A DNA stretch of 64,000 nucleotides from Aphrocallistes beatrix (lineage: Eukaryota; Porifera; Hexactinellida; Sceptrulophora; Aphrocallistidae). Shown piece by piece: positions 1 to 64,000 of this stretch. The stretch lies in NCBI GenBank assembly GCA_963281255.1, contig OY725500.1:3033184-3097183 (forward strand). The letters run 5' to 3'. Position 1 is the stretch's first letter, and each line of letters begins with the position of its first letter. The position numbers and the translations under genes were made by a program. Under the pieces are notes generated by a model. It had not been told where the DNA came from and made no database searches. It saw only the letters and a program-made list of their open reading frames with translations.

Positions 1-34
1 GTGAAATTATTGGTTTTTTGACATGGAATTCCCC

Positions 35-85
35 ATACATATATACATACATACACATTAATCGAGTTTTAATAGTAAGGATATT
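35..85 (+). repeat. Isolated family A core next to TA-rich DNA
   Basis: The sequence contains the 19-base core ATTAATCGAGTTTTAATAG preceded by ATAC/TA-rich DNA. The same core sits in the centre of foldback family A elsewhere (for example near 41902, 50133 and 54424). Here no arms are attached. Confidence 0.6.
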
Positions 86-363
86 TTATTCTGATTTGTG
101 AATCACGGATATTATCGGTTTCTTCGTTATATACAGTGCTTTTTCTCTTCGACATATGCGAAAGTGTGGGTACCTTGGGAGGGGCGCACCTCACTGGGTT
201 TAGAGCCTATGAGGGGCCGTGGTGCCGGGCAGTGGAGCAGTGGAACAAGCTGTGGTATGGCAGGACTTCACACTAAATTATAGGTTACAACTAAACCCTA
301 AATTATGTTTATTGATTCTATATACTAGATACATTATATTCCTGTTACAATTTCATTCCACCA

Positions 364-845
364 CACTGCCTGCACAAAAGTATTCGTACACCCCATAATT
401 CCCCATACAAATAGTTATAATACTGATTTATTTAGCGAGTCAAGGTATTTAATTGGTAAGAGATACACTTAATTTGACTACAAATTCGAATTCTCCACAT
501 TCAAATTACCCACTTTATAAGTTTTTAACTTAATTACTCTTCTTCAAGATTAAGTATTTTCAGCATTTGCTTTCCTATGCCACATGTCGCGAGTGATCAC
601 CATTGTATATGATGGCATTGGTGGTATGAGGTGGCACAGTTTGAAAAATATTAACCTTGTGAGAGTGTAAACAAGTTAAAAGATTAAAAAGTAAGTAATT
701 CGAATATGGAGAATTCGAATTTGAGTTAAATTAAGCGTATCTCTTACCAATTAAATACCTTGACTCGCTAAATAAATCAGTATACTAGTAATAACTATTT
801 GTGTGGGGATTTTTGGAGTGTACGAATACTTTTGTTCAGGCAGTG
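364..845. repeat. Tc1/mariner-type MITE with long inverted ends
   Basis: The left end CACTGCCTGCACAAAAGTAT is matched in reverse at the right end by CACTGCCTGAACAAAAGTAT. The inverted arms extend roughly 140 bases, also sharing a stretch that reads ACCAATTAAATACC in one arm. No coding capacity is visible. Ends of the ACAAAAGTATTCG type are also seen in the MITE at 17898-18376, so the two are probably related. A TA follows the right end; the left flank is CA, so the target duplication is not intact. Confidence 0.75.
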
Positions 846-1089
846 TATATTCCGAGATTTTCTTTTCCTACTTGTTGACAACAATAGCCAAAAATAAATT
901 GTATAAAGCCAGTACTAGCGTTAGGTTTAGAATTTAGAGAAAAACGTGTCTCTTGCACAATATTTGGCCAGTATCCTGGAGCAAATTGGCGATCATCTAA
1001 CGACAATGCAATACCGTTTTAACTGACTGCATCGTCCGATCCACTTGTCCATCACCTTTGTAGATGATAAGGTGACGATCTGACTTTTT
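846..1089. other. No recognised feature
   Basis: AT-rich DNA between a MITE and a family A fragment. I see no ORF, repeat or RNA structure that I can support. Confidence 0.5.
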
Positions 1090-1400
1090 AAGAAACTGCC
1101 AGGCACAGAAAGCTGATTGGATCTGGATCCACTAAATTCTGAGTTCAGACCAAAATGTCGACTCATCATGAAGTTATGACGTCATTGTCACCTTTGTAAT
1201 AATTAGAAATTTCAGTTTTTCGAATATAACAAATTTTGAGAGAATGTGCATATTAATATTATTCATCTGTGATACAACTATCATCAAAAGATGATTACTC
1301 ATCACAATGTTCTGACGTCATCATCACGCATCAAAAATTTTCAAAATTGACAAATTCGGTGACTTTTTTGCGATATCGATTATAACAGTAAAACAGAAGT
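1090..1400 (+). repeat. Family A foldback, right-arm fragment
   Basis: Starts with AAGAAACTGCCAGGCACAGA and continues through the arm features shared with copies at 41946, 50175, 53890 and 62360: two TGACGTCA-type palindromes (about 1175 and 1313) and an ACTCATCAC element between them. The core, the left arm and the terminal hairpin cassette are missing. Confidence 0.75.
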
Positions 1401-1489
1401 AATTCTAACTCTGTTGGTGTCGTAGATGATGTTGAGGCACTCACTCTCTCTCCAGAGTAGACAGTGACAAAACCGAGACAACATCACAA

Positions 1490-1838
1490 ATGTTTGAGAG
1501 TAGCCCATCTTTTAGGGGGATTTCAGTCACAGTGGATCTCTTTCAAGTACCTCTTGAGAATGACAGTAAAGAGATCCTTGAATCTCCTGTGGTGTAGTAA
1601 AGACTTCTTATGCTGCAAGGTAGGAGAAAGAGTCGAAGTTGAAAAGGGAGACGTGAAGTTTCTCTCCGAGTTTGATCAGCAAATGTTGACAGCTTCCGAT
1701 TTAATCCCAACAGGAAGTTCTCTATCAACAAATGGTAATTTTCTCGTGGCCCAGCTGAAATTACTTGAAGAGCAAAGGGAATATTCCAATTGGAAAATGA
1801 AAACTATTGAATCATTAGCAGCTGCAGATGTAGAGCTT
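1490..1838 (+). CDS. Possible host-gene exon (frameshifted), product unknown
   Basis: Two protein-like stretches lie in successive frames. The first begins at ATG 1490 and reads MFESSPSFRGIS then TVDLFQVPLENDSKEILESP before a stop near 1595. The second, about 1615-1838, contains EVEKGDVKFLSEFDQQ, an S/T-rich linker and a charged helix ending LEEQREYSNWKMKTIESL. It closes at GAGCTT followed by GTACGTAT, a plausible splice donor at 1839. Composition is less AT-rich than the surroundings and codon use looks protein-like. A frame change between the halves means sequence error, a missed mini-intron or pseudogenisation. I do not recognise the family. Confidence 0.35.
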
Positions 1839-2969
1839 GTACGTATATTTTATTGTCATGATTAATTTAGCATAAATTTAGAAATATTGTCATTGTTAAG
1901 CATATCAACATGCATCAAATCTATACATCGAATGATGTTAAAATGAAGTAGTGCTAATCGATGCTAATCTCTCTGTAATGTAATATCATAATTGACTATA
2001 TGTCGATGATTAAAAGCTAATGAATATTTAAGTTAAGTTCGTACTTAAGTACAAGCTTGAGTGGTGTTTGGAGAGTTCTGCTGAGGTTGTTATTGTGTTG
2101 AAGCAGTAGCTCACCCATAATTACACCGAAAAGGAAATCAAACGACCTAATCTAAGTTGACACCCCCATGATCCTGCTCCATATCTCATTTTATTTACTA
2201 TCTCTACCGACTATTCACAAATAGCTCTTTATCAAACTTCCTCGAGGGGAACAAACTCTCTTGGCTGATGAGATTTCGTTACAGGAGATGTCATTGACTA
2301 CTATTATGTTAAATTTAATACCCAAAGATTGGTAAATTATTAATGCACTGAAATATTTTATAATGAGAATATGTAAAATATTAGTATTCTTATAAAATAA
2401 AGTAGAAAAACAATGGTCACTCTACTTCCCGTCAAAAGTTTTGAGACCCTTACTATACCAAATATTTTAGACCGTCATCCCCACGAAAGAGTTGGGAACA
2501 ATATTTTTACGAAGAGTAAGAGATTGAGAATAGAATTTTAGAGTTATTTGAACATAGTTTGTCACAAATGGAACAAATATTTGTTGTTCTGAATGGAATT
2601 ACAAGTATTAAAGTTGAATTCGATTACATTGTTAGATTTAAGAGTAGATAATATCAAGAAATGGAAGTCTTGAGGACATTAAATTGCTTATATGCTAAGC
2701 TATAGCATTCTATGCATAAGACAATGGGCCAATGGCAGTCACTATTTTTTTGGATCAGGGATTGGTTAGTATATTTTAATACATCAATCCTTTATACGTT
2801 ATGTATTATTAATTAAGCATTTTAAGTGACCCCACTTTCAAATATGATCATTAATTGTCAAAGAACCAATACATACTTGATCTTTGTATTTATTTTTATT
2901 CTGGACCAAACAATTATGACATAATATATATATTAAGTTCATAAATACAGAATAAACATTGGAGTTAAA
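1839..2969. other. No recognised gene; scattered repeat debris
   Basis: AT-rich sequence up to the assembly gap. Around 2425-2455 a GTCAAAAGTTTTGAGAC motif resembles a Tc1-like end, and 2690-2830 loosely resembles 25614-25760. Neither is complete enough to call. Confidence 0.4.
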
Positions 2970-3169
2970 NNNNNNNNNNNNNNNNNNNNNNNNNNNNNNN
3001 NNNNNNNNNNNNNNNNNNNNNNNNNNNNNNNNNNNNNNNNNNNNNNNNNNNNNNNNNNNNNNNNNNNNNNNNNNNNNNNNNNNNNNNNNNNNNNNNNNNN
3101 NNNNNNNNNNNNNNNNNNNNNNNNNNNNNNNNNNNNNNNNNNNNNNNNNNNNNNNNNNNNNNNNNNNNN
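2970..3169. other. Assembly gap of 200 Ns
   Basis: Exactly 200 unknown bases. The gap abuts the outer edge of the left arm of the 3170-4016 palindrome, which fits assembly failure inside an inverted repeat. Confidence 0.99.
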
Positions 3170-4016
3170 GTGGTATTCTGAGGCACCGTGGTATTTTGAG
3201 GCACTAGTCAAATTAACCATGGATATTCATCTTGCGTGGTATTCTGAGGCAGCACCAATCCTGTAATCATGATGCGATCATTACATAGTTCTAATTTAGA
3301 CACTTCCCATTTGAGTAGTGATACTTGTATGTTTTCCCTGCTCTAAATAGTGTATTGTGCTTCATGACCTGGAATGCTTATTAAATAATATGTTTATTCG
3401 TCTCATTATTCAGGACATACAATACAAATATAAAAAATCTGTGAGTACTGTTGCGTGGTATTTCGAGATCGTAGTATTAACTAACCATGGATTAATTAGT
3501 ACCGTGGTATTTTGAGATATACCGTAGTATTCTGAAATTTTGTTTCGCTTACTCAAATGGCCTTGTGGTTCAATCGGTTTCATCGTAACCTGATACCCAC
3601 CGCCACCAAATTGTGGAACATGACACAATTTGATGGCACGCGACACAATTTACTATGGTAGAACCCCATATGGACCATGGATAAAGTATATGTTTCATTC
3701 ATGCAACAGTACTCACAGATTTTTTTCTATTTATATTGTATGTCCTGAATAATGAGACGAATAAACATATTATTTAATAAGCATTCCAGGTCATGAAGCA
3801 CAATACACTATTTAGAGCAGGGAAAACATACAAGTATCACTACTCAAATGGAAAGTCATTGTCTAAATTAGAACTATGTAATGATCGCATCATGATTACA
3901 GGATTGGTGTTTCCTCAGAATACCACGGTACCTCAGAATACCACGCAAGATGAATATCCATGGTTAATTTGACTAGTGCCTCAAAATACCACGGTGCCTC
4001 AGAATACCACGCAACA
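3170..4016. repeat. Foldback repeat carrying CCTCAGAATACCACG words
   Basis: Left arm about 3170-3455 is the reverse complement of 3705-4016 with few differences. The words CCTCAGAATACCACG or the variant CCTCAAAATACCACG occur several times near the outer end of each arm, and weaker versions occur in the 250-base loop (GTGGTATTTCGAG, CGTAGTATTCTG). No ORF is supported. The right edge joins a Helitron fragment directly, so the foldback may have inserted into or truncated it. More units may lie in the gap. Confidence 0.8.
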
Positions 4017-4018
4017 GC

Positions 4019-4951
4019 ACTAAGGATGACTTCAAGTTTTCCATTTGCTACAGACAAGGGAAGGTGTTTATTCCCGCCTTACCTTCTCCCCCTGAGTTAC
4101 TGATGCATCTGCTGACGGCTACTGACAGACGAGGCAGAGCATTCAGAGAGCACATTCGAGCTTATAACTCGGCTCTAGCGTTCGCTTCACTAGGAGATAA
4201 TCTCGATAAAGTGTCAGCTAGCGCTAGGTGTGGAGTATATACATTCCGTATCCATGGTGTTGTGCATCATTGCATTGGGCAGCTGACTCCTCGAGCGGGA
4301 GAGGTTGCTTCATTTGCACAAATTTACATTCATGATGGTACTCCTGAGGGAGAGCTGGAGAATCCCCAGCTGTAGTAGTCGCAGTTCAGGGAGACTTGGA
4401 GATGCGAGTCTCCCTGAACTGCGACTACTACAAAACTTGCTGCATGAAGTAAATTCCTACGTCTCTTACTTCAGGCAAGGTGTTGATATGATGAGAGTTA
4501 AGGGGGAGTGTATGTTAGGATGACCATCAGAGCTGATGGTGAACCAGACCCGAGACGCTACAACGCTCCAACTGCTCCCGAAATAGCAGTCATAATGCCT
4601 GGAAATGGCTACACTGAAGGTGTGGCTACCAGGGATATAGTGCTGCATGCACGTACAGGAGGTTCAAAACGTATCACTGAAACCAATTGTGCATACGATA
4701 GCCTCCATTATGTTCCATTGTTTCCTTCAGGAGATAACAGCTGGCACCTGGGCATTCCCTACAGTAGAGGGAAAGGCTGTGTCACTGCAATGGAATTCTA
4801 CTCTTTCCGCATGATGTTAAGGAGCTCGCTGAGCTATCTGGATCTCTTTGGCAGACTGTTCCACCAGTGAATCGTGGACATGAACGCTAAAGTTGACCAG
4901 CAAAGGTTTAATTACATAAAGTTAAACCAGGAAAAGATGAGATTGGATCTG
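4019..4951 (+). pseudogene. Helitron Rep/helicase, N-terminal fragment
   Basis: Several frames encode pieces of the region preceding the HUH Rep domain of Helitrons. They run in order: a CYRQGK start, PALPSPPELL, FREHIRAYNSALAFASLG, a VYTFRIHGVVHHCIGQL stretch, AQIYIHD, then LRLLQNLLHEVNSYV and, after a frame change, RRYNAPTAPEIAVIMPG and SLHYVPLFPSGDNSWH. The typical order and spacing make the family assignment secure. The reading frame is broken by frameshifts and by a 62-base inverted duplication at 4371-4432. It stops at a TTAA where the family C element begins and resumes at 7801. Confidence 0.85.
4371..4432. repeat. Perfect 26-bp hairpin inside the Helitron frame
   Basis: Bases 4371-4396 are exactly complementary to 4407-4432, with a 10-base loop TGGAGATGCG. 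The Helitron frame runs into the hairpin from the left and continues from its right arm, so one arm is extra DNA. This is the expected footprint of a short template-switch inversion. Confidence 0.9.
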
Positions 4952-4955
4952 TTAA

Positions 4956-7796
4956 CGATACCGCCCGCGAAAAATCATATGATTTGGCTTACAGCATACG
5001 ATGAAAGTAGAGCTATAAGAGATGCTAAGCGTGGGCACGTATCTCCGTATAGAAATACTTGCACATTCCAAACCGTATTTGATTCTCATTTTGGAAATAC
5101 AGTGTCTCAAAGTCTGTTTTTTTCGTGTCGCTAGCACATCTAAATGGTAGATATCCGGCCACTCCAAAAAAATTTTAGGACATAACAAGGAAACAAATGC
5201 TTCCAAAATCGAATTATAGATAGTCTATCATATTTGCAACCTCATAGGACCAAAATAAAGGTAAAATGAGAAAAACTGTAAATTTTAACTGTGTCTGGAA
5301 AAATGTGCCAAAAATAGGCGAAAAACGTCTGTTTTTTGGTAATCAGGAATAAAATCACCAAGCTATACGTAAGATATCGAAAATAAAGTGGTCCTACGTT
5401 CATCGCCTAATGATATGGAACAACTCTTGAAATTTTCAAACCCCTATCTCAAACCATAGCCTACTGTATATAAGGCCTCAGAGTAACTTCACCAGGGATG
5501 CGGTAGAAGGTGGCTGAACTAATACACTGAGCTCCCTTAAATCATTAACAAAGCACAATAGAGCTTAGGAATGTATTACCAGCATATATAAATATGGTGT
5601 CAAAGTAACCATATCCGTTGTTAAAATTTAGATTAGTCACCATATGGTTGCGCAATAGGGTATATTTGTGACAAATTTGGTGATTTTCAGAGGCCATTTA
5701 AAGGCATTTTTAAGCGTTATTATTGTAAAACTTTTCGCATAGAACTGAGTTGTGAATGGGTTCATACGAAAAATTTGGAATTTTTTGATGGAATGTTGCT
5801 ACATTCCAGTGTTGCTATGGAAACGTGTTTTGGTCAGTTGGGGTCATATCCTAAAAACCGCGAAAGCTAAACATTCAAATGTGATTCCATTTGATAGAGA
5901 ATATTACTACTTCCTATTAAGCGATAATATAATTTCGACGTCTAAATTAAATGGTTTAAGAGATATTCGACAAATTACCAAATGTGACCAATATGATAAA
6001 TTGTCTAATAACTCGTAAACCATTGAATTTACACAAATAAATTATATTATCACTTAATAGGAAATAGTCTATTGGCTATCAAATGGAATCACATTTGAAT
6101 GTCTCGCTAACGCCGTTTTCAAGATATAACCCCAACTGACCAAAACACATTTCCATAGCAACTCTGGAATGTAGCAACATTTCATGAAAAATTCCAAATT
6201 TTTCGTATTAACCCATTCACATCTCAGTTCTATGCGAAAAGTTTTATAATAATAACGCTTAAAAATGCCTTTAAACGGCATTTTAAAATCTCGAAATTGG
6301 CCACAAATATACCCTATTGCGCAACCATATGGTGACTAATCTAAATTTTAACAACGGATATGGGTACTTTGACACCATATTTATATATGCGGGTAATACA
6401 TTCCTAAGCTATATTGTGCTTTGTTAATGATTTAAGGCAGCTCATGTATTAGTTCAAACATCTTCTACCGCATCCCTAGTCCCAAATTCTCAAGTTACTC
6501 TGAGGCCTTATTATAGTAGGCTATGCTCGAACCAATTTTAACTAAAAATTTTGAAATTTTAAAGTCTTGAGATAGAGAGATTTTAAGTTTAGATGTTAAG
6601 AACAATGTAAAATGAGTTATTAAAAATAAACAAAATCATTTACTGGCATTTATTCGCAATTATTACTGATAATTTATGTATAGTCGAAACAAATATTTAC
6701 ACAAAATAGGAAAAGTACACTGGAAATCCAGAAATTTCCTTGTGGCCCCTAACCCCGAATATTCTGAGGTAATTGTGAATAATACTTGTAATTCATATTC
6801 CTAACACTACGAAGTATAATCCATTAGTTTAGAATGAATAAAGAGCTTCCAAAAAGTATATTAGGAAGTTAGAGCGAAATTATACGACTTCTAGTTTCCA
6901 AGTTAAGATTTTCGAAAAATCTAAAACTTACATTCCATATGATGTAGTGCAATTATTATCAATTAATCATATAAGTACCCTCATAAAAAGTATATTAGGA
7001 AGTGAGAACTAAGAATTTGGGCTTATATTTACAGAGCTAGAGAGATATCTCTTTTTGGACCCTAAATGGGAGGTTTTGACCGAATCTGGGAGGTCCAAGG
7101 CCAGAACTTTCAAAACAATTATCAAAAGTTCTCCAATTTTTGTATACACATCATCAACGACAAATGTATTCATTATTTAGCATATTAGCCACATTTGGAT
7201 ACATATTTAATGATTAGATTCGCTATTTTCAAATATATTCAAAAGTTCTTATTTTTTGACAAAGGATTGTTTGAGGAACCTATATATATTCTCATATATC
7301 CTTTCATTTAAGATTATAATAGATTATTTATCTTCAATAGTCTTTAAGATATGATATCGGCCTCTTTCGGGACCACAGAGAGATATTTTGCCCGAACTTT
7401 ATCTATAATGAGCGATATATCACGAACAAATGGTCGGATCCGAACAAATTTTTTGTTGAAACGATCAGAATTTTATTTCTGATCCAATGATCGCTAAATA
7501 TCTAATATCGAAAAGGCGATTTCCCGATGCATTATATAAATGAACTCTAGAACTATTTTGATTGGCTTTTTTGTCCTTTCTTTTAAATCTTTGTGTTATA
7601 TAATCTCCAAAGGGGTCAAAGCAAAGTTAAAGTACATATCATCAAAAAATATCAAATAAGTTAAAAACTAATTGGTGAATGCTTCAAAAACCTCCAATAA
7701 TTTTTCAAGAAACGCTAAATTTCAGGGGGTTAACTCATAAAAATCAAAATAAATACCGTCCAACTGCCAGGCAAAAGTTTTTCGAGGGCGGTATCC
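4956..7796 (+). mobile_element. Family C element (Kolobok-like, TTAA target)
   Basis: Non-coding element with short inverted ends: left CGATACCGCCCGCGAAAA, right TTTTCGAGGGCGGTATCC; other copies give the consensus GGATACCGCCCTCGAAAA. It is flanked by TTAA at 4952-4955 and 7797-7800, and the Helitron sequence resumes just after the right TTAA. TTAA duplications with 5' purine-purine ends are typical of the Kolobok superfamily; piggyBac also uses TTAA. After removing the D foldback at 5455-6525 it is about 1.8 kb. No transposase is encoded. Confidence 0.8.
5455..6525. mobile_element. Family D foldback (P-like non-autonomous)
   Basis: Ends CATAGCCTACTGTATATAAG and its inverse. The whole 1071 bases fold on themselves, 5455-5990 pairing with 6010-6525. 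It is flanked by CTCAAAC (5448-5454) and CTCGAAC (6526-6532), a 7-base target duplication with one change, inside the family C sequence that normally reads ATCTCAAACCAATTTTGA. No protein is encoded; ORFs in the arms are shadows of the repeat. Confidence 0.85.
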
Positions 7797-7800
7797 TTAA

Positions 7801-8150
7801 AGGTCTGGCTGATGCAGATCTGCAGGTTACTCAATTCAATAGTGAATGGAGACAGGATCAGGATAGAGCAATTACCTTTTTCCTTACTGGCAGTCCTCGA
7901 CAGATGTTCGAGCTCCATCAGGACAGTCAGGATAGTATGTCTTACGTCCGGAAATACAGTAAACCTGATTTATTTACTACAATTACATGTAACCCGAAAT
8001 GGGAAGAGAATTCTTTTGCTCTTTTATTGAATCAAAAATCGACTGACTGTCCCGATTTAACTGTAAAGCATATTAAAACGCTAGGATTTTTTTTGTCTGT
8101 TTGTCCGAATTGATTGGAGAATTAACAAGTCGTAGAGTTTTGAAAAATGG
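7801..8150 (+). pseudogene. Helitron Rep domain, continuation after family C
   Basis: Reads KGLADADLQ, then FFLTGSPRQMFELHQDSQD and YVRKYSKPDLFTTITCNPKW. The last block is the conserved Helitron segment just before the HUH motif. It continues the fragment that stops at 4951, so both are one Helitron copy split by family C. Similarity fades after CPDLTV and no HUH motif is visible; the copy ends close to the hAT-type element at 8168. Confidence 0.85.
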
Positions 8151-8387
8151 CATGTAGGTGTCAAGTGTAGGGCATTAGGATCTTCCGATCCATGATCGAA
8201 AGATACGGATCGCGATCCTTTTTTGAGGATCGAGATCGGATCGACGATCCTTTTTAAAAGTAGGTCGGGATCGGGATCGGATCGAAACATTTACTGAATT
8301 CGATCAGATCATTTTTCTTTTTGATCCCCAATTTGGAGGGTGAAAGTGTTGAAATTTATGTTAATTAAATATATTTTTTATTGTGTT

Positions 8388-8748
8388 CAGGGCTGGGGTT
8401 GGTTAACCGATTTTATGGTTCGGTTATTTTGGTTTCTTTCAGGGCGGTTAACCGATACCAGTATTTATTGTTTGAAGTATGGATTTTAGGATTAATCTTT
8501 AACCTGATATTGAAAAATTTGATAATTTTTCAGTGTTCTCGAAATATACTTAGTAGTTAGAAAATAGGAATTCTACTACATTTAGAAATTTTTACAAGTA
8601 ATATTCTTGAATCTCCTTCGAAAAACAAAGAAATTAGTGTGAATATTTAAAAAATAAAGCAGATCAGCAAACCGATCTAAGATTTCATTAACCGTTAACC
8701 GAGATTGCCGGCGGTTAGCCAGTTATCCGGTTAACCGAATCCAGCCTT
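8388..8748. mobile_element. hAT-type MITE with GGTTAACCG words
   Basis: Left end CAGGGCTGGGGTTGGTTAAC matches the inverted right end AAGGCTGGATTCGGTTAAC. The word GGTTAACCG and variants recur near both ends. Flanks ATTGTGTT and GCTGTGTT agree at six of eight positions, consistent with an old 8-bp target duplication. No coding capacity. Confidence 0.7.
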
Positions 8749-8773
8749 GCTGTGTTTTATGGTCTGAATACTA

Positions 8774-10111
8774 CTACGGGCGTTCAATAAGTAGTCGTTA
8801 TTGCAATTTATCTTGGTTGTTCCATTTAATTCAGAATTGGGTTAGCATATCTAATGTAGCCCTACCGATGCTCTTTCAAATGATACTTTACTTTTTCAAT
8901 TCTGAGCTTTGGTTTTTATACTGTGGCTATTATTAGTTTGGCATTTTTATATACTGGCATTTATTATGGCTTCCGAGAGTGCAGATTTCAAAACTGAGCA
9001 GCGAGCCTATGTAAAGACTCATACACTGCTCCAAGTTTCTTCAACCGACATCCACAAGGATTTGATGGAGGTTTATAATGATAGAACTCTTCCATATTCC
9101 ACGATAGTTGACAGGACCCGACGTTTTCGTGAGGGAAGAGAGTCGATAGAAGATAAGCCCAGAGCAGGGAGGCCGATTTCCGGCGCCAGTGACAAATTTG
9201 TCCTCGAGGTTTCCGAATTACTTGAAGAAGACCCCCTATTTCATTTATGGAGATAGCTAATGCAGTTGGGGTCTCAACGGGAACCGCTCATACCATTGTG
9301 CATGACAATTTTCAATTTAGGAAAATCTGCGCTCGGTGAGTCCCGCATGCACTAGCACAGGCCCAGAAAACTAAGAGGGTTCAATGTGCTCAAAAGTTGC
9401 TTTCTGACTTCGATAGAACCGACTCCAGAAGTCTATTCGAGATCGTGACTGGTGATGAGACTTGGGTGCGTTATAGCGAGCCTTTGTCAAAGGAAGCTAA
9501 CAAAGTATGGGTAGCTAAAGGCCAGGACCCACCAATAATCCCTCGATATGACTTCCGGAACCCCAAGGTTATGTACTGCATATTTTTTTATTCTTATGGT
9601 CCAGTGTGCCAGATTTGTGTCCCCAAGAATACCACTATTACTGGATCATTTTACATGAGTGAGTGCCTATCTGAGGTTGAGAAATTCTACCACAATCGAC
9701 GGCCAAGGACTGGAACTCGAGGATTGAGATTATTGCATGATAATGCCCGACCCCACTAGACCAAACTGGTAAGGGAAAAGTTGGAAAGTCTGAGAGTTGT
9801 AGAGCTAGATCATCCTCCCTAATCACCAGACCTCGCTCCATGCGACTTTTGGCTCTTCCCTAAGCTGAAGAAACACCTTTCAGGGAGGGAATTCGAAAGT
9901 CGGCCTCACCTCGGATCGGCGATTTTTCAGTATATGAAAGGTATACCACGTGGAGACTTCAAAAAAGTTTTTTGGATTGGATTAAGAGGCTAATACTAGT
10001 TATACAGCATCAAGGAGAGTAGTTCGAGAAATTGCAGCATTGATATTAATTATATTACTTGTTTTTGGGGAAAGTATACTATGATAACGACTACTTATTG
10101 AATGCCCGTAG
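8774..10111 (+). mobile_element. mariner element with both inverted ends
   Basis: Left end CTACGGGCGTTCAATAAGTA and right end inverse CTACGGGCATTCAATAAGTA, about 28 bases alike, flanked by TA on each side. Length 1338 bp is usual for mariner. The internal gene (8966-10043) is broken by stops and a frameshift, so it cannot be autonomous now. Confidence 0.92.
8966..10043 (+). pseudogene. mariner transposase (DD34D), inactivated
   Basis: The first frame starts MASESADFKTEQRAYV and carries the N-terminal helix-turn-helix region, ending with the linker EDKPRAGRP. A frameshift follows near 9235. The catalytic half contains VTGDETWV (first D), LLHDNARPH (second D) and SPDLAPCDFWLFPKLKKHL (third D). 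Counting through the stops gives 34 residues between the second and third D, the mariner DD34D spacing. Stop codons interrupt after NARPH and within HPP-SPD, among other places. In life the enzyme cuts and pastes the element at TA sites in the nucleus. Confidence 0.92.
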
Positions 10112-10549
10112 TAACTTAAGCACTAAGTACGCCCCAGGCTGCCGCAGACGGATGGACATTGCACGCTGTCCATGCCATAAAGCATCTCCTTCCAGGAGCT
10201 GTACTAAAAATGATAGTCCTCTGATTATTATTGAAAGGATCTTTGGGGATCGTGATCGGATCGAAGATCCTTTTGTAAAATTAGGATCGTGATCGGATCG
10301 AAGATCCTTTTATAAGTTACGATCGGGATCTGGATCTAGATCCTTTTTTTGAGGATCGACTAATGCCTAGTCAAGTGATATGACTACGATTAAGTTCTAA
10401 GATATAAGCGAAATTTTCACACATCTGCAAAAAAATGGGATGTAATTTTTCAAACCTTTTCTACACAAAATAAATGACTACACTATCACAATAGAAATCA
10501 TTGTACAACACTAGAAAGTTAAAGTTAAAAAATTTAAAGTTTATAGATT

Positions 10550-10895
10550 TATATACCCCCCGAATCCATGCTAATATGTTCTCAGGTGGTCTACAATCTG
10601 GGTGAGGTGCTAATCCTACTGATAGTTGCTGACTGAGGTGTATGCATATGATAGAGTGTTACAGAGAAAAACTCGGCTAACAGTAGGCAAGAAAGATAGA
10701 ACTTGACTTAACTTTACCTTTAAACGAGATGACATCCTTAGTGCTTTCAGCTCACTAAGGTCATGCAAGTGTGTAGGCTCAGATTACATTACCGAAACAA
10801 TGTAATTGAGAGTAAATGCAAGTGACTAGAGCGAGGTTAGAACCCGTGACCTAAGTCTTGGTATTCAAATGCCCTAACCACTGCAGCACCCAAGC
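10550..10895 (-). repeat. Possible tRNA-derived SINE
   Basis: On the minus strand 10892-10823 reads as a tRNA-like head: GGGTGCTGCAGTGGTTAGG has an A-box and CGGGTTCTAACCTC has a B-box at tRNA-like spacing. The remaining bases down to about 10550 would be the tRNA-unrelated body. I found no second copy in the window and no clear target duplication, so the limits are approximate. Confidence 0.5.
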
Positions 10896-10907
10896 AGATT
10901 GATAATG

Positions 10908-11310
10908 TGCATTTTTCCACACCTTTATATACATATTTTACACCATTGACGAATTTTGAAAAATATGCTGAGACTAGCATCCAACCGTTGACATGGGGTT
11001 TTTAGGGGTGTAGATTTCAAATATTATGTTTTCAGATCTATATGATAAATTGTCTGTTTACCTTTGTTTACATTAGATACATAAAGTGAACAAATCTCAA
11101 AAATATGCTAGAAGCTTTGAACGGTTGACATGGGGTTTTCAGGAGTGTAGATTTCGAATATTATATTTTCGGATCCATTTGAGAAATTATTCGTTAACTT
11201 TTGTTTACAATATTTATATACAGGAAAAAATTCCCAAAATAAGTTAGATTGAGTAACTCTGCGGACACACCGCAGCCGCTCAGCGCAAGCAAGTGAAGCG
11301 CGCTTGTACA
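10908..11310 (-). repeat. Family B repeat with hairpin head
   Basis: Minus-strand copy of the repeat at 59333-59772. From the head inward it has an AAGCGCGCTTCAC start, the multi-hairpin cassette (here partly lost), ACTCAATCTAACTTATTTTGG, and then two related modules of about 150 bases. Each module contains a TTGTTTAC region and a CACCCCTAAAAACCCCATGTC-like block. No coding capacity. Confidence 0.8.
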
Positions 11311-13022
11311 TAATATTAGACAAAACTGTGTCAGGCATTTTGTTGATTTTACGTTCTCTGCAAGCCAGGTTCTGAACTTAGATCATATTTTGCTAGTATT
11401 TTGTCCTATATTTTAAAAAATTTCACTTGGCCTGGCCCGAAGGAATAATAATAGTTTGATGACAAAATTGTTAATCATCTACCTAGGTAAATGCAATAGA
11501 CCAACTATATCATGTTTCCTAGCCGACCAGCATCGTTTGAAAAATATTCTTAAGTGATTATTCTCTCCTAATTTAATTTAAGTTAACATATCGTGTACCC
11601 GTGTAGACGAATGGTTGAAATATGCAAGGGAGGGGCGAGATAAGTTTAATTTGTTAATTGCATAGATCAAAAGTTACTTTATTATATTTTCAACTTGTTG
11701 AGCAAGTCAGCCCGAGAGGCAAAATGTTATGTGAGCAAATATTTGCAATAAATACGACAAATTTACTTCTCACATCCAGGGGCAGCTGATACAGTTTCAA
11801 ATCGCGACAAAAACATACTCTTAACAACGGCAAAAATTCCTGGAAAATCTGATCCCACTCTTGCAGTTATACAATCCACCAAAGTGTGAATAAATGAATG
11901 AACAAATTGTTTTGACTACTCATAATGCGTGAATCTTAATATTAATACGGTTGCATCCAGTGAGGACACGATAGACTTCTCTTGACTATTCAAAGTTTCC
12001 AATCACCATTCGAAAGATTGTAAGATTTAATAATTATGCACCTTTTTCAGCTTTTACATTTCTTTGAGGAAACCATTTTTTCCAATTGTCACCTGTCATC
12101 AGGTCAAGGAAGGATGAATTGATTTTATCTCGCGTTAAAGTTGAACTGATTTATCGAGGAATCTGATGCACTCTCCTGTTTTCGCTAACAATGATCAAAT
12201 ATGTAAAGTTTATAGTGACTTAATCGCGAATAAACATTTCGCTGGTCAATAGTTTCATAATATTTCTAAATAACTAATCATATTCAGTTCTGTATTTTTA
12301 TGATGTAATGGTCTGATTTGGTTTATGAAATGCACTGATGCGATTTTATAGACTAGACTCGTGGACTGAATACTTGTTAAATTACTTGATATGCTGAGTA
12401 CGTCATAGCTCAGTATATCCTGTAGAATTCAGCAATAACGTGATTATTCAACATATTCAATACTGAGACATGGTATTTTCTAAAATTTCAGCATTTAACT
12501 ATAGCATTCTCTAGTTTGGAATGAAATTGCGTGAACTGGTTAATGAGGTTTGTTTATAGAATAACTAGCATCTTGTAAGATCCGATGCGATCCATATAAC
12601 GAATAATTATAAATATATACTTTGGTACCCAACATCATTTTTTAACAGTTCTTAGATGCGCGAAAATGCGCGGACTCTTGTTTTTTCCACACTATTGTTA
12701 GCATTCGCAAATTTCGGACAAAACCGCCGATAATTGAATTCACTATATTATCTGGATAAATGTCTCATATAAGGCGTCTACTTAATTAACATTGTCGTAG
12801 TAATGTGTTTTATTTCTTACTTGTGAACCCATATGGATGGAGTTTAATTAAATCAGCACGCTTTACGTTAAATCATTAATCTGGCCCATTTATTGTTAAC
12901 TTTTCTGGATTACGCTTATATATTTTTAATGAACTATAACTACAGTACACTATCTAATAACGATTATTATCGTTAACTAACAACTCTATAGACGGAATAC
13001 ATTAACAACACTAGTGGGAAAG
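11311..13022. other. No recognised feature
   Basis: AT-rich DNA of 1.7 kb. I see no convincing ORF, inverted repeat or similarity to other parts of the window. Confidence 0.5.
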
Positions 13023-13466
13023 CTAAAGTCCGAGCAGCTCCCTCATTGATTTCAGAATTCGCGAATCCTCTTCCCTCTGCTGCTTGATCAGAGCAATGGT
13101 TTCGCGATCTTCATCTCTTTGCTCCTTCAAAAGGCCGATAACTTTCCGATCGTCCTGCTTCTGTAGTTTTAGGTAGTTGATAACTTTGCGATCCTCCTCC
13201 CTCTGTATTTTGAGAGAGTTGATGAATTTCCGATCCTCCTCCCTCTGCTCACTAATAATGAGCATCAGTTTAGCGTCCTCATTCCTCTCCTTTAGCATGG
13301 CCTCAAAATTTGAGGCTAAGGAGTCCAATTCACTGCTCATCTTTGTGAACTTTTCCATTAATCCAAGATTGCAATTGTGAGCGAGCGTAATTGTGAGCGA
13401 TTGTAATTGTGAGTAAATGCAATAGTATTCGTATTTATATTTTTGAGCAAACCTGGCATTCTTCAT
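13023..13466 (-). CDS. Coiled-coil protein with five 14-residue repeats
   Basis: A 147-residue frame; translation may start at an internal ATG giving MEKFTKMSSELDSLASNFEA. The C-terminal half is five tandem 14-residue units of the type QREEDRKVINYLKL, QKQDDRKVIGLLKE and QRDEDRETIALIKQ, ending KSMRELLGL. Fourteen residues are two heptads, so a long charged coiled coil is predicted. No signal peptide or catalytic motif. The frame has no internal stops, and the units differ enough to argue against recent slippage. It lies 475 bp from the RAG1/Transib-like gene and is transcribed the other way. The family is not recognised. Confidence 0.5.
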   Translation of the reverse strand: MKNARFAQKYKYEYYCIYSQLQSLTITLAHNCNLGLMEKFTKMSSELDSLASNFEAMLKERNEDAKLMLIISEQREEDRKFINSLKIQREEDRKVINYLKLQKQDDRKVIGLLKEQRDEDRETIALIKQQREEDSRILKSMRELLGL

Positions 13467-13887
13467 CTTGTTTACATTGTTATTAATCGATTGAAGATTT
13501 AGTATCTTACTTAGTATTAAAATTGTAGGTGTGATAGTATTACTTGATACCTCTTGGTTTCAGCCACACAACATTTTTTCTTTCTTTGGTTTCAGACAAA
13601 ATTCTTTCCTTCTTTGGTTTCAGACAAACAACATTCCTTCCTTCTTTGGTTTTTCATGTGTGAAAAGTAAAGCATAACAATATCATATTCTTGTCTCTAT
13701 GCATCGAAAATTCCCATTGAATTCATGTTTATTATTTTCCAAATGTCGATCGTGCCAAATAATGTGGATGGTGAAAATGAAATACGTATAGCATATTTAC
13801 GTACTAATTAACAAGTACTATGTATATTAAATTATTTGGTGATTTTTATATTACATAATACGTTATTTATTTGCAAGTAGAGATCTG

Positions 13888-13898
13888 TTTATATAAAC
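13888..13898 (+). promoter_or_regulatory. TATA-like element before the RAG1/Transib-like gene
   Basis: GTTTATATAAAC lies about 45 bp upstream of the start codon at 13942. A similar TATATAAATG lies about 55 bp upstream of the start of the second copy, so the arrangement is shared. Confidence 0.5.
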
Positions 13899-13941
13899 TC
13901 ATACATACGTACAGCTCAAAACCAAAGGGAACATTTTTCTA

Positions 13942-16142
13942 ATGAACAACCAAGACGCATTTACATTTCTCAATCAAAACGAATCCAGTTCTAGCGCAGC
14001 CCGCAAATACATGGAAATATTCAAATTAGATGAATTCCATTTTAATGCTCTGAAGTCTAAATTTAATAAATTAAAGTTGTCAAGAACAAACTATGTGAAG
14101 AATCAAAACATTGACACATGGAATTCTCAACCCTTTCGGTTAGTAGAGGTGCAAGATAAGAATTTCGCTAAGAAACGCAAATCTGTTTCTACAGATGATT
14201 CAATTTTCACTGTACTCCCTGAAACTTTATGTAGTACTTGTAATAGCCAAAGGGTAACTCTATGCTTACATTGCTCAGGTGGCACCTTTGTTGAACACAT
14301 TTCTGTCCAGCGCAAACACATTAGTGAATTGAAATTGGAATCCCAAAGGTTTAGGCTCGATGTCTTATTGCAACATATAAAGTTTATTGCTAATCGTGAA
14401 GGTGTAAACGAAAAAGTATTGCAAATTATGCACTCAAATTGATTTCTAATGTTGAGCATGACAGAAAGGTATCTCATGTTTGTTCTGAAATTTTAGACAC
14501 AGGCACATTTGTCCAGCCACAAAAACAATTATCGATTGACAAATCTGCTTTCCTGCTTGATACTTTGGAAATTGGTAAAGGAAATACTCCAATAATCGAA
14601 AATTATGCAAGCCCGAGGGGATTATTTTTCCAACCTATAAAAAAATTGCTTCGTTTCGATCTGAAATCTCTCTTTCAAATCGAATTATAATGATTGAAAC
14701 TAAAGGGCTCACTGTTGGTGCAAGTTACCCATATATTGAAATGATACAACACACCACTGAAAGGATTCTACAAACGATTGTAGTGAATCAAGATCAATAC
14801 CCAATGGAAGTAGAAATTGCAGATGGGCTAGATGGTTCAGGAAGTCATAGAATCTACAATCAAATAAACAACAACCCGAATTTCACAACTAAAAACTTTC
14901 TACTGTTTGCTTTCAAGGTTCTCTCGATTAAGGACAGAAACAATGCTACACTATGGCACAACAGCCTTCATAATTCTCCCTATTCCACTCGACCCATCTA
15001 TTGGCAAAGAATGAGTTCATTGAAACAATTGAATTTCTAATGAAGGAATTTATTAATCCTCCTACAATGCGGCTCGAAAAAGATGGCATGAATTTATCAG
15101 GTGGCCACTGTAATGTGAAAGTACGTCGTACTATGTTCGATGGTAAAATGTCAAAAGTATTGAGTGGTGCTGGTGGCGATTCTCACCAATTATGCACTAT
15201 GACACATGCTCAGCTCAAAGATCTTGAACTAATAAGATCTTCATTCCCGATTAACTGGCAGATACAAGATGCGATTGCAATATTTAATGACGTCGATATA
15301 GACGAATTTCTTAGGTTAGACTCTAATTCCAGATTTGGCTTAACTCACCAACCTCTACTAAAAATATTATTCCAGCATCACCTCTTCACAGCTATTTATG
15401 TGTTTTCAGGTGGTTAATGTTATTGATATACCATCTCGATGCAGGCTTACATAAATGGTCTCCAACATCTCCAAAGATACAGAATTCCATGAAGCGAATG
15501 AGAACCTTGTTATCAGAAAAAACTGGTTATCAAATTGATCTTCCATCCTGCGATGGAGGTACCACTACCACTGGAAATGTTGCAAGAGATTGCTTTTCTG
15601 ATAAACGGGACTTCTCTAAGTGGGCAACATCAATCATTTGTGAACAAGATCAGGAAATAATTAAAACACTACAAAACAATCTTTCTGCTATTCTAAGGGT
15701 TTTAACAGCAGCCACAAAATCGAACTATACAATTGAACATTCTTTGCAATGATACTTATGAGTTTATTGTAGTGAACTTCCATTGGGCGAATATTACTCA
15801 TCACTTCACAAATTACTGGCCCACTCCGCGGAACTGATCGAGAAATATAACAATGGCTTTGGTCTTAAGGATTTTTCAGAAAAGGGTCTAGAAGCATTGA
15901 ATAAATATGTCAGAAAGTTTAGAGAACACCTATCAAGATAGTTCTCTTTCGAAATGAACATAAAAGATATCCTTGTTAGGTTGACAACTCAGAGTGATCC
16001 CGTCTTAGATAACTATAGACTTTCAATGGTTAGCAAAACTAAACATGATCAAAATTTATCTCTCCAGGATTTGATTGTGGAAAACTTGCTGTTGTGTAGT
16101 GAAGATCACGAAGGATGTAAAGATTGCATGGTAGGGAAATAG
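13942..16142 (+). pseudogene. Transib/RAG1-superfamily transposase, copy 1
   Basis: At least six successive frames make up one transposase of about 720 residues. After an N-terminal part (MNNQDAFTFLNQNESSS) and a cysteine cluster (LCSTCNSQRVTLCLHC, about 14230) come the catalytic motifs: LDGSGSHRIYNQ with the first D, TMFDGKMSKVLSGAGG with the second D, then QLCTMTHAQLKDLELIRSSF. Next are a GGTTTTGNVARDCF block, NFHWANIT and LLAHSAELIEKYNN. Last is GLEALNKYVRKFREH with the E in the register of RAG1 GNESGNK, followed by LVRLTTQSDPVLDNYR, resembling the Transib TSDP tail. Frameshifts and stops show it is inactive. Terminal repeats and 5-bp duplications were not found. No RAG2-like kelch gene is adjacent. 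Confidence 0.8.
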
Positions 16143-16209
16143 TAATTTGATTATACAAATACATGTTAGTTTTAGTTTAGTATCAGAGATCCCATCATAA
16201 TCTTGATTT

Positions 16210-16830
16210 ATTTATGTGTGTGTAAAGAATTACAAGTAGATATAGTATGAATATACTCATATAGTATTGATTCATGGAATGCTTCGTGGTTTACCATTTT
16301 TCCTGTAATTATGATTACGTCATGCCAATTATCATAGTCATACAACTGAAGTGACAAAATTGATTCCCAGATGTGGACATACATTTCATGGGTATCTTCA
16401 TCCATTAAGGACTTTTTCATTGAAATTTTTAAATAGCAAAATACGATGACGTCATATTTCGCACATATGAAGTCATACAACTGAGTTGAATACACTATTC
16501 GATTCCCTGATATCGATAATATATAGGCTGATAATACATTTCATAGGTCTATCCTTATCCATTAACTCAACTTTGGCTAGGAATGTTGAATTGAAAGTGA
16601 AAGTTGAATTGAAAGTGAATTGAATATGAAAATGAAAGTGGGTTTTTTCTATTTATACCTTTGACCCCAAGCCATCTTAGGGTTATTAATGACTTTTTCA
16701 TTAAAATTAAAAACTGGGCATAATACGATGACGTCATAACTCGCACATATAAAGCCATACAACCGAGCTGAATATGCCATTCGATTCCCAGGTATCGAAA
16801 ACCTATATGCTGATAATACATTTAGATTGC
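16210..16830. repeat. Three diverged direct repeats with TGACGTCA-type sites
   Basis: Related blocks lie at about 16310-16400, 16400-16555 and 16680-16830. Each combines a GACGTCAT-type site (ATTACGTCATG in the first), a CATACAACYGAG-like stretch, GATTCCC and ATACATTT. The last two blocks align closely over about 140 bp. Minus-strand ORFs here follow the repeat and are not convincing genes. Confidence 0.6.
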
Positions 16831-16899
16831 CTACCTGGCCTCTAAATACCTAATCGTTGTAAACTGCCATTTTGCCCCACTGTGCAATGTTAGGAATAA

Positions 16900-17740
16900 A
16901 ATCAATTATAGTTGCGCACGATATGTTCAGCATGAGAAACAGAAGCCAGTTCGTGAAATTGCGTCAGAAATAAGCCAGAAGCGAGGTTTGGAGGTGTCCA
17001 AGAGCACTGTCTATCGGTGCTTGAAAGACATGGGTTATAGTAAGCCTATTGCCAAGCGTGTCCCCATGCTATCTGAAAAAAAACAGACACTTTAGGATGG
17101 AATGGGCTAAACAAAATATGAATAAACACTGGTATCGTGCTGTTTTCAGCACGATACCAGTGTTTATTTTTTTGGCAACGAAATGGAAGTGTTTATTCTT
17201 TTTGGCAACGAAATGGAAAGTTACGAATGTGGACAAAGGTTAAGAAAACCATTATTCCGACGGTGAAACATTCACCCAAACTGCATATTTGGGCTGCTTT
17301 CTCATCGATGGGCACCTTTCCTTTGTGTGTTTTCACACGAAACTTGGATGATCAATTCTTTGTTGAAATACTCAAGTGGCATTTACTCCATCAGGCGAGA
17401 GCATTCCATGGGGATAGTTGGATTCTCATTCAAGATAATGACCCCAAACACACATTTCGTGTGGCGAAGACATTAATGTGTCAAAATATGAAGAAACATA
17501 TGATGGATTGGCCCAGTCAAAGTCCAGATATCAATCCTTTGAGAACTTATTCGCCTGGCTAAAACAGAAGTTATCGAGGAATCGTTTTCGAACTTGAAAA
17601 TTAAGGAAATTAAGTCGGAGCTGCTCGAACTATGGGAATCTATAACTCCGGAATACTTAAAACCATATTACAAGTCAATGAAGTGCAGATGCAAGTTAGT
17701 CATAGAAAATAATGGGTATAGTATCAATTATTGAACAATA
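16900..17740 (+). pseudogene. Tc1-like transposase, inactivated
   Basis: The N-terminal helix-turn-helix part reads KPVREIASEISQKRG and KSTVYRCLKDMGYSKPIAKR. The central part includes HIWAAFSSMGTFPL, and the catalytic part has WILIQDNDPKHTFRVAKT and MDWPSQSPDINP, after which a frameshift replaces the expected IEN motif. The frame recovers as LFAWLKQKLSRNRFR-like sequence to a stop near 17734. A run of eight A's (17077-17085) shifts frame. A perfect hairpin and an imperfect duplication at 17121-17215 have replaced the region of the first catalytic D. Terminal repeats were not identified. Confidence 0.85.
17121..17168. repeat. Perfect 22-bp hairpin inside the Tc1 frame
   Basis: 17121-17142 is exactly complementary to 17147-17168 with a TTTT loop. 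The right arm runs straight into a direct duplication of about 28 bp (TTTTTGGCAACGAAATGGA appears twice by 17215). The combination looks like a local template-switch event within the transposase. Confidence 0.9.
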
Positions 17741-17897
17741 CCGCTCTGGGTACTGTATATATATCTTGTTTTAGTGGCCCCTTAATCAAATGTTACATAC
17801 AGTTTGTCCCATAATTATTGTTACACTCGAGACGCTCACTAAATCCCTTCAAAATCCAACATAACATAATATTTGGAAGTAATAATGCATTAATCTT

Positions 17898-18376
17898 ATT
17901 ACCAGGACAAAAGTATTCGACTACCACAGAAACTGTCATACAAATAGTGTTAAATTGGGTCTATTCATAAAGGAATATGTTCTCAAACTGTAAGGAATAC
18001 TCTATTTTTTATTTCAAATTCGTAAACTAAACATTTCTAATTACTAATAATTGAGAGTTTCAACTCAATTACCTATTCTTATGTTGAAAATTATCAACCT
18101 ATGCCACTTTGTGTCACTAAACGCCATCATATACAACGGCTGTGACTTGGGACAAGTAGCATCAAGTATCAAATGTTGATATTTATTAACTTGGGAGTTA
18201 GTAATTAAGCTGAGGCTATCAATTATGAGTAATTAGAATGTGCAGTTTACGAATTTGAAATAAAAAATAGAATATTCCTTACAGTTTGAGAACATATTGC
18301 TTTATGAATAGACCCACTTTAACACTATTTGTATGGCAGTTTCTGAGGTGGTCGAATACTTTTGTCCGGGTACTGT
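17898..18376. repeat. Tc1/mariner-type MITE with about 130-bp inverted ends
   Basis: The left end ACCAGGACAAAAGTATTCGA is mirrored at the right as ACCCGGACAAAAGTATTCGA, and pairing extends into the GTAAGGAATA region of both arms. It lacks coding sequence. The core motif ACAAAAGTATTCG is shared with the MITE at 364-845. Confidence 0.8.
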
Positions 18377-18387
18377 ATATATATATA

Positions 18388-18799
18388 CAGTGGAACCTGT
18401 ATATAACGGCCACCCAAGGGACTGGATAAAATTGGCCGTTATACACAGGTGACCGTTATATACAGGTGATTGTCTTAATCCTATCTAGAATGAAACATAG
18501 TTACTACATGTAGTTCTATTACTTGAACTAATTACATGAAACCTGTTTATCGTTCGTAACAGGTCCTGTAATAAACACATAAAAAGGTGAAAAAGTGATC
18601 GCCGATATAGACAGTTAGTGGCCGTTATACACAGTTTAGAGTCAGTAAGGGACTACAAACGGGTGGCCGCTGGCCGCGTTGAGCAGGTGACCGCTATACA
18701 CAGGTTCAATATTATGGAATTTCGGACGAGACTGTTCATTAGTGACCGCTATAGACAGGTGACCGTTATATAGAGTGACCGTTATAGCTGGTTCGACTA
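18388..18799. repeat. Pogo-type MITE with GACCGTTATA words
   Basis: Starts CAGTGGAACCTGTATATAAC after TA; the right end inverts to AGTCGAACCAGCTATAACGG and is followed by TA repeats. The word GACCGTTATACACAGGT and variants (GGCCGTTATA, GACCGCTATA) occur about ten times. CAGT-RGAACC ends with TA targets are typical of pogo/Tigger relatives. No ORF. Confidence 0.75.
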
Positions 18800-18807
18800 T
18801 ATATATA

Positions 18808-19412
18808 TATATAGACACATTAATCGAGTTTTAATAGTAAGGATTACAAAACAGTTAGAACTTATGGAAATCGAGTGAGATATATGAATATTTTTTAAAT
18901 CCCATTAGCGGAGACGTTGTCAGCACTTATAAATGTGATAACTTTTTGTATATTCAACATAAAAGCGAAAACTTTTTTTAATAGATCTCGAAGAGTAGAA
19001 CAAAATGAACAAAAAGATTTTTGATAATACAAATAAAAAGAGAATTATGAAAAAATAATGTCAAAATTAGTAAAAAAAATCCTCGGGTGTTTTAGTGTGA
19101 ATTTATACCAATTTTCAAAATTTCAAAAAAATCTCTGTTCATTTGATATTTCACGAATTTATGAAAGAATTTGTAAATTTTCTAAAATGTTGCAAGCATA
19201 TTGTGTCCGATTTCTTCTTTGTAAATGACTATTTTATTTTGAAAATAAATTCATCTGTTCTATTATTTCTATCATTAATGCAGTTTTGCAGATAACTATG
19301 CGATTCAAATCTGCACTGAAAAAATTAAATAAATCGGTTGAAAAAGTCAAAAGTTAGTTATTATACGAAAGGCCAACAATAAACATAGGCATGTATCACC
19401 TTCAAGAAATCA
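18808..19412. other. Family A core, then featureless AT-rich DNA
   Basis: ATTAATCGAGTTTTAATAG, the family A core, is at about 18818-18836 right after a TA run. The remaining 570 bases are A/T-rich without an ORF or repeat I recognise. Confidence 0.5.
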
Positions 19413-19831
19413 TTAAGGATACCGCCCTCGAAAAATCTTATGATTTGGATTACAACATACGATGAAAGTAGAGCAATAAGAGATGAAAAGCGTGGGCAGG
19501 TACCTCCGTCAAGAAATACTTACATTTTCCAAACCGTTTTTGATTGTCATTTCTAATTTTTGAGATACAGCCTCTCAAAGTCTGTTTTTTTCGTTTATCG
19601 CTAGCCCATCTTGATGGTAGAAATCCGGCCACTCAAGGAATTGTTTAGGACATACAAAGGAAACAAATGCTTCCAAAATCGAATAATAGATAGTCTATCA
19701 TATTTGCCATTTAATAGGACCAAAAGAAAGTTAAAATGACAAAAAGTGTAAATTTTATCGGTGTCCGAAAAAAAGGGCCAAAAACGCGAAAAATGTCTGT
19801 TTTTTGGGAAATCAGGAATAAAATCACTAAG

Positions 19832-20897
19832 CATAGCCTACTCTAATAATGCCTCACAGTAGACTGAAAATCATGGACTAGGAATGAAGTAATAGCCGAA
19901 TGGATTAATACACGATTAGCCTGAAATCGTTAACCATGCAGAATAGCCATTAAGAATGTATCACCAGCATATATAAACATGATATCAAAGTACATATATC
20001 CGTTGGAAAAATTTCGATTAGTCATCATATCATTGCGCAACAGGTCATTCTAAGGACAATTTTAGCGATTTTCTAAGCTGTTTTAACCCTATTTCTAAAT
20101 GGTATTAAGGTGTGATTTTTGTGTAGAACCAAGATTAGTACGAGTTGATTTGAAAAATTTAGAATTTTTCAATGGAATGTTGTTACATTCCTGCGTTGCT
20201 ATGGTAAAGCATTTTGGTCAGTTTGGGCCATTTCGTGCAAACTGTAGTAGCTAGATCTTCAAATTCGATCGTGTTTGATAGGCAATGGCCTACTTCCTAT
20301 TAGGTGATAATATAACTTGAACTTCTAAATTCAACGAGTTTTGAGTTATGGGTTGATTTTAAGAATGTGGCCAAAACATTAAATTGTCTCATAACTCTAT
20401 AGTCTGTGAATTTAGAAGTTTAAATTGTATTATTACCTAATAGGAAGTAGCCAATTGCCTATCAAATAAAATCAAATTTGAATACCTAGTTCTTACAGTT
20501 TGCAGGATATGGCCCAAACTGACCAAAATGCTTTATCATAGCAACGCAGGATTGTAACAACATTCCATTGAAAAATTCTAAATTTTTCAAATCAACTCGT
20601 ACTAATCTAAGTTCTACACAAAAATCACACCTTAATATCATTTAGAAATAGGGTTAAACAGCTTAGAAAATTGCCAAAATCGTGCTTAAAATGACCTGTT
20701 GCGCAATGATATGATGACGAATCGAAATTTTTCCAACGGATATATATACTTTGATACCATGTTTATATATGCTGGTAATACATTCTTAATGCCTATCCTA
20801 CCTGGTTGACGACTTTAGGCTAATCGTGTATTAATCCATTCGGCTATTACCGCATCCTTGGTTATTTTACTGTGAGGCATTATTAGAGTAGGCTATG
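19832..20897. mobile_element. Family D foldback, second copy
   Basis: Ends CATAGCCTACTCTAATAATG and inverse, 1066 bp, a near-complete palindrome with its centre near 20365. Flanked by identical CACTAAG at 19825-19831 and 20898-20904, within family C sequence. Diverged from the copy at 5455-6525 in the interior but built the same way. Confidence 0.88.
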
Positions 20898-21852
20898 CAC
20901 TAAGTTAAAACATATCGAAAATAAAGTGGTCCTACGTTCATCGCCTAATGATATGGAACAACTCTTGAAATTTTCAAACCTCTACCTCAAACCAATTTTG
21001 ACAAATTCTGTAAACACGGTCAAATTTGGAATTTTAAAGTCCCGAAATATAGAGATTTAAAGTTTAGATGTTAAGAACAATGTAAAATGAATTATTAAAA
21101 ATGAACAAAAGCATTCACAGACATTTGTTCGCATTTATACTGGTGATTTAGGTATATTCGAACCAAAAATTTACATAAAATAGCAAAAGTACCCTGAGAA
21201 TCCACAAATTTCCTTGAGGCCCCTAACCCCGAATATTTTGAGATAATTGTGGATAATAATTTATAATCCTAGCACTACGAAGTATAATCTATCAGTTTAG
21301 AATGAATTAAGCGCTTCCAAAAAGTATATTAGGAAGTTATAGCAGAAGTCTACGACTTTTAGTTTCCAAGTTAGGATTTTCAAAAAATTCTACGTCATTG
21401 TATGACAAAAATCTAAAACTTACATTCCATAGGATGTAGTGCAATTATTATCAATGGATCATATATGTACCCTTATAAAAAGTACATTAGGAAGTGAGAA
21501 CTAATAATTTGGGCTTATATTTACAGAGATAGAGAGATATCTCTTTTTGTGCCCTAAATGGGGGTTTTTGACCGAATCTGGGAGGTCCAAAGACAGAACT
21601 TTCAAAATAATTATCAAAAGTTCTCCAATTTTTCTGTACACATTATCAACGACAATTGTATTCATTATTTAGCATATTAGCCACATTCGGATACATATTG
21701 AATGATTAGATTCGCCATTTTCTAATATATTCAAAGTTCTCCATATAATTTGTATTACAATTAAAACAATGATAAGTCGAGAAATATTTATTTTTTGACA
21801 AAGGAATGTTTGAGGAATCTATATTTATTTTCGCATATATCCTTTTATTTAA

Positions 21853-22994
21853 GGATACCGCCCTCGAAAAACCTTGCCAGGCGTTAAAAAAATTTTTGTA
21901 TTGCTAATTTCATTGTATTACTGATCGGTCTACCATCTGATAGCACTATTTGGGCGGTATTTATTTTGATTCTTGTGAGTTAACCACCTAAAGTTTAGAG
22001 TTAAATATTAGAGGTTTTTGACTCATTTACCAATTAGTTTTTAACTTATTTGATTTTTTTTTAATGATATGGACCTTAGCATTGTTTTGGCACCTTTGGA
22101 GATTATATAACACAAAGATTTAAAAGAATGTGCAAACAAAATAGTTCCATAAGCGAGTTCATTTATATAATGCTGGGAAATCGCAAGGTTGATCCCAGAT
22201 ATTTAGCGATCAGAAATAAAATTCTGATCGTTTAAAAAACAAAATTGTTCGGATTCGACCATTTATTTGGACACATATTTAATGATTAGACTTGCCATTT
22301 TCTAACAGATTCAAAGTTCTCCATAGAATTTGTATTACGACTAAATCAATGATAAGTCGAGAATTAATTATTTTTTGACAAAGGAATGTTCGAGGAACCT
22401 ATATATTTTCGCATATATCCTTTTATTTAAGGATATAATATATTATATATCTACAATAGTTTTTAAGATATGTAATCGTCCTCTTTCGGGACTTTAGAGG
22501 GATATTATGCCCGAACTTTACCTATAATAAGCGATATCTCAAGAATAAATGGATCCGAAAAAATTTTTTTTTGAAACGATCAGAATTTTATTTCTGACTA
22601 GTGATCTCTAAATATCTGATATCAAACTTGCGATTTCCCGAGCATTATATAAATGAACTCCCTTATAGAGCTATTTTGTTTGGATTTTATTTGCCCATTC
22701 TTTTAAATCTTTGTGTTATATAATGTCCAAAGGTGCTAAAACAATGTTAAGGTCCATATTATTAAAAAAATATCAAATAAGTTGAAAACTAATTGGTAAA
22801 TGTGTTAAAAACCTCCAATAATTTTTCAATTTTTATTAACGCTAAACTTTAGGGGGTTATCTCACAAAAAATATTTTTAAATCCGTCCAAATAGTGCTAT
22901 CAAATGGTAGACCGATCAGTAATAAAATGAAATTATAAATACAAAATTTTGCCATTTTTTTTACGCCAGGCAAGGTTTTTCGAGGGCGGTATCC
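21853..22994. mobile_element. Foldback derived from family C right ends
   Basis: Both ends are right-type C ends: GGATACCGCCCTCGAAAA followed inward by CCTTGCCAGGCG, and the inverse at the other side. TTAA occurs on both sides. The left flank resembles an internal C site (CTTTTATTTAAGGATA) and the right flank a different internal site, so this is not a simple insertion; recombination between copies is likely. Confidence 0.7.
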
Positions 22995-23888
22995 TTAAGC
23001 GTGGGGAGGTATCTCCATCAAGAAATACTGGCACATTCCAAACCGTTTTTGATTCTCATTTCTAGTTTTTGAGATACAATGTCTCAAAGTCTGTTTTTTT
23101 CGTTTATCGCTAGCACACTTAATGGTAGAAATTCGGGCACTCAAGGAATTGTTTAGGACATACCAAGAAATCAAATGCTTCCAAAATCGAATCATAGATA
23201 GTCTACCATATTTGCAACTTCATAGGACCGACCAGAAGAAAGTGAAAATGACAAAAATTGTAAATTTTATCGGTGTCCGAAAAAAAGGGCAAAAATGTCT
23301 GTTTTTTGGGGAAATCAGGAATAAAATCACCGAGTTAAAATATCTCAAAAAAATGGTGGTCCTACGTTCATCACCTAATGATATGGAACAACTTTTGAAA
23401 TTTTCAAACCTCTATCTCAAACCAATTTTGAGTTAAAATTCTGTAAGATGGTCAATTTTGAAATATTAGAATCCCGAGATATAGTGATTTTAAGTTTAGA
23501 TGTTAAGAAGAATGTAGAATGAGTTATTAATAATGAACAAAAGCATTCACAGACATTTGTTCTCATTTATACTGCTGATTTAGGAATATTTGAACCAAAT
23601 ATTTACAAAAAATAGCAAGAGTACCCTGAAAATCCACAAATTTCCTTGAGGCCCCTAACCCCGAATGTTTTGGGATAATTGTGAATAATAATTCATATTC
23701 CTAGCACTAGGAAGTATAATCTATCAGGTTAGAATGGTTAAAGAGCTTCCGAAAAGTATATTAGGAAGTTAGAGCGAAAGTCTACGACTTTTAGTTTCCA
23801 AGTTAGGATTTTCGAAAAATGCTACGTCATCATATGACAAAAATCTTAAACTTAATATTCCATAGGGTGTAGTGCCATTATTATCAAA

Positions 23889-24768
23889 GACACGATATCT
23901 CAAAAACTAGAAATTAGAATCAAAAGACTGCTTAATGATACCGCCACGGTATTTATTTTAATTTTAATGAGTTAACCCCCTAAAGTTTAGCGTTACTAGA
24001 AATTGAAAAATTATTGGAGGTTTTTGACGCAATCACCAATTAGTTTTTAACTTATTTGATATTTTTTTATGATATGGACCTTATTGAGAAATAATTCTAA
24101 CGAAAAAACAGACTTTGAGACATTGTATCTCAAAAACTAGAAATGAGAATCAAAAACGGTTTGGAATGTGCCAGTATTTCTTGATGGAGATACCTCCCCA
24201 CGCTTAACATCTCTTATAGCTCTACTTTTATCGAATGCTGTAAGCCAAATCATATGTTTTTTCGAGGGCGGTATCCTTAAGAATATAATAGATTATATAT
24301 CTTCAATAGCTTTTAAGATATGACATCGGCATCATTAGGGACCATAGAGAGATATTATGACCGAACTTTACCTATAATAAGCGATATTTCAAGAACAAAT
24401 GTTCGGATCAGAAAAAATATTTTTTTTGATACGATCAGAATTATATTTCTGATCCAGTGATCGCTAAATATTTGATATCAAACAGCCGATTTCTCGATCA
24501 TTATATAAATGAACTCCCTATTTGACCATTCTTCTAAATCATCGTGTTATATAATCTCCAAATGTGCTAAAACAATGTTAAGGTACATATCATAAAAAAA
24601 TATCAAATAAGTTAAAAACTAATTTGTGATTGCGTCAAAAACCTCCAATAATATTTCAATTTCTAGTAACGCTAAACTTTAGGGGGTTAACTCATAAAAA
24701 TTAAAATAAATACCGTGGCGGTATCATTAAGCAGTCTTTTGATTCTAATTTCTAGTTTTTGAGATATC
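23889..24768. repeat. Palindrome around a TTAA-flanked C derivative
   Basis: TTAA at 23932-23935 and 24727-24730 encloses ends TGATACCGCCACGGTATTTA and inverse. The outside flanks are also inverted copies of one another (AGAATCAAAAGACTGC on the left; GCAGTCTTTTGATTCT on the right). The whole segment is therefore an inverted duplication, not an ordinary insertion. Confidence 0.75.
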
Positions 24769-25004
24769 GTGTCTCAAAGTCTGTTTTTTTCGTTTCTCGC
24801 TAGCACATCTAAATGGTAGTGCCCCGGCAACTAAAATATTTTATAGGACATGCCAAGAAAAAATGCTCCTAAATCGAATCCTAGATAGTCTATCATATTT
24901 GCTACCTCATAGGACCAAAATAAAATAAAAATAACAAAAATTCTATTTTATATGGGTCTGAAAAAGAAGTGCCAAAAAACCCTTTTTTTGTTAAATCAGC
25001 AATA

Positions 25005-25399
25005 CAGTAGACCCTCGATTATCCGAACAGTGTGTTCGAGTACCACTCATTTTATCAAATACTTTTCAATCGAATTTGTGAAAATAATGTGTTTGGATAA
25101 CTGAAATAATGTGTTCGGATAACTGAAATATGTGTTCGGATAACTGAAATAATGTTTAATAAATCAATTCCTTAAAAATGTATATTCCAAAAATTGTGCG
25201 TACCATTGTCAATTTGTTTGGCTATACATACGTGTAAGTAGTATTCAAATCATAATACGTTCTTTAATAACATCTAAGTTGGTACATGTGCATTTAAGAG
25301 CGTAAAATACGTATTTCGCTTATCCGAACGATTTCACTTATCCGAACACCAATCTTTGAGCTAACAAACGGAGGTGTTCGGATAACCGAGGGTGTACTG
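25005..25399. repeat. Pogo-type MITE with GTTCGGATAA words
   Basis: CAGTAGACCCTCGATTATCC at the left and its near-inverse at the right (GGATAACCGAGGGTGTACTG), flanked by TA in family C sequence. The word GTGTTCGGATAACTGAAA is repeated in tandem near 25090-25150 and TTATCCGAAC occurs near both ends. Confidence 0.8.
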
Positions 25400-25942
25400 T
25401 AATATCACTAAGTTATAAGATATCGAAAATCAAGTGGTCCTACGTTCATTGCCTGATAATATGGAACAACTCTTGAAATTCCAACCCTCTATCACAAACC
25501 AATTCCGACTTTTTTTATTTTGAAAAAGGTCAATTTTGAAATTTTAAAGTGCCGAGATATAGAGATTTTAAGTTTAAATGTTAAGAACAATGTAAAATGA
25601 GCTATTAAGGGCAAATTAAAGCATTGATAGGCCATAGCATTCTATATACTAAGGCAATGGCAATCACCAAAAAATTAGTCCCATGGATTGGTTAAATACT
25701 TCAATCCTAAACCGCTAATTAAATAACAGTTATTATCAAATATATAATTATCTCATATTTTGAGTTCATGGTTGTTTAAATAATCATTTTGAAAAGATTG
25801 TGTAACCACAATATTTATATTTACTTCACATACAACATTAGTGTATTGCACTAATGTAGTGTTTTGCTGCATATTATTTCTATTACTCAATTATAATACC
25901 TCACAGGACAACACTGATTGCATGAATTAATATTTGGACGAG

Positions 25943-26540
25943 ATGTCTTGTGTCGCGCATGACTTTACTTCCAATTACAAAGAGGTAAACTTCATGATGT
26001 TTTTCAATTTCACAAATTATGCTGCTCTTCGTGAAAATGGTATTGAGCCAGTCCAAGACCTGTGAAGACTACCAAAACAACAAAATTCCAAGGGTGAGTT
26101 ATTTCTTAGGTAATGTAATTATTCTGAAATCATGCATACACATACTCAAGTTGGGTAGAAACAATTGACTGAATTTAAAAGACTAGAAAAAGTGTTTACC
26201 TTCCCTAAATTTAGTGAATGCATTCCTCGTTACAACAAAAACATGGGCATAAGTACCTTTTTAATTCGGATAAGTGCAATTTGTATAAACGTACTCCAAA
26301 TTAACATCGAAAGCCTGCTGGTTGTCAGCTTGGAAAGGCAAAATGTAATTTTGGCCCGTAAGGTTTTCGTTTACCCAACTTCAGCCGGACTGTTAGCTTA
26401 TATCATGGAAAAGAACATTGTAGACAAGGACCAAACTGTTGAGTTCTTGAAATTCATCAATGATATTTAGAAAATGTTCAATGTGAATTGGGTAGGGAAG
26501 AATAGTCGTTTAACGACGATATATCTGCACCCTCAGCAGA
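25943..26540 (+). pseudogene. THAP/P-like transposase remnant
   Basis: At 25943 a degenerate THAP-like start reads MSCVAHDFTSNYKEV and FMMFFNF; the SNYK step is typical of THAP fingers but key cysteines are lost. A donor-like GGTGAGTT follows near 26092. From 26165 a frame reads FPKFSECIPRYNKNMGISTF, LIRISAICINVLQ, LERQNVILARKVFVYPTSAG and TVEFLKFINDI, then a stop where TGG is expected, then KMFNVNWVGK. The block resembles the C-terminal insertion-domain region of THAP-containing transposases, where a segment on 'FxxFINDxW' precedes the C-terminus. Assignment is by general pattern. Confidence 0.4.
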
Positions 26541-26835
26541 AATTTAAAACTTTCATTCTAGCCCTTCCCGTACTAATATTATTCATTTGGCAATTGCTAC
26601 TATGGAACTAGAACATTGTAATAATGTTAAGACCTAAGTATATATAATGCACTAGTATTGGAACAAGATAATAGTAAACTTGCTAAATTCAAGAACTAAT
26701 TTAATACATTCTTTGTTTATTTAGTCGACTTCACAGGGTGTAGAAGTCCGGAATGTGTGACTATATCCTATTGAAAGGCCGGAGTGTCATTGTTCCTTAT
26801 TACTTGTAGAAGTATATTGTTCCCTTATGATGCCT
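26541..26835. other. No recognised feature
   Basis: AT-rich spacer between a transposase remnant and a tandem repeat. Confidence 0.5.
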
Positions 26836-26958
26836 CAAGTCTCAGGTCTCAAGTCAAGTCAAGTCAAGTCAAGTCTGTCTCTCAAGCTAAGTCAAGTCTG
26901 TCTCTCAAGCTAATTCAAGTCGGCCCCTCAAGCTAAGTCAAGTCTGTCTCTCAAGTTT
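26836..26958. repeat. CAAGT-based tandem repeat
   Basis: Five-base CAAGT units pass into a 22-base unit of the form CAAGTCTGTCTCTCAAGCTA, repeated about four times. Confidence 0.9.
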
Positions 26959-26996
26959 CAATATTGTGATTAACTATTCTTTTGATATTTTGTATG

Positions 26997-27095
26997 TACA
27001 AGCGCGCTTCGCTTGCTTGGGCTGCGCGCTGGCGGACACTTTGTGTCCGCCAGAGGCGCCTGTTGTCACCATTGATTAAATATGGGAGATAACAA
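26997..27095 (+). repeat. Family A terminal hairpin cassette, isolated head
   Basis: TACAAGCGCGCTTCGCTTGC, then the perfect hairpin GGCGGACAC-TTT-GTGTCCGCC, then GAGGCGCC and an ATATGGGAGATAAC remnant. This is the outer end of family A without the arm. Confidence 0.85.
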
Positions 27096-27285
27096 ATTGT
27101 TGTTAGATTATATTTTCGTTCAATATCTTAATTCCATTTATTTGCAATTAAACTAATTTATGATTTGATATTTTATTTATTTGTCTTTACATGATTATAG
27201 TGATTTATCAGAAAAATATAGAAATAAATACATCAATATTAATGATCAAATAAGATGTCCATATAACACGTTAGGTTTTATATCA

Positions 27286-27470
27286 GTGATCGAGTAGCTC
27301 CATCTGTTGCAACACTGTAAGTGATCGAGTAGTTCCATCTGTTGCAACACTGTAAGTGATCGAGTAGCTCCATCTGTTGCAACACTAAGTGATCGAGTAG
27401 CTCCATCTGTTGCAACACTGTAAGTGATCGTGTAGCTCCATTAATTGCATCACTCTAAGTAATCGAAAAT
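27286..27470 (+). repeat. 35-bp tandem repeat, about five units
   Basis: The unit begins GTGATCGAGTAGCTCCATCT and ends GTTGCAACACTGTAA. One unit lacks three bases and the last is degraded (ATTAATTGCATCACT). There is no spacer variation, so it is not a CRISPR array. Confidence 0.9.
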
Positions 27471-27882
27471 ATCTATTGGATATGATGGGATTCTTATCTC
27501 ATTAAATTAATGTATTTAATTAAAAGATTACTGTAAGATTACTTAAATACTCCCTGAATTAAGTAAATTGTGAACAGATTTCCATTGATCAGATTTTCAT
27601 TGATATATTGCAGAAACTATATAAAATGTATTATAAATGACAATTTAGACAATAAAAAGACTAAGTATTCAACTTACTTTTTCTAAATCACAACCTAAAT
27701 GTTTTATTACATGATCTAAAAAATAGAAAATAATTTTGCAAAATAATTAAGATGCCTGTTTTCACGATTTGGAAATTACGCTTACCTTATTTAAATTGAA
27801 ATTCCAATTTAAATTCCTTGATCGGTACTGCTGATTTTCCCCTAATTAGGCAATTTGTATTTATCATATATACGTATATTAG
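27471..27882. other. No recognised feature
   Basis: AT-rich DNA of about 400 bases with no ORF or repeat that I can support. Confidence 0.5.
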
Positions 27883-28131
27883 TTATATATTAGTTATAAT
27901 AATCGCACAAAAGCTCACCGCTATTTTATCTTCAAGCAATTTTATTTTCTTAAAAGATATTGCAATTTCTGCCCCTCTCTTCTTCCCTCCTCTTCGTCCT
28001 CTCCTTTTCTTTACCCGTGGCCGTGGCTCGTAAAACGTCTCCTCAGACGTTTCACTCATTATTTCCTCCGGTGTTTCTGCTGTTATCTCCTCCGGTTTAT
28101 CAGTAATTATTTCTTCCGGTGTTCCAGTCAT
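27883..28131 (-). CDS. Small acidic-then-basic ORF, function unknown
   Basis: Frame of 82 residues. Residues 1-32 contain four imperfect acidic repeats of the type TPEEI (KPEEI, TPEEI, TSEET). Residues 38-52 are strongly basic, VKKRRGRRGGKKRG, with an NLS-like look. The C-terminal 25 residues are hydrophobic and AT-rich, and may be intron read-through. It could be one exon of a nuclear protein. It abuts the minisatellite at 28285 and has no recognisable domain. Confidence 0.35.
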   Translation of the reverse strand: MTGTPEEIITDKPEEITAETPEEIMSETSEETFYEPRPRVKKRRGRRGGKKRGAEIAISFKKIKLLEDKIAVSFCAIIITNI

Positions 28132-28284
28132 TGTAATTAATGAATTTTATTAAAACCTTTGATCTGAAAAGAAATAAGTTGTGCTGATTCTGGAATAATT
28201 CACATTTATATGGTTGTTGCATTTTAACAGTTCATCATTTAATATAAAAATTAAATATATGTGCATAAAGAGTTCTATAACATT

Positions 28285-28878
28285 GTATCTTAATCGTCTC
28301 GTGGTATATCTGTGTGTAAGATAGCGTACATCCGTCTCGTGGTGTATCAGCATGCAAGAGAGCGTACATCCGTCTCGTGGTGTATCAGCATGCAAGAGAG
28401 CGTACATCCGTCTCGTGGTATATCTGTATGTAAGAGAGCGCACATCCGTCTCGTGGTGTAGCTGCATGTAAGAGAGTACACATTCGTCTCGTGGTATATC
28501 TGCATGTAAGATAGCGTACATCCGTCTCGTGGTGTATCAGCATGCAAGAGAGCGTACATCCGTCTCGTGGTGTATCAGCATGCAAGAGAGCGTACATCCG
28601 TCTCGTGGTATATCTGTATGTAAGAGAGCGCACATCCGTCTCGTGGTGTATCTGCATGTAAGATAGCGTACATCCGTCTCGTGGTATATCTGCATGTAAG
28701 AGAGCGTACATCCGTCTCGTGGTGTATCTGTATGTAAGAGACCGTACATTCGTCTCGTGGTGTAGCTGCATGTAAGAGAGTACACATTCGTCTCGTGGTA
28801 TATCTGTATGTAAGAGAGCGTACATCCGTCTCGTGGTGTATCAGCATGTAAGAGAGCGTACATCCGTCTCGTGGTATA
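28285..28878. repeat. 38-bp minisatellite, about 15 units
   Basis: The unit contains GAGAGCGTACATCCGTCTCG followed by TGGTGTATCTGCATGTAA. Unit length 38 is not a multiple of three, so reading frames cycle through the array with a period of three units. Because the unit has no stop in any minus-strand frame, long minus-strand ORFs run through it in all three frames. These are not evidence of a protein. Confidence 0.92.
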
Positions 28879-29307
28879 AAATTATTAACTAAATAGTGCA
28901 TGATAATAGATATCACACTGATATATCGCCTTCAAAATATATATGGATAAATCTATTAATTAAAAAACATACCTATAAGCAGTTGAAATGTTCTCATAGC
29001 AAATGCAATGAATTGTAATTACCATCAATTGAATCAGTAATAGAATAATTGTATTTGGTGTCATCTAATCGTGTTGAATGAGGTATTATAGGATGTCTTT
29101 ACACTATTTTAGAGAGAATAATATATTCCATGAGTCGATACTACTTTAACTAATAATAATATACTTACAAAATAGGAGATTTGTCGAGATGATTATACAG
29201 ATGGTGGTAATTTCGCCATTTAAAGTAGCTCAAAATAGAATCAGAGGCGCTCAAAGCAGCCACACATGACATAACGTCAAGAAAAGTGCCACTTACAGGA
29301 AATCCAG
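28879..29307. other. No recognised feature
   Basis: AT-rich DNA between the minisatellite and the OTU-encoding remnant. Confidence 0.5.
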
Positions 29308-29800
29308 CTAGCCAGCTTTCAAATCCTGAATTCGTCTGTACAAAAATTCCAATGAGCTACTATAATAAAATGGATCGAAATGGTATAGCATGTCGCTGTT
29401 GTGTAGTCGATGTAGTACTACACCCAACCTCTGACCATTAAAGGTAGGGTCGTACAGGGATATAGTGGGCACAATATTGTGTGCATAAATGGTGTCCACC
29501 CTCCAAAACTGGTGATCATTATTATTTGCATTGATCACTAAAATATCTAGATGTACTAGAGCACCAAAAATAGCTAATTCTACATTTGTACCCCATTCGT
29601 TTGGAGTGTTGATTAGCACATAATGATCGTCCAACTCCTCTTCACTTGTAATGCCTAACATGTACATGACATTTAAGGTGTGTTCTGGACTATTACGGAA
29701 TTTTGTAATCAATTTTGATTTCAAATCGTCGTAATGTTTCTCAGTACCAAATATGATATGGGATAAAGAACGGTGATGACAATTACCGTCCCCAATGACA
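29308..29800 (-). pseudogene. OTU protease domain at the C-terminus of a Helitron
   Basis: Upstream of the long frame, out of frame by one with the helicase, the minus strand reads GDGNCHHRSLSHIIFGTEKH, the OTU catalytic D-GNC-R signature. It continues through a helical region to INTPNEWGTNVELAIFGAL, the conserved W-G-E step, and ends MLYHFDPFYYS, in the position of the catalytic His. OTU cysteine peptidase domains are known at the C-terminus of some animal Helitron proteins. Catalytic D, C and a terminal H/D pair are all visible. The frame break at about 29790 shows decay. Confidence 0.75.
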
Positions 29801-31380
29801 GGACAGATTTAAACCGTCCCTAAACATTTGTGATAGCCGTATTCGTAGGGATCTAGAATACAGTCCTAAACAGCTATCAATAATATCCACAAAAGTGTTA
29901 TCATAGGCTGCAATCAACTCAGGATCCATGTCAATACTTATGGCTAACTGAGTCCTCATGTCCAATGAGAAGCGATTGACAGTACCTGTTAGACATACTG
30001 CTGCTCTAATAGGAATTGAGGGTTGACTGGGAACTGGATCCCTGTCATCCCTGTCATCCTCAGAGCGACTCCTAAAGTCTGCAGTAGAAAACGAAATTTC
30101 ACTCAATGATATATTCATTTGAGAAAGATCCATGGTATCATTAAGGGATGGATTGATAATGTGGTTTTGGAATACTTCACGATAGACCACATTCCTAATC
30201 CAAACGCCACCCAAAGTGGGATAGTTTGCTCCGCAAACCATGAATTTCAAGCCCTTAGGGTTCTTAACTCGACTCAGGGCAACGTACAATTGCCCATGAC
30301 TGAATATAGCATCAGGAGATGGTAGAAATATACCAACAGATTCTAGATTCTGCCCCTGCCCTTTGTTAATTGTTATACAATAGGCAGGGCGAATGGGAAA
30401 CTGTTTCCGTCTGAGAACAAATGGAAAATCTGTTTCAGAAGGAGTCATTACAATGCGAAGGAATGAACACTCGTTTGCCACAATGGATACCTGTGGAAAA
30501 TTCAGCATCTATAACATTGTTTAAAAATGCTCTAATTAGTAATCGGGTGCCATTACACATCCCATTCGTGGGATCGAGACTGCGCAATAGTATAATTGAC
30601 GCATACTCCTTAAGGTAGAGGCGGTGTGGAGGCAAGTTCGTAGGCGTAATAGAATTAAGATATTCAGTAGGATACATAGCTGCCTGACTGGTATCTACTG
30701 AGTCTGCACTCAGTAATAACTTTGCTTCTCCAGGAAGTTGATCAATCACGTATTTATTTATCGTTTCAGTTGTCTCATTTTTAGGAGACATCATAATACG
30801 CGGCGTGATGTAATCACGATCATTAAAGTGTTCTTTAATGTTACCATATATAGCAGTGGCTAAGTCTGCAATAGACTCACCACGTACTACATATTTGTGA
30901 TCTAAATGAATCATGTTGTTTTCATCATGAGGCTCAGTACCTTCTCCTACCCTCAATAAAAGGTCAGATAAGTTACTCACCTCTTCATGATCCTGACATG
31001 AATCCATTCGAAGACGCATATTTATGGTTAATTTCATCACTTTGACATGGTGCCAAAGTGAAGATCTGTTAAAGCAGGCTGATACGACCTCGGCCCTCGA
31101 TCCACGCCTAATGATGGGTAGGATTTGTTGGAAGTCACTTCCAAATCCAATAACCTTGCCACCAAATGGTAGATCATTGGAGCAGAGATCTCTCAATGTC
31201 CGATCTATACATTCAGCAGCATGTTTATGTATCATAGGAGCTTCATCCCAAACTAAAAGCTTAGCACCCTGTATAAGTTTGGCTAAAGCACTCTGTTTAG
31301 TGACATTCACACAGATAGTTCATTCAATGTGATAGGAACTTTAAATCTAGGATGAACAATTCTCCCACCTTCTAAGAAAG
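29790..31380 (-). pseudogene. Helitron PIF1-type helicase, C-terminal part
   Basis: Starts within LEGGRIVHPRFKVPITLNEL; the Walker A motif is beyond the truncation at 31386. Visible motifs in order: KLLVWDEAPM (Walker B), FGSDFQQILPI, LTINMR, ASIILLRSLDP-NGMCNGTRL, then, after a frameshift near 30470, FPIRPAYCITINKGQGQNL and SHGQLYVALSRVK. This helicase unwinds DNA during rolling-circle transposition. The frame continues into a linker (MDPELIAAYDNTFVDIIDSC) leading to the OTU domain. Its 5' neighbour is a family C fragment in place of the missing N-terminus. Confidence 0.88.
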
Positions 31381-31385
31381 GAAAT

Positions 31386-32452
31386 ATATGATAGGTTCTT
31401 CAAACATCCCTATGTCAAAAACTATATATTTCTCAACTTATCATTGACTTTGTTGTGAACAAATTCTATGGAGAATATATTAGAAAATGGCGAATCAGAT
31501 AAAGAAAAATGCGTCCAAGTGATGATATTAAGCTAAAAAATATTTACAATTGTCATTCATAATCTATATTGAAAATTTGAAAACTTTACATAATTATTTT
31601 GGAAGTTCTGTCCTTGGACCTCCAGATTTGGTCAAAACTCCCGATTTAGGGTCCGAAAGGAGATATTTCTCTATTTCTGTAAATCTAAGACAAATTCTTA
31701 GCTCTCACTTGCTAAAATACTTTTTATCACGATATATTTAGGATTCAATAATCATATTTGCTCTACATACAAAAGTAATGTTAAATTTTAAATCCGTAGT
31801 CATGTGATGATTAATGTAGCATTGTCGAAAATCCTAAATTGGAAACTGGAAGTCGTAGAATCTTGTTCTACTTCCTAATATACTATTTAGATACTCCTTA
31901 TTCACTACAAACTGATAGATTTTACATTGTAGTAATAATAATGTGAATTATTTTTCACAATTATCGAAAAATATTCGGGATTAGGAGGACTCAAGGAAAT
32001 GAAATTTAACTTGTATATTTTCCCAAATTTGGTTGGAATATTTAAAAATCATTCGTGTAAATATAAATATAAGCCTTTAAATGCTTTTGTTATGCTTAAT
32101 GACCTATTTAATTTGTTTTTTATATTTAACTTCAAGTCAAAATTGGATTGAGATAGAAGGCTGAAATTTCCAACAATTGTTGTTTATCATGCGAGAAATG
32201 TAGGATAGATTTTATTATTGTATAATTTGGTATTCTTATTGTTGATTTACAAAAAAAAATTTTTCGGCTTTTGGGGACTTTTTTATAGATCTATCAATTT
32301 TACAATTTTTGTCCTTTCAACTTTCTTTTGGTCCTGTGGGGTAGCAAAATGTTAAACTATCTATGATTCAATTTGGGAGCATTCGTTCGTATGTTCCAAA
32401 CTTTATACTGTGTAGAAGGAGGTCAACCATTAAGATGTGCTAGCGGAAAATG
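31386..32452 (-). mobile_element. Truncated family C copy
   Basis: Matches the internal C body in reverse orientation (from ATAGGTTCTTCAAACAT through CATTAAGATGTGCTAGCG). Both ends are missing. It lies exactly between the Helitron helicase remnant and the second RAG1/Transib-like copy. Confidence 0.75.
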
Positions 32453-32520
32453 AGTAAATACATTTTTGATGTTAGAAGTGAATGAATTATTTCGGGAGAG
32501 ATGGTGTCTGAATCGTCGGA

Positions 32521-34196
32521 TTAGCTTATGACGAACTCTACCGCTTTTTCTGAATATTCCTTTAAACCGTAGCCATCGTTACAGTCCTGTATCAATTCAA
32601 CACACTGGGCTAGAAGCTTGTGTAGAGAAGGTGTTATGTTGACCCATGGAAAGGTGGTAAGAATGATTTCATAAGTTTCTTTGGCTAGAGTTTCCAATTT
32701 CTCAGGATCAATTTCGTGGCTGCTGTTATAAATCATTAAAATTGTAGAGAGATTATTTGAATGAGACCCAACTCAACTCTAATTTCGGCTGGAACAAGTA
32801 TGGATGCATGGAATATGAAATTGTTTTTATTCAAAACACAATGTCTAGCGACAATTCCGGTTAAAGTTGTCCACCATCACTTGAAGGTTGATCAATCCTT
32901 AAACCAGTTTTCTCAAAAAGGAATTCACTGCAAAATTTTCTTGAAGTCTCAATATGCTTCGATGTAGGTGACCATATCGATCATCCAGCTTGTAAATGAT
33001 ATATTAATAGCATATAGGTACCATCAAAAAACACATGTATAGCTGTGAAGCGGTGAAGCTGCCATGTGTTTACTTCTGAAATTGGTTCGTCCGTTATTCC
33101 CAACCTTAGGGTAGAAGTAAGGCTAAGGTACTCGTCCTATCAAAGTATCCAAACAGTTCCTTTGCGTCAGAAATATGTCTGTTAATCGGGAAACCAGCCC
33201 TAACCATTTCGATGTCTTTAAGGTCTTTGAAACTTGCCGTACATAATTGACAGTGCGCACCTCCAGCACCACTTAAAATCCCACTCATTTTCCCACCAAG
33301 AATGCTACGAATGATCTTTACATGGACGTGACCTTGTGGGAACTGTAAACCCAATTGTTCAATGGTATTCACTTCTGGGTTGATGATATTTTCCATGATG
33401 AACTTGACGTTATCGATGGACTCTTTCTGGGCCGTTAATAGAATAGGCCTAACTCCAAATTGTGAATTCGGGATATTATTTATCCACACTTGACTGTTAT
33501 CTGATTCCAAAATGAAGAGTGATTTAAACGCGAATAGTATGTACGTTTTTTGCGCTGGATATTGGGTTTGATTCATATTGATTGTAAATTTGATGACACC
33601 CTGAGCCATCAAGGCAGTCGGGAATTGATGGCTAAAGGAAATTGAGAATCCGAAAGTGAAGGCAGTGTTTCGAACATGCGCATTAAAGTATGATGTAGGA
33701 TGCATTTATTTTTGCATTTATTGATACTGCAATGCCGATCGCTAAATTCATCTCATTATGCACGAATACAAACTCATTAGTTAAGCTGACATTATGGCGA
33801 TATTGTGCTAGTTTAGAATAGGATGGGAATATAATGTTTTCAGATTTACAAAGACGTTTAAAGTTGGTATATTTTCGCCTTCCTATTTCAAGGAGGTCAA
33901 GCATGAATGCTAACTTATCAATAGGCATGGGAATTATTTCATTTGCAAATGACCCCTTGGCTATGATTTGTTTGTAAACACTAGAAGTATTTACATATTT
34001 AGAGAGAATAGATATGAGCATTAGAGCGTAGGTGGCAATTATTTTCGGATCAACTTCTTCTTTGACAGCGAAAGAGTCGATTAAATTTAAAAGCGGATTG
34101 AGGCCTTGCTCGCTCGTTTTTAAGGTTTATTGGGATAAAGGGCTTTTTTGTTTCCATTGATAGCTCAGATTCAATGACCTTTTCCGCTATAATCAT
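32521..34196 (-). pseudogene. Transib/RAG1-superfamily transposase, copy 2
   Basis: Start near 34196 (MIIAEKVIESELSMETKK). Further on: VDPKIIATYALMLISILSKY and LDLLEIGRRKYTNFKRLC. The central frame 33705-33106 has ILLTAQKESIDNVKFIMENI, ILGGKMSGILSGAGGAHCQL and CTASFKDLKDIEMVRAGFPI. A block near 32930 corresponds to EKTGLRIDQPSSDGG and GIVARHC of copy 1; the last frame has NITPSLHKLLAQCVELIQD and GYGLKEYSEKAVEF. The second catalytic D of copy 1 (FDGK) is G here (LGGK), while the CQLC pair is intact. The first D region is degraded. Inactive, and independently diverged from copy 1. Confidence 0.75.
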
Positions 34197-34248
34197 TTTG
34201 GTCGTAATAAATAAATAGTACCAATTTGTATGTAATATTCATGGCGAG

Positions 34249-34260
34249 CATTTATATACT
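34249..34260 (-). promoter_or_regulatory. TATA-like element before copy 2
   Basis: The minus strand reads AGTATATAAATG about 55 bp before the start codon at 34196. It parallels the element before copy 1. Confidence 0.45.
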
Positions 34261-34554
34261 GGAAATTTCCACTTGCGCGGGGCTGGAAAGTGGTTAAAAT
34301 TCAAGTTAATTAATTAAACTTTATAGAAAAATAGGACTACTAACACGACACGAGACGACACCATAAGTTTACGCATTACCAATACCAGGAACTTATCAGT
34401 TCAGACACTTTCAACGAATCTTATCTTTCAATGAAAATTATACTGAAGGTCAATCAATTATATAAGTAGTATTCAACAGTTTGAGGATGATTCAAACTAT
34501 AATTAGACACTGAAAGTTTTAGCTCATTCTGATATAAACCAAACGAGTAACACG
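34261..34554. other. No recognised feature
   Basis: AT-rich DNA upstream of copy 2. I looked for CACAGTG-like heptamer ends and saw none that I can support. Confidence 0.4.
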
Positions 34555-34765
34555 AGTATGAACTGATGAATGATTATGAAACCACAAAATTTCTCAAACT
34601 ATATTTAGTCATTCAACTGTATATGCTACATCATATTTCTAATTCTACTCGGAATATTTAGCTGCAAATACAGTTACCTAGGTTCTCGAGTTTGTTGAAC
34701 ACGATAAAAACGTTTTTATGATCAGAAGAGGTCAAATATTGTCCAGCTCCATGTCAAAAAATCAC
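34555..34765 (+). repeat. Dispersed repeat K, copy 1
   Basis: About 90 percent like 48667-48892: both run from GAACTGATGAATGAT through GTTACCTAGGTTCTCGAGT to GATCAGAAGAGGTCAAA and CACTGTG. This copy is followed by GCAGCGCAAGCAAGGGAAGC, part of the hairpin cassette of families A and B. Confidence 0.75.
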
Positions 34766-35030
34766 TGTGCAGCGCAAGCAAGGGAAGCGGCGCCTGTCAT
34801 AAAAAATAACGTTACTAGTTTCTTCTTCTATCAGAAGTTCGCGTTTGCAACATTAAGTCCCAAGCCGGAAAGATCCCATTATAAATCTGCACGATGCGGA
34901 GCCTACCTTGCTTGACCACAAAATCATCTTCAAATTCCTTGAATTATATATGGTGGATATTTGGTGATCAATGGAAACTATGTATTTGAAAAGATTCAAA
35001 CTTTCCAATTTTTTGAAACACCATAATATA

Positions 35031-35120
35031 CAGTACACACTCGCTAATCCAAACAGCTCTGTACCAATGTCGTTCGTTCGGATTAGTGAATTAGCTCTGA
35101 TGTAACACAAATTCAATGGG
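35031..35120. repeat. Partial pogo-type MITE
   Basis: TA then CAGTACACACTCGCTAATCC at the left, with inverse word GGATTAGTGAATTAG 40 bases on. Only part of an element is visible. Confidence 0.4.
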
Positions 35121-35842
35121 GTATTAAGTATAATAAATGCGTATTGTTAGAATATTAAGAAAAATATTTTGCCATGATTTTTTAAAGATATCGCCCTCGA
35201 AAAACATTTCCTGTCGTAAAAAAACGGCAAAATTTTTAATTGTTAATTTTATTATATTACTGAGCGATCTACCATCTGATTATACTAGTTGGACGATATT
35301 TATTTTGATTTTTATGAGCTAACCCCCTAAAGTTTAGCCATGGCCTACTTAACTCAGGCCTCACAGTAGAATGTGAAATTTGGACCAGGGATGCGATCGA
35401 AGCCGAACAATGAAATACCAACTTTTCAATATTTCGTGGTAATTTTAGTACATAATGATTTGAGTGATGGCCTTGAGCGTTCACATTTGATCTAACCCTC
35501 ATTAATTTCTATTTTAAATGTCTCCATCATACTATACTATATTGAGAGTTGAAGTGATATCATATATTTCATTTAAATAATTGAAATAAACAAGACAATA
35601 CTAATACAATGACAATTAATAATGTATTAAAACAGTTTTACAATACATAAACTTTCTTTCGATCATTTTAGCGCTTTTGTTGTCTCCGATTAACAAATTG
35701 AGGGTTGAGTTACTGGGATGTGAGAAAGGTTGGCCGCGCTTACAGCTGAACTAAATAAAGAAAAATAAAGTTAAACACACTATATAAAAATATAAGGATA
35801 TTAAGAGTTACTTTCAATTTACGTTTTTCAATTCCTCTACAT

Positions 35843-36128
35843 CAGGGGTTCTTAACCGGGGGGGAATTCCCCCCTAGGAGGGAATTTGGTGGATTTTTTT
35901 GGGAAATTTATTTATCAAATTGGGTAAACCTTATAATATCTGAAAAAAATATGCAAGTGTCACATTAAATGCTAATACTAGAATCTGCTCGAATCTACTC
36001 TAATATTCAGACCGTTGGTTTAAAGAATATTATAATACAATTTAATGTTGATTAGTCAGGGGAGGGGAAGGATGTCTATTAGTAATTTCGCAAGGGGATA
36101 ACATGATTGTTTCGGTTAAGAACCCCTG
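35843..36128. repeat. hAT-type MITE in the P-like element
   Basis: Inverted ends CAGGGGTTCTTAACCG are identical over 16 bases, and the 8-base duplication CTCTACAT (35835-35842 and 36129-36136) is perfect. 286 bp, no ORF. Confidence 0.93.
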
Positions 36129-36130
36129 CT

Positions 36131-37771
36131 CTACATACTATGTACCATGAAATTATAATTTTTTAATTTATTAGCTATCATACTTGTACAATTTCCTGAA
36201 ATAAATAACAACCTACGTAGAATCGAAAAACGAGGAATATTGCAGGAAGGACATGTATTTTCCCAGACATCACAATCATTGCTACCTACTATTGAGTTTA
36301 AAGCAAGCTCGACTAGAATTTTCCTCGCTGGCCCTTCATGGTAACAGACGAACAATGCAGGATCATTTTTTCTGAAGGCTAGACACCATGATAGCAATTA
36401 CAGTTTTCGTAGGATTATCTGGACATATATTGGATCCTATAATTTTGCCTCCCTTGTATGATATACAGTAGATCTCGGTTAGTACGTACCCCTCCAGGAA
36501 GCGGAAAAAAGCACGTACCATCAGTAAGTACGTACTAACCGAGTTGATATTACATAGGAATCTATATAATAAATGAATTCTGGTTCAGAGAAATGAGTAC
36601 GTACTAAACCGAAGTACGTTGTATCCCGAGTACGTACTAACCGAGTTCTATTGTACCGGGTTTTACGTGAATTTCATCCATTTGAAGGATGACATGTTTT
36701 CGTTCATTCGAAAAAGAACACGTTGCTTGCCTCAGGAATGGAAAGAATTCATTTTCGAGCCCAAATGTAGAGTACAATTTTTCTAAAGTATTGAAGTGAG
36801 GAAGTGATAGGCAAGGCATGTGCTGGAGATACTTATAACAAGCTGGCGAGATCAGATGTGTTTTAAGAGATAATATTTGTGTGAGTATGTTGTATCTACG
36901 TCTATTTTTGGGAACAAGACTGTTTTCTAACTGGCATTGAATGAATTGGAGTCGACAAATTTCTGGATGCTCAGATGTTTTCACATCTGAACTGGTATGC
37001 ATAATATCAATGGCTTGTTGGATATGAACATTCGCTGATGATATATGGGAAACAGTAATTCAGAATTCTTATATGGCTCACATCGATAACGCGCACTAGA
37101 AATTTCATTCACAAGTGATTCAAGTTGTCGAATATCACTTAGGCAACTGAGCGAATGTGGAAAAATCTCATTTTTACAAAAGGCCTTGATAGAAAGATCG
37201 AACGTTACTACCAAATAAACATCAACTAATATACTAGAATTCTCTAAACTAGGACATATAAAAATCAAGCTATGCTCATCTGGGCACCATAATGACCAGG
37301 TTTTAGGTAAAGAAATAAGTGATAACTTACCTTGCATTTCCTGGAAGCAGCTAACCTTGAATATCTTTTTCTTCTAGATCAGATCTCAGGCTAAGTGTCA
37401 AAGCTTGATTGAGGAACTCGTCATCTTTTGAGTCGAGAGACCGACGACTTCGCTTAGCTGCAGATTGGGAGTATGAGGACATCTTGGTAGAAAGACTGGT
37501 ACAGTATCATCCTTCAGCTTTGGGTTCACTCTAGGGATTTCGCGAAAAGTACCATCTCCGTTGGGAATCTTGTGCGTGTACTCGATATCTTCAGTCCTAG
37601 TGCTTCGGGGCAGACGTAAACAACCTTTAACTCGTCTAAATCATATCTGCGGAGTGCCCGAACCAAAGCGTGTCTAAGTTGATCTGGTTTCTGCGGCATC
37701 TTGAAAAGAGTCACACGATCTTCAGACTTGTAGTTACACTTGCAACCAGGTGCCGAGCAACTGGTCGGCAT
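36131..37771 (-). pseudogene. P-element-type transposase with THAP domain
   Basis: The exon at 37771-37526 is a THAP zinc finger: MPTSCSAPGCKCNYKSED, then FKMPQKPDQLRHALVRAL, with the C-x2-4-C start. A linker follows (SLDSKDDEFLNQALTLSL). Frame 37337-36981 is diverged. Frame 37002-36637 has LISPACYKYLQHMPCLSLPH, LYSTFGLENEFFPFL and then VILQMDEIHVKP, the first catalytic D of P-type transposases. A pogo-type MITE interrupts here; beyond it the minus strand resumes as SYKGGKIIGSNICPDNPTK and VIAIMVSSLQKK. After a one-base frameshift it continues DPALFVCYHEGPARKILVEL to 36131. The THAP domain would bind the element ends. The C-terminal catalytic residues are not found. Confidence 0.8.
36466..36657. 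repeat. Pogo-type MITE with GTACGTAC words
   Basis: Ends CAGTAGATCTCGGTTAGTAC and inverse (CAATAGAACTCGGTTAGTAC), with TA on both sides. The word GTACGTACTAACCGAG recurs four times. It sits directly after the codons for HVKP in the P-type transposase. Confidence 0.88.
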
Positions 37772-40586
37772 TTCAAATGTAAGTATGTAGCTAGTGCAAA
37801 AAAGAAATGTATGTAAATATTTATTATTATGATTAAATTATATATGAATGCTATTTTTACAAATTAAAGTATATACGAACATGATTGCATGAAAATGTTA
37901 TGGGTAATTGTGAATAGATAAACATGAATAAAATATTGTGGTTAATTAACAATTACCGGCTTCGACTGCATCCCTGGTACAATATTTCCATTCTACTGTG
38001 AGGCCTGAGTTAAGTAGGCCATGGTTTAGCGTTACTAAAAATTGAAAAATTATTGGAGGTTTTTGACGCATTCACCAATTAGTTTTTAACTTATCTGATA
38101 ATTTTTCAATGATATGGACCTTAACATTGTTTTTGAAACTTTTCCCGACTTATCATTGATTTAATTGCAATACAAATTCTATGGATAACTTTGAATATAT
38201 TAGAAAATGGCCAATCTAATCATTAAATATGTATCTAAATGTGGCTATCATGCTAAATAATGAATAAAATTGTCGTTAATAATGTCTACAGAAAAACGGA
38301 GACCTTTTGAAAATTATTTTAAAAGTTCTTGCCCTAGGACCTCCCAGAGTCGGTCAAAAATCCCTATTTAGGGTTAAAAAAGAGATATCTCTATCTCTGT
38401 AAATATAAGTCCAAATTCTTAGTTCTCACTTCCTAACATACTTTTTATGAGGATACAAATATGATTCATTGCTAATAATTGCACTACATCCTATGGAATG
38501 TAAGTTTTAAATTTTTATTACGTGATGACGTTGCATTTTTCGAAAATCATAACTTGAAAACTAAAAGTCGTAGACTTTAGCTCTAACTTCCTAATATACT
38601 TTTTGGAAGCTCTTTATTCATTCTAAACTGATGGATTATACTTCGTAGCGCTAAGAATATGAATTATTATTCACAATTATCTCAAAATATTTGGGGTTAG
38701 GGGCCTCAAGGAAATTTGTGGATTTCAGGGTACTCTTGCTATTTTTTGTAAATATTTGGTTCGAATATGGCTAAATCAGCAGTATAAATGCGAATAAATG
38801 TCTATGAATGCTTTTGTTTATTTTTAACAACTCCTTTGACATTCTTCTTAACATCTAAACTTAAAATCTCTATATCTGGGTACCTTAAAATTTCAAAATT
38901 GAGCGATGAACGTAGGACCACTTTTCGATATCTTATAACTTGGTGATTTTATTCCTGATTTCCCGCAAAAAACAGACACTTTTATCCGGTTTTTGGCCCT
39001 TTTTTTCGGTCACCGATCAAATTTACAATTTTTGTCATTTTAACTTTCTTTTGGTTCTATGAAGTGGCAAATATGATAGACTATCTATGATTCGATTTTG
39101 GAAGCATTTGATTTTTTTGGTATGTCCTAAACAATTCTTTGAGTGGCCGGATTTCAACCATTAAGATGTGCTAGCGATAAATGAAAAACATTCTATCTCA
39201 AAAACTAGAAATCAGAAGAAAAAACGGTTTGGAAAGTTCAAGTATTTCTTGACGGAGATACCTGCCCACGTTTAACATCTCTTATAGCTCTACTTTCATC
39301 GTATGCTGTAAGTCAAAGCACATGTTTTTTCGAGGGTGGTATCCTTAATGAGAATTCTCAAACATTGAAAGATATAAGATTATAAAGGACACTTTGTGTC
39401 CACCGGAGGCGCCTTTCGGACGCCTGGGATTGATTAATTATAAGGGAGATAACATCTCTAAATACGTCTGTCAATAGCCTACTGTATATAAGGCCTGCCA
39501 TCTACTTGGAAAATCTGGACTAGGGATGCACTAGAGGACGATTTTATAATGAACCACAACTTTTAATGATGATTTTATCACTAGCTTAATCAATGAGAAT
39601 ACATTATGTGAAGTTGTTTCCCCCAAATTATCTGTCACAAATATTTAACCTAACCTCCATAATCCTTCTCTGCAGCCGAGACATTTGACCGAGGTTTCGA
39701 TCCCCGTTCTCCATCCAAAGGATCCTGTTGAAGGGGATACATATAAAACCAAAAGTGGGGACTGGAGCTAAACCATATTGCCTTTCATGGTGTCCTCTTA
39801 ATTGTTCGTCGTTATCTAAAATAAACGGACTCTGTTCTCTGGAGTAAAAGGAAGAATATTTCTTAAAACGATATTGCTTATTGCTTATATTGCTTAAAAC
39901 GACAAAGGAGACTCCTAGCTTGAAATATAAGATTGAGGAGAATGAGAAGTACCTTGTCAGGAATTTTCAAGATCTAAAAGGTAAGTATATTTGCTTTCAA
40001 TTAATACTAGCAAATTGGATTTGTTCCATCTGACAATTGTATCCGAATAATTATATTCTGGCAAATCTTAAAAACATCTCGGATGATGTCATAGACAGCG
40101 AATGGGTCCTATCCCCAAGGGGCTGATACTTTGAAAAAAATTGTTTAGAATGTGTGGGAAAAATTCTGGGTTATATTTTCACATGTAGGTCGCTTGGCCA
40201 TAGCAATATCAATACTGATAATTATATATGAATTTCAATGAAGCATTCATTTCAGTAAACACAGTGGGGGAGCTCCCCGACCTTCGGCGTCTATGATGTT
40301 TTCTCGTTTATCCTGAATAGTCATTTTTATCTACATATGTAGAGGGTGCGTCAAAAGCAAGAAGGAATAATTTGTATTATTGAAAAATGTTCTACGAGAG
40401 AACTAATCTGCAAAGTAAAAGTTAATTGTATCTCACAGCTTTCAATAAATAAGCGAAACATTTTAGTTCTGTTTAAATTCAGAAGATTATCTAGTAATAG
40501 TTTACTATGATCATGGCCTGCGATATCCAAACAATATTCTTCATAAGTCATGAAAATTATATCTAAGGAAGTTCTTCGGTCTAAAT

Positions 40587-40756
40587 CAGGGTTGCCGTGG
40601 GAATGGGAATCCCCATGGTGATCCCCATTCACACAGGGTCCTAAGGAGATTCCCACAGTGTTCTATAGGAATCCTCATGGAGATTCCCACAGGATTCCCA
40701 CAAGAATTCTATGGGGATGGAATGGGAATGGGAATTTCATTCCCACGGCAACCCTG
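40587..40756. repeat. hAT-type MITE with GGGAATCCCC words
   Basis: Ends CAGGGTTGCCGTGGGAATGG and inverse, with target duplication GTCTAAAT/GTATAAAT (7 of 8). The interior is almost wholly made of GGGAAT, GGATTCC and TCCCCAT words in both orientations, so it can fold extensively. Confidence 0.88.
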
Positions 40757-40819
40757 GTATAAATGCATTTGTATCAATACAGCAGACCCTGGCGGAAAAA
40801 TAGTTCCATCACAGTAACT

Positions 40820-40975
40820 CAGGGTTGGGGTCAATTACAATTATAATTGTGTAATAGAAATTAATTACAATTACACTGTAATTGAAGTGTACTTGTAATT
40901 GAAAATTTTACTTGCCTTGAAATTGTTTCGTAATTATAATTAAACAAATGTAATTGACCCCAACCGACCCACCCT
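40820..40975. repeat. MITE with CAATTACAATTA words
   Basis: Left end CAGGGTTGGGGTCAATTACA; right side TGTAATTGACCCCAACC inverse. The interior repeats TAATTACAATT. A homologous copy lies at about 44435-44575 in the other D element, so it was inserted before the two D copies separated. Confidence 0.75.
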
Positions 40976-42446
40976 ATGACAATTTATCCGACTTTTGAAA
41001 ATATAACCATTTGATTCAGTCTTGTAGATATTATTACTTGTTGACCTCTTTTCTAGAAACAGACCCTTGGAACATCATTTTGGACTGTTCGTGTGATGTC
41101 TGTTTCGAGCTATCAAATCTCATATTTTGAAATATTGAAACGGACATATTCATATTTACTATTCACCATGTGTGTACAGAGAGAGCGAGTAGGAGAAAGA
41201 AAGAAAGAAAGCAGAAAAGTATCGTGAAGACCTTTTTTATTGCCATTTTAACCTTTCTATTATGTAATATGATACATGTTGTTCTTAGTCATTCATTAAA
41301 TATGTTCAAAATAAAATATTAACTCTTATTAGAGTAGGGAATAATGGAAAACAGACTATGACTTAGTTATTTAATGGCCTAATTGGTTAATATACACATT
41401 CTTAGAATTTTAATTTCCCGTCCTCTACCGCATCCCTGGTACATTAGATGTTAGGCCTTATATAGAGTAGGCTATGGTCTGTCCTACTAATATAATCAAT
41501 ATCGCATGAATAATAATCAAATTTGTCAATTTAAAATTTTTCATGATTATGATAACGTCATAACAGAGTCATGAGTCACCATTTTTTGATGATAGATATC
41601 ATATCTGAGATATATTAACATAGAAGTTCTATTAAAATTTCAGCCTTCTCTCACCTAAAATGAGTTATAGTCAAGAAACTGAAATATATAATTATAAAAA
41701 GGTGAAATGTCGTCATAACTCCATGATGAGTAGACATTTTCGCCTGAAGTCAGAACCTATTGGAGCCAGAGCAAAAAAACTCCCAACTGCCAAAAATCGG
41801 TTTTCTGTTACTGGTAGTTCTTTAATCAATTCGTTACAGATATATATATATACTTGTGAATATATATATACGTACTACACACATACTACGTATCATACAC
41901 ATTAATCGAGTTTTAATAGTAAGTATATATATATATATATATATATCTGTAACGAATTGATTGAAGAAACTGCCAGGGACAGAAGGCTGATTTTTGGCAT
42001 GTCGGAGTCTTTTGAATATTATATAAAGCTCCACTAAGTTCTGAGCTCAGACAAAAATGTCGGCTCATCGTGGAATTATGAAGTCATTGTCACCCTTTTG
42101 TATAATCAGAAATTTCAGCTTTTCGAACATAACTCACCCATTTTAAGTCATAGAAGGCTGAAATTTTAATAGAATGTGTATATTAAAATATCTCATATAT
42201 GAGGTAACTATCATCAAAAAATGATGACTCATCACTCAGTTATTACGTCATCAATACGCGTCAAAAATTTTAAATATTGACAAATTTTGTGATTTTTCGT
42301 GTGATATCGATCACAAAAGTAGGACAGGCATATCAGAGATGTTATCTCCCTTATGGTTAATTAATGTGACCCCAGACGCCCTCAGGGCCCCTTTAGCGGA
42401 CAAATTGTCCGCCAGCCGCGGCACAAAAAAGCGAAGCTCACTTGTA

Positions 42447-43219
42447 TCTCAGAAAAAGGCTTGCTATCATGCTTCAACCATTGTGTATCCTGAATTTAGT
42501 ACTAATCCGATTCCACCTTCTGAAATGATTAGAGGTGAAATTGCTCTTTGGGGCCTCCTAAATCCTAATCACTAGCGTTAGAGTTCATTCTTAAGTTTAA
42601 TGAGAATTGGAAAGTTAATTTCCTTCCCCAAATTAAATCATTTTTGAAATTTGAAAGATCGATACAAATACATAAAGTTCAAATAAAGTACATTTTGCTA
42701 AGCATTACTAAATCGCTAGATTTTTAGGATCAAAATTTGAGGAGCCTCGAAAAGTTAGTAGCCCAAAATGCTAGCGTTTTATGGAATAGGAGGCTCCAAA
42801 TGCTGAATGGTGGACAATAAGCTAAATGGACTACGAACATATTGCTATTACAGTGCAAGCAATTTATGTTATGTAACACGGCCTACGCAAGAAAATCTAC
42901 TACCAGAAGAACTGGAAAATGTGAAACCAGCAGTGAATTGAGCTTGTATAACGCATCCTGAAAACATCCGGCTAGCTGTTTTGGTTGATAGGAAATCTTC
43001 AGTCCAAGAGCAAGCTCTTAGAAAACAACTACAGGCTAAGAAAATTCTATAGAATCCTCCAAGTGTTCATCTCGTAAATCTAAAAAAACATGCCCAATAA
43101 TAACATACAAAGTGCAACCTGCCCATGTAATACATATATGTACTGCTATTTCATACTCATGTTTAATCAATGTTAATCTTACACTTCCTTTTATTTCAAT
43201 AAGTACGAATTTTATATAG
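42447..43219. repeat. Unrecognised degenerate sequence and repeat J, copy 1
   Basis: A short frame reads YPEFSTNPIPPSEMIRGEIA near 42487-42555, and around 42955-43040 another reads NIRLAVLVDRKSSVQEQALR. Both look protein-like, but I cannot assign them. The segment 43085-43205 is repeat J, about 80 percent like 46598-46705 (shared TGCTATTTCATAC and CATGTTTAATCAATGTTAAT). Confidence 0.4.
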
Positions 43220-43690
43220 ACAAGCGCGCTTCGCTTGCTTGCGCTTCGCGGCTGGGGGACACTTTATGTCAGCCGGAGGAGCCCTTTGGGCGCCTGGAGT
43301 TACAATAATTAATGATAAGGGGGATAACATCTCTAAATACGTCTGTCTTTTGTCAATTTTAAATTTTTGATGCGTAATGATGACGTCATAACAGTGATGA
43401 GTCATCATTTTTAGATAATAGTTGGATCATATGTAAACAATATTAATATACATATTCTAATAAAATTTCAGTCTTCTATCACCTAAAATGGCTGAGTTAT
43501 AGCCGAAAAACTGAAATTTCTAATTCTAAAAAGGTGACAATTACGTCATAATTCCATGATGAGTCGACATTTTCGTCTGAGCTCAGAACTTATTAGAGCC
43601 ATAGCCAAAAGACCCCCACATGCTAAAAATCAGCTTTCTATGGCCGGCAGTTTCTTCAATCAATTCGTTACAGATATATAGATATATACT
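43220..43690 (+). repeat. Family A left arm with full hairpin cassette
   Basis: ACAAGCGCGCTTCGCTTGCT, hairpins GGAGCCC-TTT-GGGCGCC and a damaged GGGGACAC-TTT-ATGTCAGC, GATAACATCTC, the arm with GATGACGTCATAAC and GATGAGTCATC, ending CAATTCGTTACAGATATA. Core and right arm are absent. Confidence 0.85.
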
Positions 43691-43930
43691 ATATTCCATC
43701 GCTAGGATCACCTTTATAGATAATCTAGAAATTCTTTGTATTACATAAACTCTAGACCGAAGTCAATAAGTTTTTATCCTATCTTGATTCTTTTTTAAAA
43801 CTGTGATAAAATGATGCATCCCCAAGAATAATTGTGCCATTTAACTTGGGAATGTATCTCCAGGATGAGAATACACCTCAAGTAAGCTACAACTCATTAG
43901 TATAATCTATACAAGCTGTTTAACTCGACT

Positions 43931-45204
43931 AATAGCCTACTCTATATACCGTCTAATGTACCAGGGATGCGGTAGAGGACGGGAAATTAAAATTCAAGAA
44001 TGTGCATATTAACCAATTAGGCCATTAAATAACTAAGCCATAGTCTGTTTTCCATTATTCCCTACTCTAATAAGAGTTAATATTTTATTTTGAACATATT
44101 TAATGAATGACTAAGAACAACATTTATCATATTATATAATAGAAAGGTTAACATGGCAATAAAAAAGGTCTTCACAATACTTTTCTGCTTTCTTTCTTTC
44201 TCCCACTCGCTCACTCTGTACACACATTGTGTGAATAGTAAATATGAATACGTCCGTTTCAATATTCCAAAATATGATATTTGATAGCTCGAAACAGACA
44301 TCACACGAACAGTCCAAAAGAATGTTCCAAGGGTCTGTTTCTAGAAAAGAGGTCAACAAGTAATAATATCTACAAGACTGAATTAATTGGTTAATAATTT
44401 CAAAAGTCGGATAACTATAGGGTCCGGTCCGTCGGTTGGGGTCAATTACATCTGTTCAATTATAATTACGAATCAATTTCAAGGCAAGTAAAATTTTCAA
44501 TTACAATTACACTTCAATTTCAGTGTAATTGTAATTAATTACTAATTACACAATATAATTGCAATTGTCCTCAAACCTGAACTGTGGTGCAACTATTTTT
44601 GCGCCAGGGTCTTTGCTGTATTGATACAAATGCATTTATACCAGGGTGGCCATGGGAAAGAAATTCCCATTCCCATCCCATCCCGATAGGACCCGTTCGC
44701 TGTCTATGACATCCTCCGAGATGTTTTTAAGATTTGCCAGAATATAATAATTCAGATACAATTGTCAGATGGAACAAATACAATTTGCTAGTATTAATTG
44801 AAAGCAAATATACTTACCTTTTAGATCTTGCAAATTCCTGACAAGGTACTTCTCTTTCTCCTCAATCTCATAGCTCCAGTCCCCACTTTTGGTTTTGTAT
44901 GTATCCCCTCCAACTGGATCCTTTGGATGGAGAACGGGAATCGAAACGTCGGTCAAATGTCTCTTCTGGGTTCTTGCATCTTAAAATGGAAAGTAATCTG
45001 CTGCAGAGAAGGATTATGGAGGCTAGGTAAAATATTTGTGACAGATAATATGGGGGAAACAACTTCACATAATGTATTCTCATTGATTAAGCTAGTAATA
45101 AAATCATCATTTAAAGTTGTGGTTCATTATAATAATCGTCCACTAGTGCATCCCTAGTCAAGATTTTCCAAGTAGATGGCAGGCCTTATATACAGTATGC
45201 TATG
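43931..45204 (-). mobile_element. Family D copy with exon-like sequence (orientation 2)
   Basis: Inverted homologue of 39473-41476: its left end AATAGCCTACTCTATATACC matches the right end of the other copy. Flanks CTCGACT (43924-43930) and CTTGACT (45205-45211) form a 7-base duplication with one change. It lacks the segment equivalent to 40130-40700 but keeps part of the GGGAAT MITE and the AATTAC MITE. Confidence 0.82.
44132..45000 (-). pseudogene. Two exon-like segments inside D copy 2
   Basis: Segment 1 (45000-44818, 183 bp) lies between an acceptor-like CCTTCTCTGCAG and a donor AAAAG-GTAAGTAT. It reads HLTDVSIPVLHPKDPVGGDT, YKTKSGDWSYEIEEKEKYLV, RNLQDLK. Segment 2 starts at 44340 after TTTTCTAG and reads ETDPWNILLDCSCDVCFELS, NIIFWNIETDV and on to a stop at 44132. 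It matches the other D copy with mostly conservative changes. An overlapping frame through segment 1 (RSPSKGSSWRGYIQ) is also open, so the coding frame is not certain. Confidence 0.45.
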
Positions 45205-45211
45205 CTTGACT

Positions 45212-46597
45212 CAATATCATTCTATAATCGGAGAAGTGAGATATTGAGACCTAAAATTTATGTTAAATAAATAACTTATAAATCCAGTTTCCGTGGATAA
45301 GGCTTTTATATTCGATGTTGTTTAAATAGATAATCACTGTATTGTTAAAGGGTTAGGCCACGATGTGATCTGACATGAACTAACAAATAACTTCCAAATC
45401 ATCTGGTTGACATAACTTCAAATAACCTAGTCTGAAAATGACGTACGTATGTAGCATAGGTTTCTTTATTCGAATAGACTACAATAATCAGAAATTGCAT
45501 CTTTAAGACAACTGTAGCCTATTCAAATAAAAATATTTATACTGTCATTTTCGCTCGTTTCATTTTTAAAACATAAAGCTGCATAAATGAAAAATGTTGG
45601 ATCATGTATGTAAGTTTTTAATGAAAGTTTATTGGCTGAAATATACGCATTATAATTATTATAACGCTAAATATAAATTCTTATTAAACAGTGTTTACAA
45701 TAATTAATAATTATAAATTAATAGGTTTTTGGAAGTCAGTCAATGAAATTGAGTAGCAACAAGCCACCATAAGGAGTCTCGAGCCCAGGGTAAATGATAA
45801 TGACCAGATTCGTAGAAATAGTTCTTAATCAGCTTCAATTAGTTGAATGTCCTACCTCCCGTTGCAAATGTGCTTAGCGATAGTGCAAAATATACGAATT
45901 GCAAGACGTTTGCATAAAGCTTTAGGGTTTGGAGGCCATCTTCTTCACCCTAATCTTTTTCCATATACTATACTGATTCTGTTATTTCTTCATCTCTAGG
46001 GAATTGCTCCTTTATCAGAACCCTTTGCTGTGGCTGAACATGATTAAAGTTATGCATATGCTTCTTTCAGTTCGTTTCTCACTTTAACTTGACCCATTAA
46101 GTCTTCTATGGTCTTCATCATTAAAATTAAATGCAACTGCCATAATGTAGGTGACTTTGTAATACTGATGATACGAATATGAATCAGGAGATTCAGGTAT
46201 AGTAATTAGGTGGTGTTCTATTCATCCCAAAATCAAATGGAGTCTCTTCACTTTCTTTGATTTTTTCGTTTTGCTACCATGTTCTCTTCGCTTTCTCCTC
46301 CTGAGTTGTGTCAATAAATATTTTACGAAGCCAAAAAATACAAATAGTATTCTGTAAGTATCTAGCTTCGTTATATCTAAATACAAAAATCTTACTCCTA
46401 TAAAATAATCTACAATATTGTAATTTAAAAATTGTCACATTTCCAGAAAGAGAGTTGTTTCATAGGATTTTGACCCGCACTAAATAATATTACAGTATTC
46501 AATGGATATGAATATAATCACATATTGTCCAAGCTGAATAATTTTAGCAATCACTATTGTGTACATGTTACACCTCCATAGTATTTCGAGCCTTAAA
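45212..46597. other. No recognised feature
   Basis: About 1.4 kb of moderately AT-rich DNA without ORFs over 60 codons. I see no repeat end. It could be intron or untranslated sequence. Confidence 0.4.
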
Positions 46598-46705
46598 ACA
46601 TGCCAAATAATACACACAAAATGTGCATCCAGCCCATGCAATGTGTGCTGCTATTTCATACCCATGTTTAATCAATGTTAATCTGACACTTCAATAAGTA
46701 CGAAC
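46598..46705 (+). repeat. Repeat J, copy 2
   Basis: Matches 43085-43205 at roughly 80 percent, including CATGTTTAATCAATGTTAAT and TCAATAAGTACGAA. Confidence 0.7.
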
Positions 46706-46732
46706 ATAAAATACTACATATAAAGTTAAATA

Positions 46733-46914
46733 CAGTCAGGGTCGCTTATTGTGAACCCCCTTAATATGAACATTCGTTTATTATGAACTAACCTCCTGGT
46801 CACAATTTCATTTTTAGATAGGAGTTGTATTTAATTAAGTTCCTTAATATGAAGATCTCTATTATGAACAGATGTTTTGGTCCCCTGGTGGTTCACAATA
46901 AGCGACCCTGACTG
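46733..46914. repeat. Pogo-type MITE with TTATGAAC words
   Basis: Ends CAGTCAGGGTCGCTTATTGT and exact inverse, over 22 bases alike, flanked by TA. The words TTATTGTGAAC, TTAATATGAAC and TTATTATGAAC recur. 182 bp. Confidence 0.92.
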
Positions 46915-46916
46915 TA

Positions 46917-47540
46917 TACCATTAAAACTTTAGCAGTCTGTTATCTTCCTTTTAGTCACCTCGTTCCTCTTCAGGGGAAGTGGAGTTACAATGAGGTAGC
47001 AATATGCAATAGTAACTTTTTACTAGTTGTGATGGTCTTCTCCTCCTCTAATAGCCACCTTTTCGTTCTTCTCCTTGTGAAATAGATTGACCAAGCAAGT
47101 GCAATGTATTCAATTACGATTGTAAAATGGATGTCTGGTGAAGTGCTACTTTGTTCCGCACTTGGGATTTGCTGTTGCAGGTTACTTATTATTATCTGGG
47201 CTCACCATGATAGAGATTGCGCTGCCTGAATACCTACAAGCAGAGGTTCCAACAAGATTTTTATCTATTCGGGAGAAGTTTGCGACTAACTGAAGACTCT
47301 AAGATGGTGATGACGCTCTCAATGGTATCTAGCATACAGGTAGTGAGGTGATCGAGCATTTGTGGCATCTAAAGGTGATGTATCGATCGCTGCATAGATC
47401 CGAGGTGCGTAGAAATTGAATGATATTATCCTCAGATCCGAAAGATTTGTAACATTTAACCAGTGACTGGTAGCTAATTTTGAGTTCAATATATCGATAT
47501 GTGAAGCAATGTAGTTTCGCAGTTCATCAAATTTCCTTTT
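46917..47540. other. No recognised feature
   Basis: More GC-balanced than its surroundings but without a supported ORF. Confidence 0.4.
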
Positions 47541-47700
47541 GAATACTGATAATATTCGGTTAGTTCAACCGAATACGAATACTGATATTTGGTCACTCTA
47601 ACCGAATGCAAATACTGATACTCGGTTCCCAATCGAATATCAGCTATTTGCCAAATAGTATTTGGTCTAACCGAATATTGAACTATTCGGTTGCAACCTT
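47541..47700. repeat. MITE fragment with ACCGAATA words
   Basis: ATTCGGTTAG, AACCGAATAC, AACCGAATGC, ACTCGGTT and ACCGAATATTG alternate in both orientations. The right end would be CAAGGTTGCAACCGAATAG inverted. The left end is not clear. Confidence 0.55.
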
Positions 47701-47945
47701 GATATATATATATATATATACACACATTAATCAAGTTTTAATAGTAAGGATATGATATATATATGGTCTATATCTGTAACGAATTGTTTGAAGAAACTGC
47801 CATGCACAGAAAGCTGATTTTTGGCATGTGGGAGTCTTTGGCTATGGCTCCACTAAGTTCTGAACTCAGACGAAAATGTTGCCTCATCGTGTAATTATGG
47901 TGTCATGGTCACCATTTTATAATTAGAAATTTCTGTTTTTAAAAA
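47701..47945 (+). repeat. Family A core and truncated right arm
   Basis: TA run, core ATTAATCAAGTTTTAATAG (one change), TCTGTAACGAATTG, then the arm to AGAAATTTCTGTTT, where the GATC-rich hAT fragment begins. Confidence 0.8.
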
Positions 47946-48028
47946 GGATCGTTGATCCGTTATCGATCCTCATAAAAGGATCGCGATCCGGATCTTTCGA
48001 TCATGGACCGAAAGATCCTAATGCCCTA
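47942..48028 (-). repeat. GATC-rich hAT-type fragment
   Basis: Matches the outer part of 8168-10369 inverted: ends AGGATCTTTCGGTCC and TAGGGCATT. Only one end is present. Confidence 0.75.
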
Positions 48029-48666
48029 ATTATGGATCAAAAAGACTTGCGGGTCAAAATTCTACACAACAGGGCTAATATTGCCAACTCTGCACAATCC
48101 TAATACCGGTTAATAGGGACAAATCTTCAGGAACTGTATGGTTCCCTTAGTTTATAGAAGCTAATACTAAATTTCATCGGTTAGTTGGGAACTCTGATTA
48201 ATCGAGACAAAATACCCGGGACCAAAGTGTCCCGAAAAACAGTGTCAACTGAATTATATTTAACAAGATATGCCTTGTATTATTAAAATATTATTAAAAT
48301 ATATCAACAACTACTTAATAATCATTCAATTTAGACATCAAGACACACGTCTAAGGAAGTTTATGGACTCAATCGCCACCAGCAAATACTCCTGCCCCCC
48401 CCCCCACCTTGACAGCCCTGGTAGTATATTATAAAGGAATCAAAGTCAGTATATCGAGAACAAAAATAGTACTACTTTTACAGCATATACAAAATACTAC
48501 TTTTGTATCAGTTGTATGTAAATAATTGATTTCTGAGGTATTTATTCCACAATATCTACTAGTATTCCATGATTTCATTACATTAAACTGATATCTGCAC
48601 TTATTTGAAGATAAACTCCGATCAAAAAGTTAACTAAATGAGAAACATTGTAGTATTTATTCTCTC
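48029..48666. other. Possible pogo-type MITE remnant, otherwise empty
   Basis: About 48075-48250 has imperfect inverted words (GGTTAATAGGGACAAA; GATTAATCGAGACAAA; CCCGGGACCAAAG) that look like another word-filled MITE. A run of C's is at about 48393. Nothing else is recognised. Confidence 0.35.
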
Positions 48667-48892
48667 GAGTTTGAACTGATGAATGATTTTGAAACCACAA
48701 AATTTCTCAATCTATATTTAGCCTTTCAACTGTATATGCTACATCATATTTCTAATTCTGCTCGGAATTTTTAACTGCAAATGCAGTTACCTAGGTTCTC
48801 GAGTATGCTGAACACGATAAAAGCGCTTTTAAAGAGATCAGAAGAGGTCAAAAAATTGGCCAACTCCCTGTCAATAAACCACTGTGTGTTGT
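48667..48892 (+). repeat. Dispersed repeat K, copy 2
   Basis: Counterpart of 34555-34765. Small indels only; ends at AACCACTGTG. Confidence 0.75.
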
Positions 48893-49374
48893 AGTCCCAA
48901 AGACAGAAAATGCTAGACACTAATAGTATGATATTATAAGTAATAGGTAACCTCATATTCACTGATGACGAGGTTTTCGATGCTTTGATAATTCATCATA
49001 ATTTTGTTGATAAAATATCGTAGAGACATCCATACTGAACATTTTATCACTAAAAGTTTTTATCTTATCTCTTACCATTCCCAAGTTATGTCCTTTCAAA
49101 TATATAAAAACAAGGGATGATAATTTACATTTAACTAATTATAGGGATACACATGTGAAAGGTAGTGTTAGTTAATCACACGCAACGATTTTTGAACCTT
49201 TGCTGAGCCATCATGATATCATCATAAAATAAATAGCTTAATATTGAACATTTAATGATCATTTTTATCTCTTCTTATTCGTGTGATATTATCTATCGAA
49301 TGTTCTGGAAAATGATGGCACAACAAAACTTTTACGAAGTCAGAACTGATTGAAATCTGAATAGGGCTTACAGA
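48893..49374. other. No recognised feature
   Basis: AT-rich DNA with no supported ORF or repeat. Confidence 0.45.
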
Positions 49375-49382
49375 GTATCCAT

Positions 49383-49599
49383 CAGTACTCGACAAATCTG
49401 GTTGTTTTCGTGGCGATAGCTACCAAAATGAAATGATAAGCCACCAAATTCAGGGGCGGTAGCTAGTTAAGTCACCAAAATTTATGAAGCACTGGTTTAT
49501 TTATATAGTGTATTTAAAAATTGGTGGATATTAGCCGCCAGAAAATTTAGATTGGTTGTATAGATAGCCACCAAAAAAATTTAATTTTGTCGACCACTG
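49383..49599. repeat. hAT-type MITE with TAGCYACCA words
   Basis: Ends CAGTACTCGACAAATCTGG and inverse CAGTGGTCGACAAAATTAA. Flanks GTATCCAT and GCATCCTT agree at six of eight positions. The words TAGCTACCAAAA, AAGCCACCAAA, TAGCCGCCAG and TAGCCACCAAA recur in both orientations. Confidence 0.7.
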
Positions 49600-49670
49600 G
49601 CATCCTTACTAGTAAAACACGATTGATATTCATTTATTTATTTGTGCATATATACATAGTACAATCGCAC

Positions 49671-50577
49671 TTCGCTTGCTTGCGCCATTTGGGCGCCTGG
49701 ACTCACTTTGATTAATAATAAGAGAGATAACATCTCTAAATAAATCTGTCTTACTGTTGTAATCAATATCACTCGAAAAATAACAAAATATGTCAAATTT
49801 TCAATTATTGAGGCGTAATGATAACATCATAACAGAATGATTAGTCATCATTTTTAATGAGAGTTGTACATAATTGTGATATATAATCTACAGTTACAAT
49901 TAAAAGTTCAGCCTTCTATCGCCCAAAATGGCTGAGTTAAACTCGAAAAACTGAAATTTCTGATAACACAGAAGGTGACAATGACGTCATAATTCCCATG
50001 ATGGGTTAAAATTTTCGTCTGAGGTCAGAACTTAATGGAGGCATAGCAAAAAGACTCCCACATGCCAAAAATCAGCTTTCTTTGACTCGCAGTTTCTTCA
50101 ATCAATTCGTTACAAATATAAATATATAGAAACATGAATCGAGTTTTAATAGTAAGGATATATGTATATATCTGCAAAGAATTGATTGAAGATACTGCTA
50201 GGCACAGAAAGCTGATTTTTGGCATGTGTGAGTCTTTTGGCTATGACTCCAATAAGTTCTGATTTTAGACGAAAATGTCGACTCATCTAAAGAATTATGA
50301 CGCCTTTGTCACTTTATATTAGAAATTTCAGTTTTTCGACTATAACTCAGCCATTTTAGGTGATAGAAGGCTTACATTTTAATGGAATCAATAAATTACT
50401 AATATATCTTAGATATGATACAGCTATCATCAAAACGATTGAATCTTCACTTTGTTATGACGTCATCATTACGGACCAAAAATTGAAAATTTGCGGATTA
50501 TTCGAGTGGTATCCACTATAAGAGTAAGACAGTCGTATTTAGAGATTTTATCTATACTGTTAATTAATATTATTTTC
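49671..50577. mobile_element. Family A foldback, nearly complete
   Basis: Left end ACAATCGCACTTCGCTTGCT with a reduced hairpin cassette (CATTTGGGCGCC), left arm to 50115, core at about 50133, right arm 50175-50577 inverse to the left. The final hairpin cassette is missing on the right (ends at TTATCTATACTGTTAATTAA). About 900 bp, the clearest view of family A as one unit. Confidence 0.85.
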
Positions 50578-51235
50578 CGTTTGACAATAAAAACTGCTGA
50601 TTTTCGATTTTTCACTGAATCAACATGACAAATAAAATGTTGCTAGAGGCATTATAATCGATCCTAGTATATTATAGTTTAGGACACTAAAATTAGCAAA
50701 AACAATGGTTTTATATTCAAAGCTTAAAATCAATGGCTCATCCATGTATACTACTCTTTCTGAGATTACTGTAAGATTGACAAGGTACATTAGGGTAAAT
50801 TAAAAATTCAGGAATTTGAAAACAGCAAACTCTTTTTACAAGATATTAATTACTATTAAATAATCACAAATGAGGTAAAATTCAATTGCAGGATATTAGT
50901 TTTGACTAAGTTTAAGTTCAAGTTGATTCTCTACTATTCAACTTAGTGGCGGGTGCGATCCTAAAGGGATGAACAGAGAAGGGCCGAAATTAGAAGAGGG
51001 AAAAGGTATGCCCATCATTCCACGCTCTAGCTTTCATATACGGAACTTGGAATGGCTTCTTTTTGTTCACAAATTAGAATCAGTGGCCTTAATCCCTAAA
51101 CAAAGTGTAAGTTTAAGAAGGTATTTAAAAGTCAAACTTACTTACCTTAATATTACTTATTAAGGTAAGACTTAAAACTAAACGTTTTGTTCAAAAAATT
51201 GGTCAGTGAAGGACTAGCAACTTTGTATTGAGATA
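50578..51235. other. No recognised feature
   Basis: AT-rich. A 64-codon frame at 50969-51163 starting MNREGPKLEEGKG lacks any recognised domain or context and I do not call it a gene. Confidence 0.4.
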
Positions 51236-51237
51236 TT

Positions 51238-51433
51238 TGGGGGTGGTTATATATAAACTAATATTACATTTTGATGGTTCAAATCTACCGGTTTGGAGAT
51301 ATTGGTGTAATCAGTTGGGGGCATTAATAGTTACAAGTACCAATGCTAGCTCCAACTGATTTCACAAATATATCCAAAACGGTAGATTTTAGCCCATCAA
51401 AATATGGCATTAGCTGATATAAAACCGCCCAGT
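51238..51433. repeat. Small MITE with imperfect inverted ends
   Basis: GGGGTGGTTATATATAAACT and inverse GGGCGGTTTTATATCAGCTA. Inner words ATTTTGATGG / CCATCAAAATA and TCTACCGG / CGGTAGA also pair. Confidence 0.7.
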
Positions 51434-51968
51434 AATATCTATTACATATAATTAGCAAAACCATTAGGACTTTAGATCAAAATAAAATAATTTCATTAAT
51501 TAAAAAAATAGAAAGGGACTCCGACAGACACTTCGTGTCCGCCGGAGGCGCCCTTTGGACGCCTAGGCTCACATTGATTAATTATATGGCAGAAAACAAC
51601 TCTAAATTATCGTCTATCTTACAGTTTAACCGATATCACACAAAAGATCACAAATTTTGTCAATTTTTCAATTTTATATGCTTAATGATGGGGTCTCATA
51701 ACAGAGTGATGAGTCATCATTTTTTGATGATAGTTGCAACCTATGTAGGATATATTAATATACACATTATATTAAAATTTCAGCCTTCTATCAACTAAAA
51801 TAGCTGAGTTTTAGTCCAAAAACTGAAATTTCGAATAATAAAAAACGTGACAATGACGCCATAATTCCATTATGAGTCGACATTTTCCTCTGAAGTCGGA
51901 ACTTAGTGGAGTCATGCCAAAAATCAGCTTTCTGTGTTTGGCAGTTTATATATATATATAGTATATAC

Positions 51969-53250
51969 CATAGGGTGTTACGAAATTGATGTTCCATTTT
52001 GTACCATGCATATTACAATAATGCAAACTAGAAAGGTGCACTATTTACTTTCCTATGTAATCTCCATTTAATCAAACATTTTTTAATGCGAGAAGGCATC
52101 CTTGCTATGAGTTTCTCCAGGATCTCTGGTGAGAATTCCTTCCAGGCTCCAATTAGTTGATGCTCCATTTAATCCAGCTTGGTTTGCAAAATAACCCAGA
52201 CGTTTTCAATAGGATTTAAGTCTGGCGAGTTCGCAGGCCATAAATCCTTAGTCCAAAATCTCGGCATATTGTTTTTTAGCCATTCCTGGCGTTTCTTAGA
52301 GGTATGTGCTGGGGCCCCATCTTGCTGAAATATCGCTTTGGACCTTTCTGGCAACAATATTTTCTCCAGAATAGTCCCTAAATCTCTCTTTCGAAGCATA
52401 GTGGATGTAAGAGATTGTTTCAACATTATTTATACATAGTATTCTGATGTCACAGTTTGCCCTTTGGGGAATATGTGGTGTGAGAGTGCTTGATATGACA
52501 TCACACCCCACACCATGACTTTTCCTGGAAATTTGAACTTTTCAGTCGGGGGGACATTGACACTAGATTATGCCCAAACTCGGTCGTTTTGCTTATTTGG
52601 AGTGTGAAATAACTCGGAGGACTCATCCGAGAATAAAACCCTCTGCCAGGTTTCAATTAACCAATTCTCTCTTTCATTACAGAATCTTAGGCGAGCTGTC
52701 CTCTGTTTTTCCGTCAATTTGGGTTGAACCAAAGGTTTGTATGGTCGAACTTTAGATTTTTGCGTAAATACGTGTGTACCGTCACGTGGGAGATAGAAAC
52801 TCTTTTGATTTAAGATTCCTCGAGATAAGTCTTGTGGATTTCATTTTTGTACCGAATGTCTTGGCAATGACCACTTTGGGTACCATTGTGACGGAATTTT
52901 CCTTCCACGGATCCCCTGTTCTGTAGAGACTCACCAGCCTTGGACCTCAGCAACCAACGCCGAATGGTACGGACAGATACTCCGATAACCTTTTCAATAA
53001 AAATTCCAGCTTTTATCATGCAAACTGCACGTGTACGGGCGGCTAAAGTCACTTTTTTGACCATGATTTTTTCTAGTCTATGAGAACTAAGGATATTTGA
53101 ACAAAAGAATTTTTGTATCAACACTTTTTAGAATGAATATAATTTCTATTATCACAGTATGTAGAAAGAGAATTTGGTAAACACGATTGTTTGGTTAATT
53201 TATAATGTTATTTGATTTCAAAAAAGGGAGATCAATTTCTTAACACCCTG
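51969..53250 (-). mobile_element. Tc1/mariner element with DD37E spacing
   Basis: Left end CATAGGGTGTTACGAAATTG and right-end inverse CAGGGTGTTAAGAAATTG, with TA-rich flanks. 1.28 kb. It carries a broken transposase on the minus strand. Confidence 0.82.
52070..53064 (-). pseudogene. DD37E Tc1/mariner transposase, inactivated
   Basis: Start MVKKVTLAARTRAVCMIKAG. It continues with a second helix-turn-helix, VRTIRRWLLRSKAG, and QNRGSVEGKFRHNG. The catalytic part reads AIFQQDGAPAHTSKKRQEW, then MPRFWTKDLWPANSPDLNPI followed by EN. Between the D of QQDG and the E of PIEN are 37 residues. This spacing is known from a separate branch of the IS630-Tc1-mariner superfamily. Several stops and frameshifts separate the halves. 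Confidence 0.85.
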
Positions 53251-53260
53251 TATATATACA

Positions 53261-53354
53261 CTCGAACCTCTCTTATCCGGACCTCCGATATCCGGGCAAA
53301 TTCTGTTATCCGGGCATCCTCCGGTCCGGCACTGCCCGGATAAGAGAGGTTCGA

Positions 53355-53355
<1 letters not shown>
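53261..53355. repeat. Pogo-type MITE with TTATCCGGGC words
   Basis: Perfect 20-base inverted ends CTCGAACCTCTCTTATCCGG in a 95-bp element. TTATCCGG, GATATCCGGGC, TTATCCGGGC and GCCCGGATAA occur inside. Flanked by TA repeats. Confidence 0.9.
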
Positions 53356-53431
<76 letters not shown>

Positions 53432-53435
53432 GACG
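53356..53435. repeat. TA microsatellite
   Basis: About 70 bases of TA dinucleotides; shorter TA runs flank most family A cores. Confidence 0.97.
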
Positions 53436-53829
53436 GATTATGGATATATTGAGCCCCGGGCGTACATCAACCACAGGCCTTTAGGAGTTTCTTTAAGGAC
53501 ACCCCCAAATATAGATTCGTAGATTCAAGATTATTATTTAAATATTTTAATTTCGTTATTATTCATGTATTACTTATAGAAGAAAATAATCCTTAGAGTG
53601 ACATTATATAGTCCTTTTCCTACTCTTCAGATGACTAAATCACTGTTCAAAATCAATTAAACAATCATTATCATTGTTATTGCTTCACTACTCAAACAAT
53701 ATAATGCAACAAAGTTCTGAATACAAATATTACAGCTTTGTATAGGGCCCCCCTTTAAGCTCTGGTCCCGGGCGACCGCCCTATCCACCCCCCCTCAATC
53801 CACCACTGTATATATATATATATATATCC
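53436..53829. other. No recognised gene
   Basis: Sequence with GGGCCCCCCTTTAAGC and CCCCCCCTCAATCC stretches near 53745-53800; no ORF or clear inverted ends. Confidence 0.4.
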
Positions 53830-54368
53830 ATACTATTAAAATTCGATTAATGTGTATTTGTGTATATATTTATATATATCTGTAACGAATTGATTGAAGA
53901 AACTGCAATGCGCAGAAAGCTGATTTTTGGCATGGAGTCTTTGGTTATGGCTCCACTAAGTTCTGACTAAATCAAAATGTCGATCAAAATGTCGACTCAT
54001 CATGGAATTATGACGTCATTGTCACCTTTTTATAATTAGAAATTTCAGAGTTTTTCGGGTATAACTCATCCATTTTAGATTATAGAGGCTGAAATTTTAA
54101 TAGAATGTGCATATAAATCCTCACATGTGATATAACTATCATCAAAAATGATGACTCATCGCTCTGTTATGAAGTCATCATTACGCATCAAAATTTTAAA
54201 AATTGACAAATTTTGTTATTTTTCGTGCGATATCGATTATAACAGTAGGACAGACGTATTAGTGCTGTTATCTCCCTTATAATTAATCAATGTGACCCCA
54301 GGAGCACAAAGGGCGACTCTGGCGGACACAAAGACAAACTGCAGCGCAACCAAGCGAAGCGCGCTTGT

Positions 54369-54376
54369 GTATATAC

Positions 54377-54408
<32 letters not shown>

Positions 54409-54480
54409 CATCTATGCACAAACATTAATCGAGTTTTAATAGTAAAGATATACAAGAGTGGGCAGAAGTTTTGAGAACAA
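54369..54480. repeat. TA run plus an extra family A core
   Basis: TA repeats, then ATTAATCGAGTTTTAATAG at about 54425-54443, followed by a short piece GCAGAAGTTTTGAGAACAAA resembling a Tc1-like end. Confidence 0.7.
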
Positions 54481-54935
54481 AATACATTATCAATAATACG
54501 AGTAGAACACATACAGCAACATTAATTTTCTATATAATAAACCTTTTCTGACTGATAATTACGCAACATGTGCAGATCGAAATCATGATTTCTCCACTTT
54601 GTCATTGGAAAATGTCAACAGACATTTCAATTACCAAGTACTATAACTGTAGCTCTAGCTTCAAATCAAAATTAATCAGGCAGTTGTCCAAAAATATATT
54701 TGCATTATGCATGCTACAAAGTTATTGAATACTAAATAAGACATAGTTGTATGCTGCCAACTTAAGTGTTTTCTAGATATGGTAATTTATGGAATATTAT
54801 CAAATTATCAAAATAAGAACAATCTCCACAAAAACAGTACACTTCCCACAATTAATAACGTCTTTTCTCTGAATCCATTCGTTATCTCATTGGATCAATA
54901 ATGCGACTATTAAGTAAATTTATACATGTCGTTAG
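54481..54935. other. Downstream flank of the GCP5-like gene
   Basis: AT-rich DNA after the stop codon of the gene on the minus strand. No AATAAA signal close to the stop was noticed. Confidence 0.4.
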
Positions 54936-57179
54936 TTAAAGATATGCTGGCAAAACATTTTGAGATATAAAATTATTGAAATCAAATGATAGAGCTAAAA
55001 AGTTAAGTTGAGCATCTGAATTATGTATTCTAAGAATAGTAAAAAGCTTTCGAATTAGGGTATTAACACATAGGTTAATATCATATACATTATATGAAGG
55101 ATCTTTCATGTGAAGTCCTACGCAGAAATGACTAATTTTTAATATTAGTTGAGAAATTAATTCTCTTAATCTCTCATGTTTTCCGTCTAAAAAGCACTTA
55201 GTTTGAACAGAAAAAATAAAATTTTCGTGTGCTTTAACCAAATTATCAACATCATTAGATTGAGACAAAAATACTGACTTAAAAATTAGATATTCTTTGA
55301 GAATAACTTGTTGCAAGAAATATTGCCACAATACAGATATATAGAAGTTGTATTGTTGTATTAGGAGTATATTTAGAGTAAATTGTATTTTTTTCCTAGA
55401 ATTGGATAAACATATATTATTCAATGTCCAAAGAATCCATTTGATATCTAGGAGAAATGAAAAAATCCGTTGATAAACCTGTAAAATAGGTTTACCAAAA
55501 AATATTGACGATAAAGGTTCTGAATTGTAATGAATTTTAACATCGTTTAAAGTTCCACTATTGTCTATGGATACAATGAACATTTCCTTAATATCTTCAC
55601 AAGCTAAATATAAATAAATGAAATGATTTAATTTTGTTGTCAGGTATAAAGGATCCCTCTTTAATTCATTCATTTTGTATAACAAGAAAATCTCGGTTGA
55701 AAATTGATCCATTATAAATGAATCTCCAAAAAGGTATATCTTATACAATAAGTAAAATTTTGCAAAAATGTTATCTTGTTCTGTTAAGAATGACATCAAC
55801 CTCTCTGTAGAAAATAAATAAAAAGGCATCACTGAATTATATAGATAGTTAGAAAGTAATATAGGCAAAGGCTTAGTGATAACTTTAGGATTAAACTTGC
55901 TAAATATATCCCAAATAAGTGTATGATAAAATTTAGAATCAAAATAATGCGGTAATTTTATTTCGGATAATTGATAAGATTTCAACATCGCAACAGAAAT
56001 AAAAGGCTCACTGGTATGCTTCGAAATAACTAAATCTGCAATTTTCAATCTTTGAAAGGACGACGTGACATTTGAATCATGACTAATATCACAATTATGG
56101 GTCAATTCGCATATCTTCTTTACAAAACTGGAATAAAAGTTCTCTAATTCAATAGTACCTAAAGAAATCCCTAGGACTTCAAGAGGGCCAAGTGATTTAC
56201 CAGCAGAATATATTTTATGGGCAAGAACTTTAAAGATTTCTGGACACAATGTCTTATCATTTTCTACAATTAATTGACATTTACCCCTCCATAGTGAATA
56301 TAGATCACTAAAATGTAAGGAATTTTGGCATTGTGTGATAAAAAATTCGTTATTTAGATCTATAATTATGCCATGAGTAAGCCAGTGAGATATCATATTT
56401 AATTGAGGAAGTAAAGTAATTAAAAATACTCTCGATATTATAGATGAAGAGGAGTTATCACGCCAGGTCTTAATTGTGAAAATATGCAAATAACGCCACA
56501 AAGTATCTATTAACCAGATAACAGCTTTTAATGGAGTGGTCTTAGTACTCGAACGAAGAAGTTTGGTACATTCACGATATATTTGATAAATAAGTGAAAT
56601 TCTATCAGATATAGAAATAATAGAGGAAAAAGAATCCAAAATTGAGACATACCCAATGTTCTTGACTTCCTTCTCAAAGAGATGAAAATCAAATCCAACT
56701 TCAGTAAGAAAAAAATTAATTCCAGATGCAAATGCTTGGAAAGTTAAAGTAAAAAAGTGATTCTTAACTATGTTTGAATAAAATAATTGAGAAGATTTCT
56801 GATTCAACAAAATTTCAGAATTAAAATCGTCAAGAAATTGGATATTAAAGTAAGTCACAAAACTGCGTAACTCAGAAAGTTTGAAAGAAATGGTATCTAC
56901 TTGATGCAAAACAAAATTTAAAGAATTAAAATAAGGGGATTTCAGAGAATGACAAGAATTGATTAATTCTGACATTGAATGAGCCCCTAAGAGCAACCAA
57001 ATAATCTCCCTGATGAAAATAGTTTGAGAAGAGTTCCCAAATAGTCCTAATGATATATCTTTCTCCAGACAATTCATATTACAACATGAAAATGAAGAAT
57101 AAAAAGGAGAAACAGAATAAGGTAGAGGTGAATAAGTTGATAAGTTAGAATCGGATAAAGTTTCAGATAAATCGTCATC
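54936..57179 (-). CDS. Gamma-tubulin complex component, GCP5-like (large 3' exon)
   Basis: An uninterrupted frame of 747 codons. The exon begins at 57179 after an acceptor TTACATTTAG and starts DDDLSETLSDSNLSTYSPLP, so the ATG at 57077 is internal, not the true start. The GRIP1 region has IREIIWLLLGAH, FVLHQVDTISFKLSELRSFV and AVIWLIDTLWRYLHIF; LCPEIFKVLAHKIYSAGKS precedes the GRIP2 region. The C-terminus has LLIQQYNFYISVLWQYFLQQ, ENFIFSVQTKCFLDGKHERL and the final SFDFNNFISQ, the usual GCP fold end. GCPs assemble into gamma-tubulin ring complexes that nucleate microtubules. Order and the AGKS-type block fit GCP5 (GCP6 possible). The first exons should lie at higher coordinates and were not found. 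Confidence 0.85.
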   Translation of the reverse strand, partial: DDDLSETLSDSNLSTYSPLPYSVSPFYSSFSCCNMNCLEKDISLGLFGNSSQTIFIREIIWLLLGAHSMSELINSCHSLKSPYFNSLNFVLHQVDTISFKLSELRSFVTYFNIQFLDDFNSEILLNQKSSQLFYSNIVKNHFFTLTFQAFASGINFFLTEVGFDFHLFEKEVKNIGYVSILDSFSSIISISDRISLIYQIYRECTKLLRSSTKTTPLKAVIWLIDTLWRYLHIFTIKTWRDNSSSSIISRVFLITLLPQLNMISHWLTHGIIIDLNNEFFITQCQNSLHFSDLYSLWRGKCQLIVENDKTLCPEIFKVLAHKIYSAGKSLGPLEVLGISLGTIELENFYSSFVKKICELTHNCDISHDSNVTSSFQRLKIADLVISKHTSEPFISVAMLKSYQLSEIKLPHYFDSKFYHTLIWDIFSKFNPKVITKPLPILLSNYLYNSVMPFYLFSTERLMSFLTEQDNIFAKFYLLYKIYLFGDSFIMDQFSTEIFLLYKMNELKRDPLYLTTKLNHFIYLYLACEDIKEMFIVSIDNSGTLNDVKIHYNSEPLSSIFFGKPILQVYQRIFSFLLDIKWILWTLNNICLSNSRKKIQFTLNILLIQQYNFYISVLWQYFLQQVILKEYLIFKSVFLSQSNDVDNLVKAHENFIFSVQTKCFLDGKHERLRELISQLILKISHFCVGLHMKDPSYNVYDINLCVNTLIRKLFTILRIHNSDAQLNFLALSFDFNNFISQNVLPAYL

Positions 57180-57256
57180 CTAAATGTAAGTAATACAAGT
57201 CCTTTAATATGTAAGGTTAAACGGCATGGACTACTATGTGAGACGCCAATAATAAT
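57180..57256. other. Intron side of the GCP5-like exon
   Basis: The minus strand reads a short pyrimidine-poor tract then TTACATTTAG, giving the acceptor at 57181-57180. It is followed within 80 bp by a family B head. Confidence 0.5.
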
Positions 57257-57880
57257 AAGCGCGCTTTGCATATTTGCGTAGCGAAGCTAGCAAACACAAC
57301 GTGTTTGCAGGGTAGCCCTGCGGGGACTTAAAATTTAAACAAATTCAGAAGCTTTTATGGTTGATAAATATTGACTTTTACTAATTCATTCCAAATTTGT
57401 TTACTTCATGAAAGGGGTATCGGTCACTTCGTACCCAACACTCTTTCGTACTTTAATTATGACAACTTCGTACCCAATACACTTTCGTACCCAATACTCT
57501 TTCGTACACATACTCTTTCAGATTAAGGTATTCAATATGAAATAGGTCCAAAAAAGTATCCATTGTAAACTAAAACAAAAAACTATCTATTCTGAAATAG
57601 GTCCGTTCAGGTGACTAACTGCTCTTAGTAACTGGGACGTGGAGATCTCCTTGTCCTGATAGCGTCGCCAAAGTTGAAATACGAAATTGTGTTTTTATAA
57701 ATACGAAATTGTGTTAGGTACGAAATTGCAATTAAGTACGAAATGGAAAGAGTACGAAATGGTTTAGATGCGAAATGACTTGTATTCCATGAAAGTATTG
57801 TAAAACAAAAAAGATCTACTATATAAGATGGAAAATACGATATTTGGAACCTATACGCCTAAAAAACCAGATCAACAGTT
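57257..57880 (+). repeat. Diverged family B copy split by a MITE
   Basis: Head AAGCGCGCTTTGCATATTTG, hairpins GCAAACAC-AAC-GTGTTTGC and GCAGGG-TAG-CCCTGC, then TTTGTTTACTTCATGAAA. After the MITE it resumes GTATTGTAAAACAAAAAAGA and ATACGATATTTGGAACCTAT, parallel to the first module of 59333-59772. The short frame starting at 57828 is a translation of this repeat. Confidence 0.75.
57415..57787. repeat. MITE with CTTCGTACCC words and 8-bp duplication
   Basis: Perfect CATGAAAG duplication at 57407-57414 and 57788-57795. Ends GGGTATCGGTCACTTCGTA and inverse GAATACAAGTCATTTCGCA are only moderately alike. CTTTCGTACCCAA words fill the left side and TACGAAAT words the right. hAT- or P-type by target length. 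Confidence 0.8.
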
Positions 57881-58359
57881 AAAAGTTAGTCATTTGCTTA
57901 ATTTTAGGATTTGTTCACCCCATGTATATATTCACTACCTGAAAAATGAAGCTTCAATCCTTTGGAGAGACACCAATGATTTAAGTCAATTTTTACATAG
58001 TATAAATGTAAGTGTATGCAGACAAAAAATTTAATCGAACATTTAAATCATTTGTTGTAGTTATGCCACCCTCCGTCTAGGATCAGAAACCTCTAAAAAT
58101 CATACTTTTTCTGAAACAATTTGTCTACCGAAATAATGCCATTATTTGATCTATTGTGCGATCTAAATGAGATTTAATATTATGGTAACTATAGATTTGT
58201 CTAAGTACAAAGGTTTTCTGAATTAGGAGCTTGACTTTTCGATTTCCAACAATACTCAGCAGAAATTTATCGAATTTATTCCAAAGCCTTTCCTAGCATA
58301 TTTGCATATTTAAACACAATCAGTTCATTACATCGTATAGACCAAACATGATTAATAGT
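57881..58359. other. No recognised feature
   Basis: AT-rich; possibly intron of the GCP5-like gene on the minus strand, but no exon was found. Confidence 0.4.
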
Positions 58360-59332
58360 TATATATTAATTTAAAACCTTCTAATATGTTTTTCTTCGAG
58401 TAATAGTAACTATTCGCAAGACGTCAGACAGGATAATTTTCCTCTCCAATTTTATAATTTGTTTAACTTCCACTATACTTAAAGATTATTTGGTATATAT
58501 CCAGTTAATGCTGCATTTACTGTAAAACATAATACAAGTACTGATTTTGGGAAATATCCAAGGTCCAGAAGTTGTGAATCTTGTCGATTAGCATTTACAG
58601 TTAGTAAGAATTCCTCTCGATTGTCAAGTAGTAGTATGCAAAGCTTTGTGCTTGGTATTAAATTATGAATGATATTTTGCTGAGCTATATAATATCAATT
58701 GATTGAAGTTTCAAAATGTTGGAAGAGCATAGTCGACAAATATTTTTCACTGATTCTAAAAGATATGATGACGTGGATTAATATGCGTATTTTAGTGAAA
58801 TAAACTAATCATTTGAGTTTTATTTTAGAAAGTACAAAATATCAAATGGGTGGATGAAGAATTCACATACTAATAAATATTCTACAGTGCCTAAATATTT
58901 AGTAGAAAAACAGAATTCAACCATGATTAAGGAATACATACTTCTGCGTACCCAAGAAAAATTTAGAACAATAATCTTTTGAAATTAGAACAGATTGAAT
59001 ATAATTCAATCATTTTCTACTGACTGAACTTTGTCCTGATATGGCTAGTTATTCAACAACCCCAATGGAAAATTACAACATTATACAAATATCATGCATT
59101 TAAGACTTGTGGCTTTCCAATTAATAATGGATAAAGAAACGAATCAACGAGCAAATAATTATGTTTTTATAGTAAATGCAGCATTAATTGGAAATTCGTA
59201 TACCAAATGTATATACAAGTAAGTATAATGGAAGTTAAACAAATTCTAAAAAAGGGGGAAAAATATCAAGTCCGACACCATGCGAATATTTACTATTACT
59301 TTAAGAAAAACATATTAGAGGGTTTTAAATCA
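58360..59332. repeat. Diverged inverted repeat of about 150-bp arms
   Basis: 58360-58535 pairs with 59180-59332 at roughly three quarters identity: AAACCTTCTAATATGTTTTT against its inverse, TTTGTTTAACTTCCA, and AATGCTGCATTTAC near the inner edge. About 640 bp between the arms shows no gene. Family B copy 59333 sits exactly at the outer edge. Confidence 0.6.
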
Positions 59333-59772
59333 ACAAGCGCGCTTCGCTTACTTGCGCTGCACGGTTTGCAGACACTGTGTGTCCGCAGAGTCGCCCTGCG
59401 GGGGCCTGAAGTTACTCAATCTAAACTATTTGGGAATTTTTCCTTTATATATATTTATTGTAAACAAAGGTTAACGATTAATTTCCCATATGGATCCGAA
59501 GAAATTATATTCGAAATCTACACCCCTGAAAACCCCATGTCAACCGTTTAAAGCAAGTTTCTAGCATGTTTTTGAGATTTGTTTACTTTATGTATCTATT
59601 GTAAACAAAAGTAAACAAATAATTTATCATATAGATCTGAAAATATGATATTCGAAATCGACACCCCTAAAACCCCATGTCGCCCGTTGGAAGCTAGTCT
59701 CTAACATTATTTTAAAATTCATTAAATGATGTGAAAATATGTATATAAAGGTGTGAAAATAAGCACATAATC
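59333..59772 (+). repeat. Family B repeat, most complete copy
   Basis: Head ACAAGCGCGCTTCGCTTACT, hairpin cassette (GCAGACAC-TGT-GTGTCCGC with one mismatch; GCCC-TGCG-GGGC), GTTACTCAATCTAAAC, then two related modules of about 150 bp. Each has TTTACTTTATGTATC/TATATATATTTATTG, a TTGTAAACAAA step, GGATCCGAAG or AGATCTGAAA, and CACCCCT-AAACCCCATGTC. It ends TATATAAAGGTGTGAAAATA. Confidence 0.85.
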
Positions 59773-59879
59773 TTTTTCATTGCCATAAACTATAATACAT
59801 TTAAGATATCAAACATAAGTTGTGGCTTTAAAGTATTAATAACAATTTTCTGTTAATAACTCGACCATACAATATATTA

Positions 59880-60340
59880 TCCAAAAGCGGCGTAAACTGG
59901 TTTTACACAAAATCTTTTGAGTAGAGGCAGACCCAGAACATTTACTCAACGTGCTGCGAGTCAATTGACAAACATTGTTAAATAAGATTGCACTTATATC
60001 ATAGAAGTTATAATATTTTCAACGGGGGTAAAGTAAAATAACTATCAATTAAAACGATTTCTCGTCAAATACACAAACTTGGATTCTGGGCGCGCAGGCC
60101 GAGCAGAAAACCTCTCGTGTCGCAACGGAACAGGATGAAAAGGTTAGCTTTTTCTCATTCTCAGACGAATCGCGATTTAAACTGTATCCCTGTGACAGCG
60201 ATTGCATCGCGAAAAAAATTCGTAATTACCCTTTAAGTTTACTGATCATCTTTTCCTTTTGAAGTGTTGTTTAGCACCTACTAACAGAATGTTGTGGAAT
60301 CGTTGCACAAAACTGGTGTAAATCGTCTCTTTAGCGTATT
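59880..60340 (+). pseudogene. Tc1-like transposase remnant
   Basis: At about 60110-60230 the plus strand reads SRVATEQDEKVSFFSFSDES then RFKLYPCDSDC, the first catalytic D step (SDESRFKL) of Tc1-like enzymes. The preceding 200 bp include TQRAASQL-like sequence. Ends are not identified. Confidence 0.6.
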
Positions 60341-60688
60341 ATGACTCACGATCTCAAACTATATCCTTACAAAATTCACACGGGGCAGAAACTGACCGAT
60401 CTCCATAAACAGAAGAGACTGCAGATGTCTCAGGAGTTCAATGAGCGGAAGGAAAGTGATGGAGGCTGGATAGGAAAAGTGTGGTTTTCTGGCGAAGCCC
60501 ATTTCCATTTAAATGTACTGATCAACGGGCAGAACTTTAGGTTCTGGGGATCAGAAAGTCCCCTTTTGGAGCATCATGAAAAGCCACTGCATAGTCCAAA
60601 AGTCATTGAGAGCTTCATCTCAACGATAACACGACTTATTTGCAAGAAAGTCATCCTGAATTTTGGGCTTCGTTTGAACGCGTCATAG
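60341..60688 (+). pseudogene. Tc3/mariner-like transposase fragment
   Basis: Frame of 115 residues: LYPYKIHTGQKLTDLHKQKR, then VWFSGEAHFHLNVLINGQNF and RFWGSESPLLEHHEKPLHSP followed by KV. The family normally has DEAHF; here D is G. Similarity stops after the HSPKV block. It is a different transposon from the Tc1-like remnant just upstream. Confidence 0.8.
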
Positions 60689-61189
60689 TAAAAAAGAACA
60701 CCATATTGAGGATATTCTTCTATAATTTGCTCACTATTTGCTTTATTGTTATTCATAAATGTCAAAATAATTGCTCACGAAATCAACAAAAATAACCAAA
60801 TTATGTCGATCCGTGGAGTACGAAAGATAAGGAGGGAGTACTGTTATGATAAAATGGACCATGGACTGGTTAGAAGTCCCAAGTATTATTTTATTGAAAG
60901 TGAACACAAGTAAAGTAAACTCTAAGAAAGGTTAACACACCTAAAGGTATTACACACAGGGTCAATTAACACACACAAGGTTAAAACTGAGGTAAAACTA
61001 AGATTCTTTGAACTTTTTATGGTGACTCAGGCTGATAAGATTATTCATTGAGTTGAGTAATTTATTAGATATGTTCAGCTATGACTAATTCGAATGTGAA
61101 ATCAGACTTTTAGTAACTTTTCGAATTTAAACGTATTGCCCTTCATAAAAAGATCCAATTTAGTACTATTTGTATGGGAAAGAATCAAG
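60689..61189. other. No recognised feature
   Basis: AT-rich; some TTAACACAC-like repeats at 60930-60990. Confidence 0.4.
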
Positions 61190-61985
61190 GGAGCGGTATA
61201 TAGGTTAGAGTGCAGGGTGGGTAGGTTCAGTAAGATGAGTATAGCAGGTGGGTTAGCGCGAGTGGGTTTGGTAGGTTTAGTGAGATAAGTATAGTGGATA
61301 GGTTGGTGCGAGAGGGAGCGGCAGATAGGCCAGAGTGCAGGGTGGGTAGGTTCAGTAAGATGAGTATGGATGATAGGTTAGCGCGAGTGGGTTTGGTAGG
61401 TTTAATGAGATTAGGATAGTGGATAGGCTGGTGCGAGGGGAGCGGCAGATAGGTCAGAGTGCAGGGTGGGTAGGCCCCGTAAGATGAGTATGGCAGATAG
61501 GTTAGCGCGAGTGGGATTGGTAGGTAGGTTAGGGCGGGTGGTAAGAGGGTTTTGTTAGTTGAGTTTGGTAGGTAGGTTAGGGCGAAGGGTGGGTAGGTTT
61601 AGTGAGATGAGTATGGTGGGTAGGTTAGTGCAAGTGGGAATGGTAGGTAGGTTAGAGCGCAGGGTAGGTAGGTTCGGTGAGATGAGTATGGCAGATAGGT
61701 TGGCGCGAGCGGGTTTGGTAGGTAGGTAAGGGTGTAGGGTGGGAAGGATTGGCGAGATAAGTATTGTAGTTAGTAGGTAGGTTAGCGCGAGTGGGTCTGG
61801 TAGATAGGTTAGGGGGGAGGGTGGGAAGGTCTGGTGAGACAAGAATGGTGGGTAGGTTAGAGCGCACGGTAGGTAGGTTCGGTGAGATGAGTATGGCAGA
61901 TAGGTTGGCGCGAGCGGGTTTGGTAGGTAGGTAAGGGTGTAGGGTGGGAAGGATTGGCGAGATAAGTATTGTAGTTAGGTTGAAC
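61190..61985. repeat. G-rich minisatellite with higher-order units
   Basis: Units of about 60 bases (GGGTGGGTAGGTTCAGTAAG ... TTAGCGCGAGTGGG) are arranged in larger repeats of about 125 bases. Near-identical 120-base blocks recur at 61650-61772 and 61857-61977. Minus-strand ORFs rich in PTLPxNLPT follow from the unit and are not considered genes. The plus strand has many GGGTGGG or GGTAGGTTAGGG runs. Confidence 0.88.
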
Positions 61986-62151
61986 TTTGTCACGATGGAG
62001 TGCATTCAACCACTGAGTACGTAACTCTTGAGGGGCTGTCGGAAGCTTGAAAGCTGGTGTATATGGCTCACCTCTGTAATTGCTTTTACACCCAGGAGCA
62101 GAGCAGTGGTTAGGCATGACGAGTGTTCCAATCGGTACTAAATAGTAGGCT
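61978..62151 (-). pseudogene. THAP exon at the end of a family D-like element
   Basis: From 62117 the minus strand encodes MPNHCSAPGCKSNYRGEPYT, then PAFKLPTAPQELRTQWLNAL and HRD, the first half of a THAP finger. It has the C-x4-C start and the FKLP-W pattern, close to the THAP exon at 37771-37526. Only 34 bp further out, GTAGGCTATG (62142-62151) equals the family D end CATAGCCTAC inverted. The THAP frame then runs into the minisatellite. The other end of the element was not found. Confidence 0.75.
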
Positions 62152-62285
62152 ATGATTAAAAATTAATAAAATAATAAGTCATGGAGACTGGAGACGGCAG
62201 AATACAATCGAAGGAATCAAATATTGTAACTAATATAAAAAAGGGATATGTCAAAGAGGGCAAATTATACGAACGTTAACTAACG

Positions 62286-62706
62286 GTCGATCCTAACTAT
62301 TAAAACTTGATTAATGTATATATATTTATTTATTTATATACATAATTATATCTGTAACGAATTGATTGAAGAAACTGGCGAACACAAAGAGCTGATTTTT
62401 GGCATGTGAGAGTATTTTGGCTATGGCTCCAGTAAGTTCTGAGCTCAGACGAAAATGTCGACTCATCATGGAATTATGACGTCATTGTCACATTTTTAAA
62501 AGTTAAGCAACACAGTTATTCGGGAATAACTCAGCCATTATAGGAGATAGAAGGCTGAAATTTTAATAGAATCTGTATACTAACATACCTCACATATGAT
62601 GTAACTATCATCAAAAAATGATGAATCATCACTTTGGTATGACGTCATCATTACTCATCAAAATTTAATAAATTGGTAAATTTGGTGATTTTTCGTGCGA
62701 TATATA
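62286..62706 (+). repeat. Family A core and right arm
   Basis: Inverse core CTATTAAAACTTGATTAATG, TA-rich spacer, TCTGTAACGAATTGATTGAA and the arm with TATGACGTCATTGTCAC and TATGACGTCATCATTAC, ending TTCGTGCGATATA where a second A copy begins. Confidence 0.85.
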
Positions 62707-62942
62707 GTACAAGCGCGCTTCGCTTGCTTGCGCTGCGCGGCTGGTGGACACTTTGTGTCCGCCAGAGGCTCCCTTCGGTCGCCTGAGGTCACGTTGGTTA
62801 ATTATAAAGGAGATAACATCTCTAAATATGTCCATCTTAGTGTTAAAATCGATTTCACTCGAAAAATCACCAAATTTTTTGCGTAATGATGACGTCATAA
62901 CAAAGTGATGAGTCATCATTTTTGATGAAAGTAGTATCATAC
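62707..62942 (+). repeat. Family A left end with full hairpin cassette
   Basis: ACAAGCGCGCTTCGCTTGCT, then TGCGCTGCGCGGC, a hairpin TGGACAC-TTT-GTGTCCG, GGAGATAACATCTC and the arm to GATGAGTCATCATTTTTGAT. It is truncated and inserted into, or recombined with, the preceding A arm. Confidence 0.85.
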
Positions 62943-63035
62943 AGTGGCGTCAGGTTGACCAAAAAAGCGGGGGGGGACAGCCAGCCAGGCCGTTGTACTA
63001 GTACTTGTATACTAAGTGCACTCAATATGTCAATA

Positions 63036-63203
63036 CAGTAAACCCTTGCTAATCAGAAGTCCGAACGGAGGAGTTCCGATTCAAAAGATATCTGTTACGA
63101 TTATGGTATATATTCCAAGTTATTTTAATATGAATTTGAGAATGAGATGTTCGGATTTACGAGGGATCGGAGTGCCAAGGTTCTGAAAAGCGGGTTGCTA
63201 CTG
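63036..63203. repeat. Pogo-type MITE
   Basis: CAGTAAACCCTTGCTAATCA at the left, inverse CAGTAGCAACCCGCTTTTCA at the right, TA on both sides. Inner words GAAGTCCGAACGG and CGGATTTACGAG. Confidence 0.75.
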
Positions 63204-63469
63204 TACATAAAAAAATGAATAATTGTATCAATTTTATTATTCAATACTTTCAGGTTGGTATTTCATAATTGATCAATTAAAGAATCATTATTCCACGTTG
63301 TTTTTTAATTGAACAATGGAAGTGTCTATACTCTATAGTGCTAATAATATACTACACTGAATGTGTTTCCAACCATAAATAACAAACAAATCAAGATTCT
63401 AGTAATTCAATAAATTTTAAAATTACCAATTTCTGATTTCCGATCTACATTTATTCTTGAAAATAATAA
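63204..63469. other. Upstream of the ZMYM/TTF-finger frame
   Basis: AT-rich. I see no inverted repeat end that would mark the start of the element. Confidence 0.4.
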
Positions 63470-64000
63470 ATGTCTTCTTCTGAGAGTTCAGCTAAAAAGC
63501 CTAAGTTTGCACAGCCGATATTAAGCCATTTTCTCCAAGCACAATCAAGTCTATCAACACACTTCACCTGACTGCGATCCAGGTTCTCAGTCCCCTGAGA
63601 GCCCAAATGAATGTATTACCCTCTCACAACAGGAATCTGCAGAACAACACCAAATTACGCCACAACCACCAGTCAAGTCGGACAAGATTTTAACCCATAT
63701 CTAGTAGATAAAGAAACACACTGTCATGGCAATCAGAAGTTTAATAAAGCTTGGCTTGCCGAAATTCCCTGGCTACGTTACGATACAAATTTGGATTTGT
63801 GCTGGTGCTCTGTTTGTGTCTGGGGTTTGAATGCTGACATGTTACCAGCTAGTGAGAACAAACACAGGTTTGCAGAGAGCAGCTTTATCACTGGATGGAA
63901 TAATTGGCATGGTGGTAAGTCGAAGCTTCTGAGACATACAGGAGCTGATGCCGGTACGCTTAAGCATAATGTACATCATTATTTGGCAGGTGTCAAGGCT
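63470..64000 (+). pseudogene. hAT-type transposase with TTF/ZMYM zinc finger, cut by window end
   Basis: ATG at 63470 gives MSSSESSAKKPKFAQPILSH, FLQAQ. A frame change leads to SPNECITLSQQESAEQHQIT. The third frame has the TTF-type finger: QKFNKAWLAEIPWLRYDTN, LDLCWCSVCVWGLNADM, SFITGWNNWHGGKSKLLRHT and HVHHYLAGV-like sequence, with paired cysteines and histidines in the expected order. This finger heads many hAT-family transposases (ZMYM1- and KIAA1586-like). The catalytic part would lie beyond 64000. At least two frameshifts suggest a dead copy. Confidence 0.7.

Follow-up and report, generated by a model that had tools for sequence, protein, structure and literature searches.

Introduction

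Transib transposons are well described in the literature (including PMC8355894 and PMC7878743), and 262 CMC-Transib copies were reported from one sea louse genome (PMC7878743). In the account given by PMC4411706, known Transibs encode a transposase alone, and the canonical transposase has no identifiable domain beyond its core. The same paper gives autonomous elements as single or at most few in a genome, and names stops and frameshifts as typical marks of transposon fossils. The RAG1-like (RAG1L) proteins of invertebrates are described in PMC7204232 as carrying a Cx2Cx3GHx4C motif in the tail in essentially all cases and as having a convergent RAG2L gene; the same source describes 5-bp target duplications and, for RAG, a nick-hairpin route of cleavage.

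The first-pass annotation had read one region of the window (the whole stretch of DNA analysed, 64,000 nucleotides) as a RAG1/Transib-type transposase with a readable catalytic triad, and had suggested that it may sit between Transib and the RAG1-like groups. Comparison of this region (copy 1), and of a second region found with it (copy 2), indicates that both are very probably fossil relics of Transib-type transposases. Their stops and frameshifts, and their number within the window, fit the description of Transibs in PMC4411706; a weak test for a RAG2-like partner, which detected none, is compatible with it.

Results

Copy 1 is a broken coding region with an aligned catalytic triad

The features of the two copies are as follows.

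13942 to 16142, plus strand: copy 1, decayed transposase coding region, very probably Transib-type (phmmer E = 6.7e-16 to HzTransib, 6pqn)
13942 to 14418, plus strand: N-terminal 159 residues of copy 1 with CxxC-x7-CxxC, without counterpart in the HzTransib stretch compared
14828 to 14848, plus strand: LDGSGSH block with the first catalytic Asp, D298 (motif and alignment)
15130 to 15150, plus strand: TMFDGKM block with the second catalytic Asp, D401 (motif and alignment)
15181 to 15195, plus strand: SHQLC, zinc pair with the second Cys (C419) kept and the first replaced by His (H416) (alignment)
15885 to 15905, plus strand: GLEALNK block with the catalytic Glu, E653 (motif and alignment)
34150 to about 32303, minus strand: copy 2, a second, divergent and decayed transposase, very probably Transib-type (tblastn with the copy 1 read; 43.1 bits to HzTransib)

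Copy 1 opens with an ATG at 13942 and its stop ends at 16142, with the coding region spread across three frames. Six frame changes (near 14419, 14619, 14999, 15364, 15741 and 15778) and one in-frame stop (15939-15941) interrupt it. Joining the frames, a check that had been proposed, yielded a read of 735 residues with an X at each join. The LDGSGSH, TMFDGKM and GLEALNK blocks each lie in a different frame and in the order reported by the first-pass annotation, whose coordinates were also right.

D298, D401 and E653 align with the D, D and E of HzTransib, the amphioxus ProtoRAG protein BbRAG1L and RAG1, and the earlier view that the Glu is in register with RAG1 holds, E653 being aligned with the RAG1 Glu. 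The D298 and E653 columns are invariant in all five aligned sequences, while the D401 column is kept in four of the five and lost in copy 2. We take the catalytic role of these columns from RAG1 D600, D708 and E962. The zinc His pair in copy 1 is H625 and H630, and QLC supplies the second of the paired zinc-binding Cys positions. The spacing between this Cys and the second Asp had been described as being as in RAG1. It is 18 residues in copy 1, 18 in copy 2 (counted from the Gly at the second-Asp position) and 19 in HzTransib, as compared to 22 in both BbRAG1L and RAG1, and is therefore Transib-like.

In the case of the N-terminus, 227 residues precede the HzTransib match in copy 1, compared to 40 in the PDB chain, where the match starts at chain residue 41. 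The CxxC-x7-CxxC pattern consists of C97, C100, C108 and C111. For the copy 1 N-terminus, the zinc-finger matches returned by Pfam were all sub-threshold, with no domain above cut-off, and a fold predicted from the single sequence of the first 159 residues was too poor to use (mean pLDDT 36.9). The match of copy 2 to copy 1 starts only at residue 123 of copy 1 (tblastn). The N-terminal extension is the one feature of copy 1 that departs from the plain description of a Transib.

Copy 2 diverged from copy 1 largely before both decayed

Copy 2 as read shifts frame five times and contains seven in-frame stops, the final two of which fall in a poorly aligned tail. Its second Asp is replaced by Gly (SILGGKM, starting at 33306) and its second zinc His by Gln, and both zinc Cys residues are kept. 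Core identity between the copies is 172/391 (44.0%), and 39% over the alignment as a whole. Because of this distance, the copies are, as judged from their alignment, two Transib families and not one recent burst. Across 561 comparable codons, mismatches number 266 at first positions (47%), 191 at second positions (34%) and 364 at third positions (65%). From this excess at third positions it follows that a large part of the divergence arose when both copies were working coding genes; they died later.

Neither copy at present encodes a full transposase in one frame. The breaks in both are most likely true decay rather than assembly error, because the window also holds an intact 747-residue frame and because the catalytic residue of copy 2 was lost by substitution. 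A third copy was not seen in the window: tblastn gave 12 matches up to E 10, 11 of which belong to copy 1 or copy 2, the other having E 9.3. Between the flanks of copy 1 and those of copy 2, only matches of 12-27 bases were obtained (E 0.28 or worse).

Similarity scores and tree tests point to Transib

Against PDB, phmmer matched copy 1 to HzTransib (6pqn) at 6.7e-16, to BbRAG1L (6b40) at 0.0082 and to RAG1 (3jbw) at 0.78, with three unrelated chains (E 0.18-0.22) ranking between BbRAG1L and RAG1. The HzTransib match covers two stretches of copy 1 (query residues 228-434 and 481-695) and scored 59.2 bits in a local rerun with three references. When the residues of copy 1 were shuffled 100 times, a match was reported for a single shuffle (to HzTransib, at 2.8 bits); a chance similarity to HzTransib is excluded. 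Copy 2 scored 43.1 bits to HzTransib, 6.8 to BbRAG1L and 1.3 to RAG1.

On the Pfam RAG1 model (cut-off 25 bits), BbRAG1L scored 224 bits and HzTransib 22, both entered as core stretches, and copy 1 scored 13.8; copy 2 gave no match up to E 1. The check with a RAG1 model, which had been proposed with the original reading, thus did return a match to copy 1, though a weak one that lies below both the cut-off and HzTransib. An intermediate between Transib and RAG1L should exceed HzTransib on this model, and the lower score of copy 1 therefore argues against that position.

Core identity to HzTransib is 93/339 (27.4%) for copy 1 and 86/337 (25.5%) for copy 2. The corresponding values are 75/360 (20.8%) and 73/362 (20.2%) to BbRAG1L, and 17.5% and 20.1% to RAG1. 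HzTransib itself is 22.9% identical to BbRAG1L and 21.6% to RAG1, values that differ little from those of either copy. By this measure the copies are no closer to RAG1L or RAG1 than HzTransib is, and the differences are small.

A tree (LG+G4) was built from five sequences (copy 1, copy 2, HzTransib, BbRAG1L and RAG1). The two copies are split from the rest with aLRT/bootstrap support of 99.5/100, and BbRAG1L and RAG1 with 100/100. Topologies joining the copies to BbRAG1L or to RAG1 were rejected in this five-sequence unrooted tree (p-AU 1.1e-5 and 1.2e-5). The two tests disagree on a pairing of HzTransib with one copy alone: AU rejects it (0.003), SH does not (0.11). With one Transib and no root, the tree is compatible both with a position inside the Transib clade and with one on its stem. 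HzTransib shares the GTT..GN and SDP blocks found in copy 1, in agreement with their earlier description as Transib-like. Taken together, the scores, the Pfam RAG1 model, the identities, the tree tests, the zinc-loop spacing and these blocks all appear to place the copies with Transib. The suggested position between Transib and the RAG1-like groups was not upheld by the scores, tree tests, spacing or blocks.

Hallmarks of RAG1-like elements and element ends

The Cx2Cx3GHx4C motif gave 0 matches in the six frames of the window, where a frame change within the motif could hide it. A mouse RAG2 core query against the same six frames gave a best phmmer E of 0.42 and a best tblastn E of 4.9. This query is insensitive to divergent RAG2L: against PDB it returned no chain named RAG2L up to E 10, and it would miss such a protein. 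As a weak test, frames 60 residues or longer that lie convergent to each copy were compared with kelch and RAG2 Pfam models. No match up to E 1 was obtained in 10 of the 11 minus-strand frames overlapping 16143-26142 (copy 1) or in 10 of the 13 plus-strand frames overlapping 22303-32302 (copy 2).

CAC-type ends and 5-bp duplications, which the first-pass annotation had proposed as a check, gave nothing beyond shuffled controls around the copies. With ungapped ends and exact CAC only, 0 CAC-starting inverted pairs were found around copy 1 (shuffle mean 0.54, maximum 2) and 2 around copy 2, which is the shuffle level (mean 0.44, maximum 2); the 5-bp flanks of these 2 were mismatched. An earlier scan around copy 1 with narrower limits also gave 0 pairs (shuffle mean 0.3). 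Among the 19 inverted pairs listed in 12500-18500, I8 (21 nt) and I10 (15 nt) span copy 1 and are not CAC-starting. The ends of both copies are decayed, further out, or lost.

Relatives were sought in viral and prokaryotic contig collections, where absence means little. None was confirmed in viral contigs (3 pattern matches with copy 1, 130 with alignment A2 and 2 with HzTransib) or among the 90 pattern matches of alignment A2 in prokaryotic genome contigs.

Neighbouring features of the window

Other features were observed at the following positions. The composition of the window, together with the transposase family, points to an animal host.

2970 to 3169: run of 200 N, assembly gap
7679 to 8113, plus strand: separate Helitron_like_N piece (E = 2.5e-12)
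8906 to 9759, plus strand: broken mariner/Mos1-type transposase, with HTH_48 in 8906-9253 (E = 0.00044, below cut-off)
16826 to 17734, plus strand: broken Tc1/mariner-like transposase downstream of copy 1, with DDE_3 in 17122-17559 (E = 8.9e-05, below the Pfam cut-off)
17159 to 17218: duplicated 30-bp stretch within the Tc1/mariner-like relic
17900 to 18372: long inverted repeat, its 136-nt arms 93% complementary and separated by 201 nt; perhaps a small non-autonomous element
28295 to 28875: tandem array of a 38-bp repeat (about 15 copies) that reads open in several frames of the minus strand
29308 to 31319, minus strand: Helitron-like remnant with PIF1 helicase (E = 2.1e-39) and an OTU protease domain beside it (E = 2.4e-05)
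36637 to 37373, minus strand: stretch similar to a P-element-type transposase (weak Pfam match, E = 0.089)
54936 to 57179, minus strand: intact frame of 747 residues encoding both the N- and the C-terminal domain of gamma-tubulin complex proteins; probably belongs to the host

Discussion

Alternative readings of the two copies

The copies could instead belong to a RAG1-like (RAGL/TransibSU) element or to a lineage on the stem that separates Transib from RAG1L. In favour of this, the triad is in register with RAG1, weak matches exist to the Pfam RAG1 model and to BbRAG1L, the N-terminal extension carries two CxxC pairs, and an unrooted tree with a single Transib is compatible with a stem position. 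This reading is nevertheless very unlikely, as copy 1 falls under HzTransib on the RAG1 model and copy 2 does not match it, neither copy exceeds HzTransib in identity to BbRAG1L or RAG1, AU rejects a grouping with either, the D-to-Cys spacing is 18 and not 22, and the tail motif is absent from all window frames. A RAG2-like or kelch match was not detected either, though by a weak test.

A domesticated, Transib-derived host gene would be consistent with the intact triad of copy 1 and with the divergence of two lineages under coding constraint. With copy 1 broken by six frame changes and one stop, and copy 2 as read by five and seven, domestication is highly improbable, and the intact frame at 54936-57179 speaks against wholesale indel errors in the assembly. 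Least credible is that the copies belong to another DDE superfamily (Chapaev/CMC or an unrelated one) and resemble Transib in short motifs only. Chapaev would be marked by Chapa and RING domains and by a Chapaev-type core. The comparison covered HzTransib, BbRAG1L and RAG1, which leaves this reading some room, but the similarity to HzTransib runs through two long stretches and includes the zinc His pair and the GTT..GN.AR and SDP blocks. The full read of copy 1 matched only RAG1 and a zinc finger in Pfam up to E 1, a listing from which HMMER filters drop most matches above E 0.1.

The reading of both copies as Transib-type relics is therefore preferred. A further step, that they come from a separate Transib lineage not described before, which carried a zinc-finger-like extension at the N-terminus and had several active versions in one genome, is possible but rather doubtful. 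If it were true, Transib N-termini would be more diverse than the core-only picture suggests, and zinc-rich N-termini would extend beyond the RAG1L and Chapaev branches.

Proposed activity of the intact elements

What was observed here is the homology, the triad, the loss of the reading frame and the coding constraint during divergence of the copies. By analogy with the family, the one protein of an intact element would have bound to terminal inverted repeats of the CAC type and cut with a DDE/RNase H active site (D298, D401 and E653) by the nick-hairpin route, and the element would have inserted with a 5-bp target duplication. The nick-hairpin route is that of Transib as well as of RAG.

The lesson is mainly negative: an ordinary Transib relic can look RAG1-like. 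The gain lies in two divergent sequences, very probably Transib, from one genome, which diversified as working genes before their death. The relics carry no direct bearing on how RAG1 arose.

Comparison with known systems

HzTransib (6pqn) is the closest of the systems compared. It is the best match and shares the triad, the zinc-ligand columns, the GTT..GN.AR and SDP blocks and a near-equal D-to-Cys spacing. It differs in that core identity is 25-27%, the copy 1 N-terminus is longer than that of the PDB chain, and both copies are broken. BbRAG1L (6b40) has a homologous DDE core and triad, but its identity to the copies is 20-21%, its zinc loop is longer, it lacks the GTT block, and its tail motif was not found in the window; it is described with a RAG2L partner (PMC7204232), whereas RAG2L was undetected near the copies by a weak test. 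Vertebrate RAG1 (6xnx) has a homologous catalytic triad and zinc ligands, but its identity is 17.5% to copy 1 and 20.1% to copy 2, and it is an immune recombinase rather than a relic.
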